A DNA stretch of 64,000 nucleotides, from positions 6,696,001 to 6,760,000 of the forward strand of contig NW_027248940.1 of NCBI RefSeq assembly GCF_036711975.1, in the 5' to 3' direction. The notes under the pieces are model-generated. The model was given only the letters and a program-made list of their open reading frames with translations. It made no database searches and was not told the DNA's origin. The stretch comes from Onthophagus taurus. Lineage: Eukaryota; Arthropoda; Insecta; Coleoptera; Scarabaeidae. Positions 1 through 64,000 of the stretch are shown here, piece by piece. The position numbers and the translations under genes are program-made. How positions within the stretch are numbered: position 1 is the first letter of the stretch; each line of letters begins with the position of its first letter.

Positions 1-1
1 T

Positions 2-3000
2 GGTTTGTATTTTTTACAATCAAAGGAAGACTGTGAAATAAAATCATTCAATACGAAAAATAAGGTAGTATCATTAGCGTCGGATCTGTATAAAATATAT
101 AAGGAATTTATTGATGAAATTTCATCAAAAATGTCAGAATTCCAGGAACGAGATTCAGGTAAGCGTAATGTGACATAATATACCTATATATTATAAAATA
201 AATGTTTCAATATTTTATTTAGGATGGACTTTAATGCAAATTCTCTATATGGAGTTAAATTTAAACAAATATAATCCTATCAGAGCATCTAATTACATCG
301 ATCTACCATCACAAATAAAAGCAAAGCGTGCTGTGATAAATATACAAAACGCGGATGATGCATGTTTTGCATGGGCTGTAACATCCGCACTACATGAACC
401 GAACGGTTTACCACAGAGGACATCTTCGTATCCGAATTACCTAGACTGCGGCTTAGACTATTCAAATATTGTTTTTCCAGTTAAATTACGAGATATACCT
501 GTATTTGAAAAGCAGAACAAACTATCTATTAATGTATATGGAATAAATGAGTATTTTAAAGACGGTGTTATGAATTATGACATAATTACAATGTATATAT
601 GTCGACAAAAAGAAGAAAGACATATAAATTTATTATTGGTTACAAATGATTCCGGGAATAGTCACTATTGTTGGATAAAAAATCTGTCTCGATTACTATC
701 ATCGCAAGCATCGCAGAATGGTCATGAAAAGTATATTTGCGACGGATGCTTGGTATTCTTTACGTCAGAAAATAAACTTATCCGTCATCAAAGTGACGAT
801 TGCAGCAAGGTAAGGGCAATTTTACCAACAACAAATTTGAAAATAAATAAATATGGAAATGAAGAAAAGGAAAATATACTACAGTTCGAAAATTTTGAAC
901 GACAATTAAAAATACCGTTCGTGGTGTATGCAGATTTTGAAGCATTACAGAAACCGATCGCCGATGCGGAAGCAACAGAACTTAACGATGATAATTCATA
1001 CTCCGTCAAATGTTTCAAACACGAACCTTATGCATTTGCATATTATATAAAATGTTCATATGACGAATCATTGTCGAAGTTTGAAATATATCGCGGATGT
1101 AATGCTGCTCAAATTTTCATGAGCAAGTTGGAACATGACGTTCTGAATATATACAAAAATTATTTAAGCCAACCAAAAGAAATGCTCCCATTACCACCTA
1201 TTGATAGATTAATACATGAGATGCAGGATATCTGTCACATTTGTTCGCACAAAATAAAAGAAGGTAATAAAGTGTGCGATCATGATCACCTAACTGGGTT
1301 GTATAGAGGACCCGCACATGCTGTATGTAACATCAATTATCAATTACCAAAGTTCATACCGATATTCTTTCACAATCTTTCGAACTACGATTGTCATATG
1401 TTTGTGAAAGATATGGCATTAAAAGAAGAAGACGTGGACGTTATAGCACAGAATAAAGAAAAGTATATATCATTTTCGAAAAAAATTATCGTAGGAGAAA
1501 ACATTGACAGCAAGGGAAAGCTAAGGCGGGTTCATATGAAATTGAGATTTGTGGATTCATTTAGGTTTATGGCTTTATCGCTAGAGAAGTTGGGTTCATT
1601 TTTGGAAGACAACCAATGCGTTCAAATCAGAAAATATTTTAGGAACGAAGAACAGTTTCGACTTATACGTCAGAAAGGAGTTTTTCCGTATTCCTTTGTG
1701 GATTCATTCGAAAAGCTGAATCTTACCGCTCTGCCAGATCGAAGTAGTTTTTACAATACTTTATGCGACGATAGTATAACCGAAGAAAATTATTGTCGTG
1801 CACAAACGGTGTGGAACTTATTTAACTGTCGCACTTTAGGCGAATATAGCGACATTTATTTAACGTCTGACGTTTTACTTTTGGCGGACGTATTTGAGAA
1901 TTTCCGAACCATCTCGATGAAGTATTACTCTTTAGATCCATGTCATTACTTCACAGCGCCGGGCTTCGGTTGGGATGCATTATTACGAATGACAGGGGTA
2001 AAATTAGAATTATTAACGGACATAGACATGTTACACTTCTTTAAAAATGGTATTCGCGGTGGATTAAGTATGTGCACTAAACGCAGTGCGAAGGCTAACA
2101 ATAAATTAATGATGGAATTTGATGAAACCAAAGACCCATCTTATATTTTGTATCTCGACGCTACGAATTTGTATGGACACGCAATGAGACGAAAATTACC
2201 GACGGGGGGATTTCGATGGCTATCAGATGAAGAGATTCAAAAGTTAGATATTTACAATACGGAAGACGATTCCGAAAAGGGTTACGTGTTCGAGGTAGAT
2301 TTAGAGTATCCGGAAGCAATACATGATGAACACAACGATTTGCCATTTTGTCCAGAACGGATTGTACCCCCAGGTTCAAAAAATGCAAAGTTAATAGCAA
2401 ATTTGGAAAATAAAACAAAATACATCATTCATTACGTGAATCTAAAGCAGTGTATCAAGTTCGGATTGAAACTAACGAAGATTTACAGAGTATTAGAATT
2501 TAAACAATCCAACTGGATGCGGAGCTACATCGATTTCAATTCCGATAAACGTGCGAAAGCTAAGAATGAATTTGAAAAAAATCATTACAAAGCAATGAAT
2601 AACATCGTATACGGTAAGACAATGGAAAATGTGGAAAAGCGAGTGGATATAAGACTAGTTACCCACTGGGAATGTCGTCATAAGAAACCGGGCGTGGAAG
2701 CCCTAATAGCTAAACCAAATTTTAAATCTTCGAAAATATTTTGCGATAATTTGATAGCCGTTCAATTGAACGTCGCGGAAGTTCGTTATTGCAAACCGCT
2801 GTATGTGGGTTTCAGTATATTAGAGCTTTCGAAAACCGTAATGTACAGCTTCTTCTATGATTACTTAAAACTTAAATATGGAAATAACATAACACTTTTA
2901 TACACCGATACTGATTCCCTAATCCTAGAAATTACTACTCCCAATGTATATGAGGATATAAAAGAAAATATTGAATTTTTTGACACGTCCAATTATCCGT

Positions 3001-3395
3001 TAGAGAATATACACAATATACCTCGCGGTCGATCTGTGTTGGGAAGAATGAAAGATGAATATCCAAACAGGTGCATAACGTCATTTGTTGGAACAGGAGC
3101 TAAGGCGTACTGCATCACCTTGTTGAATGATAATGTAAAGAAGGCTAAAGGAGTAAAGAAATATGTTATAGATAAACATTTAAGCGTGACCGATTATAAA
3201 CGTGTGGTTGAATGTGGCGGATCGGTTCATAAAAAAATGTACATTTTTAAGTCAGAATTTCATACTATGTATACCGAATTAAAGAATAAAATTGCTCTTT
3301 CATCGTGCGATGATAAACGATACATATTACCGAACGGATGTAATACTTTGGCGTGGGGTCATTGGTTGATAAAAAGATTGAATGCGAATAAATGA
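2..3395 (+). CDS. PolB: Protein-primed family B DNA polymerase, 5' partial, spliced (join 2..158, 223..3395)
   Basis: Replicates the element by protein priming. Seen in order: a C2H2-like finger (CDGC...H...C near 735-810), exonuclease motif DFE (about 935), an endonuclease-VII-like Zn motif (CxxC, DHDHLTG, H..CN, 1230-1330), Exo II N..YD (about 1385), Exo III Y..SD (about 1850), polymerase motif A DATNLYG (about 2160), motif B with NNIVYG (about 2600) and motif C YTDTDS (about 2900). The frame before the 64-bp intron matches the region just upstream of FQER.SGW in the second PolB copy (25962-29471), which has no intron there. The 234 ATG is therefore internal and the true start is left of the window. 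All catalytic motifs are present and no stop is seen. Confidence 0.93.
159..222 (+). other. Intron in PolB (64 bp, GTAAGC...TTTAG)
   Basis: A good donor (CAG|GTAAGC) and a T-rich acceptor (TATTTAG) flank 64 bp containing in-frame stops. Removing it joins two frames whose protein sequence runs continuously in the uninterrupted PolB copy at 25962-29471. Confidence 0.85.
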
Positions 3396-3498
3396 ATTTA
3401 ATTTAAAAAAAAATTGTAAAGAATAATAATAATAATGTATTTGTAATGTTCGATTGTTAATAAAGTCTTGTAAACTTTTAAATAGGTCTTTATACGTT

Positions 3499-4434
3499 TT
3501 AAAGAACGTTAGTTTTTGAGATCCAAGAATTATGAGACGGACCTAATCCTAACCATTTCACAAACACTTGATTTCCTTTTCGCCGTAGCACTTTTTCCAC
3601 CAAGTAGACGTCAGGATATTTAACTTTTTGTAATTCCTCTCGATAAAAACCACCCATAATTTTTTCATTGGATGCATCTTTGAGCAGATATGTTGTTGGG
3701 AAAGTATTACGAACAGAATGTATTGTAAACACTTCGTTAGACCAATTGGGAGTATAGTTTTTGGTGAAGGCGTGTCGATGCTTGCTCACTCTGACGTGAT
3801 CACCGACATTAAATTTTTTGGTATAAGGATCGACAATTTTTATGTAATTATATACAGTTTTTAACAGTGTCGATGCGTTTCTGTTATTTACCTCGCTAGG
3901 TTTCATTCCTATCGTCCTGTGAACTTGGTTGTTATAATCCAGAATTAATTTGGGAAGCAATTCCAACCAACGATAGTTACCTTGCATACTAAATTCTTTC
4001 CACATTTTTTCTTTTATTGTTCTATTAAACCGTTCAACAATAGAACTCTTTAAATTGGAAAATGAACTGTAGTGATTGATGTGATATCGTGACATGAGCT
4101 TTTTAAAATCCTCATTGTAAAATTCTTTTCCGTTATCCGTTTGCAGATTCTTCGGTATGTTTTTCCGCTTTTCCGATAGAATTGTTTCCATAGCTCGCGT
4201 AACTTCTTTGCCAGTTTTGTTTTTTAGTGGTACAGCCCATCCATACTTTGAGAAAGCATTAATAACTGTTAGAATATATTTAAAATTACCATTTGCTTTT
4301 GAATAAGGTATCATCTCCACTAAATCAGCTTGAAATAAGTCCGTTAAACCTTTTATAATAACACGTCTGCGTTTATACTTTTTCCTCGCGGACGCGTGCA
4401 ACTCGTTTACGACGGACCTTTTAATATCGCTCAT
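3499..4434 (-). CDS. INT: Polinton integrase (retroviral-type, chromo-like tail)
   Basis: 311-aa DDE integrase that would insert the linear element DNA. Seen: first catalytic Asp in FQADLVEMIP (about residue 35), second in TDNGKEF (about 100), Glu in VERFNRT (about 137), then a C-terminal chromodomain-like segment ending VFVKWLGLGPSHNSW (about 280-305). Length is usual for Polinton integrases. Its ATG overlaps the stop of the upstream 141-aa gene by 4 nt (ATGA), suggesting one transcript with reinitiation. It converges on PolB with about 100 bp between the stops. Frame intact. Two damaged homologues occur at 29880 and 40444. Confidence 0.93.
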   Translation of the reverse strand: MSDIKRSVVNELHASARKKYKRRRVIIKGLTDLFQADLVEMIPYSKANGNFKYILTVINAFSKYGWAVPLKNKTGKEVTRAMETILSEKRKNIPKNLQTDNGKEFYNEDFKKLMSRYHINHYSSFSNLKSSIVERFNRTIKEKMWKEFSMQGNYRWLELLPKLILDYNNQVHRTIGMKPSEVNNRNASTLLKTVYNYIKIVDPYTKKFNVGDHVRVSKHRHAFTKNYTPNWSNEVFTIHSVRNTFPTTYLLKDASNEKIMGGFYREELQKVKYPDVYLVEKVLRRKGNQVFVKWLGLGPSHNSWISKTNVL

Positions 4435-4856
4435 TTTCTGGATATTTCAATGAGCAGTTCTACCATAAATGGTTTCTTGAGTAAAGTGGTCTTCGTTGTG
4501 GGTTTGCAAACTATTTTATCTCCAAAGAAGAGAACATTTAACTTTTTATTTGGATCGAAGATACTCCCGTTAATAATCATTTCAACGTCTCCTTCAAATC
4601 GGTATTTCACTATTTCACCAATATATAAAAAGTTTATATATTTACTTACGTAACCTAAATTTTGAATAATGTAATAATTATCCGTTGTATCCGTAGTTCC
4701 ATCTCCGCTAAACGTAAGTATAGTTGGTTGTTTGAAATATCGTTGTAAGTTTTCACGTTTATTAAAATGAGCAGCAATGTTGTGTCCGTGTACGTGTTTA
4801 CCAAACTTATCGATCGTCATACTAGACGAATGTTTTCCGAACTTGCTTAAACTCAT
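4431..4856 (-). CDS. Conserved Polinton protein, beta-rich, function unknown
   Basis: 141 aa. I do not recognise a named family. The N-terminus carries two SKFGKH/DKFGKH repeats (residues 3-8 and 16-21); the rest is rich in alternating hydrophobic residues, as in beta sheet. A diverged homologue with TIHKFGHH and the same tail layout lies at 41313-41714 in Polinton-3, again directly upstream of integrase. The gene and its position are therefore conserved. It could be a small virion or spike component; that is inference from synteny only. Confidence 0.7.
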   Translation of the reverse strand: MSLSKFGKHSSSMTIDKFGKHVHGHNIAAHFNKRENLQRYFKQPTILTFSGDGTTDTTDNYYIIQNLGYVSKYINFLYIGEIVKYRFEGDVEMIINGSIFDPNKKLNVLFFGDKIVCKPTTKTTLLKKPFMVELLIEISRK

Positions 4857-4925
4857 CTGCTCTAGTTCACAAACGTCGGTGTTTTAAAACAAAAAATGTG
4901 AGAGACGTATATTTATGATAATATT

Positions 4926-6089
4926 TTAACGTATAATCTCGGCCTCTGTTAGCTCCGATATTATTGATGATATTTCATTGACATGTGCAGAATGACCTGC
5001 AGTTTGCGAGGCCATCAACAAACGCAGTCTGTCGACAAGTTCGTTGGGATCGTCCCAATACTCGTATTCGATAAGAGCCCCAGGAACGACTTGTTTTTGT
5101 AATGCACCACCGACTTTTTTCTTCGGATTCGGCCAGTATTTAGCCCAATGCACCTTGGGTTTGTTACCTTCAACGATAGGCTTGATAATATTCTGAAATT
5201 TCCCACTGTCGTCCTCAGTAGTCATACCTGCCTCTGGAATGTAATTAATGTACGGAGCATTTGAACGTAGTAAGATATCTTTGTAGTTGCGCATGTCCTG
5301 AATTGTAAATTTGCCCGGTTCGTTTTTAAATAGTAAATCATATAAACCAACGGTTCCCGTATATTTGAAGTTTCCAACGTGAATATCCTGATCCTCAAAG
5401 TGAACAGGACTGACTCCAATGTAGAAACCTTCGGGAGTTTCGCGAACACCGTATAAACGATCATAATCATCTTTTAAATCAGTTGTTAAACCAACAATAT
5501 ACGTTCTGGGCAAAGGATGAAACTGACTCAAAGCGGCTTGTACCTCTGGAGACTCCAATCTTTCTTCTATTTCATCTTTAAGTCGTTCTATTCGATTATG
5601 TGCGTCCGAAATAAGAGCTCCGGTATCCTCGCTAGAATCGAGGAGTTCTTCTTCTTCGCCCGGCGGAACTTCATATACTTCTTCTTCTGCATGAGCTAAT
5701 GGACCAAGAGGAGAAGACGTGGGAGAAGATACCAACCTTTTTTCAGGAGTCGATGTAGCAAATTTTCGTCGTTGTTCTTTTAATGGAACTTTCGGTTTTC
5801 GAATAAAATATTCGGTCTCGGTTTTAGCTGGTACGTCAGAAATATCCGGCGAGTAGCGTTGTATCTTAGATATCAATTTTTCTTCTTTTGGAGATAAACT
5901 TCGTTTTGGAATGGATAGTAAAGGCGCAGTGTCAAGTTTTGCGACAATATCCTGTAAGGGCCTTGCGATGGGTGCATATGCGGTTTCCGACCGAATCCTT
6001 GACTCCTCTAAGTCTTCTTTTAAAGAACGAATTTTGTCTCTCACGACTTCTCGTGCCGCGATAAGTTCTGCAGCTATCGTCTTGTTCAT
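4926..6089 (-). CDS. Conserved Polinton protein with coiled-coil N-terminus and DDPNELVDRL tail
   Basis: 387 aa, function not established. Residues about 5-60 are a charged helix typical of coiled coil. About 85-170 is Ser/Pro/acidic and probably disordered. About 195-290 is a globular stretch (YTGTVGLYDLLF). The last 45 residues contain YWDDPNELVDRL and an acidic helix ending EAEIIR. The same N- and C-terminal segments occur in the broken homologue at 41707-42823, so this is one conserved protein. It lies 51 bp upstream of the ATPase stop, within the minus-strand block. A structural or scaffold role is possible but not shown. Confidence 0.75.
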   Translation of the reverse strand: MNKTIAAELIAAREVVRDKIRSLKEDLEESRIRSETAYAPIARPLQDIVAKLDTAPLLSIPKRSLSPKEEKLISKIQRYSPDISDVPAKTETEYFIRKPKVPLKEQRRKFATSTPEKRLVSSPTSSPLGPLAHAEEEVYEVPPGEEEELLDSSEDTGALISDAHNRIERLKDEIEERLESPEVQAALSQFHPLPRTYIVGLTTDLKDDYDRLYGVRETPEGFYIGVSPVHFEDQDIHVGNFKYTGTVGLYDLLFKNEPGKFTIQDMRNYKDILLRSNAPYINYIPEAGMTTEDDSGKFQNIIKPIVEGNKPKVHWAKYWPNPKKKVGGALQKQVVPGALIEYEYWDDPNELVDRLRLLMASQTAGHSAHVNEISSIISELTEAEIIR

Positions 6090-6140
6090 TGTATGATGTA
6101 TGTGAAGTTACTACGAACTGTACAGCTGAAGTCGTTAGTT

Positions 6141-6893
6141 TTAAACTTCAATGAATTTATCAAAACCCTTACGGTAACGTCCCTTAGATACACTACAATC
6201 TAAATCAATAACTAGGATGCCGTGTCTATTCTCCCAACAAGCATCGCTAATTTCCTTTAGCCGATGAAACTCCATATCGCTCATTATGTGATCTTCAAAT
6301 ACGTGTTTTAAATTTGTTAAGTCTTGTTTAAATAACACCAAAAAGTTACAATTATCGCGAACTAATTGTTTTGGAATTGCACTATAACTTTGACAAATTA
6401 GAAAACAATCAATGTTTTTATGTCGACCATACGAAAAAAATTCCTTAATGACATTTTGACCTGTACAGGAAACATCGTCAAATACGACTACCGAATATTC
6501 TTTCGCATCTTCCGGTCGAATGAACTCGTCTATATTAGAAAATTCATAGTAACCGCAATCTTTTATAGGTTCAATTAAACGTCTTAAAAAATCGTACTTA
6601 TTTTGGTATAACGAATTAGAGCATAAGTACAAGTTTAGGAAGCGCAACCCATTACGTGCAACTAAAAGCGATAACATAGCATTTGTTTTTCCGACACCTG
6701 AGGGTCCTACAATTAAACCTCGCTTACATTTTCCACCAAATAAATTGCTGTGTCTTGTAAAGTGTTCTTCGACCGAACCATTACTAAAATTTACTATAGG
6801 CAGTGTTAGAAGTTGCGGTAAACATTTTAATTTCTCGTCGATCATGATTCTCGTACTAAATGAATTGGATAAGACTGAATGAAAATATAGCAA
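6141..6893 (-). CDS. ATPase: Packaging ATPase (FtsK/HerA-type)
   Basis: 250-aa predicted genome-packaging motor. Seen: Walker A GPSGVGKT (about residue 62-69), Walker B VVVFDD (about 135-140), a downstream arginine-containing GRHKNIDCF segment and the conserved ICQSY strand. This matches the A32/FtsK-HerA family of Polintons and related viruses. The first ATG may not be the used one: the homologue at 43333-44021 starts close to the second Met (MIDEKL here). Frame intact. Confidence 0.9.
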   Translation of the reverse strand: MLYFHSVLSNSFSTRIMIDEKLKCLPQLLTLPIVNFSNGSVEEHFTRHSNLFGGKCKRGLIVGPSGVGKTNAMLSLLVARNGLRFLNLYLCSNSLYQNKYDFLRRLIEPIKDCGYYEFSNIDEFIRPEDAKEYSVVVFDDVSCTGQNVIKEFFSYGRHKNIDCFLICQSYSAIPKQLVRDNCNFLVLFKQDLTNLKHVFEDHIMSDMEFHRLKEISDACWENRHGILVIDLDCSVSKGRYRKGFDKFIEV

Positions 6894-6974
6894 AAGAAAC
6901 TATATATACATATATTTAAGAAGAAGAATAATAATAATAATAATAAAAATAAGTATAATACCTTAACCATTTAA

Positions 6975-7004
6975 CCTAACATAACCTAACCTAACCTAAC
7001 CTAA
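6975..7004. repeat. Short (CCTAA)n tract, insect telomere-type
   Basis: Six CCTAA or CATAA units in a row between the ATPase and the next minus-strand gene. On the other strand this reads TTAGG, the usual insect telomere unit. Too short to be a telomere; it may be simple-sequence drift. Confidence 0.6.
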
Positions 7005-7023
7005 GGAAGAGGAGGAAAAATGG

Positions 7024-7337
7024 TTACCACTCCTCCTCCTCTTCCTGTTCATCCCGCACTTCATACGGGGGCGGAGGCGCTGCAGGTGTCGGTGTCGGAG
7101 GTTCTATCCCAGTCGAACAATGGTGTATGTGCATGTTTTGAACATGCACCTGCCCTCTCACCACTGCCGACTCTGAGACAATACTGTTTACCTAAGAAGA
7201 TTATGAAATTAAAAACGTGCAAAAAAGATTATAGATATAGCCTACCAGCTGAAACAGGGTATCTACTTTGACCTCCAAAGACGCAACTCTTCGCTCCAAC
7301 GTGAGCACCCTCCCGAAGTTGTTGCTACCGGACATCT
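7024..7337 (-). CDS. Candidate two-exon small protein: coiled coil plus PPPPY late-domain motif
   Basis: Not reported by simple ORF calling. Exon 2 (7191-7024) is open for 55 codons: hydrophobic start, then a proline-rich stretch ending PPPPYEV and an acidic tail (EEEEEW). Exon 1 (about 7337-7246) encodes a heptad-like helix (LERRVASLEVKVDTL). A donor CTG|GTAGGC and acceptor CTTCTTAG join them in phase over a 54-bp intron that contains a stop. The only nearby ATG (7337) is one nucleotide out of register with the helix at a run of A. Thus the start is upstream through splicing, or the copy has an indel. PPxY motifs recruit Nedd4/ESCRT in many viruses; that role here is inference. Confidence 0.5.
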
Positions 7338-7344
7338 TTTTTAG

Positions 7345-8322
7345 CTAGGAAGGGAAGTTATTAGTATGTAAAGAAGACAAAATGAATTCTGCTTTTTTCA
7401 TTTCAACGGTTAATGTTGCAACGGTGATGTCGAGTGACGTTGTTAAAGAGTGGTTAGAACTCGACGCCAGCCCTTCCCTAAACTGTGCAAGTTCTCTCAA
7501 AGAGGTCTGCAATTGAAGTACCTTTGCATGAAGGTCTTTATAAAAATTTTGATACAAAATATTAATTTCGGTCAAAATCTCCTCTTTGGTTGTTTCTACT
7601 GCTGCACACATTGCATTTGAAAAAAGGCTGGCAGGTACATCGGAAATGACTGAAGTAGCGGGAATTGTGTCCACCCTTAAGATTTGTACTTTCGGGCTTA
7701 ATGAGGGAACTTCTATGGTAGGAATGTTTATGTTAGTAGGGGGAGTGGGAATCGACGAAGCTTTAGAAGAAGAAGCCTTAGAAACAAAAGCTGCATTAAT
7801 AGCTTTAAGGTATGTCCGGTTTTCGGTGCAGTGTTGGGATACCGCCATTAAAGAAAGAGAGTCGTTGGACTCATCGCCGCTAGCCACTTCCGAGTGTGTC
7901 ACTTCAACCTTTGACAGAGTCGCAGGTTCAACTGACACACGCTTGTGTTTGGTACTTCGCGAACGAGCACGGGTCTCCCGTCGAAGCTCTCTATACTTAT
8001 CTGGCGGTAACCACACACCTGCACCCTTCTTCCGGTGTTCACGGTTCCCCGACTTTCGACGAAGTGAAAGTGAAAGGTGTTTCACATTCTTATCGTCGAC
8101 TTTCGAGGAACCTGCGATGTTTGGAAGCGCCGTAGCTTGCTGCACATTAGATTCAACGTTTGGATCCATCGGCTGCTCATTAGGCTGCACGTTTGGATCC
8201 AGAGCCTTCTCAACAGTCGACATGTTCAACAGGTTTATGTCAAAACTGTTTAACAGAAAGGATTCCTGGCTGGCGAAACCCGGAGCAGTTAAATCAATTT
8301 GACTAAAACCGTCTTGAGACAT
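7345..8322 (-). CDS. Unrecognised 325-aa protein with disordered middle and helical C-terminus
   Basis: I do not recognise it. Residues 1-70 are polar, with PNVQPNEQPMDPNV repeats. About 75-130 is strongly basic (RRKSGNREHRKK, RRETRARSRS) and could bind nucleic acid or act as a nuclear signal. About 135-215 is Ser/Pro-rich. About 235-320 is predicted helical (TTKEEILTEINILYQNF) and may oligomerise. The ATG directly follows an acceptor (TTATCAAG|ATG), so it is the first coding exon after a series of leader micro-exons (8382-9060). No homologue is visible in the other two Polintons here. Confidence 0.6.
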   Translation of the reverse strand: MSQDGFSQIDLTAPGFASQESFLLNSFDINLLNMSTVEKALDPNVQPNEQPMDPNVESNVQQATALPNIAGSSKVDDKNVKHLSLSLRRKSGNREHRKKGAGVWLPPDKYRELRRETRARSRSTKHKRVSVEPATLSKVEVTHSEVASGDESNDSLSLMAVSQHCTENRTYLKAINAAFVSKASSSKASSIPTPPTNINIPTIEVPSLSPKVQILRVDTIPATSVISDVPASLFSNAMCAAVETTKEEILTEINILYQNFYKDLHAKVLQLQTSLRELAQFREGLASSSNHSLTTSLDITVATLTVEMKKAEFILSSLHTNNFPS

Positions 8323-8381
8323 CTTGATAAGAAAAGAAAATTAATTAATTTTATTTTAATAAAAAAAACATGTATACTTAC

Positions 8382-9060
8382 ATCGCTTGATGAAAAATAC
8401 AGTTGCACGTTAAAATCTAACTGCAGAGGGTGCTTGTCAACAAAGTGCTGAATGATAGGATATGAATGATAAAACGTTCGAAAAAATAAAGTTATGCTTA
8501 CCAATAAAAGTTAACTTGAAAAAATAGAAGGAGCTATAGGAATGAAAAACACAAGATTAAAAACAATATATGTCAAGAAAGGAGACTATACTTACCAGAA
8601 AAAAGTTGCAAAGTTGCTGAAATTACGATGTTAAAAACTGATCGGTCTAATCGAACTGATCAGCAGTAAGCTCCTGTAGGAATTGGGAAAAAAATATCAA
8701 TTTAACATAACAAACAAATAAACAAGTTGTACTCACAAAAACAAAGTAGAACGAGCTGTCATGATGAAATAAAGCAAGAATATATTATATAAACATGGAA
8801 GTAGAAAAGGTTACTTACCAAATAAAACACAGCAAAAAAAGAGAAAGCTGAATGAACAAGGATGTCTAGGAGTGGAAAAAAACAATTTTAAATATTATAT
8901 AAACATGCAAAACAAATATAGTTTTACTCACCAAAAAAGAGAAAGTTGTAGAAAGAGCTGTAGTGATGGAGAGAAAATGAACGTTATATAAACATGATAA
9001 TAAAGAAGGTTGTACTTACCAAAAAAAGTGAAGAACACAAACACTTAAGTGACTTTCAAA
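8382..9060 (-). other. Ladder of seven predicted non-coding leader exons upstream of the 325-aa gene
   Basis: On the minus strand, paired consensus splice sites define exons ending at 9020, then 8957-8932 (26 nt), 8865-8819 (47), 8755-8737 (19), 8673-8596 (78), 8533-8502 (32) and 8420-8382 (39). The last joins the ATG exon at 8322. Donors are GTAAGT, GTGAGT or GTAAGC; acceptors are TACAG, CCTAG, GACAG, TATAG and TGCAG. Several exons share a start like CTCKTTCTAC, and three introns share TTATATAAACATG (plus strand, near 8785, 8895 and 8985). This suggests duplication of an exon-intron unit of about 100 bp. No open frame runs through the exons. Confidence 0.6.
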
Positions 9061-9085
9061 GGCTGGGAGGTGCCTTCTTATAGTA
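9045..9085 (-). promoter_or_regulatory. Predicted core promoter with TATA box for the 325-aa gene
   Basis: TATAAG at 9082-9077 (minus strand) lies about 30 bp before the inferred first leader exon, whose donor is at 9020. No initiator element was identified with confidence. Confidence 0.45.
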
Positions 9086-9591
9086 GAGTAATGAAGGGGG
9101 GCGTGGGGTGGGGCGTGACAAGGGGGAGGAGTGGGGAATGGGCGGAGTTAGAGTGGGGGTACTTTTTTTCTGGCTCTACTTTCCTGGCAACCGGGGGGGG
9201 GGGGGGGGGGGAATTTTAGATTTCCCCCACTCCCATCCCCACTCTTCCATCTCCACTTTGGGAGGAGCCTGAGGAGGAGCATGGGAGGAGCATAGGAGGA
9301 GCTTCAATAAACAATCCTTTTCCCTTTTTCTTTTCTTTTTTTTTTTTTTTTTTTTTTTTTTTTCTTCCTTTTTTCTTCCTTTTTTTCCCCTTTCTTTCTT
9401 CCTTTTTTTCTTCCAATTTAATACTTTTTCAATGTACAACCCAAGTCATACCAACCCAACCCAATGTATACATACCATGTATTCATTTAGATTAACTATT
9501 TTTTCTTTTAAATTAAAACAACTTTTTACACTTTTTACAATCTTTTATTATTATTATTAATTTACAATCTATAACTGACAATGTTTATATA
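9086..9591. repeat. Low-complexity intergenic region: G-rich, poly-G and poly-T tracts
   Basis: Contains many GGG runs (9095-9165), a 19-nt G homopolymer (9193-9211), GGAGGAGC repeats (9260-9303) and a 28-nt T homopolymer (9336-9363) with TTTTTCTTCC satellites. ORFs here encode only Lys/Glu-rich low complexity and are not credible. The G tract could form a quadruplex. Confidence 0.8.
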
Positions 9592-10035
9592 CTAAACCAT
9601 ACATAAAGAACAATCCTTTCTTGCCGATGGTGGACCATCAATATGCGTTTCCCAATGAGGCAAATTATAATGTTCAAAACAGGGCAGCTTGCTTTGTAAT
9701 CGCTCATCGTTTCTATACTTCAACGGTAATTTAAACCAAACCGCCGCCAAATCTAATGGCTTTACTTTATTGATATAATAATCGATTGGTAAATAACATA
9801 ATTCGTAGTTTTTAATATTCGCAAAAGATAAATCAGATTCGTATCTTTCCATAATATCCCACACTTTATTAATTATAAAAGTTGAAAGTCCCAATCTGGT
9901 AACTAACCGCCAAAGACGTTCCATCTTGAACTGCTCTACCGCTACTACCCGTCTGCCTTTCTCAATTCGTTTACATATAGTTATAGATGTCTGAATACGT
10001 ATGAAAATAAATAAAAAACATTCGATAAGGAGCAC
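9592..10035 (-). CDS. Unrecognised hypothetical protein (start uncertain)
   Basis: 147-codon open frame; the first 35 codons overlap the end of the upstream 159-aa gene and look non-coding. A more natural start is MERLWRLVTRLGL, giving about 110 aa. The rest reads as a compact globular domain (WDIMERYESDL, CYLPIDYYI, WFKLPLKYR), ending with a Cys-containing tail. It may be a downstream cistron or a spliced exon of the gene at 9981-10460; an acceptor-like TATTCAG lies at its 5' side, but no in-phase donor was found. Function unknown. Confidence 0.4.
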   Translation of the reverse strand: MLLIECFLFIFIRIQTSITICKRIEKGRRVVAVEQFKMERLWRLVTRLGLSTFIINKVWDIMERYESDLSFANIKNYELCYLPIDYYINKVKPLDLAAVWFKLPLKYRNDERLQSKLPCFEHYNLPHWETHIDGPPSARKDCSLCMV

Positions 10036-10460
10036 ATACTTGGTCTCTTTTTATGATAGGGACACATCGGCGCACCAACCTCCAATTTGCATTCATTTTC
10101 CGGCAATTCTTTTACCGGTATTGTTAAAATTCTTCTTAAAAATGTAGCTTTCTCACGTCCTTTTACGTACGCTACTTTTGTCGAACGACACAAATAATAA
10201 ACGATCTCATCGAAACGAGACGTAGGAACAAACCCGTCGTTCCAATCAATACAATGATGATGACTCATTAACCAATTCGCCGTATTGCGAAATTTGGTAG
10301 ATAGTGAAGAAAAGCTTCGACTAGGTTGAAACACGTAATGACTTATACAATGATTACTGTCGTAAGAAGCCAGTTCCTTTGGGATAAATTCTTCATCGTT
10401 TATCGTGAAACCTTGAATGTCCAAAATAATAAAATCCCTTTGAAAAACCATAATATCCAT
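9981..10460 (-). CDS. Conserved RNase H-fold-like hypothetical protein
   Basis: 159 aa. The layout resembles a family of uncharacterised proteins in invertebrate mobile and viral DNA: an N-terminal strand FIILDIQGF with an acidic residue, PKEL at about residue 28, a WL..HHCIDW segment, AYVKGREK at about 97-104, and a Cys/His-rich end (CPYHKKR..MCSL.NV). DxxGF followed by a late KG.EK suggests a DEDD-type 3'-5' exonuclease or RNase H fold; that is pattern-based and unproven. No partner copy is seen in the other Polintons of this window. Confidence 0.5.
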   Translation of the reverse strand: MDIMVFQRDFIILDIQGFTINDEEFIPKELASYDSNHCISHYVFQPSRSFSSLSTKFRNTANWLMSHHHCIDWNDGFVPTSRFDEIVYYLCRSTKVAYVKGREKATFLRRILTIPVKELPENECKLEVGAPMCPYHKKRPSMCSLSNVFYLFSYVFRHL

Positions 10461-10533
10461 AATATACCACTATATGCAAACGTTTCCTTCGATGTTTAGA
10501 GATACACTAAATGACGTTGCTTCAACAGTACCA

Positions 10534-11793
10534 CTATATTAATTGCTTAACCATTTTCGTAAGAGGCGAATACACAAATGCTCTGTCATGCAGAATTAAT
10601 GCGTAAGCTGTCGTACCTTCCGGAATTGGATTTTTCGTTGAATACTCGATTTTTATTTCTACTCCGCTTTTATGTGTTGCTTCCTGTTGATACGTGCAAT
10701 CGATTCCAATTAACGGCGCGTAAGTTTTAAATTCTTCCGGTGAAAACAAAGGTTCGCTTTCTTGATAGTAGTATGCTTGCTGAAATCTTGAATACATATC
10801 ATACAAAATCGCATAGTGATTGTTATCAAAATCCACATTCAAATTATCGTACGGAAAACGTTCTCCATTCAAGAAAACGGTTACGTTCGTTAAGTTTATA
10901 TTATCAAATAATGCCATGTTTCCTTTAAATATACCCTTTCGATTTGTTTGAAATCCGATGATTATAAATCTAGGCGTTTCCAATTGTGGAGCAGTTTTGA
11001 CGGCCCAAGATTGCTTCGTAGTTTGAGGTAATTGAGGGTACTCGTGTATTTCCCACGATCGAAAAGGAACGTGAATGTCTACGTTTCTTTCTGATAGTTT
11101 TGTTAATGCCAACTGTTCGCGTAATCCCACCGCCACGTGAGGAACTCTCCATATAATTTTATTAATGATCAATTTCAATTTTTCGTCGTTCGGAGCGGCT
11201 GCTGGTTGAAAGATGACGTCCGTATCATCGTGTCCGCGAATTAGCACAAGTTCCTGTCGAACGTTCATCATGATCTTTCTGAAATCTTCTGCGAATCCTA
11301 GCAACGTTTTTAGCGGAACGCTAAGACCGAAATTTCCATTTTTATCTAAAGCCTTTGAAACACCCGCTATATCATCTTTCCAAGGTTTTATGTGCCAACC
11401 GGCGTTCTCTAATTTCACCACCTCGTTCTGCGTAGATGAGAAATAACCCTTCATGCATGAGCTTATACCGACGTTCCGCACACCATCAACATGTACTCCG
11501 TTAATAAGATATCGAATATCGCTAAACATAAATGCAACGGGATTGTTAACCAATTGCCCCGTTGCGCTGGCATCTTTTGTTATACTTCCGTCCGCGGCTA
11601 ACTTACGAACGCTACCCTCGACGTATAGATAACTCTCGCTCGGTAAAGTATAATTATCTATTTCCGGAATTGAAATTCTAATTTCGTCATTGTTATCGAA
11701 CGTGGTCGATCCAAACGGTTGATGCGAATGGAATTCATAACTTACGATAGAGTGATCTGTTTTTATCTTATCCGTTACTTTTAAAATGTCCAT
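10534..11793 (-). CDS. MCP: Major capsid protein (hexon-like)
   Basis: 419 aa. Assigned by size, beta-rich composition and synteny: it is the last gene of a penton - small ORF - MCP block, and a collinear homologue (60224-61420, 398 aa) ends the same block in Polinton-3. Shared landmarks are N-terminal MDILKV/MSILNV, DEIRI, FGFAEDF/LGFAEDY, FRSWEIHEYP versus FRSFDLHEYP, and C-terminal ILHDRAF/ILHDRVF. Polinton MCPs are double jelly-roll proteins; the fold cannot be confirmed by eye. Its ATG overlaps the preceding stop (TAATG). Confidence 0.75.
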   Translation of the reverse strand: MDILKVTDKIKTDHSIVSYEFHSHQPFGSTTFDNNDEIRISIPEIDNYTLPSESYLYVEGSVRKLAADGSITKDASATGQLVNNPVAFMFSDIRYLINGVHVDGVRNVGISSCMKGYFSSTQNEVVKLENAGWHIKPWKDDIAGVSKALDKNGNFGLSVPLKTLLGFAEDFRKIMMNVRQELVLIRGHDDTDVIFQPAAAPNDEKLKLIINKIIWRVPHVAVGLREQLALTKLSERNVDIHVPFRSWEIHEYPQLPQTTKQSWAVKTAPQLETPRFIIIGFQTNRKGIFKGNMALFDNINLTNVTVFLNGERFPYDNLNVDFDNNHYAILYDMYSRFQQAYYYQESEPLFSPEEFKTYAPLIGIDCTYQQEATHKSGVEIKIEYSTKNPIPEGTTAYALILHDRAFVYSPLTKMVKQLI

Positions 11794-12011
11794 TACTTTA
11801 ACACTTCGTATCCTAACTGAACTAAATACCTTCGATTGACTGGTGATAATCGATGAATGGATCGTCTTCTACTGCCGCTACGTTGACTGATGACGCGCGC
11901 TTTATAGTTTTCTCCATTAAACAATTTTCTCGCTCTGTCTCTTCTTGACCACCGCATTCTTTTGTTTTGATATAACACTGTCATAACGTTAGTCAAATTT
12001 AAATAATTCAA
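11793..12011 (-). CDS. Small conserved basic protein between minor and major capsid genes
   Basis: 72 aa, very basic in the middle (RWSRRDRARK, RSGSRRRS). The C-terminus SIHRLSPVNRRYLVQLG matches that of a 44-aa ORF at the same place in Polinton-3 (60081-60215). Its start overlaps the penton stop and its stop overlaps the MCP start (TAATG), so all three are probably read from one RNA by termination-reinitiation. It could be a core or cement protein; function not known. Confidence 0.7.
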   Translation of the reverse strand: MNYLNLTNVMTVLYQNKRMRWSRRDRARKLFNGENYKARVISQRSGSRRRSIHRLSPVNRRYLVQLGYEVLK

Positions 12012-12739
12012 TTTATCGATCTCAGGTGAACTCTCACTGTTATTTCTTCTTCTCTGAAGTCTACCAAGTTTCCGTCCTGATCAAGTATACGTACTGTTAA
12101 GCTACTAATCACGTTCGTTAAAACCGGTAAATAAATAGGTAGTTGTGGTGATTCGATTATTTTAAAACCTGCCGGAACGTTTGGGAAAAAATGATATAAA
12201 ACGTGCACGGGAACTCCGTTATTATACGATCCCGTCACTAAATTACAATAAATTTGTAAGGCGTTCGTTTTATTTATGTTTACTACGAAATCGGATTCCA
12301 CTTCCGTATCTCTAGGTAATATTTGAGGCTTGAAGCCAAGTAACGGCCCTATAGAATTATCGCATGCAAAATTAATTCGACGGGTACTTTTTATTAAAGA
12401 ATGTTGTGTGTTATTATTCCCCTTAATCCTTATTACGACACTTTTAGCGTGTCTTTTGTCTAGCTGTTCATTCACGAACTCGGTAATATCATCAATATCG
12501 TACGTTCCAACAGGTACTATTATATTGTTTTTAAAATGTCCTGTCTTATCTTCGTATTGGATTACGTTGTTGTTTTTATTAACGTTTGCTAAACTATTAA
12601 ACGTTTCGAAATTCAAAAGAGCCAACTCGTAACTACCAAATTCGTTCAAATAGATCGGAGGATTAAAATTACAAGTCAATTCAGATGACTTTCCAGTCAA
12701 CGTAAATGTATATGTCGTGTGTATTGCTTCTTTCTCCAT
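12008..12739 (-). CDS. mCP: Minor capsid (penton-like) protein
   Basis: 243 aa. The N-terminus reads TYTFTLTGKSSELTCNFNPPI, followed by YELALLNFETFNSLANV. The homologue at 59384-60091 has the same order (TFDLVGKTSVLTANYHPAI, YELALVSFDGYNSIPNI) plus a shared LLGFKP/ILGFNK strand and VPAGFKI/VPKGYKI. Length and position fit the single-jelly-roll minor capsid protein of Polintons. Intact. Confidence 0.75.
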   Translation of the reverse strand: MEKEAIHTTYTFTLTGKSSELTCNFNPPIYLNEFGSYELALLNFETFNSLANVNKNNNVIQYEDKTGHFKNNIIVPVGTYDIDDITEFVNEQLDKRHAKSVVIRIKGNNNTQHSLIKSTRRINFACDNSIGPLLGFKPQILPRDTEVESDFVVNINKTNALQIYCNLVTGSYNNGVPVHVLYHFFPNVPAGFKIIESPQLPIYLPVLTNVISSLTVRILDQDGNLVDFREEEITVRVHLRSIN

Positions 12740-12769
12740 TACTTCTGAACGTCTAAACGTCTCTAGACT

Positions 12770-13150
12770 CTAATAGGTTCTTTTATTACTTAGAAACTTC
12801 AGACACAACTGTCCGCAATTTTGATCTATTTCTCTTTGATATCGACAGTAATTATACTTTACTTGACCACCCCTACCGTCTGACAGCAAATATTGTTCAA
12901 TTTCTAATGGCGGTCTTAAATCACCGTAACTGTCGAAATAGTATATGTCTTTGTCGTCTTTCTTATAGGCGACCCAATGAGTCCCTCGTCCTTTCAAGTT
13001 ATCCAAGTTAACAATACCTCTTTCCTTCTTTTTAATCTTACTCGGGAGATTGTCTCTCATAAATATACCCCGAAAATGTGGAATTTTTAGTACTTTCGCA
13101 AACTTTTCCAACTCGACGTTAGTTAACGCACGACGAGGTATTCGAACTAG
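12770..13150 (-). CDS. PRO: Adenain-type cysteine protease, predicted -1 frameshift product
   Basis: Capsid maturation protease of the adenovirus (C5) type. Seen: catalytic His in GTHWVAY, an acidic residue in FDSYGD, then the nucleophile region QNCGQLC. The open frame has no ATG before FRGIFM, inside the domain. It runs without a stop back to CTA at 13150, immediately behind the heptamer A AAA AAC at the end of the PLA2 gene. The likeliest expression is therefore a -1 ribosomal frameshift from that gene, yielding a PLA2-protease fusion. The homologue in Polinton-3 has its own ATG (44689). Alternative: a non-AUG start at TTG 13111 or splicing. Confidence 0.8.
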   Translation of the reverse strand, partial: LVRIPRRALTNVELEKFAKVLKIPHFRGIFMRDNLPSKIKKKERGIVNLDNLKGRGTHWVAYKKDDKDIYYFDSYGDLRPPLEIEQYLLSDGRGGQVKYNYCRYQREIDQNCGQLCLKFLSNKRTY

Positions 13151-14064
13151 TTTTTTGAACTAGTGGTTATACCGCAACCTTTCTTATAGGGCTTATTGAA
13201 GTAACCTGTGCCGCCAACATTATTCCCCTTTCCTTCAATAAACAAACCGCAACCTTTCTTATATGGTTTTATATAAAATCCGCTACCTACGGCCTTTGCT
13301 TCCATAGCCTTGTTATGTCTTCGTTCTTCATCTAATTGCTCTCTAGCTGTTTTCGCGTTGTTTATAGTTCTTGCAATAGCGGCAGCACCACCGCCGATAC
13401 TACCTAGGGCACCTAAAGCTGCGAACAGGGGAATTAAAGGTAAAAATCCTCCCGTTTTCGGAATTCGAATAACTCGACCTCTAGGTTCGGAAATTCTTTT
13501 TCTTATCTTTTTCAAAGCTCCGTATGCCGCTTTAACGTTTGTCAACAAATTCTTAGCACCTGATCTCGATATTGCGTTGCGAGCGAATCGAAGTGCATCT
13601 ACAAAAGATATAGCTCCACCACGCTTTACACGCGTTCGGACTTTTTTTAAAGGTCGTCGACCCGTACGATTTCTTTTTCTACCTACGCCCATACCGACCG
13701 CTACTTTTGCTTTCATTAAGGCGGCAACTGCGGACGATGCCACTTTTTCTCCAAGAGTAGACTCTTTATTTCGTATTCGTTCTTTCGCTGCTTTATATAA
13801 TGCTCTGTCTGCGTCGTGTCTAAATTTTAAATTTGAACTGACCGTATATGCTATATCGTGTTTCTTACACGCTTCGTCTAATGGATTCACGCCTCGATCT
13901 CCTCTCGATAATCTCTTTTCCAACTTGGTACCCGGTCCACAAAAATTATATCCTGGCAAATGAAGTTCTATCGGAAGTTTATCTATCAACTTGTTAAAAA
14001 ATCCTCGACCAATTCGTTTGCCTGTCAAACGATAACTGTTACGATTAGGTTCTAACAAATTCAT
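13147..14064 (-). CDS. Parvovirus-type PLA2 domain fused to core/pVI-like tail
   Basis: 305 aa. Residues about 34-75 hold the viral PLA2 signature: LPGYNFCGPGT (Ca loop), then CKKHDIAY with the catalytic His-Asp. This activity helps non-enveloped particles cross endosomal membranes in parvoviruses. A basic stretch (KVRTRVKRGG, about 140) is followed by a hydrophobic Gly/Ala segment (PLIPLFAALGALGSIGGGAAAI, about 208-229) and two copies of the motif YIKPYKKGCG/YFNKPYKKGCG near the C-terminus. This layout recalls adenovirus membrane-lytic or core proteins. In Polinton-3 the two halves are separate genes on opposite strands (42965-43336 and 44238-44684). Intact. Confidence 0.85.
   Translation of the reverse strand: MNLLEPNRNSYRLTGKRIGRGFFNKLIDKLPIELHLPGYNFCGPGTKLEKRLSRGDRGVNPLDEACKKHDIAYTVSSNLKFRHDADRALYKAAKERIRNKESTLGEKVASSAVAALMKAKVAVGMGVGRKRNRTGRRPLKKVRTRVKRGGAISFVDALRFARNAISRSGAKNLLTNVKAAYGALKKIRKRISEPRGRVIRIPKTGGFLPLIPLFAALGALGSIGGGAAAIARTINNAKTAREQLDEERRHNKAMEAKAVGSGFYIKPYKKGCGLFIEGKGNNVGGTGYFNKPYKKGCGITTSSKN
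13150..13156 (-). promoter_or_regulatory. Predicted -1 ribosomal frameshift site (A AAA AAC)
   Basis: In the PLA2 frame the codons read TCA AAA AAC TAG, so the heptamer A AAA AAC is in exact slippery phase directly before the stop. The -1 frame enters the protease ORF. Downstream, CTCGTCGT can pair with ACGTCGAG (one mismatch), a possible stimulator 12 nt after the heptamer. A 7-bp inverted repeat (ACTAGTT/AACTAGT) also spans the site. Confidence 0.65.
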
Positions 14065-14279
14065 TTTATAATTTCACTCCTTCTTCCTTTTCTTCACAGT
14101 TAAAAACTAGAAATGAAGCTCTGCTGTTGTGCTTTAAGCTTTTATTCCTTTTAAATATTTTACAAAAACAGTTTTGCTCTTAATTTATACTTAAATCTAT
14201 TAATATTATTATTATTCAGCTACACTTAAATCTACTAATATCCTAAAAATTAATTGTTACTCAGTTAAAAACATTTCGA

Positions 14280-14504
14280 TTACTCTACAATGCTAAAACG
14301 TTCTTGATATATATTTAATCTATAATCTACATCTAAATATTTTTCTAATAACTTATTTACGTTTCTTATCCTAGTCTTAAATCTAATTCCGTCCAACATC
14401 TTTTCTTCCCAGTCACTTATCCTTGATTGTCTGTAAGCAAACGTCCAAGTGTGCATTCGGTACACTCTATTTTTCGATTCGCAAAACGTCACTTTTTTTT
14501 CCAT
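14280..14504 (-). CDS. GADD34/PPP1R15-like protein (PP1-eIF2alpha phosphatase recruiter)
   Basis: 74 aa from the ATG at 14504; a GTG-started extension of three codons is unlikely. Seen: a PP1-binding KVTF at residues 4-7, an aromatic/hydrophobic linker with W20 and FAYRQSR, then W32-E33, D38, R41-F42 and R45-I46. KVxF followed about 25 residues later by W-E, D, R-F and R-I is the conserved C-terminal core of the cellular PPP1R15 family and of viral mimics. Those proteins bring PP1 to phosphorylated eIF2alpha and undo translational arrest. Nothing else is in the protein, so it is a minimal core. It starts 10 nt after the stop of the 299-aa gene. The functional claim is inference from motif order. 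Confidence 0.7.
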   Translation of the reverse strand: MEKKVTFCESKNRVYRMHTWTFAYRQSRISDWEEKMLDGIRFKTRIRNVNKLLEKYLDVDYRLNIYQERFSIVE

Positions 14505-14514
14505 TTTATTCACT

Positions 14515-15479
14515 TCACATCTTCATTAATGCGTGCAAATCTAAATCCAGTAATACCTTATCCATACCGTATACGAGCAGTTCTTTAGTTACGCACAAAT
14601 GTTCACTTGGTGCACCGTTTGAAGCAACCAATATATTCGATTTTATATCACCTTGCATTGTTGATACCACATCGATCACGCTATCGTAATAATTTTTATA
14701 TTCCATACACTTTAATACTTCTACCCTACTCGAAACTAAATCGCTAAGTTTCCACAATTCGTGTAACGAGTCGTAAGCCAGGTAAAATATTTCTGACCCC
14801 CTTTCCATTTTCAACACTTTTCGTACATTTTCTATCCATTGGCTGCTGCAGGTCACGCCGCTTACAACGAAATGTGGTGGTGCCGATAAATCACCAACAA
14901 AACTATTCATAATCAATTGTCTGCTATTAATCACATTTTTCCATTCGTCTTCGGTAAAAGTTATGCATTGTCCTTTTCCCATTAATCTTATAACCGGATC
15001 AAAATGTAGATTGGCAGACATGCCAACCGATATCCATTTCGTTCGACTTTTATTTAAATAATATGTACTCTCGGAGAATAATGGCGCTTGATTACCTTTT
15101 TGGAGATTATTTTTCACTGCCTCATTTAATACTACGTTACTTGTGAAAGGTAACTTTCCACAATTTTCTACATAATGTTGTTGATTGCTAGGAAATACGT
15201 ACTCCGCTAAGTCGGAAGCCAACAAATTAATTCCATCGAATACCACATCCTTTTTTCTTTGATTATCACTTCCTACCGACACATTTGTTGCAGTTGTCTC
15301 ATTACAATTACCCTCCATTTTGATGTTTCGGGCAGGTTTTTTATTTTCACCCTTTTCAAATGAATTTACAGCAGCTCTCTTAGTTGGACATTTGGGGTTC
15401 GGTCTGGTTGCCACTAAACATCAATATTATTGTTTACATTAGTACATTATCTACTTGTATTACATTTGAATTACTTACT
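14515..15479 (-). CDS. Unrecognised 299-aa protein; start codon made by splicing (exon 2 from 15413)
   Basis: No named family recognised. The N-terminus is polar and basic. From about residue 70 it is globular, with KWISVGMSANLHF, an IRLMGKGQCITFTEDEW segment (weakly like PC4-type single-strand-binding proteins, not convincing) and a helical end. The open frame has no usable ATG. A consensus intron (GTAAGT at 15478, branch-like TACTAAT, TTTAG ending at 15414) joins A at 15479 to TG at 15413, giving the ATG. No other ATG occurs in the inferred leader. It is the first gene from the right terminus. No copy is visible in the other Polintons here. Confidence 0.65.
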
Positions 15480-15584
15480 CGTTACGTTAAAAATCCTCTG
15501 TACTAAATGCACCAAAAATCTACACGATATTTTTAATATGTACTAAATACACAAAAACCTTACTCTGAAGCACAACACTCTGCG

Positions 15585-15614
15585 GTACAACTTCGACCAA
15601 CGTTTGTATTTATA
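15585..15614 (-). promoter_or_regulatory. Predicted TATA promoter of the rightmost Polinton-1 gene
   Basis: TATAAATA at 15614-15607 on the minus strand, about 130 bp before the splice donor at 15478. The inferred start site is near 15585. Confidence 0.5.
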
Positions 15615-16348
15615 GCAATACATAAGGTTGCTGGTGGGGGGAGTAATATTTCACATCATTACCGAATATATCTATTATACATGTTCTAACACGTCATTAT
15701 ATCGTGAGACGTCAGACAAAACGCATGACAAATTTATTAAGAAGCTCTTAAAAAATATCTCGCAGGTGGATCATGACTCATCTACTAACAAGTTAGTTGA
15801 CCTCCTCCTCAAACCTGTCCTCCCAAAAAATTTGCCGATTCAAGAACCTCCTCGCATATTCTTAAATACCCGTACACCTTTACATAATAAAATAAAAAAT
15901 ATCTCGCAGGTAAGTTATGACTCACTTATTTGTATACCTACATATCTCAAAACCGTATACCTTTGTGTATAATAATAAATTAAGAGATATATCGAAAACA
16001 TTAACAGTTCATTGAGAAGCGTCGAAGGATAAACATAGTAATTGTTTTCATCTAGGTAAACAGGTTACATATAAAGATAAATTTTTAATAACATAACCTA
16101 AATAAAGATACATTTTTAATAAAGATAAATTTTTAATAATTTCGTCAAAATAACATGACCTTCTCAAGTTAATTGACCTCCTCCTCTCTTCATCGAATCT
16201 CCTCCGACCCTCAAAAGAATCGCCGATTCAAGAACCTCCTCTCCTCATCGAACCTCCTCTGACCCCCAAAAAATTTGCCGATTCAAGAACCTCCTCCTAG
16301 AACGCAGGTTCGAGGAGGAGGTTCTTGAATCGGCGAATCTATACTACT
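15615..16348. repeat. Polinton-1 terminal region with subrepeats
   Basis: No gene. It holds three related copies of a unit GACCTCCTCCTC...AAAATTTGCCGATTCAAGAACCTCCTC (about 15795-15858, 16170-16240 and 16240-16310), repeats of AAAAATATCTCGCAGGT (near 15750 and 15895) and AAAGATAAATTTTTAATAA (16073-16140). Part of this (16156-16348) reappears inverted at 63557-63695. It is presumably the terminal inverted repeat; the partner end is outside the window. Confidence 0.75.
16277..16334. repeat. Near-terminal hairpin of Polinton-1
   Basis: A perfect 22-bp inverted repeat (GCCGATTCAAGAACCTCCTCCT and its complement) around a 14-nt centre that itself contains GAAC/GTTC. It lies 14 bp inside the element end. 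Confidence 0.95.
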
Positions 16349-17592
16349 TGCATTAGTTGAATTTTGGTGACGCCATTACGGCATTTTGGAAATTAGTAGC
16401 TTTTCTCCGATTTTCGGGATTTTACACAGTTTCTTTGCTGTTGGAAAACGAAGTTTTCGTTATTCCGATTACGGATTTATCCGGATATATATCGTATTTG
16501 ATTATAAATTTTTTTTTTGGACCTAAGCCTCGTTAGATCTTGAGGTGAGTTGTTTTTTTTGCATCTCGGAACATTTCTTTTTTTTCTTCTCTAATTCGTT
16601 TTTTTTTCCTTCTATTCCTTTTAGGCTTTTTAGTTACGGTTATCGTAACATTCAATCGTTTCCAATTTTTCTTCGCCCATCAATTTTTTTTTTTTGCTGG
16701 GAGCATTTTGGAACCAAGGAACCCATCGCCATTTTGACGTTTTCGAAACCTTTCCTAACTCCACGCGACGCCACGGGAATAAAGGAAAAGATCTGTTATC
16801 AAGGTTGGGATAAGGTCAGATATTTTATTTTAATGAAATTCGTCGGCGGAAATTTCATTTTTAAAAATTCAAGGGAAACAAAGAATTGGAATAAGAATTT
16901 TGCGTTTCTTTTTTTGGATATCGTTTTTTTTTATTAATTTTTTTTTTGTGTATTAAGCGCTTCACGCGTTTTTCTTTTTTTTATAATTTATAGTTACAAT
17001 TTTTTTTTGTGCTTCCAACTCATTATTTTTTTTATTTGTAATGTTAAATTTTATTGGCCCGTTTTTTTTTTATTTTCTCCGTTGATTTTGATCTTTTTTA
17101 AAACGCTTTCGGAGAAAACTTGAGCTCAGGGTACTCGGGAACGTACGCGAGTTCAATTAAGATTTTTTTTTTTTGATTTGAGTTTTTCTTGTTTAATTTG
17201 TTTTTTTTTGGCTAATAATTTTTTTTATAATTTTTTTTTGTTGTTATTGGAACACTCATTTTTTTTTTATTCAAATATTTACCTTTTCCTTTTTATATAT
17301 ATATTTTTTTTTGCTTTATTTAATAAATTTATTTCTTTATTGCAACTCATATTCGCTTCTTGATATTTTTTTTTGTCTTGTTTTGTTGACTTGTTGTCAA
17401 TGTATTATTTGTTACAACTTTCCTTTCCACCACACTTCTCAGTTAGTGGACATCGTGGAAGAAACTGAGTGGCGCCTTTATAAATCGAACCACCCATCTT
17501 CACTGAACAGGCCGTGGATCCGCGATTGTTGTTTTAAAGTTGTAAACATTTGTTTTGGTCAGTTTTGTTGTTGTGTTGTAAAAGGCGTTACA
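16349..17592 (+). repeat. 5' LTR of gypsy-1, truncated at its 5' side
   Basis: Matches 22885-24125 of the 3' LTR from TGCATTAGTTG to GGCGTTACA. ORFs inside are T-rich and non-coding. Confidence 0.95.
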
Positions 17593-17597
17593 AATTT

Positions 17598-17615
17598 TGG
17601 CGCCCAACGTGGGGC
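17598..17615 (+). promoter_or_regulatory. Primer-binding site, tRNA-Lys type
   Basis: TGGCGCCCAACGTGGGGC, 5 nt after the LTR. It is complementary to the 3' end of metazoan tRNA-Lys(CTT). Confidence 0.85.
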
Positions 17616-17628
17616 CCGATTTTTTTTT

Positions 17629-17725
17629 AGGTGGAGCCCCTTTTCTTTCAGGTGGAGCCGTTTTCCTTTTAGGTGGCACATTTTCTTTTGGGTGTAGCTA
17701 TTTTTTCTTTTAGGTGAGGCCATTC
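17629..17725 (+). repeat. Leader repeats resembling 3' splice sites
   Basis: Four to five tandem units of about 22 bp, TTTTCTTTYAGGTGGAGCC-like, between PBS and gag. Each joins a pyrimidine tract and AG to GTGG. Confidence 0.7.
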
Positions 17726-17894
17726 TTGAAAAGTGCGTTATAGTGGAGAGCCGTAGATACGCGAAAATCTTAATTTTGATTTATTTTATTTTCGAATCGT
17801 TCGAAATCTTGTCTAGGTATACCGGGTGTCCTATAGTTTTTTTTTGGGAAAAATTTGCGAGTTTAATAGTAGTAGGTCGGATAGATTAGTCGGT

Positions 17895-19232
17895 ATGATG
17901 GACGGGAAAATAGACGTCGGAAGATTAAGCGCGGACGCGTTAAGATATGAATTAAAGGTCAGAGGAGTTATTAGTCAGTTGAAACACGACGAAATGCGTT
18001 GTACTTTAAGAGAGTTAATCCGTATGGAGAAAAACGAATCATTTGTTTTGCCAGATTACCCTTTTTTGTTTGAGGAGGATTCGAAAGTTATTAGTGACGA
18101 ATTGATAAAAATTACCGACACAGTAGATAATTTTGCGGGAAGCACGAGTTCGTCTGAATTTAAGAAAATTAATACACATTTAAATTATTTATTCGGTCGA
18201 GTACAGCGGTCTGTACCTAAAGATAAGGATGATCAAGATAAAAAGTCTACATTTATAAGTCAAATTGTTACGTTAGCGTCGCGATTAAAGGTAAAAACGC
18301 GGACAACTTCGACTCCGAAACGCTCTACTGCAAGTTGGAGTGTGGCAAACCTTGCTGGTGTATCTGTATCTAGTAGCACGTCGTCGGACGATACCGAAGA
18401 AAGTGACGATAACGCGAGAACTTCTAAATTTGTCTCAATAGCGAAATGGGGACTTACATTTTCAGGGGACGGCAAAGGTTCCTTAAACGCCTTTTTAGAA
18501 CGCGTGACCGAGTTAAGAATTGCGAGGGGTGTTTCGCGGCAGATATTGTTTACATCGGCCGTAGATTTGTTTACAGGCAGAGCATTGATTTGGTATCGCG
18601 CGAATAGGGATAATTTTACTACATGGGAAGAATTAGTAAACGGGTTGAAGTCGGAATTTCAGCCAATCGACTACGATGATAGATTATTCGAAGAAATTAA
18701 AAATCGTACACAGGGTCCTAATGAATCTGTTGGAATATACGTGGCAGTTATGAAAAATTTATTTGCTAGATTAAGTACGCGAATTTCTGAATTAAGTCAG
18801 GTAAAAATAATTTTGAGAAATTTAACTCCTGCATATCAGCGTCAATTATCGTTGGTTGAAGTAAATTCGGTTGATCAATTACTACAATTGGGAAAAAAAT
18901 TAGAGGCAACAAAACTTTCCGTGGAATCATATACACCTCCGGTTCGTACAGCAAGAATTTTAGAGCCAGATCTCGCGTATGTACAGTCAGATTTACTTGA
19001 CGTTGCGGGCGTGTCTGCGACAAGTTCAGTAGTAACTCCCGTGGTTAAAGAGAAGTTTGTCCCTCAGACAGGACAAAATGCGTTATTGTGTTGGAATTGT
19101 CGAAAGGTAGGCCATCGGGCAGTTGAATGTCGAGAACCTCGTAAAATTCATTGCTTTCGCTGTGGAAAACCAGGCGTTACGTCGCGAAATTGCGAAAATT
19201 GTTCGGGAAACGGGCGAAGGGGGCGACGGTAG
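17895..19232 (+). CDS. gag: gag of gypsy-1
   Basis: About 445 aa from the first ATG (17895); the open frame extends slightly upstream without ATG. N-terminal helix (RLSADALRYELKVRGV) is SAP-like. The central retrotransposon gag domain lies at about residues 200-330 (FLERVTELRIARG, WYRANRDNFTTWEELV, FQPIDYDD). Two CCHC-type zinc knuckles follow near the end (CWNCRKVGHRAVEC and a less regular CFRCGKPG...C). It overlaps pol in the -1 frame, with a slippery heptamer at 19205. Intact. Confidence 0.9.
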   Translation: MMDGKIDVGRLSADALRYELKVRGVISQLKHDEMRCTLRELIRMEKNESFVLPDYPFLFEEDSKVISDELIKITDTVDNFAGSTSSSEFKKINTHLNYLFGRVQRSVPKDKDDQDKKSTFISQIVTLASRLKVKTRTTSTPKRSTASWSVANLAGVSVSSSTSSDDTEESDDNARTSKFVSIAKWGLTFSGDGKGSLNAFLERVTELRIARGVSRQILFTSAVDLFTGRALIWYRANRDNFTTWEELVNGLKSEFQPIDYDDRLFEEIKNRTQGPNESVGIYVAVMKNLFARLSTRISELSQVKIILRNLTPAYQRQLSLVEVNSVDQLLQLGKKLEATKLSVESYTPPVRTARILEPDLAYVQSDLLDVAGVSATSSVVTPVVKEKFVPQTGQNALLCWNCRKVGHRAVECREPRKIHCFRCGKPGVTSRNCENCSGNGRRGRR

Positions 19233-22200
19233 GTCGGTGTCTGCTCCAAGCCGTTAAAAAGCCGATCGGTGTTTTGCTTGATTTCGTTTTGAGTTGCGTT
19301 CGGGACGATGAGAGACCCTATTTAACTGTTGATATATTTGGAAAAAAGATGGTTGGATTGTTAGATTCGGGCGCGAATCAAACTGTAGCAGGGCTCAAGG
19401 GAACTAAAATGTTAAAGAATTTAGGACTTCCGATACATTCGACACAGAAAATAATTACGGTCGCAAACGATGAAAAATGCGCGGTGGAAGGAATTGTAAG
19501 CGTACCCATAAAACTAAAAGATCGTAGTATTGTTGTTGAAATATTATTAGTACCGAGTATTAGACACGAACTTATTTTGGGAACAGATTTTTGGCATAAG
19601 ATGGGGATTGTTCCTGATCTTAGACGCGGTGAGTGGACGTTTTCTAAAGAGCCACCTAAACTCGAAGTTTCTGCCATACAGTCGCGATCAGAACTTTCTT
19701 GCGAAGATGAGCATAAGTTAAAAGCCTTAATTGCCGAAGCGTTTGATAATACTTCCGGGGATGAATTGGGTTGTGCAATATCGGTAGAGCATCAAATTCG
19801 TACAGATTCAATGCCAATAAAACAACGGTATTATCCCATTTCACCGGCTATACAAAAGATAGTAGATAAAGAGTTAGACGAAATGTTACGGTTGGGAATT
19901 GTGGAAAAATCTCGAAGCGCGTGGGCATCACCCATACTATTAGTTCCGAAAAAGGATGGCGGTTACCGTTTTTGCGTAGATTATAGGCAGCTTAATCGCG
20001 TTACTCAGGCGGACGCATATCCTTTGCCACAAGTCTCGTGGACGTTAGATCGGTTGCGGGACGCAAAATATCTTTCGTCGATAGATATCAAGTCGGCATA
20101 CTGGCAGATTCCTATGAGTGAGACTAGTAAACAATACACAGCGTTCACGGTTCCGAATAGAGGTTTATTTCATTTTAATAGAATGCCTTTCGGTTTAGCC
20201 AATGCCCCGGCGACATGGCAAAGATATATTGATGAAGTAATCGGTAGCGACTTGGATCCACACGTCTTTGTTTATTTGGATGATATAGTGATTGTGACAG
20301 CGACTATTGAAAAACATTTTGATGTTTTACAAACGGTCTTTAAGAGATTAAAAGCAGCTAGACTTACATTGAATAAAGATAAGTGTAAATTTTTCCGCGA
20401 AAAATTGAATTATTTAGGCTATGTAGTTGATGGGAATGGTCTACATGTAGATCCCGAAAAAGTAAAAGCGGTTCTTGAAATTCCAATTCCGAAAAAAATA
20501 TCTGATGTAAGACGTATGGTCGGCATGGCGTCTTGGTATAGACGTTTTGTTCCAAATTTCGCAACGGTTATTGCTCCGTTGACTGCATTATTGAAAAAGA
20601 CTTGTAAAACTATTTCGTGGTCGATAGATTGCCAAAATGCGTGGGATATTATTAAAGATAAACTCGTAACAGCTCCAATTTTGACACGTCCTGATTTTGA
20701 CAAAGAATTTATTATTCAGACAGATGCCTCGGATTTCGGGTTGGGCGCGGTATTGACGCAGATGATAGATCAAAATGAAAAGGTTATATGTTATTTGAGT
20801 CGCTCGTTGACAGCTCAAGAACGCAAATACAGTACAACAGAGAAAGAGTGTTTGGCGGTACTCTGGGCCGTTGAAAAATTAAGACCTTATGTCGAGGGAA
20901 CTCATTTTAGGGTAATAACTGACCATTATTCGCTTGTATGGCTTAATAAACTAAAATCACCGAGTGGACGTTTGGCTAGGTGGTCGATCCGACTTCAGCA
21001 GTACAATTTTAGTATCGAGCATAGAAACGGAAAAGATCATGTCGTTCCGGACATGTTATCGAGATCAGTACCTGTAGTAGTTGACGAATTATTGACCGAA
21101 AATGCAAATAGAGATCCGTGGTTAGATCAGTTAAAACAAAATATCGTGAATAACGAATATAAATATCCCAATTATAGAGTTGAAAACGGTAAAGTATTCA
21201 AACGTGTAAAGGTGAATTATTCGGAATTGTCGGGTGATGAGGGTTGGAGAGAAGTAGTACATAAAAAGGATAGATCGGGTTTAATTCATAAGTTTCACGA
21301 TTTGCCTGAAACGGGAGGTCACTTAGGGGTTTTTAAAACGATTTCTAAATTAAATCAATTTTTTTATTGGCCTAAATTAAAAAGCGATGTAATGAAATAT
21401 ATAAAGAACTGTAAAATTTGTCAGCAGATAAAGGTTGAACAAAAATCTCCTGCGGGTAGAATGAATAGCCATCTCGATGCGAATAAACCGTGGAAATATA
21501 TAAGTATTGATCTTATTGGACCTTTACCTCGGAGTACAAAGGGATTTTCGTACATACTTGTAGTACTAGACGTTTTTAGTAAATTTCCGGTGTGTTTTCC
21601 CTTAAGGAAAACCACTGCTTCGCATGTTGTAAGATGTTTAGAAGATGGTGTTTTCCTAACTTATGGAGTACCTCTAACAGTTTTATCGGATAACGGAGTC
21701 CAATTTCGTTCTAAAGAATACCAAAAATTATTGAAAAGTTATAATGTTAAAAGTAAATTTACTCCCTTTTATCATGCCCAAGCAAACCCCACAGAAAGAA
21801 CTAATCGCACCATTAAAACGATGTTAACAGCGTACGTTAATGACAATCATAGAGGTTGGGATACGTTTTTAAGTAGGGTGGTATGCGCGTTAAGAACTGC
21901 TAAGAATGAAACAACTAAATATACTCCGTACTTTGTTAATTACGGAAGAGAGATGATTCTAGACGGGGAATTACATAATAAGATCGGGGATAGGTTTAAA
22001 ACTTCTATTGGGGAAAGAACGAAAGACTTTGGACGTTTATTTCGAGAATTGTATATGCGAATAGGATCCGCGGCGGAGAGAAGTCAAGCGCGTTATAACT
22101 TGAGTCATAGAGAGGTAAATTTTGAACCCGGTGAGAGAGTTTGGAAACGTAATTTTACTTTATCAGATGCGATTAAGGGAATAACGGCTAAAATGTCAAA

Positions 22201-22330
22201 GAAATATGTAGGGCCTTACCGTGTGCGAAAGAAAGTATCGCAGGAAAGTTATGAGTTGGAGGATGATGACGGTAATGTTTTAAATGGACACTGGCATGTT
22301 TCGCATTTGAAACCATTTAATAACGAATAA
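19151..22330 (+). CDS. pol: pol polyprotein of gypsy-1 (protease, RT, RNase H, integrase)
   Basis: 1059-codon open frame, entered in practice by -1 frameshift near 19211. Seen in order: aspartic protease GLLDSGANQT (about 19350); RT with PILLVPKKDGGYRFCVDYR, FGLANAPATWQ and the catalytic VYLDDIV (about 20270); RNase H TDASDFGLGAVL (about 20720) and ITDHYSL; integrase zinc finger H...H..C..C (about 21290-21420), then D in ISIDLIGP, D in LSDNGVQF and E in NPTERTN; C-terminal FEPGERVWKRNF and YVGPYRVR. All catalytic residues are present and no stop is seen. Ty3/gypsy clade not resolved by eye. Confidence 0.93.
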   Translation: MLSLWKTRRYVAKLRKLFGKRAKGATVGRCLLQAVKKPIGVLLDFVLSCVRDDERPYLTVDIFGKKMVGLLDSGANQTVAGLKGTKMLKNLGLPIHSTQKIITVANDEKCAVEGIVSVPIKLKDRSIVVEILLVPSIRHELILGTDFWHKMGIVPDLRRGEWTFSKEPPKLEVSAIQSRSELSCEDEHKLKALIAEAFDNTSGDELGCAISVEHQIRTDSMPIKQRYYPISPAIQKIVDKELDEMLRLGIVEKSRSAWASPILLVPKKDGGYRFCVDYRQLNRVTQADAYPLPQVSWTLDRLRDAKYLSSIDIKSAYWQIPMSETSKQYTAFTVPNRGLFHFNRMPFGLANAPATWQRYIDEVIGSDLDPHVFVYLDDIVIVTATIEKHFDVLQTVFKRLKAARLTLNKDKCKFFREKLNYLGYVVDGNGLHVDPEKVKAVLEIPIPKKISDVRRMVGMASWYRRFVPNFATVIAPLTALLKKTCKTISWSIDCQNAWDIIKDKLVTAPILTRPDFDKEFIIQTDASDFGLGAVLTQMIDQNEKVICYLSRSLTAQERKYSTTEKECLAVLWAVEKLRPYVEGTHFRVITDHYSLVWLNKLKSPSGRLARWSIRLQQYNFSIEHRNGKDHVVPDMLSRSVPVVVDELLTENANRDPWLDQLKQNIVNNEYKYPNYRVENGKVFKRVKVNYSELSGDEGWREVVHKKDRSGLIHKFHDLPETGGHLGVFKTISKLNQFFYWPKLKSDVMKYIKNCKICQQIKVEQKSPAGRMNSHLDANKPWKYISIDLIGPLPRSTKGFSYILVVLDVFSKFPVCFPLRKTTASHVVRCLEDGVFLTYGVPLTVLSDNGVQFRSKEYQKLLKSYNVKSKFTPFYHAQANPTERTNRTIKTMLTAYVNDNHRGWDTFLSRVVCALRTAKNETTKYTPYFVNYGREMILDGELHNKIGDRFKTSIGERTKDFGRLFRELYMRIGSAAERSQARYNLSHREVNFEPGERVWKRNFTLSDAIKGITAKMSKKYVGPYRVRKKVSQESYELEDDDGNVLNGHWHVSHLKPFNNE
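19205..19211 (+). promoter_or_regulatory. Predicted -1 frameshift heptamer G GGA AAC between gag and pol
   Basis: Gag codons read TCG GGA AAC GGG, so GGGAAAC is in slippery phase. The -1 frame continues into pol, and gag stops 18 nt later. The same heptamer type is used at retroviral gag-pro junctions. Confidence 0.75.
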
Positions 22331-22443
22331 TTGTTTACGTATAATCTGTATGTGTGCGATTTCTATTCTGTTGTTCTTGTGATTCTTTTCTTTCTCTTGG
22401 GGAACTTTTGTACAGATGAAAGAAATTTTGGGAAAATTTCTTT

Positions 22444-22462
22444 AGGCGGGAAAGAGGGGGAT
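22444..22462 (+). promoter_or_regulatory. Polypurine tract of gypsy-1
   Basis: AGGCGGGAAAGAGGGGGA-like purine run directly before the 3' LTR start TGTTACG. Confidence 0.85.
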
Positions 22463-24125
22463 TGTTACGTGCCAAATTTTCATTTACCTTTGTTTTGTTT
22501 TGTGTTGTTACTTTGTGTGCGGAGGTGAAATATGAGTTGCATTTCGCGTTTAGGGTTTTGAATTTATTATTTTGATTTATTGTTTTTTTATTTTAATTAC
22601 ACTTTATTTCAGTGACGATCGTAACGGAGTTTCCTTTAATCCTTTTTTTTTTTTTTTTCCTGAACTAAGTTTTCCTATTATTTAATTCTTTTCTTTAATT
22701 TCTTATTTTAAACTTGTTATTTTTCGTAATCTTTCCTTCTTTTATATTCTTCCGTCTTTTCTTTTCTTTGAGCGTTCCGAGTTTGCGTTAAGGATCTGAT
22801 AAGGTGGGGGTTGTTAGATATCGGAAACGGATAATTGACATCTTGATTATTATTGGTCCATCGACGATACGTTGAAGAACTGTGTGCATTAGTTGAATTT
22901 TGGTGACGCCATTACGGCATTTTGGAAATTAGTAGCTTTTCTCCGATTTTCGGGATTTTACACAGTTTCTTTGCTGTTGGAAAACGAAGTTTTCGTTATT
23001 CCGATTACGGATTTATCCGGATATATATCGTATTTGATTATAAATTTTTTTTTTGGACCTAAGCCTCGTTAGATCTTGAGGTGAGTTGTTTTTTTTGCAT
23101 CTCGGAACATTTCTTTTTTTTCTTCTCTAATTCGTTTTTTTTTCCTTCTATTCCTTTTAGGCTTTTTAGTTACGGTTATCGTAACATTCAATCGTTTCCA
23201 ATTTTTCTTCGCCCATCAATTTTTTTTTTTTGCTGGGAGCATTTTGGAACCAAGGAACCCATCGCCATTTTGACGTTTTCGAAACCTTTCCTAACTCCAC
23301 GCGACGCCACGGGAATAAAGGAAAAGATCTGTTATCAAGGTTGGGATAAGGTCAGATATTTTATTTTAATGAAATTCGTCGGCGGAAATTTCATTTTTAA
23401 AAATTCAAGGGAAACAAAGAATTGGAATAAGAATTTTGCGTTTCTTTTTTTGGATATCGTTTTTTTTATTAATTTTTTTTTTGTGTATTAAGCGCTTCAC
23501 GCGTTTTTCTTTTTTTTATAATTTATAGTTACAATTTTTTTTGTGCTTCCAACTCATTATTTTTTTTATTTGTAATGTTAAATTTTATTGGCCCGTTTTT
23601 TTTTATTTTCTCCGTTGATTTTGATCTTTTTTAAAACGCTTTCGGAGAAAACTTGAGCTCAGGGTACTCGGGAACGTACGCGAGTTCAATTAAGATTTTT
23701 TTTTTTTGATTTGAGTTTTTCTTGTTTAATTTGTTTTTTTTGGCTAATAATTTTTTTTATAATTTTTTTTTGTTGTTATTGGAACACTCATTTTTTTTTT
23801 ATTCAAATATTTACCTTTTCCTTTTTATATATATATTTTTTTTTTGCTTTATTTAATAAATTTATTTCTTTATTGCAACTCATATTCGCTTCTTGATATT
23901 TTTTTTTGTCTTGTTTTGTTGACTTGTTGTCAATGTATTATTTGTTACAACTTTCCTTTCCACCACACTTCTCAGTTAGTGGTCATCGTGGAAGAAACTG
24001 AGTGGCGCCTTTATAAATCGAACCACCCATCTTCACTGAACAGGCCGTGGATCCGCGATTGTTGTTTTAAAGTTGTAAACATTTGTTTTGGTCAGTTTTG
24101 TTGTTGTGTTGTAAAAGGCGTTACA
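22463..24125 (+). repeat. 3' LTR of gypsy-1 (1663 bp)
   Basis: Starts TGTTACGTGCC and ends GGCGTTACA (TG...CA). Unusually long and T-rich. The first 422 bp have no counterpart in the window because the 5' LTR is interrupted. Confidence 0.95.
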
Positions 24126-25248
24126 ATGTTTAATTTAAATTTTTAATATATGTATTAACTTTAATTTTTTGTGATTTTCTCTTCCTCCTCCTCCTCCTAC
24201 CCTCAATCAGTAATAGAGAACTATTACTTATTTTAAGGTAAGTATTATTATTATTATTAATATTATTTCACGGGGGAGCAATTTCCGCTGATAAGCATAC
24301 AGCGTTGACGTCATCGTCGTCGTATTTGTCATCGCTCCACATCGTCATCTCTACTTGACCGTTAGGGTACTAGAGCGTTACCCCCTATCGTAGGGGGGAT
24401 GCTTGGGGTTGAAGGGGGTCATTAGGGCGCTAAGATGGGGTTGAAGGGGTTGAAGGGGCGTCGACCGATCCTTAAGGATGCTACAGTTGGCGCCACCGTC
24501 GACCGATCCTTCGATCCTTAAGGAGCAGGGGGAGCAACCTTCGATCCTTAAGGATGCTACAGGTGGCGTCACCGTCGACCGATCCTTCGATCCTTAAGGA
24601 GCAGGGGGAGCTGGTGAATGCTGCGCTCTGATTGGTTGACTCATTCAAATTTATTAGATAATGCTGCGCTCTGATTGGTTGAATTTAAAATGTGGGCGTG
24701 GCCACACCCTCGAAAGGGGGTAGTGGTGGGGATAAAAAGTACTTTTCAACCCTAATGTTAAATCTTATGGGATTTTGATTTAGAACGCACATAGCTATAC
24801 TACTCGCGCGGTTTACGTTTGACACGTTCGGTTTCTAAAACTGATTATGAGTTACGCGATACAATGCTTTCCTCGCCGGGCGGAAGTGTCAACTTACACA
24901 ATCGACGCGGCGCATCGCCAAGGTGGTGAAGTGCAATGCACCTCGCCGGCGAAGTGTAAAGTTACATAGCGGCTGCAAAAATGCTGAGCAATGGAATAAT
25001 TGACCTAAATGAAATGCTATATATAATTAATATTAAGGAAGTAAAAAAAATAATACAAATTATAAAATTGTTTTAATGCATTTTCATTAATAAAAATTAT
25101 GTACGTGAAAAAAAAATACATTTAAATAAAAGACGGAAAAGGTTTAAATAATACAATTTCATTTTCCCAATTAACCCAATTTAAATATATTGAAACATTT
25201 TAATATAAAAATTACAAACACATATGCATCTTGAAAGTTTATACACAA
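24126..25248. other. Non-coding spacer with tandem motifs; left flank of Polinton-2
   Basis: No gene seen. It contains CTCCTCCTCCT runs (24180-24200), an imperfect duplication of about 95 bp around CGACCGATCCTTCGATCCTTAAGG (24465-24612) and a repeated ATGCTGCGCTCTGATTGGTTGA (about 24616 and 24660). The segment 24683-24790 recurs inverted at about 37140-37240. The stretch 24930-25090 resembles 29650-29790, including GAGCAATRGAATAATT and AAGGAAGTAA. Confidence 0.6.
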
Positions 25249-25704
25249 TTAAATATATATACAAAATTTAACAATCGGTAAAATTAACAAATATAATATT
25301 TGCATTACGATAAACATGCCAATAGTTATAATTGTAATAACAATCGTTAATATATTCAAAATCATTAACATTAATATGTCAACAACTAATTTAGCTGATT
25401 CATTATCAAGAAAGTATCCATTAACTTTTAGGAAATCTTTAAATTTTCGATGATCTTCAAAGTCTTCATCACTACCAACATACAGAATATCACCCTTGCG
25501 ATAAACTCTCCATATGGTATTTTCAAATTCACAAAACTGAACAAATTGCGAATCATTTATTTTATCACCATCGATGTCTCATATGTCTACAAGTACCAAA
25601 TCGACCTGGGTAATTTCTTCTGGGAAATCGGTATTTAAACACTGCTTCAGTTTAAGCCGAAAGTCAGTGAACACTTCGATTTTTAAAAGGTAACTGAGAC
25701 ACAT
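25249..25704 (-). pseudogene. Unrecognised 151-codon gene with C-terminal membrane anchor and one in-frame stop
   Basis: One reading frame from ATG 25704 to TAA 25249, broken by a single TGA near 25585. Before the stop: YLLKIEVFTDFRLKLKQC. After it: a soluble acidic part (IDGDKINDSQF, YVGSDEDFEDHRKF), then a hydrophobic tail of about 45 residues rich in I, L, V and M that would span a membrane. I do not recognise it. It lies downstream of PolB on the same strand, so it may be a Polinton-2 accessory gene. Codon quality on both sides of the stop suggests a recent nonsense change. Confidence 0.45.
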
Positions 25705-25961
25705 ATGATTTAAATTTACAATTAAACATAATTTTTAAAACTCAACTAATTAACAGCAGAATTTAACATACAACTAAAATGGATTTACATCAAAAATTTA
25801 AATAATAAAAAGGATTTCGATGGAGTAATGTTAACAAATACCTTAGTGACTGAATTGAACTTGCAAAATAAAGGGAACAGAAAATTACATTCAAACGCGA
25901 TTCGCAATTCGACCATCGAAATCCTTTTTTTACAATTATATAATCAAAAAATATAAACTAT

Positions 25962-28900
25962 TTATGATAATGGAGTGTTGATACGATAGTGACCCCACGT
26001 TAATGTACTCACCCCATCATCATTAATATAACGTTTCGAATCACGTGATGAAAGAGCCAATTTATTTTGTAGCATGGTATATATGCTATGCTTTTGACTT
26101 CTGAACAAGTATTGTTTCATGTAAATACCTCTTTTTGACGTTAAACATTCCAAATAATGTTCAAAGGTAATTTTGCGTTTAACCACAGCCTTCTTTACAC
26201 CTTTAGCCTTTTTAGTGATACGGCCGGAACACACCCTATTAGCGTACAACTTAGAACGTAAACCAATAAATTCTGACATGATTCTAAATGAATTTTCATC
26301 TTACATCAACCCCAATACCGCATTATTTTGTAGTGGGATGCTAAACTCATTATCCGGAAGATAATTTGACGTATCGAAGCGTTCTAAATTATCTTTAACG
26401 AATGCATACACATCATCTGTGGTAATGGACACAGTGAAGCTGTCGGTATCCATGTAGCACAATTGAATTTCAGAGCCAAATTTAGGTTTCAAAAAATCAT
26501 AATAAAATTGGTACTTGAGTAATTTAGAAATTTCCAAAACTGCAAACCCTACATATAAGGGTTTATCGTAAACAACATGCAGATGTTCCATTTGAATAGC
26601 TGAAAATGTTTCCGTAAAAATTTTTATATTCTTAAAGTTTAATTTAGCAATTAGACTACGTGCCCCTGATTTTGGTCTACCCGTTCTCTTACGTATATCT
26701 TCCCAACTTGTTACCAACCTCACATCGACCCTTTTATCAACATTTTCCATAGCTTTACCGAAAACCGCATTGTTCATTAATTTAAAAAAGTCCTTTTCAA
26801 AACTATTTTTGGCAGTTTGGCGTAAATGTGTGTTAACGTCGATGTAAGGTTTAAGCCAAGCTGATTGTTTAAAAGATAAAATACGATTAATTTTTCTAAC
26901 TATAAGACCGTGAGTGACGGCATGCTTTAAATTTCTATAATGAATTACATAATTTTTCTTATTAAATAAATTTGGAATAAGTCTTTTATCGCTCACGCTT
27001 TTAGAGTTTGGCGGGCATATATTTTCGGCTAGAAATGGTAGGTCGTTATGCAAATCGTGTAATTCGCGCGGATATTCAATATCAACGTCCAATATATACC
27101 CGTAATCTGAGGTATCGGATACGTTTCTAAATTCGAAACTTCCAATTTGGGTCGCATCCAACCAAACAAACTCATTAACGGGCATATATTGAGACATTGC
27201 CCATCCATAGAGGTTATTTGCATCCCAATACATCAAATAATTTTAAGGTAAATCGGTATTGAAAGTACCATCGGTCATATATTTATTATTTCCCTTAGCG
27301 TAACGATGGCTGCAAAACGAGATGCCCCCGCGAATTCCCTTTTTAACGAAATGTACCTGATCTATATCTGTTAAAAGTTCGAGTTTGATCTGCGTGAACT
27401 TAAGCATAGCATCCCAAGATAAACCTGGCGCTGTATAATAATGGGCAGGGTCTAACCCATAAGTACTATAACAAACCTCTCGAAACTTTTCAAAGATGTC
27501 TGCAAGTAAAAGTACATCAGTCTTTAGATATAGATCAGAATACTCACGTAAATTTTGACACCCGAATGTACGCCAAACAGTTTGCGCATGATTGTATTCA
27601 TCTTCACTTATACCATCGAAGCTCAGCTTATTCATAAAAGCATCTTTAGAGGGTAATGATGTTTCACCCAATCTACAAATAGAATCAATATACTGATAAG
27701 GAAAAATACCCTTTCTTGTTAACAATTTAAATTGTTCGTGACGTATGAAAAATTTTTTAACGTGGATAAAGTCATCCTCCACAAGATTGCTGGCGAGCGA
27801 ATCGAGAGAGGATGCCATGAACCTAAATGAATCTACAAAGCGCATTTTCATGTAGACGTTTTCAAAATCATCTTTGTGCTGTTTTTTAACGCGATCAACT
27901 AAAACGTTTTTACTAAAGCTAATGTATTTTTCCTTGTTGTTGGGTAAAACATCGATACCACCCTCCGAGTCGATATCAGCTAATTCCTTTACGAATAAGT
28001 GTGAATCATAGCCGCTAAAATTGTGAAGAAATATCGGAATGAAATTAGGGAGTTTGAAATTAAGGTTACACGTTGAATGTGCGGCACCTCTAAATCTGCC
28101 AGTAATATGGCAATGGTCGTGAACCTTATTCTGATTACAACCATCAAACGGTGACTTACAAATATGGCATAACGAAGCTGAATTAAATTTCAATTCCTCT
28201 TCAGCGGTTAGAGGTAGCATTGGTTTAATACATTTTAAATATTTGTTGTAAATAAATTTAACGTCCTCGATTAATTTTGAAACAAAAACTTTACCACAAT
28301 CGAGGCCCGTATACGTTTCGAATTTATAATATTTAACATCGGATGTTGAAACGATATAATAAGCAAAGCTATACGGCATGTGTATATCTACCGCTTCGGT
28401 GAAAGATGTTGAAGTACTAGGTTCGCAAAACTCTACCGGCTTTAAAATCGATTCAAAATCCGCATATATAACAAAGGGAACGTTTTGAGTATTTTTATAA
28501 TTATTAAATTGTAAAATATTTTCAGGTGTATACGAACCTAGAAAGTTTGGCCTTGAGCGCACATTTTTCGATGGCAAAATGGTTTTAATATGATTACAAT
28601 CATGCAGTTGATGATCGTTTAACAACTTTTGTGTGGAAAAGCGTGTTAAACAACCATCGCAAAGGTGTACAGAATGACCGTGGTTGTATACTTGTTTAGA
28701 AATCAAACGTGATAGATTTACAATTAAAACGTATTGTCCGTGTCCATTTTCATATAAATAAAGTAAACTTATATGGGTATCCTGTCGATTTTTTGTAAAA
28801 TAAATTGGTCCTTCCACCACGTATTCTTTCGATGATTTAACTAGTTCATAAATATTTATACTTAAATTATTTAATTGTTCAATTTTAGGAATGTCTTTTA

Positions 28901-29471
28901 AATGCACGGGAAAGTTTATATCCTTTAAATTTAATATGGTTGAAAAGTGTGGGTACGATGATGTTAAGTTTCGACGACGTTCAGCCGGCCGCAGATAAGA
29001 TACCAGACACCAAGCTAAGCAAGCGTTGTCATCGTAGTTTTTGATGTTAATGCACGCTTTCTTAGTAGCGATTGATTCAGGAAGCGGGATGTACGACGAG
29101 CCGGGTATTGGTTGGAATTTGTTTATGTTTAGAAGCAGGTATGAAATAGAAAAGAAGGCCCAACCGGACCCCCTCTCCTGAAACTCTTCAGCTTGATGGT
29201 TAATACTAGCCACCATCTCATCATAAGTTTTATTAAAATCGGCGAATTGCGTAATAACTTCGAATTTAGTATTAATTTGACGCTGAGGACCAACTTCTAA
29301 ACCATGCACTAATCTTTTATGTCTTTGAAAATTGTCGAATCTCGAAAAAGATTGATCGCATAAAGAACACTCGTTCCTAGTGTTATTAGTATGCGAATGT
29401 CGCGTGTGCCGATCGAGACTCCTTTTGGCGCTGAATGACTTTTGACACTTATCACACGCGAACATCTTCAA
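25962..29471 (-). pseudogene. PolB: Polinton-2 DNA polymerase B, two in-frame TAA stops
   Basis: 1169-codon single frame from ATG 29471, interrupted only by TAA at 27245-27243 (just before motif A, MYWDANNLYG) and at 26303-26301; no frameshift. Seen: two N-terminal C2H2 fingers (CDKCQKSF...H...H, CSLCDQSF...H...H), exonuclease DFE (about 28460), endonuclease-VII-like CHIC...DHCHITG...CN (about 28100-28170), motif B NNAVFGKAMENV and motif C YMDTDS. The stop before motif A removes the polymerase domain from any simple translation product. This copy shows the N-terminus that is missing for Polinton-1 and lacks its intron. Confidence 0.92.
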
Positions 29472-29879
29472 AGAGATTTGAAATTGAGAGATTCAAATAT
29501 AAACAAGAGCAACCGCTTATTAAAACTGTTGATGTTGTGAGTACCACAGATGAATGTGAAGTAAAAAGTTTCTAGAAATAATAGGTATTAATATTACATA
29601 AAAATGCAAACTAAGCAGTTTTATTAAATCACAGAGGTTCAGTAAAGTTCAATGCACCACGTCAGTGGAATTGTTAAGTTGCAATAATGCCGAGCAATAG
29701 AATTATTGGTGTAAATGAAATACGGATAAATAGAAATTTAAAACGTTAATTCTAATTAATTATAAGGAAGTAATAAATTAAAAGTTTTAAATAAATAACA
29801 GGATTTATTAATATTTAAGTTGGCAATAATGCAAAGTAAATATACATTTTATTTAGAAAAAAAGGAAAAACATTTAAAC
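29472..29879. other. Intergenic region of Polinton-2
   Basis: About 400 bp between PolB and the integrase remnant; no gene seen. It carries a diverged copy of the spacer motif at 24930-25090 (GTTCAATGCACC, GAGCAATAGAATTATTGG, ATTATAAGGAAGTAA). Two similar non-coding segments thus bracket PolB. Confidence 0.6.
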
Positions 29880-30334
29880 CTAAACGATATTGTCTTTCGG
29901 TATCCAACTGTTATGGGATGAATCGAATCCTAACCACTTAACGAACACTTGATTCTTTCTTCTCTTTAACACTTTTTCAACAAGATACACATCAGGTTGT
30001 TTGGATCTTTGAAGTTCGAATTCATAAAAAGCTCCTTTAATAGGTTGTCCATTCATATCTTCTAATAAATAAGAAATTGGATTCGTAATTTGTGTTTTAA
30101 TTATTTTAAATAACTCAGTGGTCCAGTTGGGTAAATATTCCTTATCGAAGACATGCTTATGCTTGCTAATGCGAACTACATCTCCAACATTAAAGTTTCC
30201 CTTACCGGCAATTTTAATATGATTGTACACCGTATTGAGAGGTTTATTTTCTATAGATTTCGAATTTATTTGAAATGGTTTAATTTTCGTGGTTGAATGC
30301 TTTGAATTGTTATATTGAGTTGTAATAGCATAAT
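29880..30334 (-). pseudogene. INT: Polinton-2 integrase, C-terminal fragment
   Basis: About 150 codons aligned with the C-terminal half of the 3499-4434 integrase: a degenerate HSTT segment, FNVGDVVRISKHKHVF, and the chromo-like tail PDVYLVEKVLKRRKNQVFVKWLG. It ends abruptly where the 152-bp satellite starts; the catalytic core is missing. Confidence 0.88.
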
Positions 30335-32538
30335 ATCACGTTTTGGGCACATTTTGTTTTTTATCTCCAACATGCTCCAACATGTCATTTGGCGCCTGAA
30401 TATCACATATATGGTCGATAGAATTATCGGAACCAAAAGTGATAGAAAGTTCAAGCATGGCTCAGAACGGCGTATAACGTCATAATATCACGTTTTGGGA
30501 ACATTTTGTTTTTTATCTCCAACATGCTCCAATATGACATTTGGCGCCTGAATATCACAAGTATGGTCAACAGAATTATCGGAACCAAAATTGATAGAAA
30601 GTTCAAACATGGCTCAGAACGGCGTATAACGTCATAATATCACGTTTTGGGCACATTTTGTTTTTTATCTCCAACATGCTCCAATATGACATTTGGCGCG
30701 TGAATATAACAAATATGGTCAACAGGATTATCGGAACCAAAAGTGATAGAAATTTCAAACATGGCTCAGAACGGCGTATAACGTCATAATATCACGTTTT
30801 GGGAACATTTTGTTTTTTATCTCCAACATGCTCCAATATAACATTTGGCGCCTGAATATAACAAATATGGTCAACAGGATTATCGGAACCAAAAGTGATA
30901 GAAAGTTCAAACATGGCTCAGAACGGCGTATAACGTCATAATGTCACGTTTTGGGAACATTTTGTTTTTTATCTCCAACATGCTCCAATATGACATTTGG
31001 CCCCTGAATATCACATATATGGTTGACAGAATTATCGGAACCAAAAGTGATAGAAAGTTCAAACATGGCTCAGAACGGCGTATAACGTCATAATATCACG
31101 TTTTGGGCACATTTTGTTTTTTATCTCCAACATTCTCCAACATGTCATTTGGCGCCTGAATATCACATATATGGTCGAAAGAATTATCGGAAGCAAAAGT
31201 GATAGAAAGTTCAAACATAGCTCAGAACGGCGTATAACGTCATAATATCACGTTTTTGGCACATTTTGTTTTTTATCTCCAACATGCTCCAACATGTCAT
31301 TTGGCGCCTGAATATCACAAATATGGTCAACAGAATTATCGGAACCAAAAGTGATAGAAAGTTCAAACATGGCTCAGAACGGCGTATAACGTCATAATAT
31401 CATGTTTTGGCACATTTTGTTTTTTATCTCCAACATGCTCCAACATGTCCTTTGGCACCTGAATATCGCGTGTATAGTCGACAGAATTATCGGTTCCAAA
31501 AGTGATAGAAAGTTCAAACATGGCTCAGAACGGCGTATAACGTCATAATATCACGTTTTGGGCACATTTTGTTTTTTATCTCCAACATGCTCCAACATGT
31601 CATTTGGCGCCTGAATATAACAAATATGGTCAACAGGATTATCGGAACCAAAAGTGATAGAAAGTTCAAACATGGCTCAGAACGGCGTATAACGTCATAA
31701 TATCACGTTTTGGGAACATTTTGTTTTTTATCTCCAACATGCTCCAATATGACATTTGGCCCCTGAATATCACATATATGGTTGACAGAATTATCGGAAC
31801 CAAAAGTGATAGAAAGTTCAAACATGGCTCAGAACGGCGTATAACGTCATAATATCACGTTTTGGGCACATTTTGTTTTTTATCTCCAACATGCTCCAAC
31901 ATGTCATTTGGCGCCTGAATATCACATATATGGTCGAAAGAATTATCGGAAGCAAAAGTGATAGAAAGTTCAAACATAGCTCAGAACGGCGTATAACGTC
32001 ATAATATCACGTTTTTGGCACATTTTGTTTTTTATCTCCAACATGCTCCAACATGTCATTTGGCGCCTGAATATCACAAATATGGTCAACAGAATTATCG
32101 GAACCAAAAGTGATAGAAAGTTCAAACATGGCTCAGAACGGCGTATAACGTCATAATATCATGTTTTGGCACATTTTGTTTTTTATCTCCAACATGCTCC
32201 AACATGTCATTTGGCACCTGAATATCGCGTGTATAGTCGACAGAATTATCGGTTCCAAAAGTGATAGAAAGTTCAAACATGGCTCAGAACGGCGTATAAC
32301 GTCATAATATCACGTTTTGGGCACATTTTGTTTTTTATCTCCAACATGCTCCAACATGTCATTTGGCGCCTGAATATCACAAATATGGTCAACAGAATTA
32401 TCGGAACCAAAAGTGATAGAAAGTTCAAACATGGCTCAGAACGGCGTATAACGTCATAATATCACGTTTTGGGCACATTTTGCTTTTTATCTCCAGCATG
32501 CTCCAACATGTCATTTGGCGCCTGAATATCACATATAT
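30329..32538. repeat. 152-bp satellite array, about 14.5 units, with 5-unit higher-order structure
   Basis: Unit starts (CATAATATCACG) fall at 30329, 30481, 30633, 30785, 30937, 31089, 31241, 31393, 31544, 31696, 31848, 32000, 32152, 32303 and 32455. Variant units recur with a 759-bp offset (31089 and 31848, 31241 and 32000, 31393 and 32152). ORFs here are not credible. Confidence 0.97.
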
Positions 32539-32640
32539 GATAATTGTTTTTGGTTTTTCTTAACATTGTGTTGATTTAGATGAAAATACTTTTTTCTATA
32601 CTTTTTCAATGTTATATTTATTTAAGTTCTCTATTCAACA

Positions 32641-32669
32641 TGTTTCGAGGATCCAGTCCTCATCTTCAG
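32641..32669 (-). ncRNA. Hammerhead-ribozyme-like motif, left Penelope arm
   Basis: On the minus strand CTGAAGA, a GAGGA/TCCTC stem, then GAAAC. Hammerheads are known in Penelope termini. Here the sequence after the core reads ATGTTG and stem I is weak, so activity is doubtful. Confidence 0.35.
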
Positions 32670-33192
32670 GAAAATTCCTGTACATGAATACAAGATAATC
32701 AAATCAAAATTAAGTTTGAAATTCAAAACAGTGTGTAAAAGAAAAGAAAATTAAAATTATTTTTAGGTTATGTCTTAAAGAAAAATTAAAAATTATTGTG
32801 TCCTTATTTCTACTTACGTCAATTTTTGAATAAAAGATAACCATATCCCTCGGATTACAATTCAAAACTCTCACGACTAAACAATTAAAACAGAAATAAA
32901 CTATTAAAATTGAATCGGAAGATTCTGGAATTCATCGGCGTGTATTATGGAACCAGTTTTGGATGACGTATTATCGTTATGCTATATATAACAAAATCAA
33001 ACTTAAATTAAGATTAAAATCAAATACAATTGGCGACACTGAATTCGGATGGTTAAATGAATCAAATTTAAAAATTTTGTTTTAAAAACTTTCTTTAAAT
33101 TGGTGTTGGGTTTGTGATGAGTTGTGATGGGAAGTTTGTGAGTTTTGTGAATAGGATGGGAATAGTAGCCAAGGAACCAAAATATTGCAGAA

Positions 33193-33604
33193 TCAAGTCG
33201 CTACTTTATCTTGATACTCTCGTTTATTTTGGTGTTTAGTAGGTGTGAACGGTTGTTTTAGGAATGAATAAATTGGTCTATGGAAAGTTTGTACTTGTTC
33301 GTTAAGGCATACGGTATTGGGATTGTTAAATATAAATTTTTTAATCTCGTATCCTTCCAGTAATTCCATTAAATGTATTAATATTGTGGAGTATGTGTGC
33401 ATCATTGTTTTCATTGAATTCGTGGTCATGATTAAATATTAGGTGTTCACCAAAGTTAGAATTGTCTCTAGTTTTATGTTCTTTTATTCGTCTTTTTAGT
33501 GCTCTACCTGTCTCACCTATGTATGTTGCGTTGCAAGTTGTGCATTCCAATTTATATACTCCATTTTTGTCGAGTGTATTGAACGATTGTTTATTATTTA
33601 TCAA
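33193..33604 (-). pseudogene. GIY-YIG endonuclease domain of left Penelope arm, frameshifted
   Basis: Seen: GVYKLECTTCNATYIGETGR (GIY-YIG type) with RRIKEHK and FGEHLIFNHDH. The frame then shifts before the C-terminal EGYEIKKF...LNEQ segment (33429-33193). The junction to RT is also out of frame. The right arm has identical breaks. Confidence 0.85.
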
Positions 33605-33636
33605 GGAATTAGTTAAAGTGTTGTTCGTTTTGAAAG

Positions 33637-34528
33637 TTATATTAAGATCATATTTTGTAAAAATTTCTTTATTTTAGTAGTTAAATGTCCTGGGTATTGT
33701 ATTAAAGAACAATATGTAGGTTTATTTCTTTGATTACAGGGTATCAATGATGTAGTGTTTTGCAGGTGGCACTTTTGTTTTTGTTTGTCAATCATTTTGT
33801 CAATTAAGTTTTCTGGGAAATTACTGTTTCTTATTATCTGTTTGATAATGTTCAATTCCTTTTTTAAGCTTTCCGGTTTTAAATATGTATTAAAGGCTCT
33901 ATGTAAGTATGTTCTAATTGCTGCCATTTTATGAGTGTTTGAGTGAAATGAGTTATAGGGAATAATGGAGTCTGTTTGTGTGGGTTTTCTGTAAATGTTG
34001 TAATGTACGTCATTGTCTATTTTATATATTTCGACATCAAGAAAGTTTATTTTATTATTATTTTCAATTTCTGTGGTGAATTTTATGTTGGGGTGTAGTT
34101 TATTAAGGTATGAGTGCATATTTTCAGCTATGGAATGGTCTCGGGTATCAAATATTACTAAAATGTCGTCTACATATCGTTTCCATGTTATGATCTTGTT
34201 CCTAAAAGGGTTGATATTGTTCATTATATGGTCGTTTTCTAGTTTATTGAGGAAAATGTCAGCTATTAGTCCACTGAGGGGTGAACCCATTGGTAGACCT
34301 TCGTTGTACATATACATTTTATCATTAAACAGGCAAAAGTTTTGTTCGATGCATAGTTTGAACAAATTATATATTGTGTCTATTTCTCCTTTATCCTTTA
34401 GTTTAGTTTCCAATATGGTTCTGATAATTTCCAATGATTCTCCAGTAGGTATGTTAGTGTATAGATTGGTTATGTCATATGAAACTAGAAGGTAAGTTTC
34501 CTTTAACGTTAAGCTGTTAAGTTCTGAT
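33637..34528 (-). pseudogene. Penelope reverse transcriptase, left arm (5' truncated)
   Basis: Seen: GLPMGSPLSGLIADIFLN (motif B) and RYVDDILVIF (catalytic), then the thumb-like KINFLDVEIYK region. It lacks the N-terminal RT motifs; the copy stops at 34528 where the opposing copy begins. Stop at 33637 comes before the endonuclease, one base out of register. Confidence 0.88.
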
Positions 34529-35716
34529 CAAATTGAAAGAAATCCCACTGTCACTTTTAATAATAAGGTTAGGAGATATATTAACAAAATAAAAGAAACC
34601 CTATCTAAATATGAAAAATACCCCAATAAGTTACTTCCGATGAACCCAAAAATACCACGACTATACTCCCTCATTAAACTGCATAAAGAAAATCATCCCA
34701 TACGACCAATCATTACCTCAATAGACTCTAGCACTTATAAAATAGCAAAATTCCTTATAACCTTCATGAAAAATGTCATTCAATTTTAACCAAATCACAC
34801 AGTTAAAAATAGAAACGATTTACTGACAGAACTTAACAGCTTAACGTTAAAGGAAACTTACCTTCTAGTTTCATATGACATAACCAATCTATACATTAAC
34901 ATACCTACTGGAGAATCATTGGAAATTATCAGAACCATATTGGAAACTAAACTAAAGGATAAAGGAGAAATAGACACAATATATAATTTGTTCAAACTAT
35001 GCATCGAACAAAACTTTTGCCTGTTTAATGATAAAATGTATATGTACAACGAAGGTCTACCAATGGGTTCACCCCTCAGTGGACTAATAGCTGACATTTT
35101 CCTCAATAAACTAGAAAACGACCATATAATGAACAATATCAACCCTTTTAGGAACAAGATCATAACATGGAAACGATATGTAGACGACATTTTAGTAATA
35201 TTTGATACCCGAGACCATTCCATAGCTGAAAATATGCACTCATACCTTAATAAACTACACCCCAACATAAAATTCACCACAGAAATTGAAAATAATAATA
35301 AAATAAACTTTCTTGATGTCGAAATATATAAAATAGACAATGACGTACATTACAACATTTACAGAAAACCCACACAAACAGACTGCATTATTCCCTATAA
35401 CTCATTTCACTCAAACACTCATAAAATGGCAGCAATTAGAACATACTTACATAGAGCCTTTAATACATATTTAAAACCGGAAAGCTTAAAAAAGGAATTG
35501 AACATTATCAAACAGATAACAAGAAACAGTAATTTCCCAGAAAACTTAATTGACAAAATGATTGACAAACAAAAACAAAAGTGCCACCTGCAAAACACTA
35601 CATCATTGATACCCTGTAATCAAAGAAATAAACCTACATATTGTTCTTTAATACAATACCCAGGACATTTAACTACTAAAATAAAGAAATTTTTACAAAA
35701 TATGATCTTAATATAA
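34529..35716 (+). pseudogene. Penelope reverse transcriptase, right arm
   Basis: Longer copy: upstream of the shared part it adds RYINKIKETLSKYEK and PKIPRLYSLIKLHKENHPIRPI, typical N-terminal Penelope RT. A TAA near 34788 follows IQF. The open part from 34919 carries the YVDD site. Two amino-acid changes separate it from the left arm over 265 residues. Confidence 0.88.
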
Positions 35717-35748
35717 CTTTCAAAACGAACAACACTTTAACTAATTCC

Positions 35749-36160
35749 TTGATAAATAATAAACAATCGTTCAATACACTCGACAAAAATGGAGTATATA
35801 AATTGGAATGCACAACTTGCAACGCAACATACATAGGTGAGACAGGTAGAGCACTAAAAAGACGAATAAAAGAACATAAAACTAGAGACAATTCTAACTT
35901 TGGTGAACACCTAATATTTAATCATGACCACGAATTCAATGAAAACAATGATGCACACATACTCCACAATATTAATACATTTAATGGAATTACTGGAAGG
36001 ATACGAGATTAAAAAATTTATATTTAACAATCCCAATACCGTATGCCTTAACGAACAAGTACAAACTTTCCATAGACCAATTTATTCATTCCTAAAACAA
36101 CCGTTCACACCTACTAAACACCAAAATAAACGAGAGTATCAAGATAAAGTAGCGACTTGA
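35749..36160 (+). pseudogene. GIY-YIG endonuclease domain of right Penelope arm, frameshifted
   Basis: Same content and same frame breaks as 33193-33604. The damage therefore predates, or was shared by, both arms. Confidence 0.85.
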
Positions 36161-36683
36161 TTCTGCAATATTTTGGTTCCTTGGCTACTATTCCCATCCT
36201 ATTCACAAAACTCCCAAACTTCCCATCACAACTCATCACAAACCCAACACCAATTTATAGAAAGTTTTTAAAACAAAATTTTTAAATTTGAGTCATTTAA
36301 CCATCCGAATTCAATGTCGCTAATTGTATTTGATTTTAATCTTAATTTAAGTTTGATTTTGTTATATATAGCATAACGATAATACGTCATCCAAAACTGG
36401 TTCCATAATACACGCCGATGAATTCCAGAATCTTCCGATTCAATTTTAATAGTTTATTTCTGTTTTAATTGTTTAGTCGTGAGAGTTTTGAATTGTAATC
36501 CGAGGGATATGGTTATCTTTTATTCAAAAATTGACGTAAGTAGAAATAAGGACACAATAATTTTTAATTTTTCTTTAAGACATAACCTAAAAATAATTTT
36601 AATTTTCTTTTCTTTTACACACTGTTTTGAATTTCAAACTTAATTTTGATTTGATTATCTTGTATTCATATACAGGAATTTTC

Positions 36684-36716
36684 CTGAAGATGAGGACTGG
36701 ATCCTCGAAACATGTC
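36684..36716 (+). ncRNA. Hammerhead-ribozyme-like motif, right Penelope arm
   Basis: CTGAAGA, one unpaired T, a GAGGA/TCCTC stem, GAAAC, then ATGTC, which could give a 2-bp stem III and a GUC cleavage triplet. Stem I pairing (TTTTC with GAATA) is short and mismatched. Confidence 0.4.
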
Positions 36717-36778
36717 GAATAGAGAACTTAAATAAATATAACATTGAAAAAGTGTAGAAAAAAGTATTTTCATCTAAA

Positions 36779-36949
36779 TCACATATATGGTCGATAGAAT
36801 TATCGGAACCAAAAGTGATAGAAAGTTCAAACATGGCTCAGAACGGCGTATAACGTCATAATATCACGTTTTGGGCACATTTTGTTTTTTATCTCCAACA
36901 TGCTCTAATATGACATTTGGCGCCTGAATATCACAAATATCACGTCGTG
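36779..36949. repeat. Satellite remainder, right of the Penelope pair
   Basis: About 1.1 units of the 152-bp satellite, continuing the array interrupted at 32538. Confidence 0.95.
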
Positions 36950-38427
36950 GGGCTCCACCTAGCGGTGGATGGTGGAACTTAGCGGTTTAGAGTTCTGTAG
37001 GGCGCAGTAAGGGGGTTGGGTGATAGATGGCGCGCGTAAATTTAAAATCGTTAAAAAAAGGTTTCGAACAACGTGGTGTCACCTAGCGGTGGAACGTATA
37101 TCTGTTGAGTGATAAATGGCGCGCGTCTGGGCTTTCTAGCCCAAAATCGCATAAGATTTAACATAGGGGAGTCGGAAGTCACATTTTATCCCTACCACTA
37201 CCTCCTTTTGAGGTTCTGACCACGCCCACATTTTAAAGTCCCAAGAACCCTCTTTTTGCTGGAAAATTTGAATGCTGCTATCTAACCTTACCACGATGAC
37301 GTCATCGTAGCTGCAAGGAGAAATCTAGAAACTTTAAAGTCAATAAACCACCAAAACCTTTTCAGTTTAATGCAGTTGAACAGAACAAAAAAAAAACAAA
37401 AATTAATATTAATTTATTAATTAAAACATAAATTTAATAATACAATAAGGTTAATAAACCTCCGCGATACGTTTTGATAAAAATACGAATAAACCATCCT
37501 ACAAATCAACAACTGATGGCCATGTAGATGATGGTGAAGCGGATTACGCTTCACAGACTTAAATCACATATAATTTATTCACTTCTAATTCAGATATGTT
37601 CTTCTTCGGGGCAAATTGATACTGCTCTATAACTGATTTAAACGTGACATACTAGCTTAAGTTGCTTTATAACGTGAGCGAGCGGTGTGAGCAGTAGTAG
37701 AAGGTAACAACTGACTTCTATATGAAAATTTTAATCGTTCATACCATCGGGAACAACCTTGAAAAATGTTAGAATGTGTGTTGCGCAACAACAATAACTT
37801 AAACGTTTATACGTAATTAGACGAATATAAAGTTGTTATACAATGCAAATAATATATTATGCATTGTATTTTCTCGAATCTTCGCCGCACCCTTGATTTA
37901 TTGACAGTGTATGCAAATAGAAATGCAAATGAAAATAGAACTTTAAAATGCAATAAAATAAAGTTGACTATAATACAATGTATGACGTGTTTTAACTGGA
38001 ATAAATATGAAATCGGTTCGATTTAAGGAAGAGATTGAGATTTATGAAGTAGAGTGTGATGATGTAGAGCTCTGTTCAGATTTAATGCGAATCGTCCGCT
38101 GTCCGACATGATCCTGGTACTAGAAGAAGACGGAGACATCTTTTGTTTCTATTCAATTCGATTTCTGAGACTAACGGAAGAGGGTAACTTCCTTAACCCA
38201 GGTAAAACCGTCCCAGTTTGATGTGGGCCGAAGAATGGATCACCCTTTTTTTAAATGTGTTGATTTTATTTTATTTTAAATCTTTTTTGATATTTTTAAG
38301 AACAACAAATACACGATTTCTTATATGTTCCTCTAATAAATGATTTTAGTGTATTTCTATAAATAAAACGTCGGATAAAAATCTCAGTAATATAATTAAT
38401 ATAATATAAAACTTATAAATAAAGCTT
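36950..38427. other. Non-coding region right of Polinton-2
   Basis: Contains two related blocks with CACCTAGCGGTGG and GATAGATGGCGCGCGT (36960-37130). The first, with its GGATGGTGGAAC, is the inverse of 62400-62440. It also holds the inverted partner of 24683-24790 (37140-37240). One 34-codon ORF (37991?-38110, MKSVRFKEEIEIYEV...) has a PP1-type SVRF motif but no further support. Otherwise nothing recognised. Confidence 0.55.
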
Positions 38428-38428
38428 T

Positions 38429-38482
38429 ATGAAACTCTCCTTCAAATTTTAATTATATTTAAAATTTGAAGGAGAGTTTCAT
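38429..38482. repeat. Perfect palindrome with 24-bp arms
   Basis: ATGAAACTCTCCTTCAAATT... and its exact complement around a 6-nt TTATAT centre. It directly precedes the Tc1-like fragment. Confidence 0.95.
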
Positions 38483-38525
38483 TTTAAAATTACGTGCATT
38501 CAATTTGTCCGTTTTCTTAAATACA

Positions 38526-38885
38526 ATGCCTTGTGTTCCTTGTCAACGAGAGTCAGGTTTGACTACGAGGCGAGCAATTATTGCACTTCATCAAGAAGGA
38601 ATAGATAAACGGGAAATTGCCGAACGTGTAGGCTTATCAGTAAGATTTGAAGAAAATGGGAAAGTTGGCCTTATAACATCTAGATCAGGCCTAAGACTTA
38701 TTCTTAATAATGCTCAACGAAGGGGAATTGCTGAATACGTCACCTCCAATCCATTTACAACGTCCACAATTATCAAGGATTTAATTCGATATATTTTTGA
38801 TATCATCAGTAAAAACCTTGTATCTAGAAGGGATCATCACGATTGTCCAAGACAATTCACCCGTGCATTCTTCAAGAATTGTTGA
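38526..38885 (+). pseudogene. Tc1/mariner-type transposase N-terminal fragment
   Basis: About 119 codons from MPCVPC. A helix-turn-helix (TTRRAIIALHQEGIDKREIAERVGLS) is followed by a second domain with AQRRGIAEYVTSNPFTT, the usual paired-type DNA-binding part of Tc1 transposases. The DDE catalytic part is absent and the frame ends in unrelated sequence. Host or Polinton function unlikely. Confidence 0.65.
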
Positions 38886-39405
38886 AAAACAGTTCAATAA
38901 ATATGCCAACTTTCCGATTCGCAACGTAAAATCCGTAATTATTTTCATTTACTACAGAAATTGTGTAAAGTAAATGGATTGCTTATACTTATTTATTTTC
39001 TTAATTTTTCTTTGTGATTCAGTCATCTTGGCCATAAATCACATCACTCCGCTAGCCTGTTCGGAACTTTTACAACACTACAGAGCAGGTAAAACCTGGA
39101 TTGAATGCCTCGTGAACGTAGGTCGTTTCTAGTACAATTTTATGCCTCTACGAGCGGCTCTTTTCGCATTATATCTGAACAGAACTGTACATAAAAGAGC
39201 AAGAAGTGGACGGGAATGGTTAGAGGCGGTAATTGATAGACAACGATTTCCAAAGACGTATTAAAGAAATTGAACGAATTCTTAATAAAATATTGCGTGA
39301 AAAATTGTTAAAAATGAAAGAATAAATAAAACATAATAAAATGTATTGTTTTAATTACTTTAGTTTTAGTATAGAGTTGTATAAAACCTATTGTATAAAA
39401 CGTGT
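38886..39405. other. Unassigned region with one small ORF
   Basis: A 52-codon ORF at 38974-39132 begins with a signal-peptide-like hydrophobic stretch (CLYLFIFLIFLCDSVILA); the same strand shows further short open pieces in other frames to 39260. I cannot assign it. Nothing else seen. Confidence 0.35.
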
Positions 39406-40130
39406 TTATAAATTAAATTTTATGTATGGTTGAATTAAATTCAAAGCGTCAGTGTAATCCTGAGGATTCTTTGATGGCCAAATTACTGAATCAGGTCCAG
39501 ATAACCATCCAACTGGATCTCCTCTATTTCCGTTTCTTACATTATTTGTTAACCAATTTAATACGTTTTTATGTGATATACGTGAGAATGGTTGCAATTG
39601 AAATTCACAGTTGAACTCTGATGATAGATCTAAACATTTCTTTACAAATTCATTATCTGCACAATACAAAGCATCACAAATAAGTTTATTGTAATAGTAG
39701 GAAAAGTTGTTATATTTACATGCTATATTAGAAATTGAAATAGTGTTTTTATTTTTAAATACTTTTAATAGTAAATACTTTCTATACATTTATCGACAAT
39801 TTTACTATCAAGTTTATCAGCAATCAAATCGAAATCTTTAAGATTTAAATCATTTTGATTGTCGTTTTCAGTCAGAAGATTTATAGAGTGTTTAAACAAG
39901 TGATCGAGATTAAGTTTCTCTTTTAAAATTACTTCTAAAAGGTTAATAGAGATTAATCGTAAATTTGCATATGATAATAATCGATCAGGAAGCATTATTT
40001 TATCAAAAATGGTCTGGACTCCAGCAAGATTGTCTTCTCTTATAAACCTTTTCAAATGATGAAAGTAAATATGCTCCAACTCTCTATAAAAATCACATTG
40101 AATTAAAAATAAACTTGATTCAACTGCCAT
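39406..40130 (-). pseudogene. Unrecognised gene in two overlapping frames
   Basis: Two ORFs (40130-39765, 121 aa; 39789-39406, 127 aa) overlap by 25 bp in different frames and probably are one gene with a frameshift near 39780. The helical composition (ELEHIYFHHLKRFIREDN, LICDALYCADNEFVKKCLDL) is repeat-like, but no ankyrin or other consensus is convincing. It lies beyond the Polinton-3 integrase, where Polinton-1 has PolB. Function unknown. Confidence 0.45.
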
Positions 40131-40443
40131 AATGACAACAATAACACTACTATCACAAACAAGATTTCAGTTAATTCTGTGGTAAAGATTCAATTGCTCA
40201 TTCTTTATTATCTTCATCCCCACCACCATCACTACTACCACAACAACTAGTCTCATAACCTCATGGAACATACTTACTTATTTACTGAGAATGCTTATCG
40301 CAAAATACTTGGGAAACGTTGATGCACAAAAGAAACGTTTAAACAAAACATGATTTGAAGGCGGAGGAGATAAGTATACTACTAAAATAAGGGCCAGATA
40401 ATATATTAAAAGAGTTGTTTTATTTAAAAAAATCTAATTACTA

Positions 40444-41340
40444 CTACACAATATCTGATTTCTTAATCCAACTTCTTTCATCTATTCCAAACCACTTGAC
40501 GTACATTCTGTTTCCTTTTCGTTTTAGAATCTTTTCAATCAACTGTATGTCAGGATAATGAGTCCGTTGTAATTCTTCAGTATAGAAAGCTCCTTTAATG
40601 TCATCACCTTTCAAATCTTGTAATAAATACGTCACTGGATTACTATATTGAATCTTAACAATTTTAAAAACTTCATTGCTCCAGTTAGGAGTATACCCTT
40701 CGGTGAACACACCACGATGTTTAGATATTCTTACAAAGTCATTCAAATGAAATTTTGTGTGTAAAGTTTGACTTTGATAATGTGTTTTTCTATTATAATC
40801 AGTACGCAATAGCTTTTCCTCATCCGCCTCTATTGGTTTCATACCTGTAGTGGAATGCTTGCGGGTATTATATATTAATAAAATTTTAAACATTTTTAAA
40901 CAATTTTAAATAATTAAACCTTTTAAAGTTCTATTTAAACGTTCAACGATAGATGCTTTTAATGAGCTAAACGTAGAGTAATGATTAATTTTTAATTTAC
41001 TCATAAGTGACATAAAATCTTTATTATAAAACTCTTTTCCTTGATCGGTTTGAAGGTTTTTTGGTACGTTTGCATCCTTTAAAATACTTTTCATTGCTTT
41101 AGTAACATCTTTACCTGATTTAGTTTTTACCGGAACAGCCCATGCATATTTGCTAAAGACATCAATTACAACGAGTATATAACGATAACCACTATTTTGT
41201 CGTGCATAAGGTATCATCTCTACTAAATCAGCCTGGTATAAATCATTTATCCCTTTAGTAAGTACATGTCTTCTTTTAAAATGTATTCGAGCAGGTTTAT
41301 GAAGTTCTTCAGCTAATTTTCTTTTAATATCAGAGGACAT
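40444..41340 (-). pseudogene. INT: Polinton-3 integrase, internal break
   Basis: Two parts: 41340-40906 with D (YQADLVEMIP), D (TDQGKEF) and E (VERLNRT), and 40893-40444 with RKHSTTGMKP, FVRISKHRGVF and the chromo-like tail RMYVKWFG. About 20 codons between them are missing and replaced by AT-rich slippage (40880-40915) with a stop. Confidence 0.88.
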
Positions 41341-41714
41341 GTTAGTACGATTTCTACAAACAGTGTATTAATCGTCGCAGTAGGAGATGGAATGAATTTT
41401 AATCTGTCACCTTTCTTCAATTTGATACCCTTCCCATTTGAGCTATCATAAATCCTATTGTTTACTATAAGAGTGGTGTCCGATGGCACAATAGTGATAG
41501 AGTAAATTTCTCCTGATTCAATAGGAAAAATATAATATCTGTTGAAATTACTCAGCGCATAACTATGTCCAGCTGTCGCACCAGTCAAAGTAATATTCAA
41601 ATAAGAATAATAGTTATGTTCTATTGAGGAGGAGGAAGAAGAAGAAGAAATATGATGTCCGAACTTGTGGATAGTCATAACTAAAATGATATAATGTATT
41701 GTAGGTTTATACAA
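41313..41714 (-). CDS. Polinton-3 homologue of the SKFGKH-type beta-rich protein
   Basis: 133 aa with MTIHKFGHH near the N-terminus, a polyserine run, and a beta-rich remainder ending in hydrophobic VEIVLTCP. Same position and overlap with integrase as 4431-4856. Frame open from ATG, so possibly still coding though the neighbours are broken. Confidence 0.65.
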   Translation of the reverse strand: MYKPTIHYIILVMTIHKFGHHISSSSSSSSIEHNYYSYLNITLTGATAGHSYALSNFNRYYIFPIESGEIYSITIVPSDTTLIVNNRIYDSSNGKGIKLKKGDRLKFIPSPTATINTLFVEIVLTCPLILKEN

Positions 41715-42823
41715 TTATATGAGCTTCTCGTAACTCTTCTATAATACTATTAATTTCATTACCATGTGACGTATTACCGGCAAGCTGAGAGACTATTAAA
41801 AGTTTTAATCTATCTACTAATTCATTAGGATCATCCCAATAAATAAAATTTGACCGTTGATTGTACTGCTGCTGCATGAGACCTTCACCAGTTCTCATAC
41901 GAACAGGAACGCTTTTTACTCTAGTCCGTCGTACAACTCCTTCCGTTGTATTTAAAACAGGTGCAATTATTTGACGATACTTGTCCGACTTGTCACCTAT
42001 AATTTGTTTGCTTTTATCTTGATTTTTGTTTAATGCTGCTGTTGTTTTAAGTATTTCAACGTAATTCTTTTGATCATCACTGGTATATTGTTCTGGTTCC
42101 CTCTTGAAGATTAGCTCATACAGACCTTTCGTACCCTTATAAGTTTTATTTGCAATGGTTATATCATTCGTTTTACTACTAAAGAATATTTCACTATTTC
42201 CAATGGTATATTTATCAGTTAAAATATCAACATGAACTCCCTTGTTGCTGGAATCGAATTCATTGCTATCATCTCTAACATAGCCTTCTTGTTAGAGGAG
42301 CAAATTGTTCCAAGTATAAGAAAAATGATTCTTCAGGAATATTCATAGTTTCTGGTAATGGAGATACATCTGCTGCTGTCGCTGCTGCTGCTGCAGGTGG
42401 TGATGTTTGGGTTGGTTGCGGTGGTGGTGATGGAGATGTTGCAAAAACATCGTCATCATCATCGCTTAATATTGATATTGTTGGTGATTGAGGCGCTTGT
42501 TGTTGTTGTTGTTGTCGATGAAGTTCTGGTAGACGTGATGCTTGTACTGCTTCAGATACTCTTCTTTTCTTTGTAGGTATTACTGTTTTAAATTCTTCTT
42601 CTTTAATTTCCTCCGATTTAAGCTCCTCCTCCTCCTCCTCCTTCTTAACTTTAATAGGATGTTTAATTGTGGAAATTATTTTTTCTAAAGGGGTTGTTAC
42701 TGCTTTATATTGCTGTTGAAGCAAATGTTCAGATTTATGTTTCCTTGCTTTTAATGTATCCAATTTCTTTTTCACATTTGCTCTTGTTTTAATAAGCTTT
42801 CGTGTTAATTGTTTTGAGTCCAT
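41707..42823 (-). pseudogene. Polinton-3 coiled-coil/DDPNELVDRL protein, frameshifted
   Basis: The N-terminal part (42823-42275) has the charged helix, an acidic low-complexity stretch and poly-Q/poly-A runs. The frame shifts near 42290. The rest (to 41707) retains YKGTKGLYELIFK and the strongly conserved end YWDDPNELVDRLKLL. Homologue of 4926-6089. Confidence 0.85.
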
Positions 42824-42889
42824 GTTTTCTGTACAATGAATGAACGGTTACTGACTAATGCATGTGCTTACTGTAGAGTTTTATTGAAA

Positions 42890-42960
42890 CTATTCAGGCC
42901 GGTTTTAACCGATCCGTTTTATCCGACCGGTTTTAACCGATCTGTTTTATCCGACCAACC
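42890..42960. repeat. Short tandem repeat CCGGTTTTAACCGATCYGTTTTATCCGAC
   Basis: Two full units of about 31 bp and a partial third, each with an internal CGGTTTTAACCG near-palindrome, between two Polinton-3 genes. Confidence 0.85.
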
Positions 42961-42964
42961 GCAT

Positions 42965-43336
42965 TTATCGGTTGTAACACCGATACTTTTTCGGATTCTT
43001 CAAACCGAAACCTAACTTTCGTTTTACTTTCATCGCATTAGTATCAAACCATGCGTTAGCTTTTTCACCAATCGATGAATCTTTCGCCAATACTCTTTTC
43101 CATGCTTCTTCAGCTAATACTTTATCTGCTTTATGTCGATTGTGTAAATCTGTGTATTGTCTATAGGCTAAATTGTGACGTTTACATGCTCTATCAAGGT
43201 CATTAATACCAGGATCTCCACGTGCTAAGCGTTTCATGAGATTTGTCCCGGGTCCACAGAACTGATAGCCGGGTAAATGCAGCTCTCCACCTGTTCGTAT
43301 CACTAACATGACTGATATAGAAACATACACAATCAC
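42965..43336 (-). CDS. Polinton-3 stand-alone PLA2-like protein
   Basis: 123 aa. It shows the PLA2 Ca-loop LPGYQFCGPGT, then CKRHNLAY where Polinton-1 has CKKHDIAY. The catalytic His is kept, but the paired Asp is Asn, so lipolytic activity is doubtful. It starts with a hydrophobic stretch and ends in a basic tail without the core-like half, which is a separate plus-strand gene. It overlaps the ATPase end by 4 nt (ATGA). Confidence 0.8.
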   Translation of the reverse strand: MIVYVSISVMLVIRTGGELHLPGYQFCGPGTNLMKRLARGDPGINDLDRACKRHNLAYRQYTDLHNRHKADKVLAEEAWKRVLAKDSSIGEKANAWFDTNAMKVKRKLGFGLKNPKKYRCYNR

Positions 43337-44021
43337 AATTTTATATAGTAATGAAACCCATTACGATATCTACCATTGTTCATATCGTCCTCCTTACTGA
43401 TTACAAAAAATCCAAATCTATCTTTCCAACACATTGAACACATTTTCTTAAAGACATTGAATTTCATATCGGTTGTTACATGATCATTATAAATATGTTT
43501 TAAATTTAGATCATCTTGTTTGAAAAGTATTAAAAAGTTTGCATTATCACGTATTAAATGCTTTGGAATATGTGTGTAACTCTGACATAAATAAAAACAA
43601 TCTATTGCCTTATGTCGTCCCATACAAAAATAATCACGAATAATTGATTGTTTATCGCATCATCAAATATAAAAACCGAATCTTCATTCGTTTTAGAAGG
43701 ATGCATTATGTCATCACTACTGCTATACTCATAATACCCTAAACCTTTTATAGGCTGCAGCAATTTTCTCAAATATTCATATTTGTTTTGATACAATGAC
43801 TTTGAATACACATACACATTTTTAAATGATAGTCCATTAGGATCCTGTAATAAGCTAATTATCAGATTTGTTTTACCAGAGTTAGAAGGTCCGGATATAA
43901 TGCAACGTAGATTATTTGGAAATAAATAACTATGCTTTCTGTTTTGAGGTGATTGATTATTATTAAATTGCATTGTTACATCATCAACATTTAATGTGTA
44001 AGGTTGTTTTATCACTTTCAT
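43333..44021 (-). pseudogene. ATPase: Polinton-3 packaging ATPase, one frameshift
   Basis: First part (44021-43602): Walker A GPSNSGKTN and Walker B VFIFDD. Second part (43623-43333): MGRHKAIDCFYLCQSY and the C-terminus. A one-base frame change lies near 43650, just after Walker B. Otherwise collinear with 6141-6893. Confidence 0.88.
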
Positions 44022-44222
44022 GTTTATTGTATAACTAACTATTATATAAGTTTGATTTTGAATATATAATGTTCATTTGTCTGTTGACCATTGAAGTGAT
44101 TATCAATATCATCAATATTTAATGTGTAAGGTTGTTTTATCACTTTCATGTTTATGGTATAACTGACTCCTTTATAAGTCTGAATTTAAACATATAATAT
44201 TCATTTGTCTGTTGACCATTGA
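43980..44222. repeat. Direct duplication of the ATPase start and upstream region
   Basis: ATTTAATGTGTAAGGTTGTT...TTCATGTTTATKGTATAAC at 43982-44035 recurs at 44108-44162; the following TTCATTTGTCTGTTGACCATTGAAGTGATT also recurs (about 44070 and 44196). Period about 126 bp. Confidence 0.9.
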
Positions 44223-44237
44223 AGTGATTGGATGACC

Positions 44238-44684
44238 ATGAAGAAAGAAGCAAGTGGAAAAGAGGTTTCTTTTAATAGAGCCGTTAAAAATGCTAAAATA
44301 AAATTAAAAGAGTAAAGCACTAATGATTTGAAATCTGCTGCAAAGTTAGCTTTACGTGCCGTAAACGGTATTGTCAAAAAGAAATCTCGTTCTAGAGTTA
44401 TTACAATTCCAAAAAGCGGTGGTATACTTCCGCTCATTCCAATTTTTGCTGGTTTAAGTGCATTAGGAGCTCTAGCAGGTGGAACTGCTTCCGTTATAGG
44501 TGCTGTCAATAAAACGAAGCAAGCACAAGCGGCACTCAAGGAAAGTCAAAGACATAATCAAACGATGGAATCAATAGCTTTAGGTAAAGGTCTATATTTA
44601 AAACCATATAAAAAAGGATTAGGTGTTTTTTTAACGACACGCCAAGAAAACCATACAACAGCAGAAAGCGCTAACAAACATTGA
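44238..44684 (+). pseudogene. Polinton-3 core/pVI-like protein, one in-frame stop
   Basis: Frame from ATG 44238 (MKKEASGKEVSF) with a TAA at 44313-44315, then open to 44684. It matches the C-terminal half of the 13147-14064 protein: RVITIPKSGGILPLIPIF, a Gly/Ala-rich hydrophobic segment, RHNQTMES and YLKPYKKGLG. There is no PLA2 domain. The protease start follows 5 nt after the stop. Confidence 0.85.
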
Positions 44685-44688
44685 CTTG

Positions 44689-44907
44689 ATGCGTTATGTA
44701 AAAATATTGGGGATACCAGAGTTTAGAGGGATATTCATGCAAGATAAATTGCCTATACGTATTAATAATAATGAAAGAGGTATTATTAACTTGGATAGTG
44801 TGAAAGGGCCTGGCACTCATTGGACAGCCTATATTAAGAAGGGAAATATAATTACTTATTTTGATAGTTTTGGTAATTTAAAACCGAGTAAAGAAATTGT
44901 GAACTAT
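44689..44907 (+). pseudogene. PRO: Polinton-3 protease, 5' part, cut by gypsy-2
   Basis: From ATG 44689: IPEFRGIFM, GTHWTAYI (catalytic His) and YFDSFGNL. The gene then stops at the gypsy-2 insertion (target duplication CTAT, 44904-44907). The 3' part resumes at 59251. Confidence 0.9.
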
Positions 44908-45162
44908 AATTACAATAACCGACCGCGTTGGTTTCTTTTTTAAAAAGAGTTTTATTTAAAAAAAAAAACAATCACACAGAAAATTAAAGTAACTACGAAT
45001 TACAATTTTAACGAATTAAGATGTGGGTTATTAAGAAGTTGATTAATAACTGAATAAACAATAGATTTGTACGTGCTTTTATACTTTTTTACGTTTATCT
45101 CTTCTTCTGGTTTCGGATTACAGCCACTTGTTGGTGTTATCCTTTCTACGCGTCTGGTAACA
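44908..45162 (-). repeat. 3' LTR of gypsy-2
   Basis: 255 bp; on the element strand it starts TGTTACCAGACG and ends TGTAATT. A purine tract (GGCGGGAGG on the minus strand, 45163-45175) precedes it. Confidence 0.93.
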
Positions 45163-47330
45163 CCTCCCGCCTTAAGTTGGAAGGTCGCAGCCAAGGGTGA
45201 GATCCTTCCTTTCGTTTTGGTGCGTCTTGGGATTTCAATTCTTCCTCCCTTTCGATTCTAATTGATTTTTTCCTATAACACTTATAAATTGCATAAATTA
45301 TTATACAGGTGATTACTATAAACACGATAGTAGTGGCTGTTCCAATTGTCGTATGTTGGTGGGTGATTTCCAATTGATTTAAGTCGTCTTTTAGATCATT
45401 CAAGGCTTTTCTCGATTCATTGAACTGTTGCCATTCCATGTTTCGTAACTCTACGTCGTGTAGTTTCCAATGAGGCATTTCCTCCTCCGTATTGCTGATG
45501 TTAATCTTGTTGATTTGAAAAACCCTATTTTGGAGAGTTTTCGAATGGGTCTTGAGAATTTCATGATTCCATCTCACTTCGCATTCTTGGGAAATTTGAA
45601 TGAGATGTGGCCCCGTTATTATTTGATTTTCCTTTCTTTCCTCGCATGTTGTTACTATGCGTTCCTCTGTTCGAGTCAGTAGAAGCCATTCATTGGAACT
45701 TATTTTTTGTATTGACGGTAATGCTCTTTTATCAATTTGGTGTTTACATTGTCCCTTTTGGTATCTGTGTTTGAGTAATTGATATTCGCATGGAGTGCCC
45801 ATTTGAATATCTTTGCTGGTTGCTTGACATAGAAACTTTTTGTCCTTTATTTCTTGACATTTGTTTCCATTACTAATGTACCGCACATTATTTTCGGCAA
45901 GGTACTGGTTTTGGATATTTAGGATTCCAATGGATGAATTAAAAGATTGCGGGATAAATCTGATAATATTGGTATTTTTCATTTTCGCAAAGGGGAATTT
46001 CGATGATAAAGTGTATTTTAGTACCCTTACTGTACGCCTTTATTGTTAACGTTCTTTCAAGCGCATAGATACTATCTTCCGTAATAGGTAACGGTAATTT
46101 TTCTCGTTTGGTTTCTCGTTCAATTTTTAATAATTCCATCAGTAACAATTCGGTATCTAACATTGTTGGGTGGTAAGTTTGTAATTTTGCGAATGTTTTG
46201 GCTGTTATTACCTTTTCCATGATGGTATTGATAGTGGTAATTCCGTTCGTTAAAGCGAATATAATGCCGTAAAGATTCATCTTTTTGTTGGTTTCAAGTG
46301 CGAAAAAGCTAACATTTTGTAGTGCCTTTCCCAGTTGTAGAAGTCGTGACTTCAGAACAATTTGGTTTCTTTGCAAAAGGTCCATATTACGTTTAAATTC
46401 ATTAACGGCTTTGGTTGAAAGCGAAATTTGATCCTTTTGAATTTTGATAATCTTTTCTTGGTTCTTCGCTAAAGCTTCTATAGCTTTATCGTATCTTTCC
46501 GCGTCCTCTTGATCCAAGTTGCCGGAAATTGCCTTGATAATACCACAGTATATATAACAGACAGTACTCTCACTCAGTGGCGGCACGTTTGATGTGGCGA
46601 ATTGATTTTCAATGACCTCGAAGCCATTATTCTGGCATAAAACACAACAGGTCCGCATTAAAAATATTTAAAACGTCGAAAATATTAAATTAAAAAAGTT
46701 ATTCGCAATTAAATTTCTGAACTGATAAAAACATTAGTTATTGAGTTATATATTATATAAGTAATAACGTCATTATTTATAATATTTGATATTTTATTTT
46801 AATCTTTACACTTGTCGTTACGGCTCTGCATAAAAACAAACCTCACAGACACACTGGCGATTAGCAAGATTTAAACCAGCGTAATGGCCGCTCGCCTGCG
46901 TAATGAGGGCTGCGCATATCTTCCCGCCAAACCGAGTGAGAGTACTGTCTGTTATTTATACTGTGATAATACTTCCAAGGAAATTTGCCGCTCCTCTACG
47001 TGATCTTATTTTGGGTAATAATTGGTTTTTATTAGAGTTCATCAATTGTCGGTTTGTGTCTAATGATGACAAAGCATTTTCCAACTCTTGATAATGAGTC
47101 TTTGCCTCTTTGCTGTTGTTTAATGCTTCGTGTAGTTCATCACATCGATTGTTCATATGATTGATTTCTTCGAGTAACGGTTTTATGTCATATTGGGTGA
47201 TTATTGTCCAAGTTGAGATTTTATTCTCGGCCGTGCCCAGATATAATGGAAAAAGTGGTTCTTTTATTTCTATTAATTTGACTTCTGCTACTGCTCCGAT
47301 GACAGCGCATCTGGAACAAATCCATGCTTC
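45146..47330 (-). pseudogene. env: Errantivirus-type envelope (env), broken
   Basis: Related to insect retrovirus and baculovirus-F-type fusion proteins. On the minus strand: an N-terminal ectodomain (open frame from about 47330, overlapping the pol end), a furin-like site RSRR with a Gly/Ala-rich fusion-peptide start (about 47000), heptad-rich helices (46500-46250), Cys-containing ectodomain, and a transmembrane segment IVFIVITCIIIYAIY with a basic tail (about 45310). Breaks: the 46544-46964 insertion falls in the fusion peptide, and a frameshift lies near 45950. The ATG-started ORF at 46658 begins in the inserted DNA and is not a real start. Confidence 0.88.
46544..46964. mobile_element. 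Small non-autonomous inverted-repeat element (421 bp) in env
   Basis: Terminal inverted repeats of about 30 bp (CACAGTATATATAACAGACAG... with its complement at the right end) and an 8-bp target duplication GATAATAC (46536-46543 and 46965-46972). No ORF. The 8-bp duplication fits hAT or P superfamilies; superfamily not assigned. Confidence 0.88.
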
Positions 47331-48867
47331 AGGTGTCGTTGATGATAGGTTTGATTACCTCTTTTTGTGCTCACCTCTACGGTGTTATTATCGTTAACTT
47401 TAAGGATAGTGTAAGGACCGAAAAATGGTTTCATGAGTTTACTGCTTTTAGTGACGTTTTCCACATAAACCTTTTCTTTTACTACCCACTCTGTTTCTTT
47501 TGTTTTCTCCCTTTGTTTTCTTTGAGTGTTTTCTTTTCTTACTTCATCTTTTGCTTTTATTTTATTATAGAGCAATTTCATCCTTTCTTTATGCTTACTG
47601 ATCTGATCTTGATAAGTCATTTGATCGTAGAATAAGTCTAGGGGATTTCTTATTTTTGTATGACCAAATAGTATTTCTATCGGTGTCATTCCAGTGGCTT
47701 TACAAATGCTGTTGTTGTATGCTATCAGGGCTGTCTTCATGTGTTGTTCTTTCTGTTTACCTTCGGTATCTTCCATGCATCTTAAATGCTCAATAAGAGT
47801 TGAATGAAATCTTTCGATATTCGATTGGGATTCCGGGTTTTTGGCTGTTCCAAAGTGTAATTTGATTTTATGGAGTTCGGCTAGTTCCTTTCATAGTTTG
47901 TTGTTAAACTCCGTTCCTTGGTCACTTATTATTTCGTTTGGAACTCCGTAATATGAAAAATATGTAAGTAATGCGTTGATAATTTCTGTAGGATTTTTAC
48001 TTGATATTTTGATGGCTTGTCCGAGTCTCGAGAATGATTCAATTATCGTTAAATATTTTTCCTGTCCCACTGAAAACAGATCCACATATAATTTTTCGAA
48101 TGGCGCATCAGGCGTTTGTGTGATTGGTAATAATGTAACTTCAGGGTGTCGGTTATATTTCGATTTATTACAAGTGTTGCAATTTTTGATTATTCTTTCT
48201 ATCGTTTTCTTCATTCCTTTCCACCAATAATATCGCTGAAGGTGTTTACAAGTTTCTTCTATTCTTCGATGGTTATTCATTCCTTCGTGATATTCCGTTA
48301 CTAATTCTATTTGTCTTTCTGTGTTGGTAATTACTTTAACTCTTCTCACGCAGCGTATTATTTTTGGTCCATTGTCTGTTAGTTTTTCTGTATATACTTG
48401 ACAACAGCGATGATATAATTCTTCCTCTTCGGTATAGATATATGAAGTCCCTGAAGACGTCATGTATTCTTTGTATAGCCTGAATATTTCTTCGTCTTGA
48501 TTATTTTTAGGTATCCTTACTTCGTGAATCGTTCTCTCATCTTGTTTTCTTACTTGTACTTCTAGTTCATTATTAAGTCCTGTTTTCAGAATAAATTGTT
48601 TTCTTTTATTGTCAATAATTGTGTCCAAAATTTCTATAGTTCTTTTAGGTTGTACAGTATTAGTAGAATGTATCAGATTCTGATTCCATATCTGGTTGTT
48701 GGTCTGATATTCTGATCTCCTTTCTAGCCGTTCCTATACCTAGGCGTTTCTTTTTTGGTTCGGTCTTTTCTACTAATTTTATCGAAAGCTCATCTGCTAA
48801 TGTTAACAATTCTTCATCGTCCAATTGGGCCATTAAAGAGTCGACATCTTCCTCGTCATTTTCGGGT
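47288..48867 (-). pseudogene. pol: gypsy-2 pol, integrase part
   Basis: Seen: zinc finger H...H..C..C (ETCKHL, NCNTCNKSK, about 48180), D in LYVDLFSV, D in ISDQGTEF, then a TGA stop (47893-47891) in the same frame before the remaining integrase C-terminus (47776-47288). The segment 48629-48867, upstream to the BEL-1 insertion, has an additional frame change. Broken. Confidence 0.88.
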
Positions 48868-49274
48868 GATGTTCACGCATCACATTATTAGTTTCTTATT
48901 ATTGTTTATTTTCGTTATTCGTTATTATTTGGTTTCGGTTCGTTCCATTGATTGAGGGTGGGGGCGAACCAGTTCTTTTTTTTTTGGGGAAGTTGGTCTA
49001 AATTTTTGGTGACAGTGTGATTTTAACTTTGGTCCAGACCATACCCTCGAACGAGAATTTTAAGATATCGTGTGTCGTGAAGATAGATGAGAACCGTATT
49101 TAAAACCGAAACGAGTGAAAACAAAGTGTGCGACTTGAAGAAAGGCTGTACCGATTAATCAAAAGTCTAGCTAGTGAAGAAAAGAACAATTAACAGCGTG
49201 GTTAATCAATGGTCGGTAAGGGAATCAGCCCTGTCCCATAAAAAATTGTATTGAATGTTACTGCACATAACATA

Positions 49275-49292
49275 TGGTCCTTCGAGCCGGAT
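49275..49292 (+). promoter_or_regulatory. BEL-1 primer-binding site, tRNA-Tyr type
   Basis: TGGTCCTTCGAGCCGGAT, 2 nt after the 5' LTR; complementary to the 3' end of tRNA-Tyr. The 49293-49612 leader shows no gene. Confidence 0.8.
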
Positions 49293-49612
49293 AGTTGAGA
49301 GGGTCCGATAGTGGATCCACGTTTCTTCAAGATTTGTAAAAACTCGCCATTTTTCGTCATTTTTGGTACGTCGTCGCTCGTCTCTCTATCTTTCTATCGT
49401 TCTTTCGAAGCGCACGTCATTGCTCGTGCGTGCGCATCCTACTCTTCACATCCAGTTGTGCGTCGTCCGTCGCACTGTCCGGGTCAAGCTCCGCAGACAT
49501 CGTGGGATCCTCGTCGTTCGATCGTCCGATCAACTTATCGTCTCCCTTTCTTTTTCTCGTCCACCTAGAATTTCAACTAAATATTGCATCTTAAAATTAT
49601 TCTCACTCCGCT

Positions 49613-50758
49613 ATGAGTAAAATTACAAAAATTAAATTGAAACGTACAATTGAGTTAAACCGGCTAAAAGAGGCGGAAGAAGTCAGTCTTGCTGCAAAAA
49701 AAGACCCAAATTTAAGATCACTTCTGGAAGCACAAACTGAAACCCTTTCTCAAGTATATGAACAATTTCGAACATTGCATAATTCCGTAATTGGTCTTCT
49801 AGAAGATGATTCAGAATTCGACGAAGAAGATAAAATTCGTTTACAAGCTGATCAAATATATTTTTCCGTAAAAGCTACATGGAATGATATGTTGAAACAA
49901 AGCGTGCCGTCAACGCCCGTTGTCGACGCAGGTTCAGCAAAATTCAACCTAAATCTATCAAAGATCTCGATTCCGGTTTTCGATGGTAATATCAAGAATT
50001 GGTCATCGTTTTTTGATTTGTTTAATTCATTGGTACATAATAACCCACAATTTTCGTCAATTGAGAAGTTCCATTATTTAATCACATCGTTGATTAATGA
50101 ACCCTTAGCGATTGTAAAACATTTGCCTGTTACTGCAGATTATTATACCATCGCATACGACGCATTAAAACAAAGATACCAGAATAAAAGGCTTCTAGCC
50201 ACACATCATTACAATTTAATATACAATGCCTCGGCGATATCGCGTTCCAATGAAACCAAACATGCCGCCGACCTTCGGACTCTATCCAATATTTTTGTCG
50301 AAAATCTAGCCGCATTAAAAATGCTACAGTTTCCGGTACAACATTGGGACTTCTTGCTGTTTAATCTTCTATTAAATAAATTAGATAATAAAACACGGAC
50401 AGGATTCGAGTTGAAACATACTGACACGGAACTCCCAACATATGGCCAATTAATTTCATTCTTGGAAAATCATTGTAAAGCCTTGGAGTCCATTTTATTT
50501 ACATCCACTTTGTCATCGTCTATTACAACAACCCCAAATAAGTGTCGAAAGCGATCGACTTTCTTATCCACGAATAATAATAGTACTTCGTCGGTTCGTT
50601 TGCCCAGATGTATCGCCTGTAAAGATTCGCATTTATTAATCAAATGTCAAACATTTGCATCCAAAACTCCAGAACAAAGATTCGCATTAATCAAAAACCA
50701 TAATTTATGTTTAAATTGTTTTTCGTCTAAACATATGATGACAAATTGTCCTTCCTAA
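49613..50758 (+). CDS. gag: BEL-1 gag (up to the in-frame stop)
   Basis: 381 aa. N-terminal helix, then the BEL gag core (DUF1759-like): ISIPVFDGNIKNWSSFFDLF, EKFHYLITSL and AYDALKQRYQNKRLL. The region then enters Cys/His knuckles (CIACKDSHLLIKC, CLNCFSSKHMMTNC). It ends at TAA 50756-50758 in the middle of the knuckle region; pol continues in the same frame 93 bp on. In BEL elements gag and pol normally form one frame, so this is a point nonsense change or a readthrough signal. Confidence 0.9.
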   Translation: MSKITKIKLKRTIELNRLKEAEEVSLAAKKDPNLRSLLEAQTETLSQVYEQFRTLHNSVIGLLEDDSEFDEEDKIRLQADQIYFSVKATWNDMLKQSVPSTPVVDAGSAKFNLNLSKISIPVFDGNIKNWSSFFDLFNSLVHNNPQFSSIEKFHYLITSLINEPLAIVKHLPVTADYYTIAYDALKQRYQNKRLLATHHYNLIYNASAISRSNETKHAADLRTLSNIFVENLAALKMLQFPVQHWDFLLFNLLLNKLDNKTRTGFELKHTDTELPTYGQLISFLENHCKALESILFTSTLSSSITTTPNKCRKRSTFLSTNNNSTSSVRLPRCIACKDSHLLIKCQTFASKTPEQRFALIKNHNLCLNCFSSKHMMTNCPS

Positions 50759-53700
50759 TCGTCGTGCAAAACATGCCAAAAACGTCATCATACCTTATTA
50801 CATCGATTTCCAAAAGAGTCTACCAATGCGGTACCTAATAATAACCCCATCATGGCGGGAAATAAGCCCACCGATTCTCCAAATCATACGAATGCATCTT
50901 TATCGAGTTCTGTTTTGAAGTCAGCCACCGTCTTGTTATCAACAGCAAAAGTAAATATATTAGATTCAAACGGAGTGCATCAGACTGTCCGTGTTTTATT
51001 GGATTCAGGAAGCATGAGTAACTTTATCACTGATGCCTGTGCCTATAGATTAGGATTGAGTCGTCAACGATCATCAATTCCGATTGAGGGAATTAGTGGA
51101 TTATCATCGACGTGTAGCAAAGGCATTGTCCAATGTCATATTAAGCCCAGAGGGCTAGTCGATCCTGTATTTGATTTTGACGCTATGGTGCTGGCGAAGA
51201 TCTGTTCGAATCAGCCTCAAATGGTCCTTGACGTTTCCAAGTGGCAACACTTGCGAGGTTTACAATTGGCTGATGACAGTTGTGGTGTTCCTGGACCAAT
51301 AGATATATTGATTGGAGCCGAATTACTACCCTATATAATGAAAACTGATCGCGTTTTCGGGAAAACGATTGATGAACCTACTGCTCAATTAACAGTTTTT
51401 GGATCGGTTCTCCAAGGTAGAGCTTCCCCTACTACAAACTTTTCTATTCGCACGTCATTACATACCTCCTTAGATCAAATTATGGAACGATTCTGGGAAG
51501 TGGAGAATATAAATAAGAAAACAGTGATATCGTCAGAAGATGCCAAGTGTGAGGAGATATTTCAACATACGGTTCAACGTACCGTTGACGGGCGCTTCAT
51601 GGTTTCATTGCCATTCAAAACAGAAAGACCGATTTTAGGATTGTCATACACACAAGCGATGCGTCGATTCATGACCTTAGAAAATAGATTGATCAAACTT
51701 CCAGACCTTCGCTTCGAATATTCAGAATTTATGCGTGATTACCTCGACAATGGACACATGTCTCTGGTACCAAGAGAGGATTACCAATCTTCTAAAGCTT
51801 ATTACATACCCCATCATTGCATTATCCGCCCGGATAGTACAACTACTCGTCTTAGAGTCGTTTTTGATGCTTCAGCAAGAACGTCAAATCAGATTTCGTT
51901 GAACGATACACTGCTTATCGGACTTAAGTTGCAGAAGGATATCACCAATATTTTGCTCAACTTTCGATGTTTTGCTGTTGGATTTATTTGCGACATTCGT
52001 CAGATGTATCGTCAAATTTTAGTTGATCCGAACCAAAGAGATTACCAAAGAATTTTGTGGAGATTTTCTGAAACAGAACCAATCGATGAATATAGTCTCA
52101 ACACAGTTACTTATGGAGTTGCCTCTGCTCCATTTCTAGCTCTCCGCACTTTACAAGAACTTGTTACTCGTGAGGGTTTTCGTTTTCCTTCGGCAGCAAA
52201 AATAATACAAAACCATATCTATGTCGATGATATTGTTGCCGGTGCAAATAACCTTTCAGAAGCATTGGCGTTGCAGAAACAGTTAATCCAGTTAATGAAA
52301 CAAGGTTGTTTTGAGTTGCGGAAATGGGCAAGCAGTCATTCGGAATTATTAGAAAATATTTCAATAGTTGAAAGAAAATCCACTATAGATTTTGATAAAG
52401 AATCCCCCATTTACATCAAGGTATTGGGTCTCCAATGGAATCCCGCTTCAGACTGCTTTACTTATGCCTTTGCACCTTTGGATCAAACTGCTACCAAAAG
52501 AAGCATGATGTCAAATATCGCCAGGATATACGATCCTTTGGGATTCCTAACCCCGATTACTTTTCTCGCTAAAAAATGGATGCAACAACTTTGGACCTTG
52601 AAATTGGACTGGGATGATCCGTTACCCAACGCTATCTATTCTTCTTGGACTCAATTTCTTGCAGAGTTTGAAATGCTTGGGAGAATTCAAATTCCTAGAT
52701 TTTATGGTCAGATTGGTGCCCCTATTGTTGATATGCACGGGTTTTGTGACGCTTCGGAGTCCGGTTATGGAGCTGTAATTTACTTGAGAATAAGCAATTC
52801 GGATAAAATTACCACTCATTTGATCTATGCTAAATCGCGCGTTGCACCTTTAAAACAGCTTTCTATACCTCGTCTGGAATTGTGCGGTGCCGTGTTGCTG
52901 GCGGATAGCATTGATTATGTCCTTGACGCTCTTAAAGAACAGATATTTATCAATACACTTGTAACCTGGACTGATTCCCAAATAGTACTGAGCTGGCTTT
53001 TTTCAATTCCAACTCGTTGGAAAACCTTTGTAGCAAACCGAGTAGCTCACATACAGGAAGTTCTTCCAAAAACCCATTGGAGACATATCTCATCTGAGTC
53101 TAATCCTGCTGACTGCACTTCTCGAGGTTTGACACCAGCACAACTCATTGCAGATTGTTTATACTGGAATGGACCTCATTGGTTGACGATGCCAGAAGAA
53201 TCGTGGCCCGATTCCTCTTTTCAAGCTAACTCAAACGAAACACCGCCGGAAGAAGTCCGAGCTTCGTTGCAGGTTACAACGGACTTATCCATTATTACCT
53301 ACCTTTTAACTCGCTTTTCGTCGTTACCTAAAATTATACGTATCGTTGCATATTTACTTCGATTTTCGTCGAAACTTCGCCACTATGAAATAATACCTTC
53401 GCCTGATGAATGCCATGCGTCATTACTCAAACTTATAAAAATGGTGCAAGAGGAAAGTTTTCCCCAAGTGATTGGTTGTTTGAAAGCAAACCGTTTAATC
53501 CCAAAATCCTATCGAAAGCTGTCGTTATTTCTGGACGATCAACACTTGATTAGGGTGGGCGGTCGTCTTCGTCGTTCACAACTTGATTTTCAAACTTGTC
53601 ATCCATTACTTTTACCGAGTAAACATCGCTTGACGGAATTGATAATTGAGAATGCTCACAAAATTAGTCTTCATTCTGGTTTGAAAACGCTCCAATATCT

Positions 53701-54730
53701 TTTACTACAACAATTCTGGATTTTGTCATCAAGAAGAAGTATCCGGCGTTGCCTCTCTAAATGCTTGAAATGTTTTAGATGTCGACCTCGAACCATTACT
53801 CAACGGATGAGTGATCTGCCTTCTGTTAGAGTAACAAGAAGCAAACCCTTTGACGCCATTTGTATCGATTATGCAGGGCCTTTTATCATATCAATGACTC
53901 GTGCTCGAGGAGTTAAAACCACCAAGGCATATGTTTGCGTGTTTGTTTGTTGTGCCACAAAAGCAATCCATTTGGAAGTCGCTTCGGATTTATCATCCGA
54001 TATTTTCCTCGCAGCATTTCGTCGTTTCGTTTCCCGACGCGGACATTGCTCAGTAATCTATAGCGATCAAGGAACCAACTTTGTCGGTGCACGGCGTCAA
54101 CTAGAAGAACTATCCAGACAAGCGGGAGAACAATTATCGATTAAATGGATATTAAATCCACCCAGCGCTCCTCATTTCAACGGCTTGGCGGAGGCCGGGG
54201 TGAAGTCAATAAAAACACATTTAAACAGAGTCATTGGAAACCAAATACTCTCTTACGAAGAATTATCCACACTCCTTACTCAAATTGAAGCCGTACTCAA
54301 CTCACGTCCTTTGTGCCCAATAAGTGATGATCCAAATGACCTTCTGCCGTTAACTCCTGGCCATTTTTTAATCTCGGAACCTCTGATAAACAATGTACCT
54401 AGTCCGGATTTGGCTCAAGTTCCTGTCGGCCGACTGACGCGGTGGCAATTGATCCAGAAGATGAGAGACCATTTCTGGTCCAGATGGCATCAAGAATATT
54501 TGCACACGTTACAACAACGAGAAAAGTGGACAGATCCAGCGGTACAGATAAACCCAGGAACAATGGTTTTATTGAAGTCAGACCAACATTCTTCCCTTTC
54601 CTGGAAAATGGGTAAAATTCTCGAAGTTCACCCTGGTCAGGATGGAGTTACCAGGGTGGTAACGATTAAAACGGCAACGGGCACCTTAATGCGACCTATT
54701 ACCAAGGTGTGCCCGTTACCTATTAATTAA
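50759..54730 (+). CDS. pol: BEL-1 pol (protease, RT, RNase H, integrase, DUF5641)
   Basis: Open from the stop at 50758 to 54730; first ATG at 50852. Seen: aspartic protease VLLDSGSMSNFI (about 51000), RT with RVVFDASART, CDIRQMYRQI and catalytic HIYVDDIVAG (about 52220), Pao-type RNase H GFCDASESGYGAV (about 52745), integrase zinc-binding H...C..C region (about 53680-53790), D in AICIDYAGPF, D in YSDQGTNFVG and E in LAEAGVKSI, then the C-terminal GRLTRWQLIQKMRDHFWSRW (DUF5641). No lesion seen in this part. Confidence 0.93.
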   Translation, partial: SSCKTCQKRHHTLLHRFPKESTNAVPNNNPIMAGNKPTDSPNHTNASLSSSVLKSATVLLSTAKVNILDSNGVHQTVRVLLDSGSMSNFITDACAYRLGLSRQRSSIPIEGISGLSSTCSKGIVQCHIKPRGLVDPVFDFDAMVLAKICSNQPQMVLDVSKWQHLRGLQLADDSCGVPGPIDILIGAELLPYIMKTDRVFGKTIDEPTAQLTVFGSVLQGRASPTTNFSIRTSLHTSLDQIMERFWEVENINKKTVISSEDAKCEEIFQHTVQRTVDGRFMVSLPFKTERPILGLSYTQAMRRFMTLENRLIKLPDLRFEYSEFMRDYLDNGHMSLVPREDYQSSKAYYIPHHCIIRPDSTTTRLRVVFDASARTSNQISLNDTLLIGLKLQKDITNILLNFRCFAVGFICDIRQMYRQILVDPNQRDYQRILWRFSETEPIDEYSLNTVTYGVASAPFLALRTLQELVTREGFRFPSAAKIIQNHIYVDDIVAGANNLSEALALQKQLIQLMKQGCFELRKWASSHSELLENISIVERKSTIDFDKESPIYIKVLGLQWNPASDCFTYAFAPLDQTATKRSMMSNIARIYDPLGFLTPITFLAKKWMQQLWTLKLDWDDPLPNAIYSSWTQFLAEFEMLGRIQIPRFYGQIGAPIVDMHGFCDASESGYGAVIYLRISNSDKITTHLIYAKSRVAPLKQLSIPRLELCGAVLLADSIDYVLDALKEQIFINTLVTWTDSQIVLSWLFSIPTRWKTFVANRVAHIQEVLPKTHWRHISSESNPADCTSRGLTPAQLIADCLYWNGPHWLTMPEESWPDSSFQANSNETPPEEVRASLQVTTDLSIITYLLTRFSSLPKIIRIVAYLLRFSSKLRHYEIIPSPDECHASLLKLIKMVQEESFPQVIGCLKANRLIPKSYRKLSLFLDDQHLIRVGGRLRRSQLDFQTCHPLLLPSKHRLTELIIENAHKISLHSGLKTLQYLLLQQFWILSSRRSIRRCLSKCLKCFRCRPRTITQRMSDLPSVRVTRSKPFDAICIDYAGPFIISMTRARGVKTTKAYVCVFVCCATKAIHLEVASDLSSDIFLAAFRRFVSRRGHCSVIYSDQGTNFVGARRQLEELSRQAGEQLSIKWILNPPSAPHFNGLAEAGVKSIKTHLNRVIGNQILSYEELSTLLTQIEAVLNSRPLCPISDDPNDLLPLTPGHFLISEPLINNVPSPDLAQVPVGRLTRWQLIQKMRDHFWSRWHQEYLHTLQQREKWTDPAVQINPGTMVLLKSDQHSSLSWKMGKILEVHPGQDGVTRVVTIKTATGTLMRPITKVCPLPIN

Positions 54731-55252
54731 GGTATAAAATATTTACCTTGATTCAGAATTTAATTTCCTTTCGTATTTGTATTATGGAATAGCATTTTTG
54801 TTCTATTTTTTTTTTGGAAAATTATTATTTTCGGTGGGCGGGATGTTCACGCATCACATTATTAGTTTCTTATTATTGTTTATTTTCGTTATTCGTTATT
54901 ATTTGGTTTCGGTTCGTTCCATTGATTGAGGGTGGGGGCGAACCAGTTCTTTTTTTTTTTGGGGAAGTTGGTCTAAATTTTTGGTGACAGTGTGATTTTA
55001 ACTTTGGTCCAGACCATACCCTCGAACGAGAATTTTAAGATATCGTGTGTCGTGAAGATAGATGAGAACCGTATTTAAAACCGAAACGAGTGAAAACAAA
55101 GTGTGCGACTTGAAGAAAGGCTGTACCGATTAATCAAAAGTCTAGCTAGTGAAGAAAAGAACAATTAACAGCGTGGTTAATCAATGGTGGGTAAGTGAAT
55201 CAGCCCTGTCCCATAAAAAATTGTATTGAATGTTACTGCACATAACAGGTGA

Positions 55253-57392
55253 GGTCATCGTATTTAATTCTGGAGAGAGCATCAGCGTTACAATTCAGTT
55301 TTCCCTTTTTGTACACAATCTCGAAATTATACTCTTCTAACTTGATTCTCCATCGCTTAAGCCTGGAGTTAGGCTCCTTAAGCGACCAGAGCCATACAAG
55401 TGGTTTATGATCCGTGAACAGAACAAATTTCCTTCCATACACGTAGGGACGAAACTGCTTAATTGCATAGACAACTGCTAACAGTTCCTGCTCAATCGTT
55501 GAGTATCTTTGTTCAGTTCCTGAGAGTGTACGAGATGCATAACATACTGGTTTATCTGTACCTACAGGTCCTTGGGATAATACTGCACCTACTGCAATGT
55601 CAGACGCGTCCGTGGTGATCATAAATTCTCTTTCGAAGTCCGGATATTGCAGAATCGGATCATTCATCAATAGTTCTCTGCAATTGTCAAATGCCTTTTG
55701 ATACTCTTCAGTTAATTCAATTTTAGCATTTTTCTTCAGACACTTGGAGAATGGTTTAGTCACTCCGGCAAAATCTTTTATGAATTTTCTGTAGTACCCC
55801 AGTAGTCTTAGGAATGATTTAATTTCCTTCCTGGTCTTCGGTATTGGGTATCTTTTAATTGCGTCGATTTTTTCTGGGTTAGGTTTTACTCCACTATTGG
55901 TAATGACGTGTCCCAGATATTTGAGTTCTTTTTTAAAGAAACTGCATTTGTCTAGTCGGATTTTAAAATTTGCTTCTCACAATCGTGTAAACACTTTTGT
56001 TAATTTTGAGTATACTATGATATCGTCTAAGTATACTAGACAGGTATCTTCCTGCAATCCTTTGAGTACATTATCCATCAAACGTTGGAAAGTTGCAGGC
56101 GCATTTCTTAGTCTGAAGGGCATGCGCTTAAATTCGTAATGACCCTGTTCGGTTGAAAATGCTGTTTTCGGTGCATCGGCTTCTGCCATTTCTACCTGAT
56201 GATATCTACTGGCTAGGTCCAAAGAGGTGAAAAACTGACTGCGTCCCAATTTGTCAAGGATATCCGCAATATTTGGTATGGGATATTTGTCCTCAATCAT
56301 TTGCTCGTTGAGTTTCCTATAGTCGACTACCATTCGCTTTTTTATCCTTCCATCCTTTTCGGTAGTTACTATATGAACTGGAGCTGACCATGGGGATACA
56401 CTTTCCTGTATAATGTCTTGTGTAAGAAGTTCCGATACTTGTTTTTTTATTTCTTGTCGCATATCCATTGGTTGACGGTACATTTTCACAAATACTGGTT
56501 TATCATCTTTCATGTTCAAGGTGTGTTTTATTTTGTGCGTAAAAGTTAGTTTGTCACATTCCACGTGAAAGAGATCTCTAAATTTCATTAATAATGCTTT
56601 TAGTGATGCTTCTTCTTCGATGTTTAACGAATTTTGTTTTGACAATAATTTTTCTATTTCTTCCTTTTTAATTATTTCTTTCGAATGCTTTTGTTTATAT
56701 CCAACGTTGTAATTTTCTTCAAATTCCCATATTGGTTGTACGTTCACGTAATGGTTTTTTTTATCAGTCACCAAAAGTTGATCTGTCATATTATTTACAC
56801 GAATTAAGGTTTTGCCATTTTGTACCCTAACTAATGCTGAAGGTGATAAAGTTATTTCTTCTGTCCCCAATTTCAATTTCGTTTTGGGAAAATAGGCGTA
56901 ACCCTCTATCATGTTATTAACTTGGTATTCTACGATTTGCGAAGATTGTGGAAAAAGTTTTACTTCGTTGATGGTCGTGTAATACGGAATTTCTGTTTTT
57001 GGAGTTTTTAGGATTTCCCTTTCCGTATCAATTGTTCCTTTTAACGCTTTGATTACATCCATTCCAATTAGCATGTCATAAACGTTCGAGAAGTTGAAAC
57101 AATAGAAAACGTATTCTTGGTTATCATGAAAAATATCGGATAATGGTACTTTAAGAGCTCTTGATCCTTCTTCTATCCCGTGTGGTGTTTGTATACGAAA
57201 TTCGTCATGCACAGCATAATCTTCTTCCATCGAATTATAAATCTTTTCATTAACAAGGCTTTTTGATGCTTCTGTATCGATGAGGATTTTATATCGACCA
57301 AATTTTAGATAGGGGAGTTTAGGATCTAAAGTAGCTGTGTTGTAAGTTATTGTACCTGTTATGTCAAATCGTTGACAGGGCTGACCATTATA
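55253..57392 (-). pseudogene. pol: gypsy-2 pol, protease-RT-RNase H part
   Basis: On the minus strand: aspartic protease with DTEAS where DTGAS is expected (about 57265); RT with VSPWSAPVHIVT, RMVVDYRKLN and LVYLDDIIVYS (about 56020); TGA at 55979-55977 in frame; then RT end and RNase H TTDASDIAVGAVL (about 55610) and FTDHKPLVWL. It is entered by a -1 heptamer in gag (57398-57392) and interrupted by BEL-1 at 55252. The Gly-to-Glu change at the protease site and the RT stop make it non-functional. Confidence 0.9.
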
Positions 57393-58480
57393 AAATTTAC
57401 AGCTTCTGTCTCTTCTTTGTCATTGTCTTCTTGATATTGTTCCTCATTGCTTCTTTCTTCGGAGTTCATTCCATAACTGAAATATCCTTCTGGCATCTCA
57501 AGATATCCTGCTTCTTCATTTTCTTCTATAGGATGAGTTGGAGTTTGTTCTTCAATCATCATATTATTTGGCCAGGGTCTCTTTGCAGGCCTTTGTATTG
57601 TTGATGCTTGTCGTTTTTGAGCCGAAGTATCGACGTCCATCGGTACTGGTCGGTATGGTCTCTGTTGCATCATTTGTCCAGGAGATGAAGCGAATCTCGG
57701 TGGTGCTCTTGGTACGGTATGAGCAGGTGGTATAAAATTACTCCGTTGTTGTGGTACCATAGAGATTTGTTGTCTCTGGAAAGGTGCTAACGGCCTTGTT
57801 TGTGTCGGTGCATGATGCCATGCATACGAGGGCATTGGTCTCGTCGTTGGTAGAGTCAAAGGTTTATGAACGTCCAGGTAACGTTTCTTCTGTAAATTAT
57901 AATTTTCTATCTCGGATGCGTACCCCTCAGCTGTTTCGATGTCATTGGGTTGTCGCATCTTAACTTCTAAACCAAGTCTGTCATTGATCAGGTCTAATCC
58001 GAACAAAAATGTACGGAGAGCTAAAGAATTATATTGACTTATTTTCATATGACGGATATTTATGTCGTTTTCCCCCAAATTAATCTTCGATAGCAAGGTA
58101 TACAGAGTAGCTTTAATTTTGTTAGCATATTCGAGCGATGACTCGTTCTTTAATGGTCGAATATTGTTCAAGTCATAAGCCAAAACATCCTCCGATCTCT
58201 TATCGCCAAAGCTGTGGACCAGTATCGCCTTTAATTCCGGCCATGATGTTGGTGTACGGTTGGCATCCACTGCTTCACGTGCCTTTCCTTCGAGTTTTCC
58301 CATGAAGATCATCAACAATCTCCGTGACATTCTCTGATCATTCGGGTCAGGAGTCAAAAATTCCTCGATCAAATATTCACAAGCATTCACATAACTGCGT
58401 AGAGTCATACGATCTCCCGTAAATACTGGAATAAGATTTTGATCGACAGGTTTTATCTCTAACTGTCTTTCTCTATTCAT
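57359..58480 (-). CDS. gag: gypsy-2 gag
   Basis: 373 aa, intact. The retrotransposon gag core occupies about residues 15-200 (PVFTGDRMTLRSYVNACEYL, RRLLMIFMGKLEGKAREAV, WPELKAILVHSFGDKRS). A Pro/Gln/Arg-rich region follows (about 205-300) without zinc knuckles, which is common in errantiviruses, then an acidic C-terminus (EENEEAGYLEMPEGYF). Overlaps pol in the -1 frame. Confidence 0.88.
   Translation of the reverse strand: MNRERQLEIKPVDQNLIPVFTGDRMTLRSYVNACEYLIEEFLTPDPNDQRMSRRLLMIFMGKLEGKAREAVDANRTPTSWPELKAILVHSFGDKRSEDVLAYDLNNIRPLKNESSLEYANKIKATLYTLLSKINLGENDINIRHMKISQYNSLALRTFLFGLDLINDRLGLEVKMRQPNDIETAEGYASEIENYNLQKKRYLDVHKPLTLPTTRPMPSYAWHHAPTQTRPLAPFQRQQISMVPQQRSNFIPPAHTVPRAPPRFASSPGQMMQQRPYRPVPMDVDTSAQKRQASTIQRPAKRPWPNNMMIEEQTPTHPIEENEEAGYLEMPEGYFSYGMNSEERSNEEQYQEDNDKEETEAVNFIMVSPVNDLT
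57392..57398 (-). promoter_or_regulatory. Predicted -1 frameshift heptamer A AAT TTT in gypsy-2 gag-pol
   Basis: Gag codons GTA AAT TTT ATA place A AAT TTT in slippery phase, 33 nt before the gag stop. The -1 frame is open through the protease. Confidence 0.6.
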
Positions 58481-58698
58481 GTCTGTGGCTTTCTCTATTT
58501 CTGTGATAGCCTCGAATAAGTCGTTGAATTTTATCTTCTCAATTTTGGTTGGTAATCCAAGTACGTTTAGGTGTCAATTACGTGTAATAAGATCCCTCGT
58601 ACGTGGGTGTTTATGTTTGGTTCCCGTGGGAATAAGAAAGGATCCGAAAATAATGAAAAAGGTACTTACAGTGATAGTAAAATAATTTTCATTCGGTT

Positions 58699-58894
58699 TG
58701 GGTTTTTCTTTGTTTCTTTTCTTCTTTTCCGATTGATCCAGGGGTTGTGCCGATTTAAGCTACGTCCCTCGGCTGAAGCAATCTTCTCGTTGGTTTGGGT
58801 TTTCTTTGTTTCTTTTTCTTCTTTTCCGATTGATCCAGGGGTTGTGGCGATTTCAGCTACGTCCCTCGGCTGAAGCAATCTTCTCGTTGGTTTA
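58699..58894. repeat. Tandem duplication (about 98 bp x 2) in the gypsy-2 leader
   Basis: GTTTGGGTTTTCTTTGTTTC...GATTGATCCAGGGGTTG...TCTTCTCGTTG occurs twice in tandem between gag and PBS, with small differences. Confidence 0.92.
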
Positions 58895-58976
58895 GGTCCA
58901 AGTTGTCAAAGGATTAAAATCCACCAGCACTAGCGCGACGTTTTTTATTCAAGAAAGTTCTGTACACTTAGAGTAA

Positions 58977-58994
58977 TCCCATCCTCGTCGCCAA
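58977..58994 (-). promoter_or_regulatory. gypsy-2 primer-binding site, tRNA-Ser type
   Basis: Minus strand TGGCGACGAGGATGGGAT abuts the 5' LTR and matches the complement of tRNA-Ser(GCT) 3' end. Confidence 0.8.
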
Positions 58995-59246
58995 TTACAA
59001 TAACCGACCGCGTTGGTTTGTTTTTTAAAAAGAGTTTTATTTTAAAAAAAAACAATCACACAGAAAATTAAAGTAACTACGAATTACAATTTTAACGAAT
59101 TAAGATGTGGGTTATTAAGAAGTTGATTAATAACTGAATAAACAATAGATTTGTACGTGCTTTTATACTTTTTTACGTTTATCTCTTCTTCTGGTTTCGG
59201 ATTACAGCCACTTGTTGGTGTTATCCTTTCTACGCGTCTGGTAACA
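58994..59246 (-). repeat. 5' LTR of gypsy-2
   Basis: 253 bp, nearly identical to 44908-45162: one substitution plus A/T-run lengths. The target duplication CTAT follows at 59247-59250. Confidence 0.93.
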
Positions 59247-59250
59247 CTAT

Positions 59251-59367
59251 TTCAAGAGTGCTGGAAATAATGTAATTATTAAATATAATCACCATCAATA
59301 TCAAACCTATAACACAAGTAATTGTGGTTATTTATGTTTAAATTTCTTGTTATCGGGCGCATTATAG
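59251..59367 (+). pseudogene. PRO: Polinton-3 protease, 3' part
   Basis: Resumes in the same gene after the gypsy-2 target duplication: a NNVIIKYNHHQYQ segment, then SNCGYLCLNFL with the catalytic Cys, matching YNYCRYQ...QNCGQLCLKFL in Polinton-1. Shows that the insertion lies inside the protease. Confidence 0.88.
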
Positions 59368-59383
59368 TTTCAACAATCAAAGG

Positions 59384-60091
59384 ATGTGGACGTTTGATTT
59401 AGTAGGAAAAACATCTGTTCTAACAGCAAATTACCACCCTGCAATAGAACTGAATCCTAATTATCAATATGAACTGGCACTTGTAAGCTTTGATGGTTAC
59501 AACTCAATTCCAAATATTGATGAAACAAACAATTGCTTAAAAATAGATAATGTGTTGATAGCACTACCAACAGGATCTTATGAATTAATACACATATCGA
59601 ATGCTATTAATAAACAACTTAAAGAAAAGAATATTAATGGTGTGACCTTTAGCCTACAAGCAAATGAGGATACGCTACAAGCAGTGATCACATGTAACAA
59701 AACTATTGATTTTAATATAAACAACTCCATCTCAACAATATTAGGATTTAATAAATCAGATGTACTGGATCCAATAAAATCCCCGCATAGAGCTCGCAAT
59801 ATTGTAGATATATTTAAAGTAAATTCTATACAAGGACTATGTAGCATAACACATGGAGCTTATCACAACGACATACCTGCGCACACTATCTACTCATTTT
59901 TCCCTACAGTACCTAAAGGTTATAAAATATCAGAAACTCCCCACAATTTAATATATATGCCTTTGAATACACAAATAATTAATAATATTACTCTTAAAAT
60001 AGTTGATCAAAACGGATTGTTGGTCAATTTCAGAGGAGAAGTCATCAAGATAAGACTACATTTAAAGCTCTCTAGTAATAATGGTTCTTAA
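59384..60091 (+). CDS. mCP: Polinton-3 minor capsid (penton-like) protein
   Basis: 235 aa, open. TFDLVGKTSVLTANYHP at the N-terminus, YELALVSFDGYNS, ILGFNKSDVLD, HTIYSFFPTVPKGYKISETP and a beta-rich C-terminus align throughout with 12008-12739. Follows the protease by 16 bp, as in Polinton-1 order. Confidence 0.78.
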   Translation: MWTFDLVGKTSVLTANYHPAIELNPNYQYELALVSFDGYNSIPNIDETNNCLKIDNVLIALPTGSYELIHISNAINKQLKEKNINGVTFSLQANEDTLQAVITCNKTIDFNINNSISTILGFNKSDVLDPIKSPHRARNIVDIFKVNSIQGLCSITHGAYHNDIPAHTIYSFFPTVPKGYKISETPHNLIYMPLNTQIINNITLKIVDQNGLLVNFRGEVIKIRLHLKLSSNNGS

Positions 60092-60215
60092 GGTGAAAGG
60101 TTATATAAACCTACGAAATCAAACCAATACTTTTAGTTCTCCTCACACTGTGAAACAGTTAACACCTCAAAACAAACAATTTCTTGAATCATTAGGTTTA
60201 CAATTAATAAAATAA
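60081..60215 (+). CDS. Polinton-3 small conserved ORF between capsid genes
   Basis: 44 aa, starting inside the penton gene (11-bp overlap, different frame) and ending 8 bp before MCP. The C-terminal half TVKQLTPQNKQFLESLG matches SIHRLSPVNRRYLVQLG of the 72-aa gene at 11793-12011; the basic middle of that protein is absent. Confidence 0.7.
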   Translation: MVLKVKGYINLRNQTNTFSSPHTVKQLTPQNKQFLESLGLQLIK

Positions 60216-60223
60216 TATTCAAT

Positions 60224-61420
60224 ATGAGTATCTTAAACGTCTCGGATAAAGTAGAATTTGATAATTCACTCGTACGGATTCAGTATCATAATCATTTACC
60301 ATACTCATCAAATTCTTTTAACAATAGCGATGAAATTCGTATTGCAATTCAACAACAGGACGTTTACACGTTACCAAGTCAATCTTTTATTTACGTACAA
60401 GGGAAACTATTGAAAGATGACGGAACCGTTGATAAAGATTCAAAATTATCAGTAAATCCGATCGCTCATATGTTTAGTGAAGTACGATTTGAATGTGGAG
60501 GGAATGTAATTGACAGAGTAAGAAATCCAGGAATAGCTAGCACATTAAAAACTCTTTGCTCATTAACAAGATCGGAATACTATCATGCCTCTAATGCAGG
60601 TTTCGAATATCCAAATGTTAAAGTAAATGAAAATACAGGAGATTTTGATTTTTGTGTTCCCTTGAAATATTTTCTTGGTTTCGCAGAAGATTATAATAAA
60701 ATTTTGATAAATCTCCGCCAAGAACTAGTTTTAGTGCGCAGTAATTCAGACAACAATGTTATTGAAAGTCTTTTACCTAATGTGAAGTTTAATATTAATA
60801 AAATAGTATGGAAAGTCCCTCATGTTTCTGTAGCCGATGTTGAACGTTTAAAACTTTTAGAGTACATAGAACAAGGAATTGAATTAGACATGGGCTTTAG
60901 ATCATTTGATTTACATGAATACCCATCATTACCAAAAAGTAGACAACACACATGGACAATTAAAACATCTACTCAATTAGAAAAGCCCAGATACTTTATA
61001 TTAGGGTTTCAAATCAATAGAAAAGATAATCGTTCTGCATCACAATTTGACCACTGTGATTTAACAGATATGAAAGTGTTTTTAAATAGTGAGAAATATC
61101 CCTATGAAGCTTTAAATTTAAATTTTAAGACAGGTCAAATTGCAGTTTTATATGAAATGTATTGTAATTTCGCAAAGACCTATTACGATCGAGAACTTGC
61201 AGAACCAATGTTTAACAGAGATACATTTTTAGCACATACACCGATTATTGTAATTGATTGTTCACGGCAAAATGATATTTTAAATGTTGGAACCGTAGAT
61301 ATTCGCATTGGATTTGAAAAGAGTGAAGAGATACTTAATGCTACTTCGCTCTACTGTTTAATCTTACATGATAGAGTTTTCAAATATGTTCCTTTAGCTG
61401 GTATGATTAATCAAATATAG
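60224..61420 (+). CDS. MCP: Polinton-3 major capsid (hexon-like) protein
   Basis: 398 aa, open. MSILNVSDKVEF, SDEIRIAIQQQDVYTLPSQSF, FLGFAEDYNKI, IVWKVPHVSV, GFRSFDLHEYPSLP and CLILHDRVF align collinearly with 10534-11793. Capsid genes of this Polinton remain open although its enzymes are broken. Confidence 0.78.
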   Translation: MSILNVSDKVEFDNSLVRIQYHNHLPYSSNSFNNSDEIRIAIQQQDVYTLPSQSFIYVQGKLLKDDGTVDKDSKLSVNPIAHMFSEVRFECGGNVIDRVRNPGIASTLKTLCSLTRSEYYHASNAGFEYPNVKVNENTGDFDFCVPLKYFLGFAEDYNKILINLRQELVLVRSNSDNNVIESLLPNVKFNINKIVWKVPHVSVADVERLKLLEYIEQGIELDMGFRSFDLHEYPSLPKSRQHTWTIKTSTQLEKPRYFILGFQINRKDNRSASQFDHCDLTDMKVFLNSEKYPYEALNLNFKTGQIAVLYEMYCNFAKTYYDRELAEPMFNRDTFLAHTPIIVIDCSRQNDILNVGTVDIRIGFEKSEEILNATSLYCLILHDRVFKYVPLAGMINQI

Positions 61421-62401
61421 ATCAGTTTGTAAATAACTCTATGACAATAACATTAGGTTTTAATAAAGCAGATGAACTGGATTTTTATGTAAATAAAATA
61501 AAGTTAGTCGTATTTAAGTTGGCTGAAGTTTTATTAGAAATATTCCTAATTTCCTGCGCACGCGCATTCAAGCGACGAGAGGCACGCCTTTAGCGCTCAG
61601 CAAATTTCAATTTTAAAAATATAACAGTCCGTCAGGTAAATTTATTTTATTCATTATATATATTATTTTTTTTTAATTAAATGTATTACCTATTCTTATT
61701 CATCATCTGCGAGCGAGTTTCCTCTTATCTAATCTTCGCACATTTCCTACCGCATATTTCCTGCGATTCGTTAACGCGTCAACAACCGCCGCACTCGAAA
61801 GACCCGATTCAGTACGTTTTTAATGGCTGTTGATTCGTCTAGTTCGTAAATCACGATATAAAAGAAAATATTTAGTGCAATTTCGAGTACAACGGTCTTC
61901 CTCTTCTTTCTTTTTATTACGACAACAATGTGCGATAGCGAGGAAGAAGAAGAAGAAACAACCGTAGAAGTTACTGCATCACCTTTAGCTGAAACCTTCA
62001 ACCTACAACAACCACAGCGATGAAAGATGCATCTTCGATCATCAGAGGTTCAGTGTCTTTAATATGTTTAAATATATTAGGGTAGATGTTAAAACAAATT
62101 TGAAGAAAAGAAAATGTGTTTTAAAATAAATATATTAATTTTTATTTATTAAATTTGTGTTTTATTTATCCACCACACTCAAATCTAGGTGGCGCCATTG
62201 TATTTAAATTTTTCTATTTACTTTTCTAAAAATCTCTAGATCTAGTTACTTTTAATACCAACCTAATTTTTTTCCCCCAAACTTTGGTTCATACCCCTCC
62301 CTATACTTAATACATTGAAACGTGACGTCACCGCAGGATTGGCAATTAGAGGGCGCCGCGACCGCCATCTATAGGTTATCAGGGCAACCACACCCTTTTA
62401 G
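61421..62401. other. Non-coding right flank of Polinton-3
   Basis: The first 60 bp repeat a piece of the penton gene (LGFNKADELDF at 61453-61485). A 76-codon minus ORF (62001-61771) with SSSSSS and a basic/hydrophobic end is not recognised and has no support. GGTGGCGCC and GGGCGCCGCGACC motifs occur near 62190 and 62352. Nothing else seen. Confidence 0.5.
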
Positions 62402-62525
62402 TTTCACCACCCACCGCTAGGTGGCGTCGCACGAGGTAGGAAACCAACAACACATGCGCGTGTGACGTCACGAAGGAATGAAGGAATACTTCCGCTGCAG
62501 AACTCTCATTATTCCCCTACTAATA

Positions 62526-63556
62526 TCACAAATATGGTCAACAGAATTATCGGAACCAAAAGTGATAGAAAGTTCAAACATGGCTCAGAACGGCGTATAA
62601 CGTCATAATATCACGTTTTGGGCGCCTTTTGTTTCTTATCTCCAATATGCTCCAATATGTCATTTGGCGCCTGAATATCACAAATATGGTCCACAGAATT
62701 ACCAGAACCAAAAGTGATAGAAAGTTCAAACATGTCTCAGAACGGCGTATAACGTCATAATATCACGTTTTGGGCACATTTTGTGTTTTATCTCCAACAT
62801 GTCATTTGGCCCCTGAATATCACAAATATGGTCAATAGAATTATCGGAACCAAAAGTGATAGAAAGTTCAAACATGGCTCACAACGGTGTATAACGTCAT
62901 AATATCACGTTTTGGGCGCATTTTGTTTTTTATCTCCAACATGCTCCAATATGACATTTGGCGCCTGAATATCACAAATATGGTCCACAGAATTATCGGA
63001 ACCAAAAGTGATAGAAAGTTCAAACATGGCTCAAAACGGCGTATAACGTCATAATATTACGTTTTGGGCGCCTTTTGTTTTTTATCTCCAATATGCTCCA
63101 ATATGACATTTGGCCTCTGAATATCACATATATGGTCGACAGAATTAAGGAACCGAAAGTGATAGAAACTTCAAACATGTCTCAGAACGGCGTATAACGT
63201 CATAATATCACGTTTTGGGCACATTTTGTTTTTTATCTCCAACATGCTCCAACATATCATTTGGCGCCTGAACATCACAAATATGGTCAACAGAATTATC
63301 GGAACCAAAACTGATAGAAAGTTCAAATATGTCTCAGAACGGCGTATAACGTCATAATATCACGTTTTGGGCGCATTTTGTTTTTTATATCCAACATGCT
63401 CCAACATATCATTTGGCGCCTGAACATCACAAATATGGTCAACAGAATTATCGGAACCAAAAGTGATAGAAAGTTCAAACATGGCTCAGAACGGCGTATA
63501 ACGTCATAATATAACGTTTTGGGCACATTTTGTTTTTTATCTCCAACATGCTCCAA
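62526..63556. repeat. 152-bp satellite array, about 6.8 units
   Basis: Same satellite as 30329-32538; unit starts at 62604, 62756, 62898 (short unit, 142 bp), 63050, 63201, 63353 and 63505. Confidence 0.95.
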
Positions 63557-63695
63557 AGTAGTATAGATTCGCTGATTCATGAACCTCCTCCTCGAACCTG
63601 CGTTCTAGGAGGAGGTTCTTGAATCGGTAAATTTTTTGGGGGTCAGAGGAGGTTCGATGAAGAGAGGAGGAGGTCAATTAACTTGAGAAGGTCAT
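63557..63695. repeat. Polinton terminus fragment (inverted copy of 16156-16348)
   Basis: Begins AGTAGTATAGATTCGC exactly at the Polinton end and runs 139 bp to GAGAAGGTCAT. It keeps the terminal hairpin with two mismatches and lacks one subrepeat of about 54 bp. No second end or genes are attached. Confidence 0.92.
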
Positions 63696-63700
63696 CATTT

Positions 63701-64000
63701 CACCACCCACCGCTAGGTGGCGTCGCACGAGGTAGGAAACCAACAACACATGCGCGTGTGACGTCACGAAGGAATGAAGGAATACTTCCGCTGCAGAACT
63801 CTCATTATTCCCCTACTAATATCACAAATATGGTCAACAGAATTATCGGAACCAAAAGTGATAGAAAGTTCAAACATGGCTCAGAACGGCGTATAACGTC
63901 ATAATATCACGTTTTGGGCGCCTTTTGTTTCTTATCTCCAATATGCTCCAATATGTCATTTGGCGCCTGAATATCACAAATATGGTCCACAGAATTACCA
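63701..64000. repeat. Start of the second 1296-bp unit (head plus satellite)
   Basis: Repeats 62405-62704; the satellite resumes at about 63822 and continues beyond the window. No gene. Confidence 0.93.

Follow-up and report, generated by a model that had tools for sequence, protein, structure and literature searches.

Introduction

Whether animal Polintons are viruses or plain transposons is an open question in the field. Among the closest described systems, PPP1R15 proteins are represented in both animals and insect viruses. In PMC4394352, the conserved C-terminal core of PPP1R15 is reported to be enough on its own to attenuate the stress response in cells; when R658, W662, F672 or I676 of PPP1R15B is changed, actin activates the eIF2alpha phosphatase less well. 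The same paper describes a granulovirus PPP1R15 gene, coGV-gp036. Baculoviruses and entomopoxviruses carry PPP1R15 genes of lepidopteran origin, according to PMC4411684 and PMC5704228. A full-text literature search of partial coverage, which does not prove absence from print, returned no report of a PPP1R15-like gene in Polintons or adintoviruses. The main text of a vertebrate Maverick paper (PMC8097293) mentions no phosphatase, eIF2 or PPP1R15.

Genomic context of the ORF

The ORF described here lies in a window of 64,000 nucleotides from Onthophagus taurus, which is the whole stretch of DNA that was analysed. The initial annotation had assigned it to a Polinton. This membership is borne out by genes for a capsid protein, an integrase, an A32-like ATPase and a phospholipase domain, together with inverted ends of 600 bp. 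The following features were located in the window:

234..3395, plus strand: 1053-aa ORF with an endonuclease VII domain (PF02945, E = 2.3e-5), which from its residues we take to be DNA polymerase B
3499..4434, minus strand: integrase (rve; PF00665, E = 4.4e-12)
6141..6845, minus strand: packaging ATPase, A32-like (PF04665, E = 9e-9)
9981..10460, minus strand: p159, homologue of the exonuclease-like domain of type B (sequence and structure comparison)
10534..11793, minus strand: major capsid protein, double jelly roll (PF21738, E = 1.2e-100)
13147..14064, minus strand: phospholipase-A2-like gene, presumably pVI-like, downstream of the PPP1R15-like ORF (PF08398, E = 1.2e-12)
14280..14504, minus strand: 74-codon ORF, minimal PPP1R15-like protein (P0001; type A, lineage F1; translation, Pfam, PDB and profile searches)
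14367..14423, minus strand: R28 to I46 of this ORF, R...W.{5}D..RF..RI segment (translation, alignment)
14484..14495, minus strand: KVTF, residues 4-7, predicted PP1 docking motif of the RVxF type (translation; role from PMC4394352)
14515..15318, minus strand: p267, 267-aa ORF immediately upstream, ending 10 nt ahead of the PPP1R15-like start codon (ORF list)
15750..16348, no strand: right terminal inverted repeat, pairing with C15:6694825-6695424
39172..39330, plus strand: decayed second PPP1R15-like copy (C2 form) with stops inside (genome search)

Pfam yielded no match for p159, none at E ≤ 10 for p267 and no polymerase match for the 1053-aa ORF, while the window capsid protein had no match among PDB sequences at E ≤ 0.1. 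A Polinton protease was matched weakly in Pfam (E = 0.15), under the cut-off. The left inverted repeat is located outside the window (C15:6694825-6695424) and aligns with window 15750-16348 over 604 columns at 94%. From this pairing, the length of the element is about 17.5 kb.

The stop of p267 and the start of the PPP1R15-like ORF are 10 nt apart (window 14504-14515), and in two other lineages an upstream stop and the start of the ORF overlap by 4 nt in an ATGA (L009 4888-4891, L011 4889-4892). The integrase and capsid ORFs of the window overlap their upstream ORFs by 4 and 1 nt, respectively. Coupled translation is possible at such overlaps and short gaps.

The window Polinton appears to sit inside the sequence of an LTR retrotransposon. 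The retrotransposon, Gypsy-type by eye, shows direct repeats at about 16349-17598 and at 22885-24131, and the left flank of the Polinton (L021 4396-4827) is 99.8% identical to window 22462-22893. Near the decayed C2 copy, at 40444-44021, lie pieces of the integrase, phospholipase and ATPase genes of another Polinton. Other repeats in the window are a tandem array built of 152-bp units, present at both 30190-32615 and 62402-63997, and an inverted repeat (32572-36781) with arms of 1955 bp, 99% complementary and 300 nt apart. Each arm contains nearly the same reverse-transcriptase-like ORF, named by eye.

Homology to PPP1R15

The minus strand of 14280-14504 translates into a protein of 74 residues; a plus-strand reading is ruled out by stops in frame 1. 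All residues listed in the initial annotation (KVTF 4-7, W20, W32-E33, D38, R41-F42 and R45-I46) are in place, and the strand, minus, is added here. The spacing of R28, W32, F42 and I46 (+4, +10, +4) is that of R658, W662, F672 and I676 in PPP1R15B. A signature regular expression (V.[FIWY], 15-32 residues, [WF].{5}D..RF..RI), composed after the protein was seen, matched once in the six frames of the window, at the 74-codon ORF, and never in 40 windows, each 64 kb long, simulated under a first-order Markov model. A chance motif is ruled out by this null together with the family profile matches to PPP1R15.

Taken alone, P0001 matches the Pfam family PF10488 (PP1c_bdg) with E = 0.0033 and 17.6 bits, which is under the curated cut-off of 26.1 bits. 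The similarity extends to position 228 of the 230-position profile, and DUF7825 (E = 0.046) is the sole other Pfam family listed. The only PDB sequences matched at E ≤ 10 are PPP1R15B, twice (0.099 and 0.3), and DP71L of African swine fever virus (ASFV; 0.4). A profile of the three intact lineages of the window type (P0001, L010, L009) matched PPP1R15B at 2.7e-5, DP71L at 5.8e-5 and PPP1R15A at 0.0018, and all five PDB sequences at E ≤ 10 were PPP1R15 or DP71L. With L011, L047, L038 and L049 added, a profile of seven proteins, all from the genome of the window, reached 9.1e-12 for PPP1R15B, 3.3e-10 for ASFV DP71L and 5.3e-9 for PPP1R15A; the first unrelated chain followed only at E = 0.71. The kinship to the PPP1R15 core claimed at the outset is upheld by these family profiles (2.7e-5; 9.1e-12). 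The lack of a significant profile match, which was named at the outset as refuting this kinship, applies only to the single protein against the curated Pfam cut-off and not to the family. Judged from these sequence comparisons, homology of the ORF family to the PPP1R15 core is close to certain.

Other members differ in how they score on their own. L011 (27.5 bits), L040 (26.9 bits) and L038 (26.4 bits) are above the PF10488 cut-off and L009 (21.3 bits), L010 (23.3 bits) and L039 (23.9 bits) below it, while no Pfam family was matched by the broken pieces L013 and L019.

V5, W32, D38, R41, F42, R45 and I46 are invariant in seven of seven aligned proteins. Beyond the motif, L57 and R62 are invariant in a four-sequence alignment. 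The PP1 docking motif varies between KVTF (P0001), KVRF (L009), KVKF (L011), CVKF (L047), RVKF (L038) and SVRF (L049). In F2 (L010), the commonest sister lineage among the matches listed, KVRI replaces KVxF. An arginine four residues before W32 occurs in the window type (A) only, another residue being present in the aligned types B and C. P0006, from another public record, has F at the position of W32. Hence, of the spacing that related Polintons had been expected to retain, W/D/RF/RI is kept in the seven aligned proteins and KVxF only in part.

In the protein database, P0001 matched only P0002, which is the window's own protein from residue 17. The L011 fusion protein matched P0003 and P0004, and the query A4 matched P0005, P0002 and P0006 at E ≤ 0.1. 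Searches of a viral contig collection gave eight pattern stretches for P0001, 37 for A1 and two for the window capsid protein, with no confirmed relative for any of the three queries. The structure model of P0001, computed from the lone sequence, is one long helix and is uninformative on the fold.

Relatives in the genome

The genome searched comprises 290.8 Mb in 33 contigs, and at least three architectures of the PPP1R15-like gene are present in it: a stand-alone gene beside the phospholipase-like gene, a gene fused to an exonuclease-like domain, and a version of 64 residues located close to the ends of elements.

The stand-alone form (type A) consists of the lineages F1 (window), F2 (L010) and F3 (L009), with L013 and L019 as broken copies. 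At least 150 rows matched P0001. At least 47 copies, the window copy included, are stop-free and match all 74 residues at 100%, and at least 58 stop-free copies belong to sister lineage F2, all with one E-value (6.0e-17) and 53% identity. The 47 identical copies point to recent spread, so that their intactness alone shows little about selection. Neighbouring genes were inspected at seven of 12 fetched loci, six of type A plus L011, which belongs to type B. Among the six, the ORF is flanked by p267 as well as by the phospholipase gene in five (L009, L010, L012, L014, L019), and at L013 p267 alone was found. The phospholipase-like gene gave 129 scored matches among 355 candidates. When these were compared with the at least 150 ORF rows listed, 125 had a listed ORF no more than 1.5 kb upstream in the same orientation and four did not. 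The position of the gene beside the phospholipase-like gene is conserved. In the F2 locus L010, positions 2865-3206 hold a truncated type B piece, in which the end of a PPP1R15 core runs into the exonuclease-like domain; exchange between Polinton lineages is possible.

Type B is represented by the 222-aa protein of L011, in which a PPP1R15 core (27.5 bits) is joined to a homologue of p159. The capsid protein of this element is 36% identical to that of the window. In a PF10488 scan of the genome, six of 88 rows were above the cut-off, all of them type B, one passing only with its neighbours in frame (26.2 bits). The best PDB match of the p159 domain is an exonuclease domain (E = 2.7e-3, TM 0.37/0.45), and no PDB structure matched at E = 0.001 or better. 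Against a viral library, the domain matched an unnamed entry (9e-11), ichnovirus proteins (4e-10 and 5e-10) and a protein of Drosophila-associated adintovirus 2 (2e-9). The model of the fusion is of modest confidence, having a mean pLDDT of 62, with less than 50 in the PPP1R15 core part. In these structure comparisons, the p159 domain resembles 3'-5' exonucleases.

Type C is a 64-residue ORF near a polymerase-like gene in L038, L042 and L043. L038 scores 26.4 bits, above the PF10488 cut-off, and the near-identical L039 23.9 bits; none of the 88 rows of the genome scan above the cut-off is type C. Among the 78 rows of a genome search, 12 are full-length copies of type C and eleven are partial, covering 25-26 codons. 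Of the partial copies, eight are inverted relative to a full-length copy 12-32 kb away, one is placed likewise at 14.5 kb from a broken copy, and two have no such partner. From these inverted partial copies, the inner edge of the terminal repeat probably falls within the gene. The C2 form accounts for 36 full-length rows of the same search, 34 of them stop-free. Nine inverted pairs about 8.6 kb apart were observed, two of them with one partial copy (e.g. C4:2564152 and C4:2572741), which probably places C2 within terminal repeats. In L053 C2 adjoins an integrase gene; in L052 its neighbour is a capsid gene. The nine inverted pairs suggest short Polintons that carry genes for integrase, ATPase and capsid and perhaps lack one for a polymerase, to judge from spacing only. 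A type D copy, interrupted by a stop, is located between capsid and p159 in L041.

Selection and origin

Between lineages of type A, pN/pS was 0.41 for F1/F2 (0.43 with slightly different ends), 0.39 for F1/F3 and 0.48 for F2/F3, the last two unchanged with those other ends. The values were 0.48 for B1/B2 and 0.45 for C1/C2. In none of the five lineage pairs did more than 0.1% of 2000 bootstraps give a pN/pS of 1 or more. Because synonymous sites approach saturation, the true ratios probably lie below these values. The protein is under constraint between lineages.

The initial annotation had proposed that the Polinton captured a host PPP1R15 core, which is a candidate origin. No host PPP1R15 exon was detected among the 88 candidates at E ≤ 10 of the PF10488 scan, which would miss such an exon if an intron interrupted the core or if the sequence had diverged strongly. 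In our judgement, a tree of proteins of 60 residues would not separate single from repeated capture. By eye, the 88 rows coincide with the listed types, and those whose neighbours were checked, a minority, are Polinton-borne. The Polinton-borne types give well over a hundred rows, compared to no detected host exon.

Function

The ORF probably encodes a minimal PPP1R15 regulatory subunit, an accessory gene of the Polinton that would direct PP1 to phosphorylated eIF2alpha and so sustain translation. As judged from the PPP1R15 core and its viral counterparts, KVxF would dock on the PP1 catalytic subunit. The R/W...D..RF..RI segment would bring PP1 to phosphorylated eIF2alpha, helped by G-actin in the manner of PPP1R15A/B. 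The presumed benefit, put in the initial annotation as countering PKR/PERK-like arrest, is that protein synthesis would continue during capsid production and replication of the element.

Dephosphorylation of eIF2alpha through recruitment of PP1 is the likeliest function on present comparisons, but three other explanations have to be weighed. An adaptor derived from PPP1R15 might still hold PP1 (or actin) but aim it at another substrate, such as one of the element's own capsid or replication proteins. Such retargeting would fit the differences in the arginine site and the linker among architectures, the KVRI of F2 and the type B fusion to an exonuclease-like domain; the fusion suggests that the role has changed in one lineage or more. 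However, what is kept in seven of seven proteins is not the PP1 dock alone but also the W, F and I at which changes weaken actin-stimulated dephosphorylation of eIF2alpha by PPP1R15B, and we regard retargeting as unlikely. Less probable still is a decayed or non-expressed leftover without present function. Some copies are indeed broken (L013, L019, L041 and window 39172-39330), but pN/pS is well under 1 between lineages, and at least 47 full-length identical and at least 58 stop-free sister copies exist.

Least probable of all, and already disfavoured, is convergence, by which KVxF and a WE..RF-like helix would have arisen in an unrelated small helical protein. In its favour, RVxF belongs to the short linear motifs, and P0001 is short with marginal single-sequence scores. 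Against this, the similarity passes beyond the motif to L57, R62 and position 228 of 230 in the Pfam profile, and three architectures agree, with profile E-values down to 9e-12.

A broader reading, which we put forward tentatively and hold to be somewhat doubtful, is that PPP1R15 is a near-standard accessory of Polintons in this genome. It would have been kept or acquired several times at different sites of the element and in one lineage fused to an exonuclease-like domain. If so, a multiplying Polinton would resemble an infection and set off eIF2alpha kinases, and the fusion of PPP1R15 to an exonuclease would be a two-pronged counter-defence in one protein. This fusion architecture is not named in the parts of the literature examined.

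Comparison with known systems

A conserved gene that in viruses undoes translational shut-off would be indirect evidence that Polintons meet an antiviral response during protein production. Another group of DNA elements would also join the known carriers of PPP1R15. With Polinton/Maverick elements and adintoviruses, the window element shares the double jelly-roll capsid, integrase, ATPase, phospholipase domain and inverted ends, and a protein of Drosophila-associated adintovirus 2 has a p159-like fold.

The core of PPP1R15A/GADD34 and PPP1R15B/CReP (PF10488) has in common with the ORF the KVxF motif, the W...D..RF..RI spacing and C-terminal similarity. Mammalian PPP1R15A/B are described as having a long N-terminal part with a membrane-interaction domain and, in PPP1R15A, repeats, which the 74-residue ORF lacks. 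The PPP1R15 genes of baculoviruses and entomopoxviruses likewise reside in large insect DNA viruses; these are other virus groups, likened here by description. ASFV DP71L (PDB 9nb9 chain B) and ICP34.5 of HSV are likewise pared-down viral versions of the core. P0001 alone has three PDB matches at E ≤ 10, one of which is DP71L; ICP34.5 is likened by description only. In contrast to both, the gene described here is carried by a Polinton and is present in many chromosomal copies.
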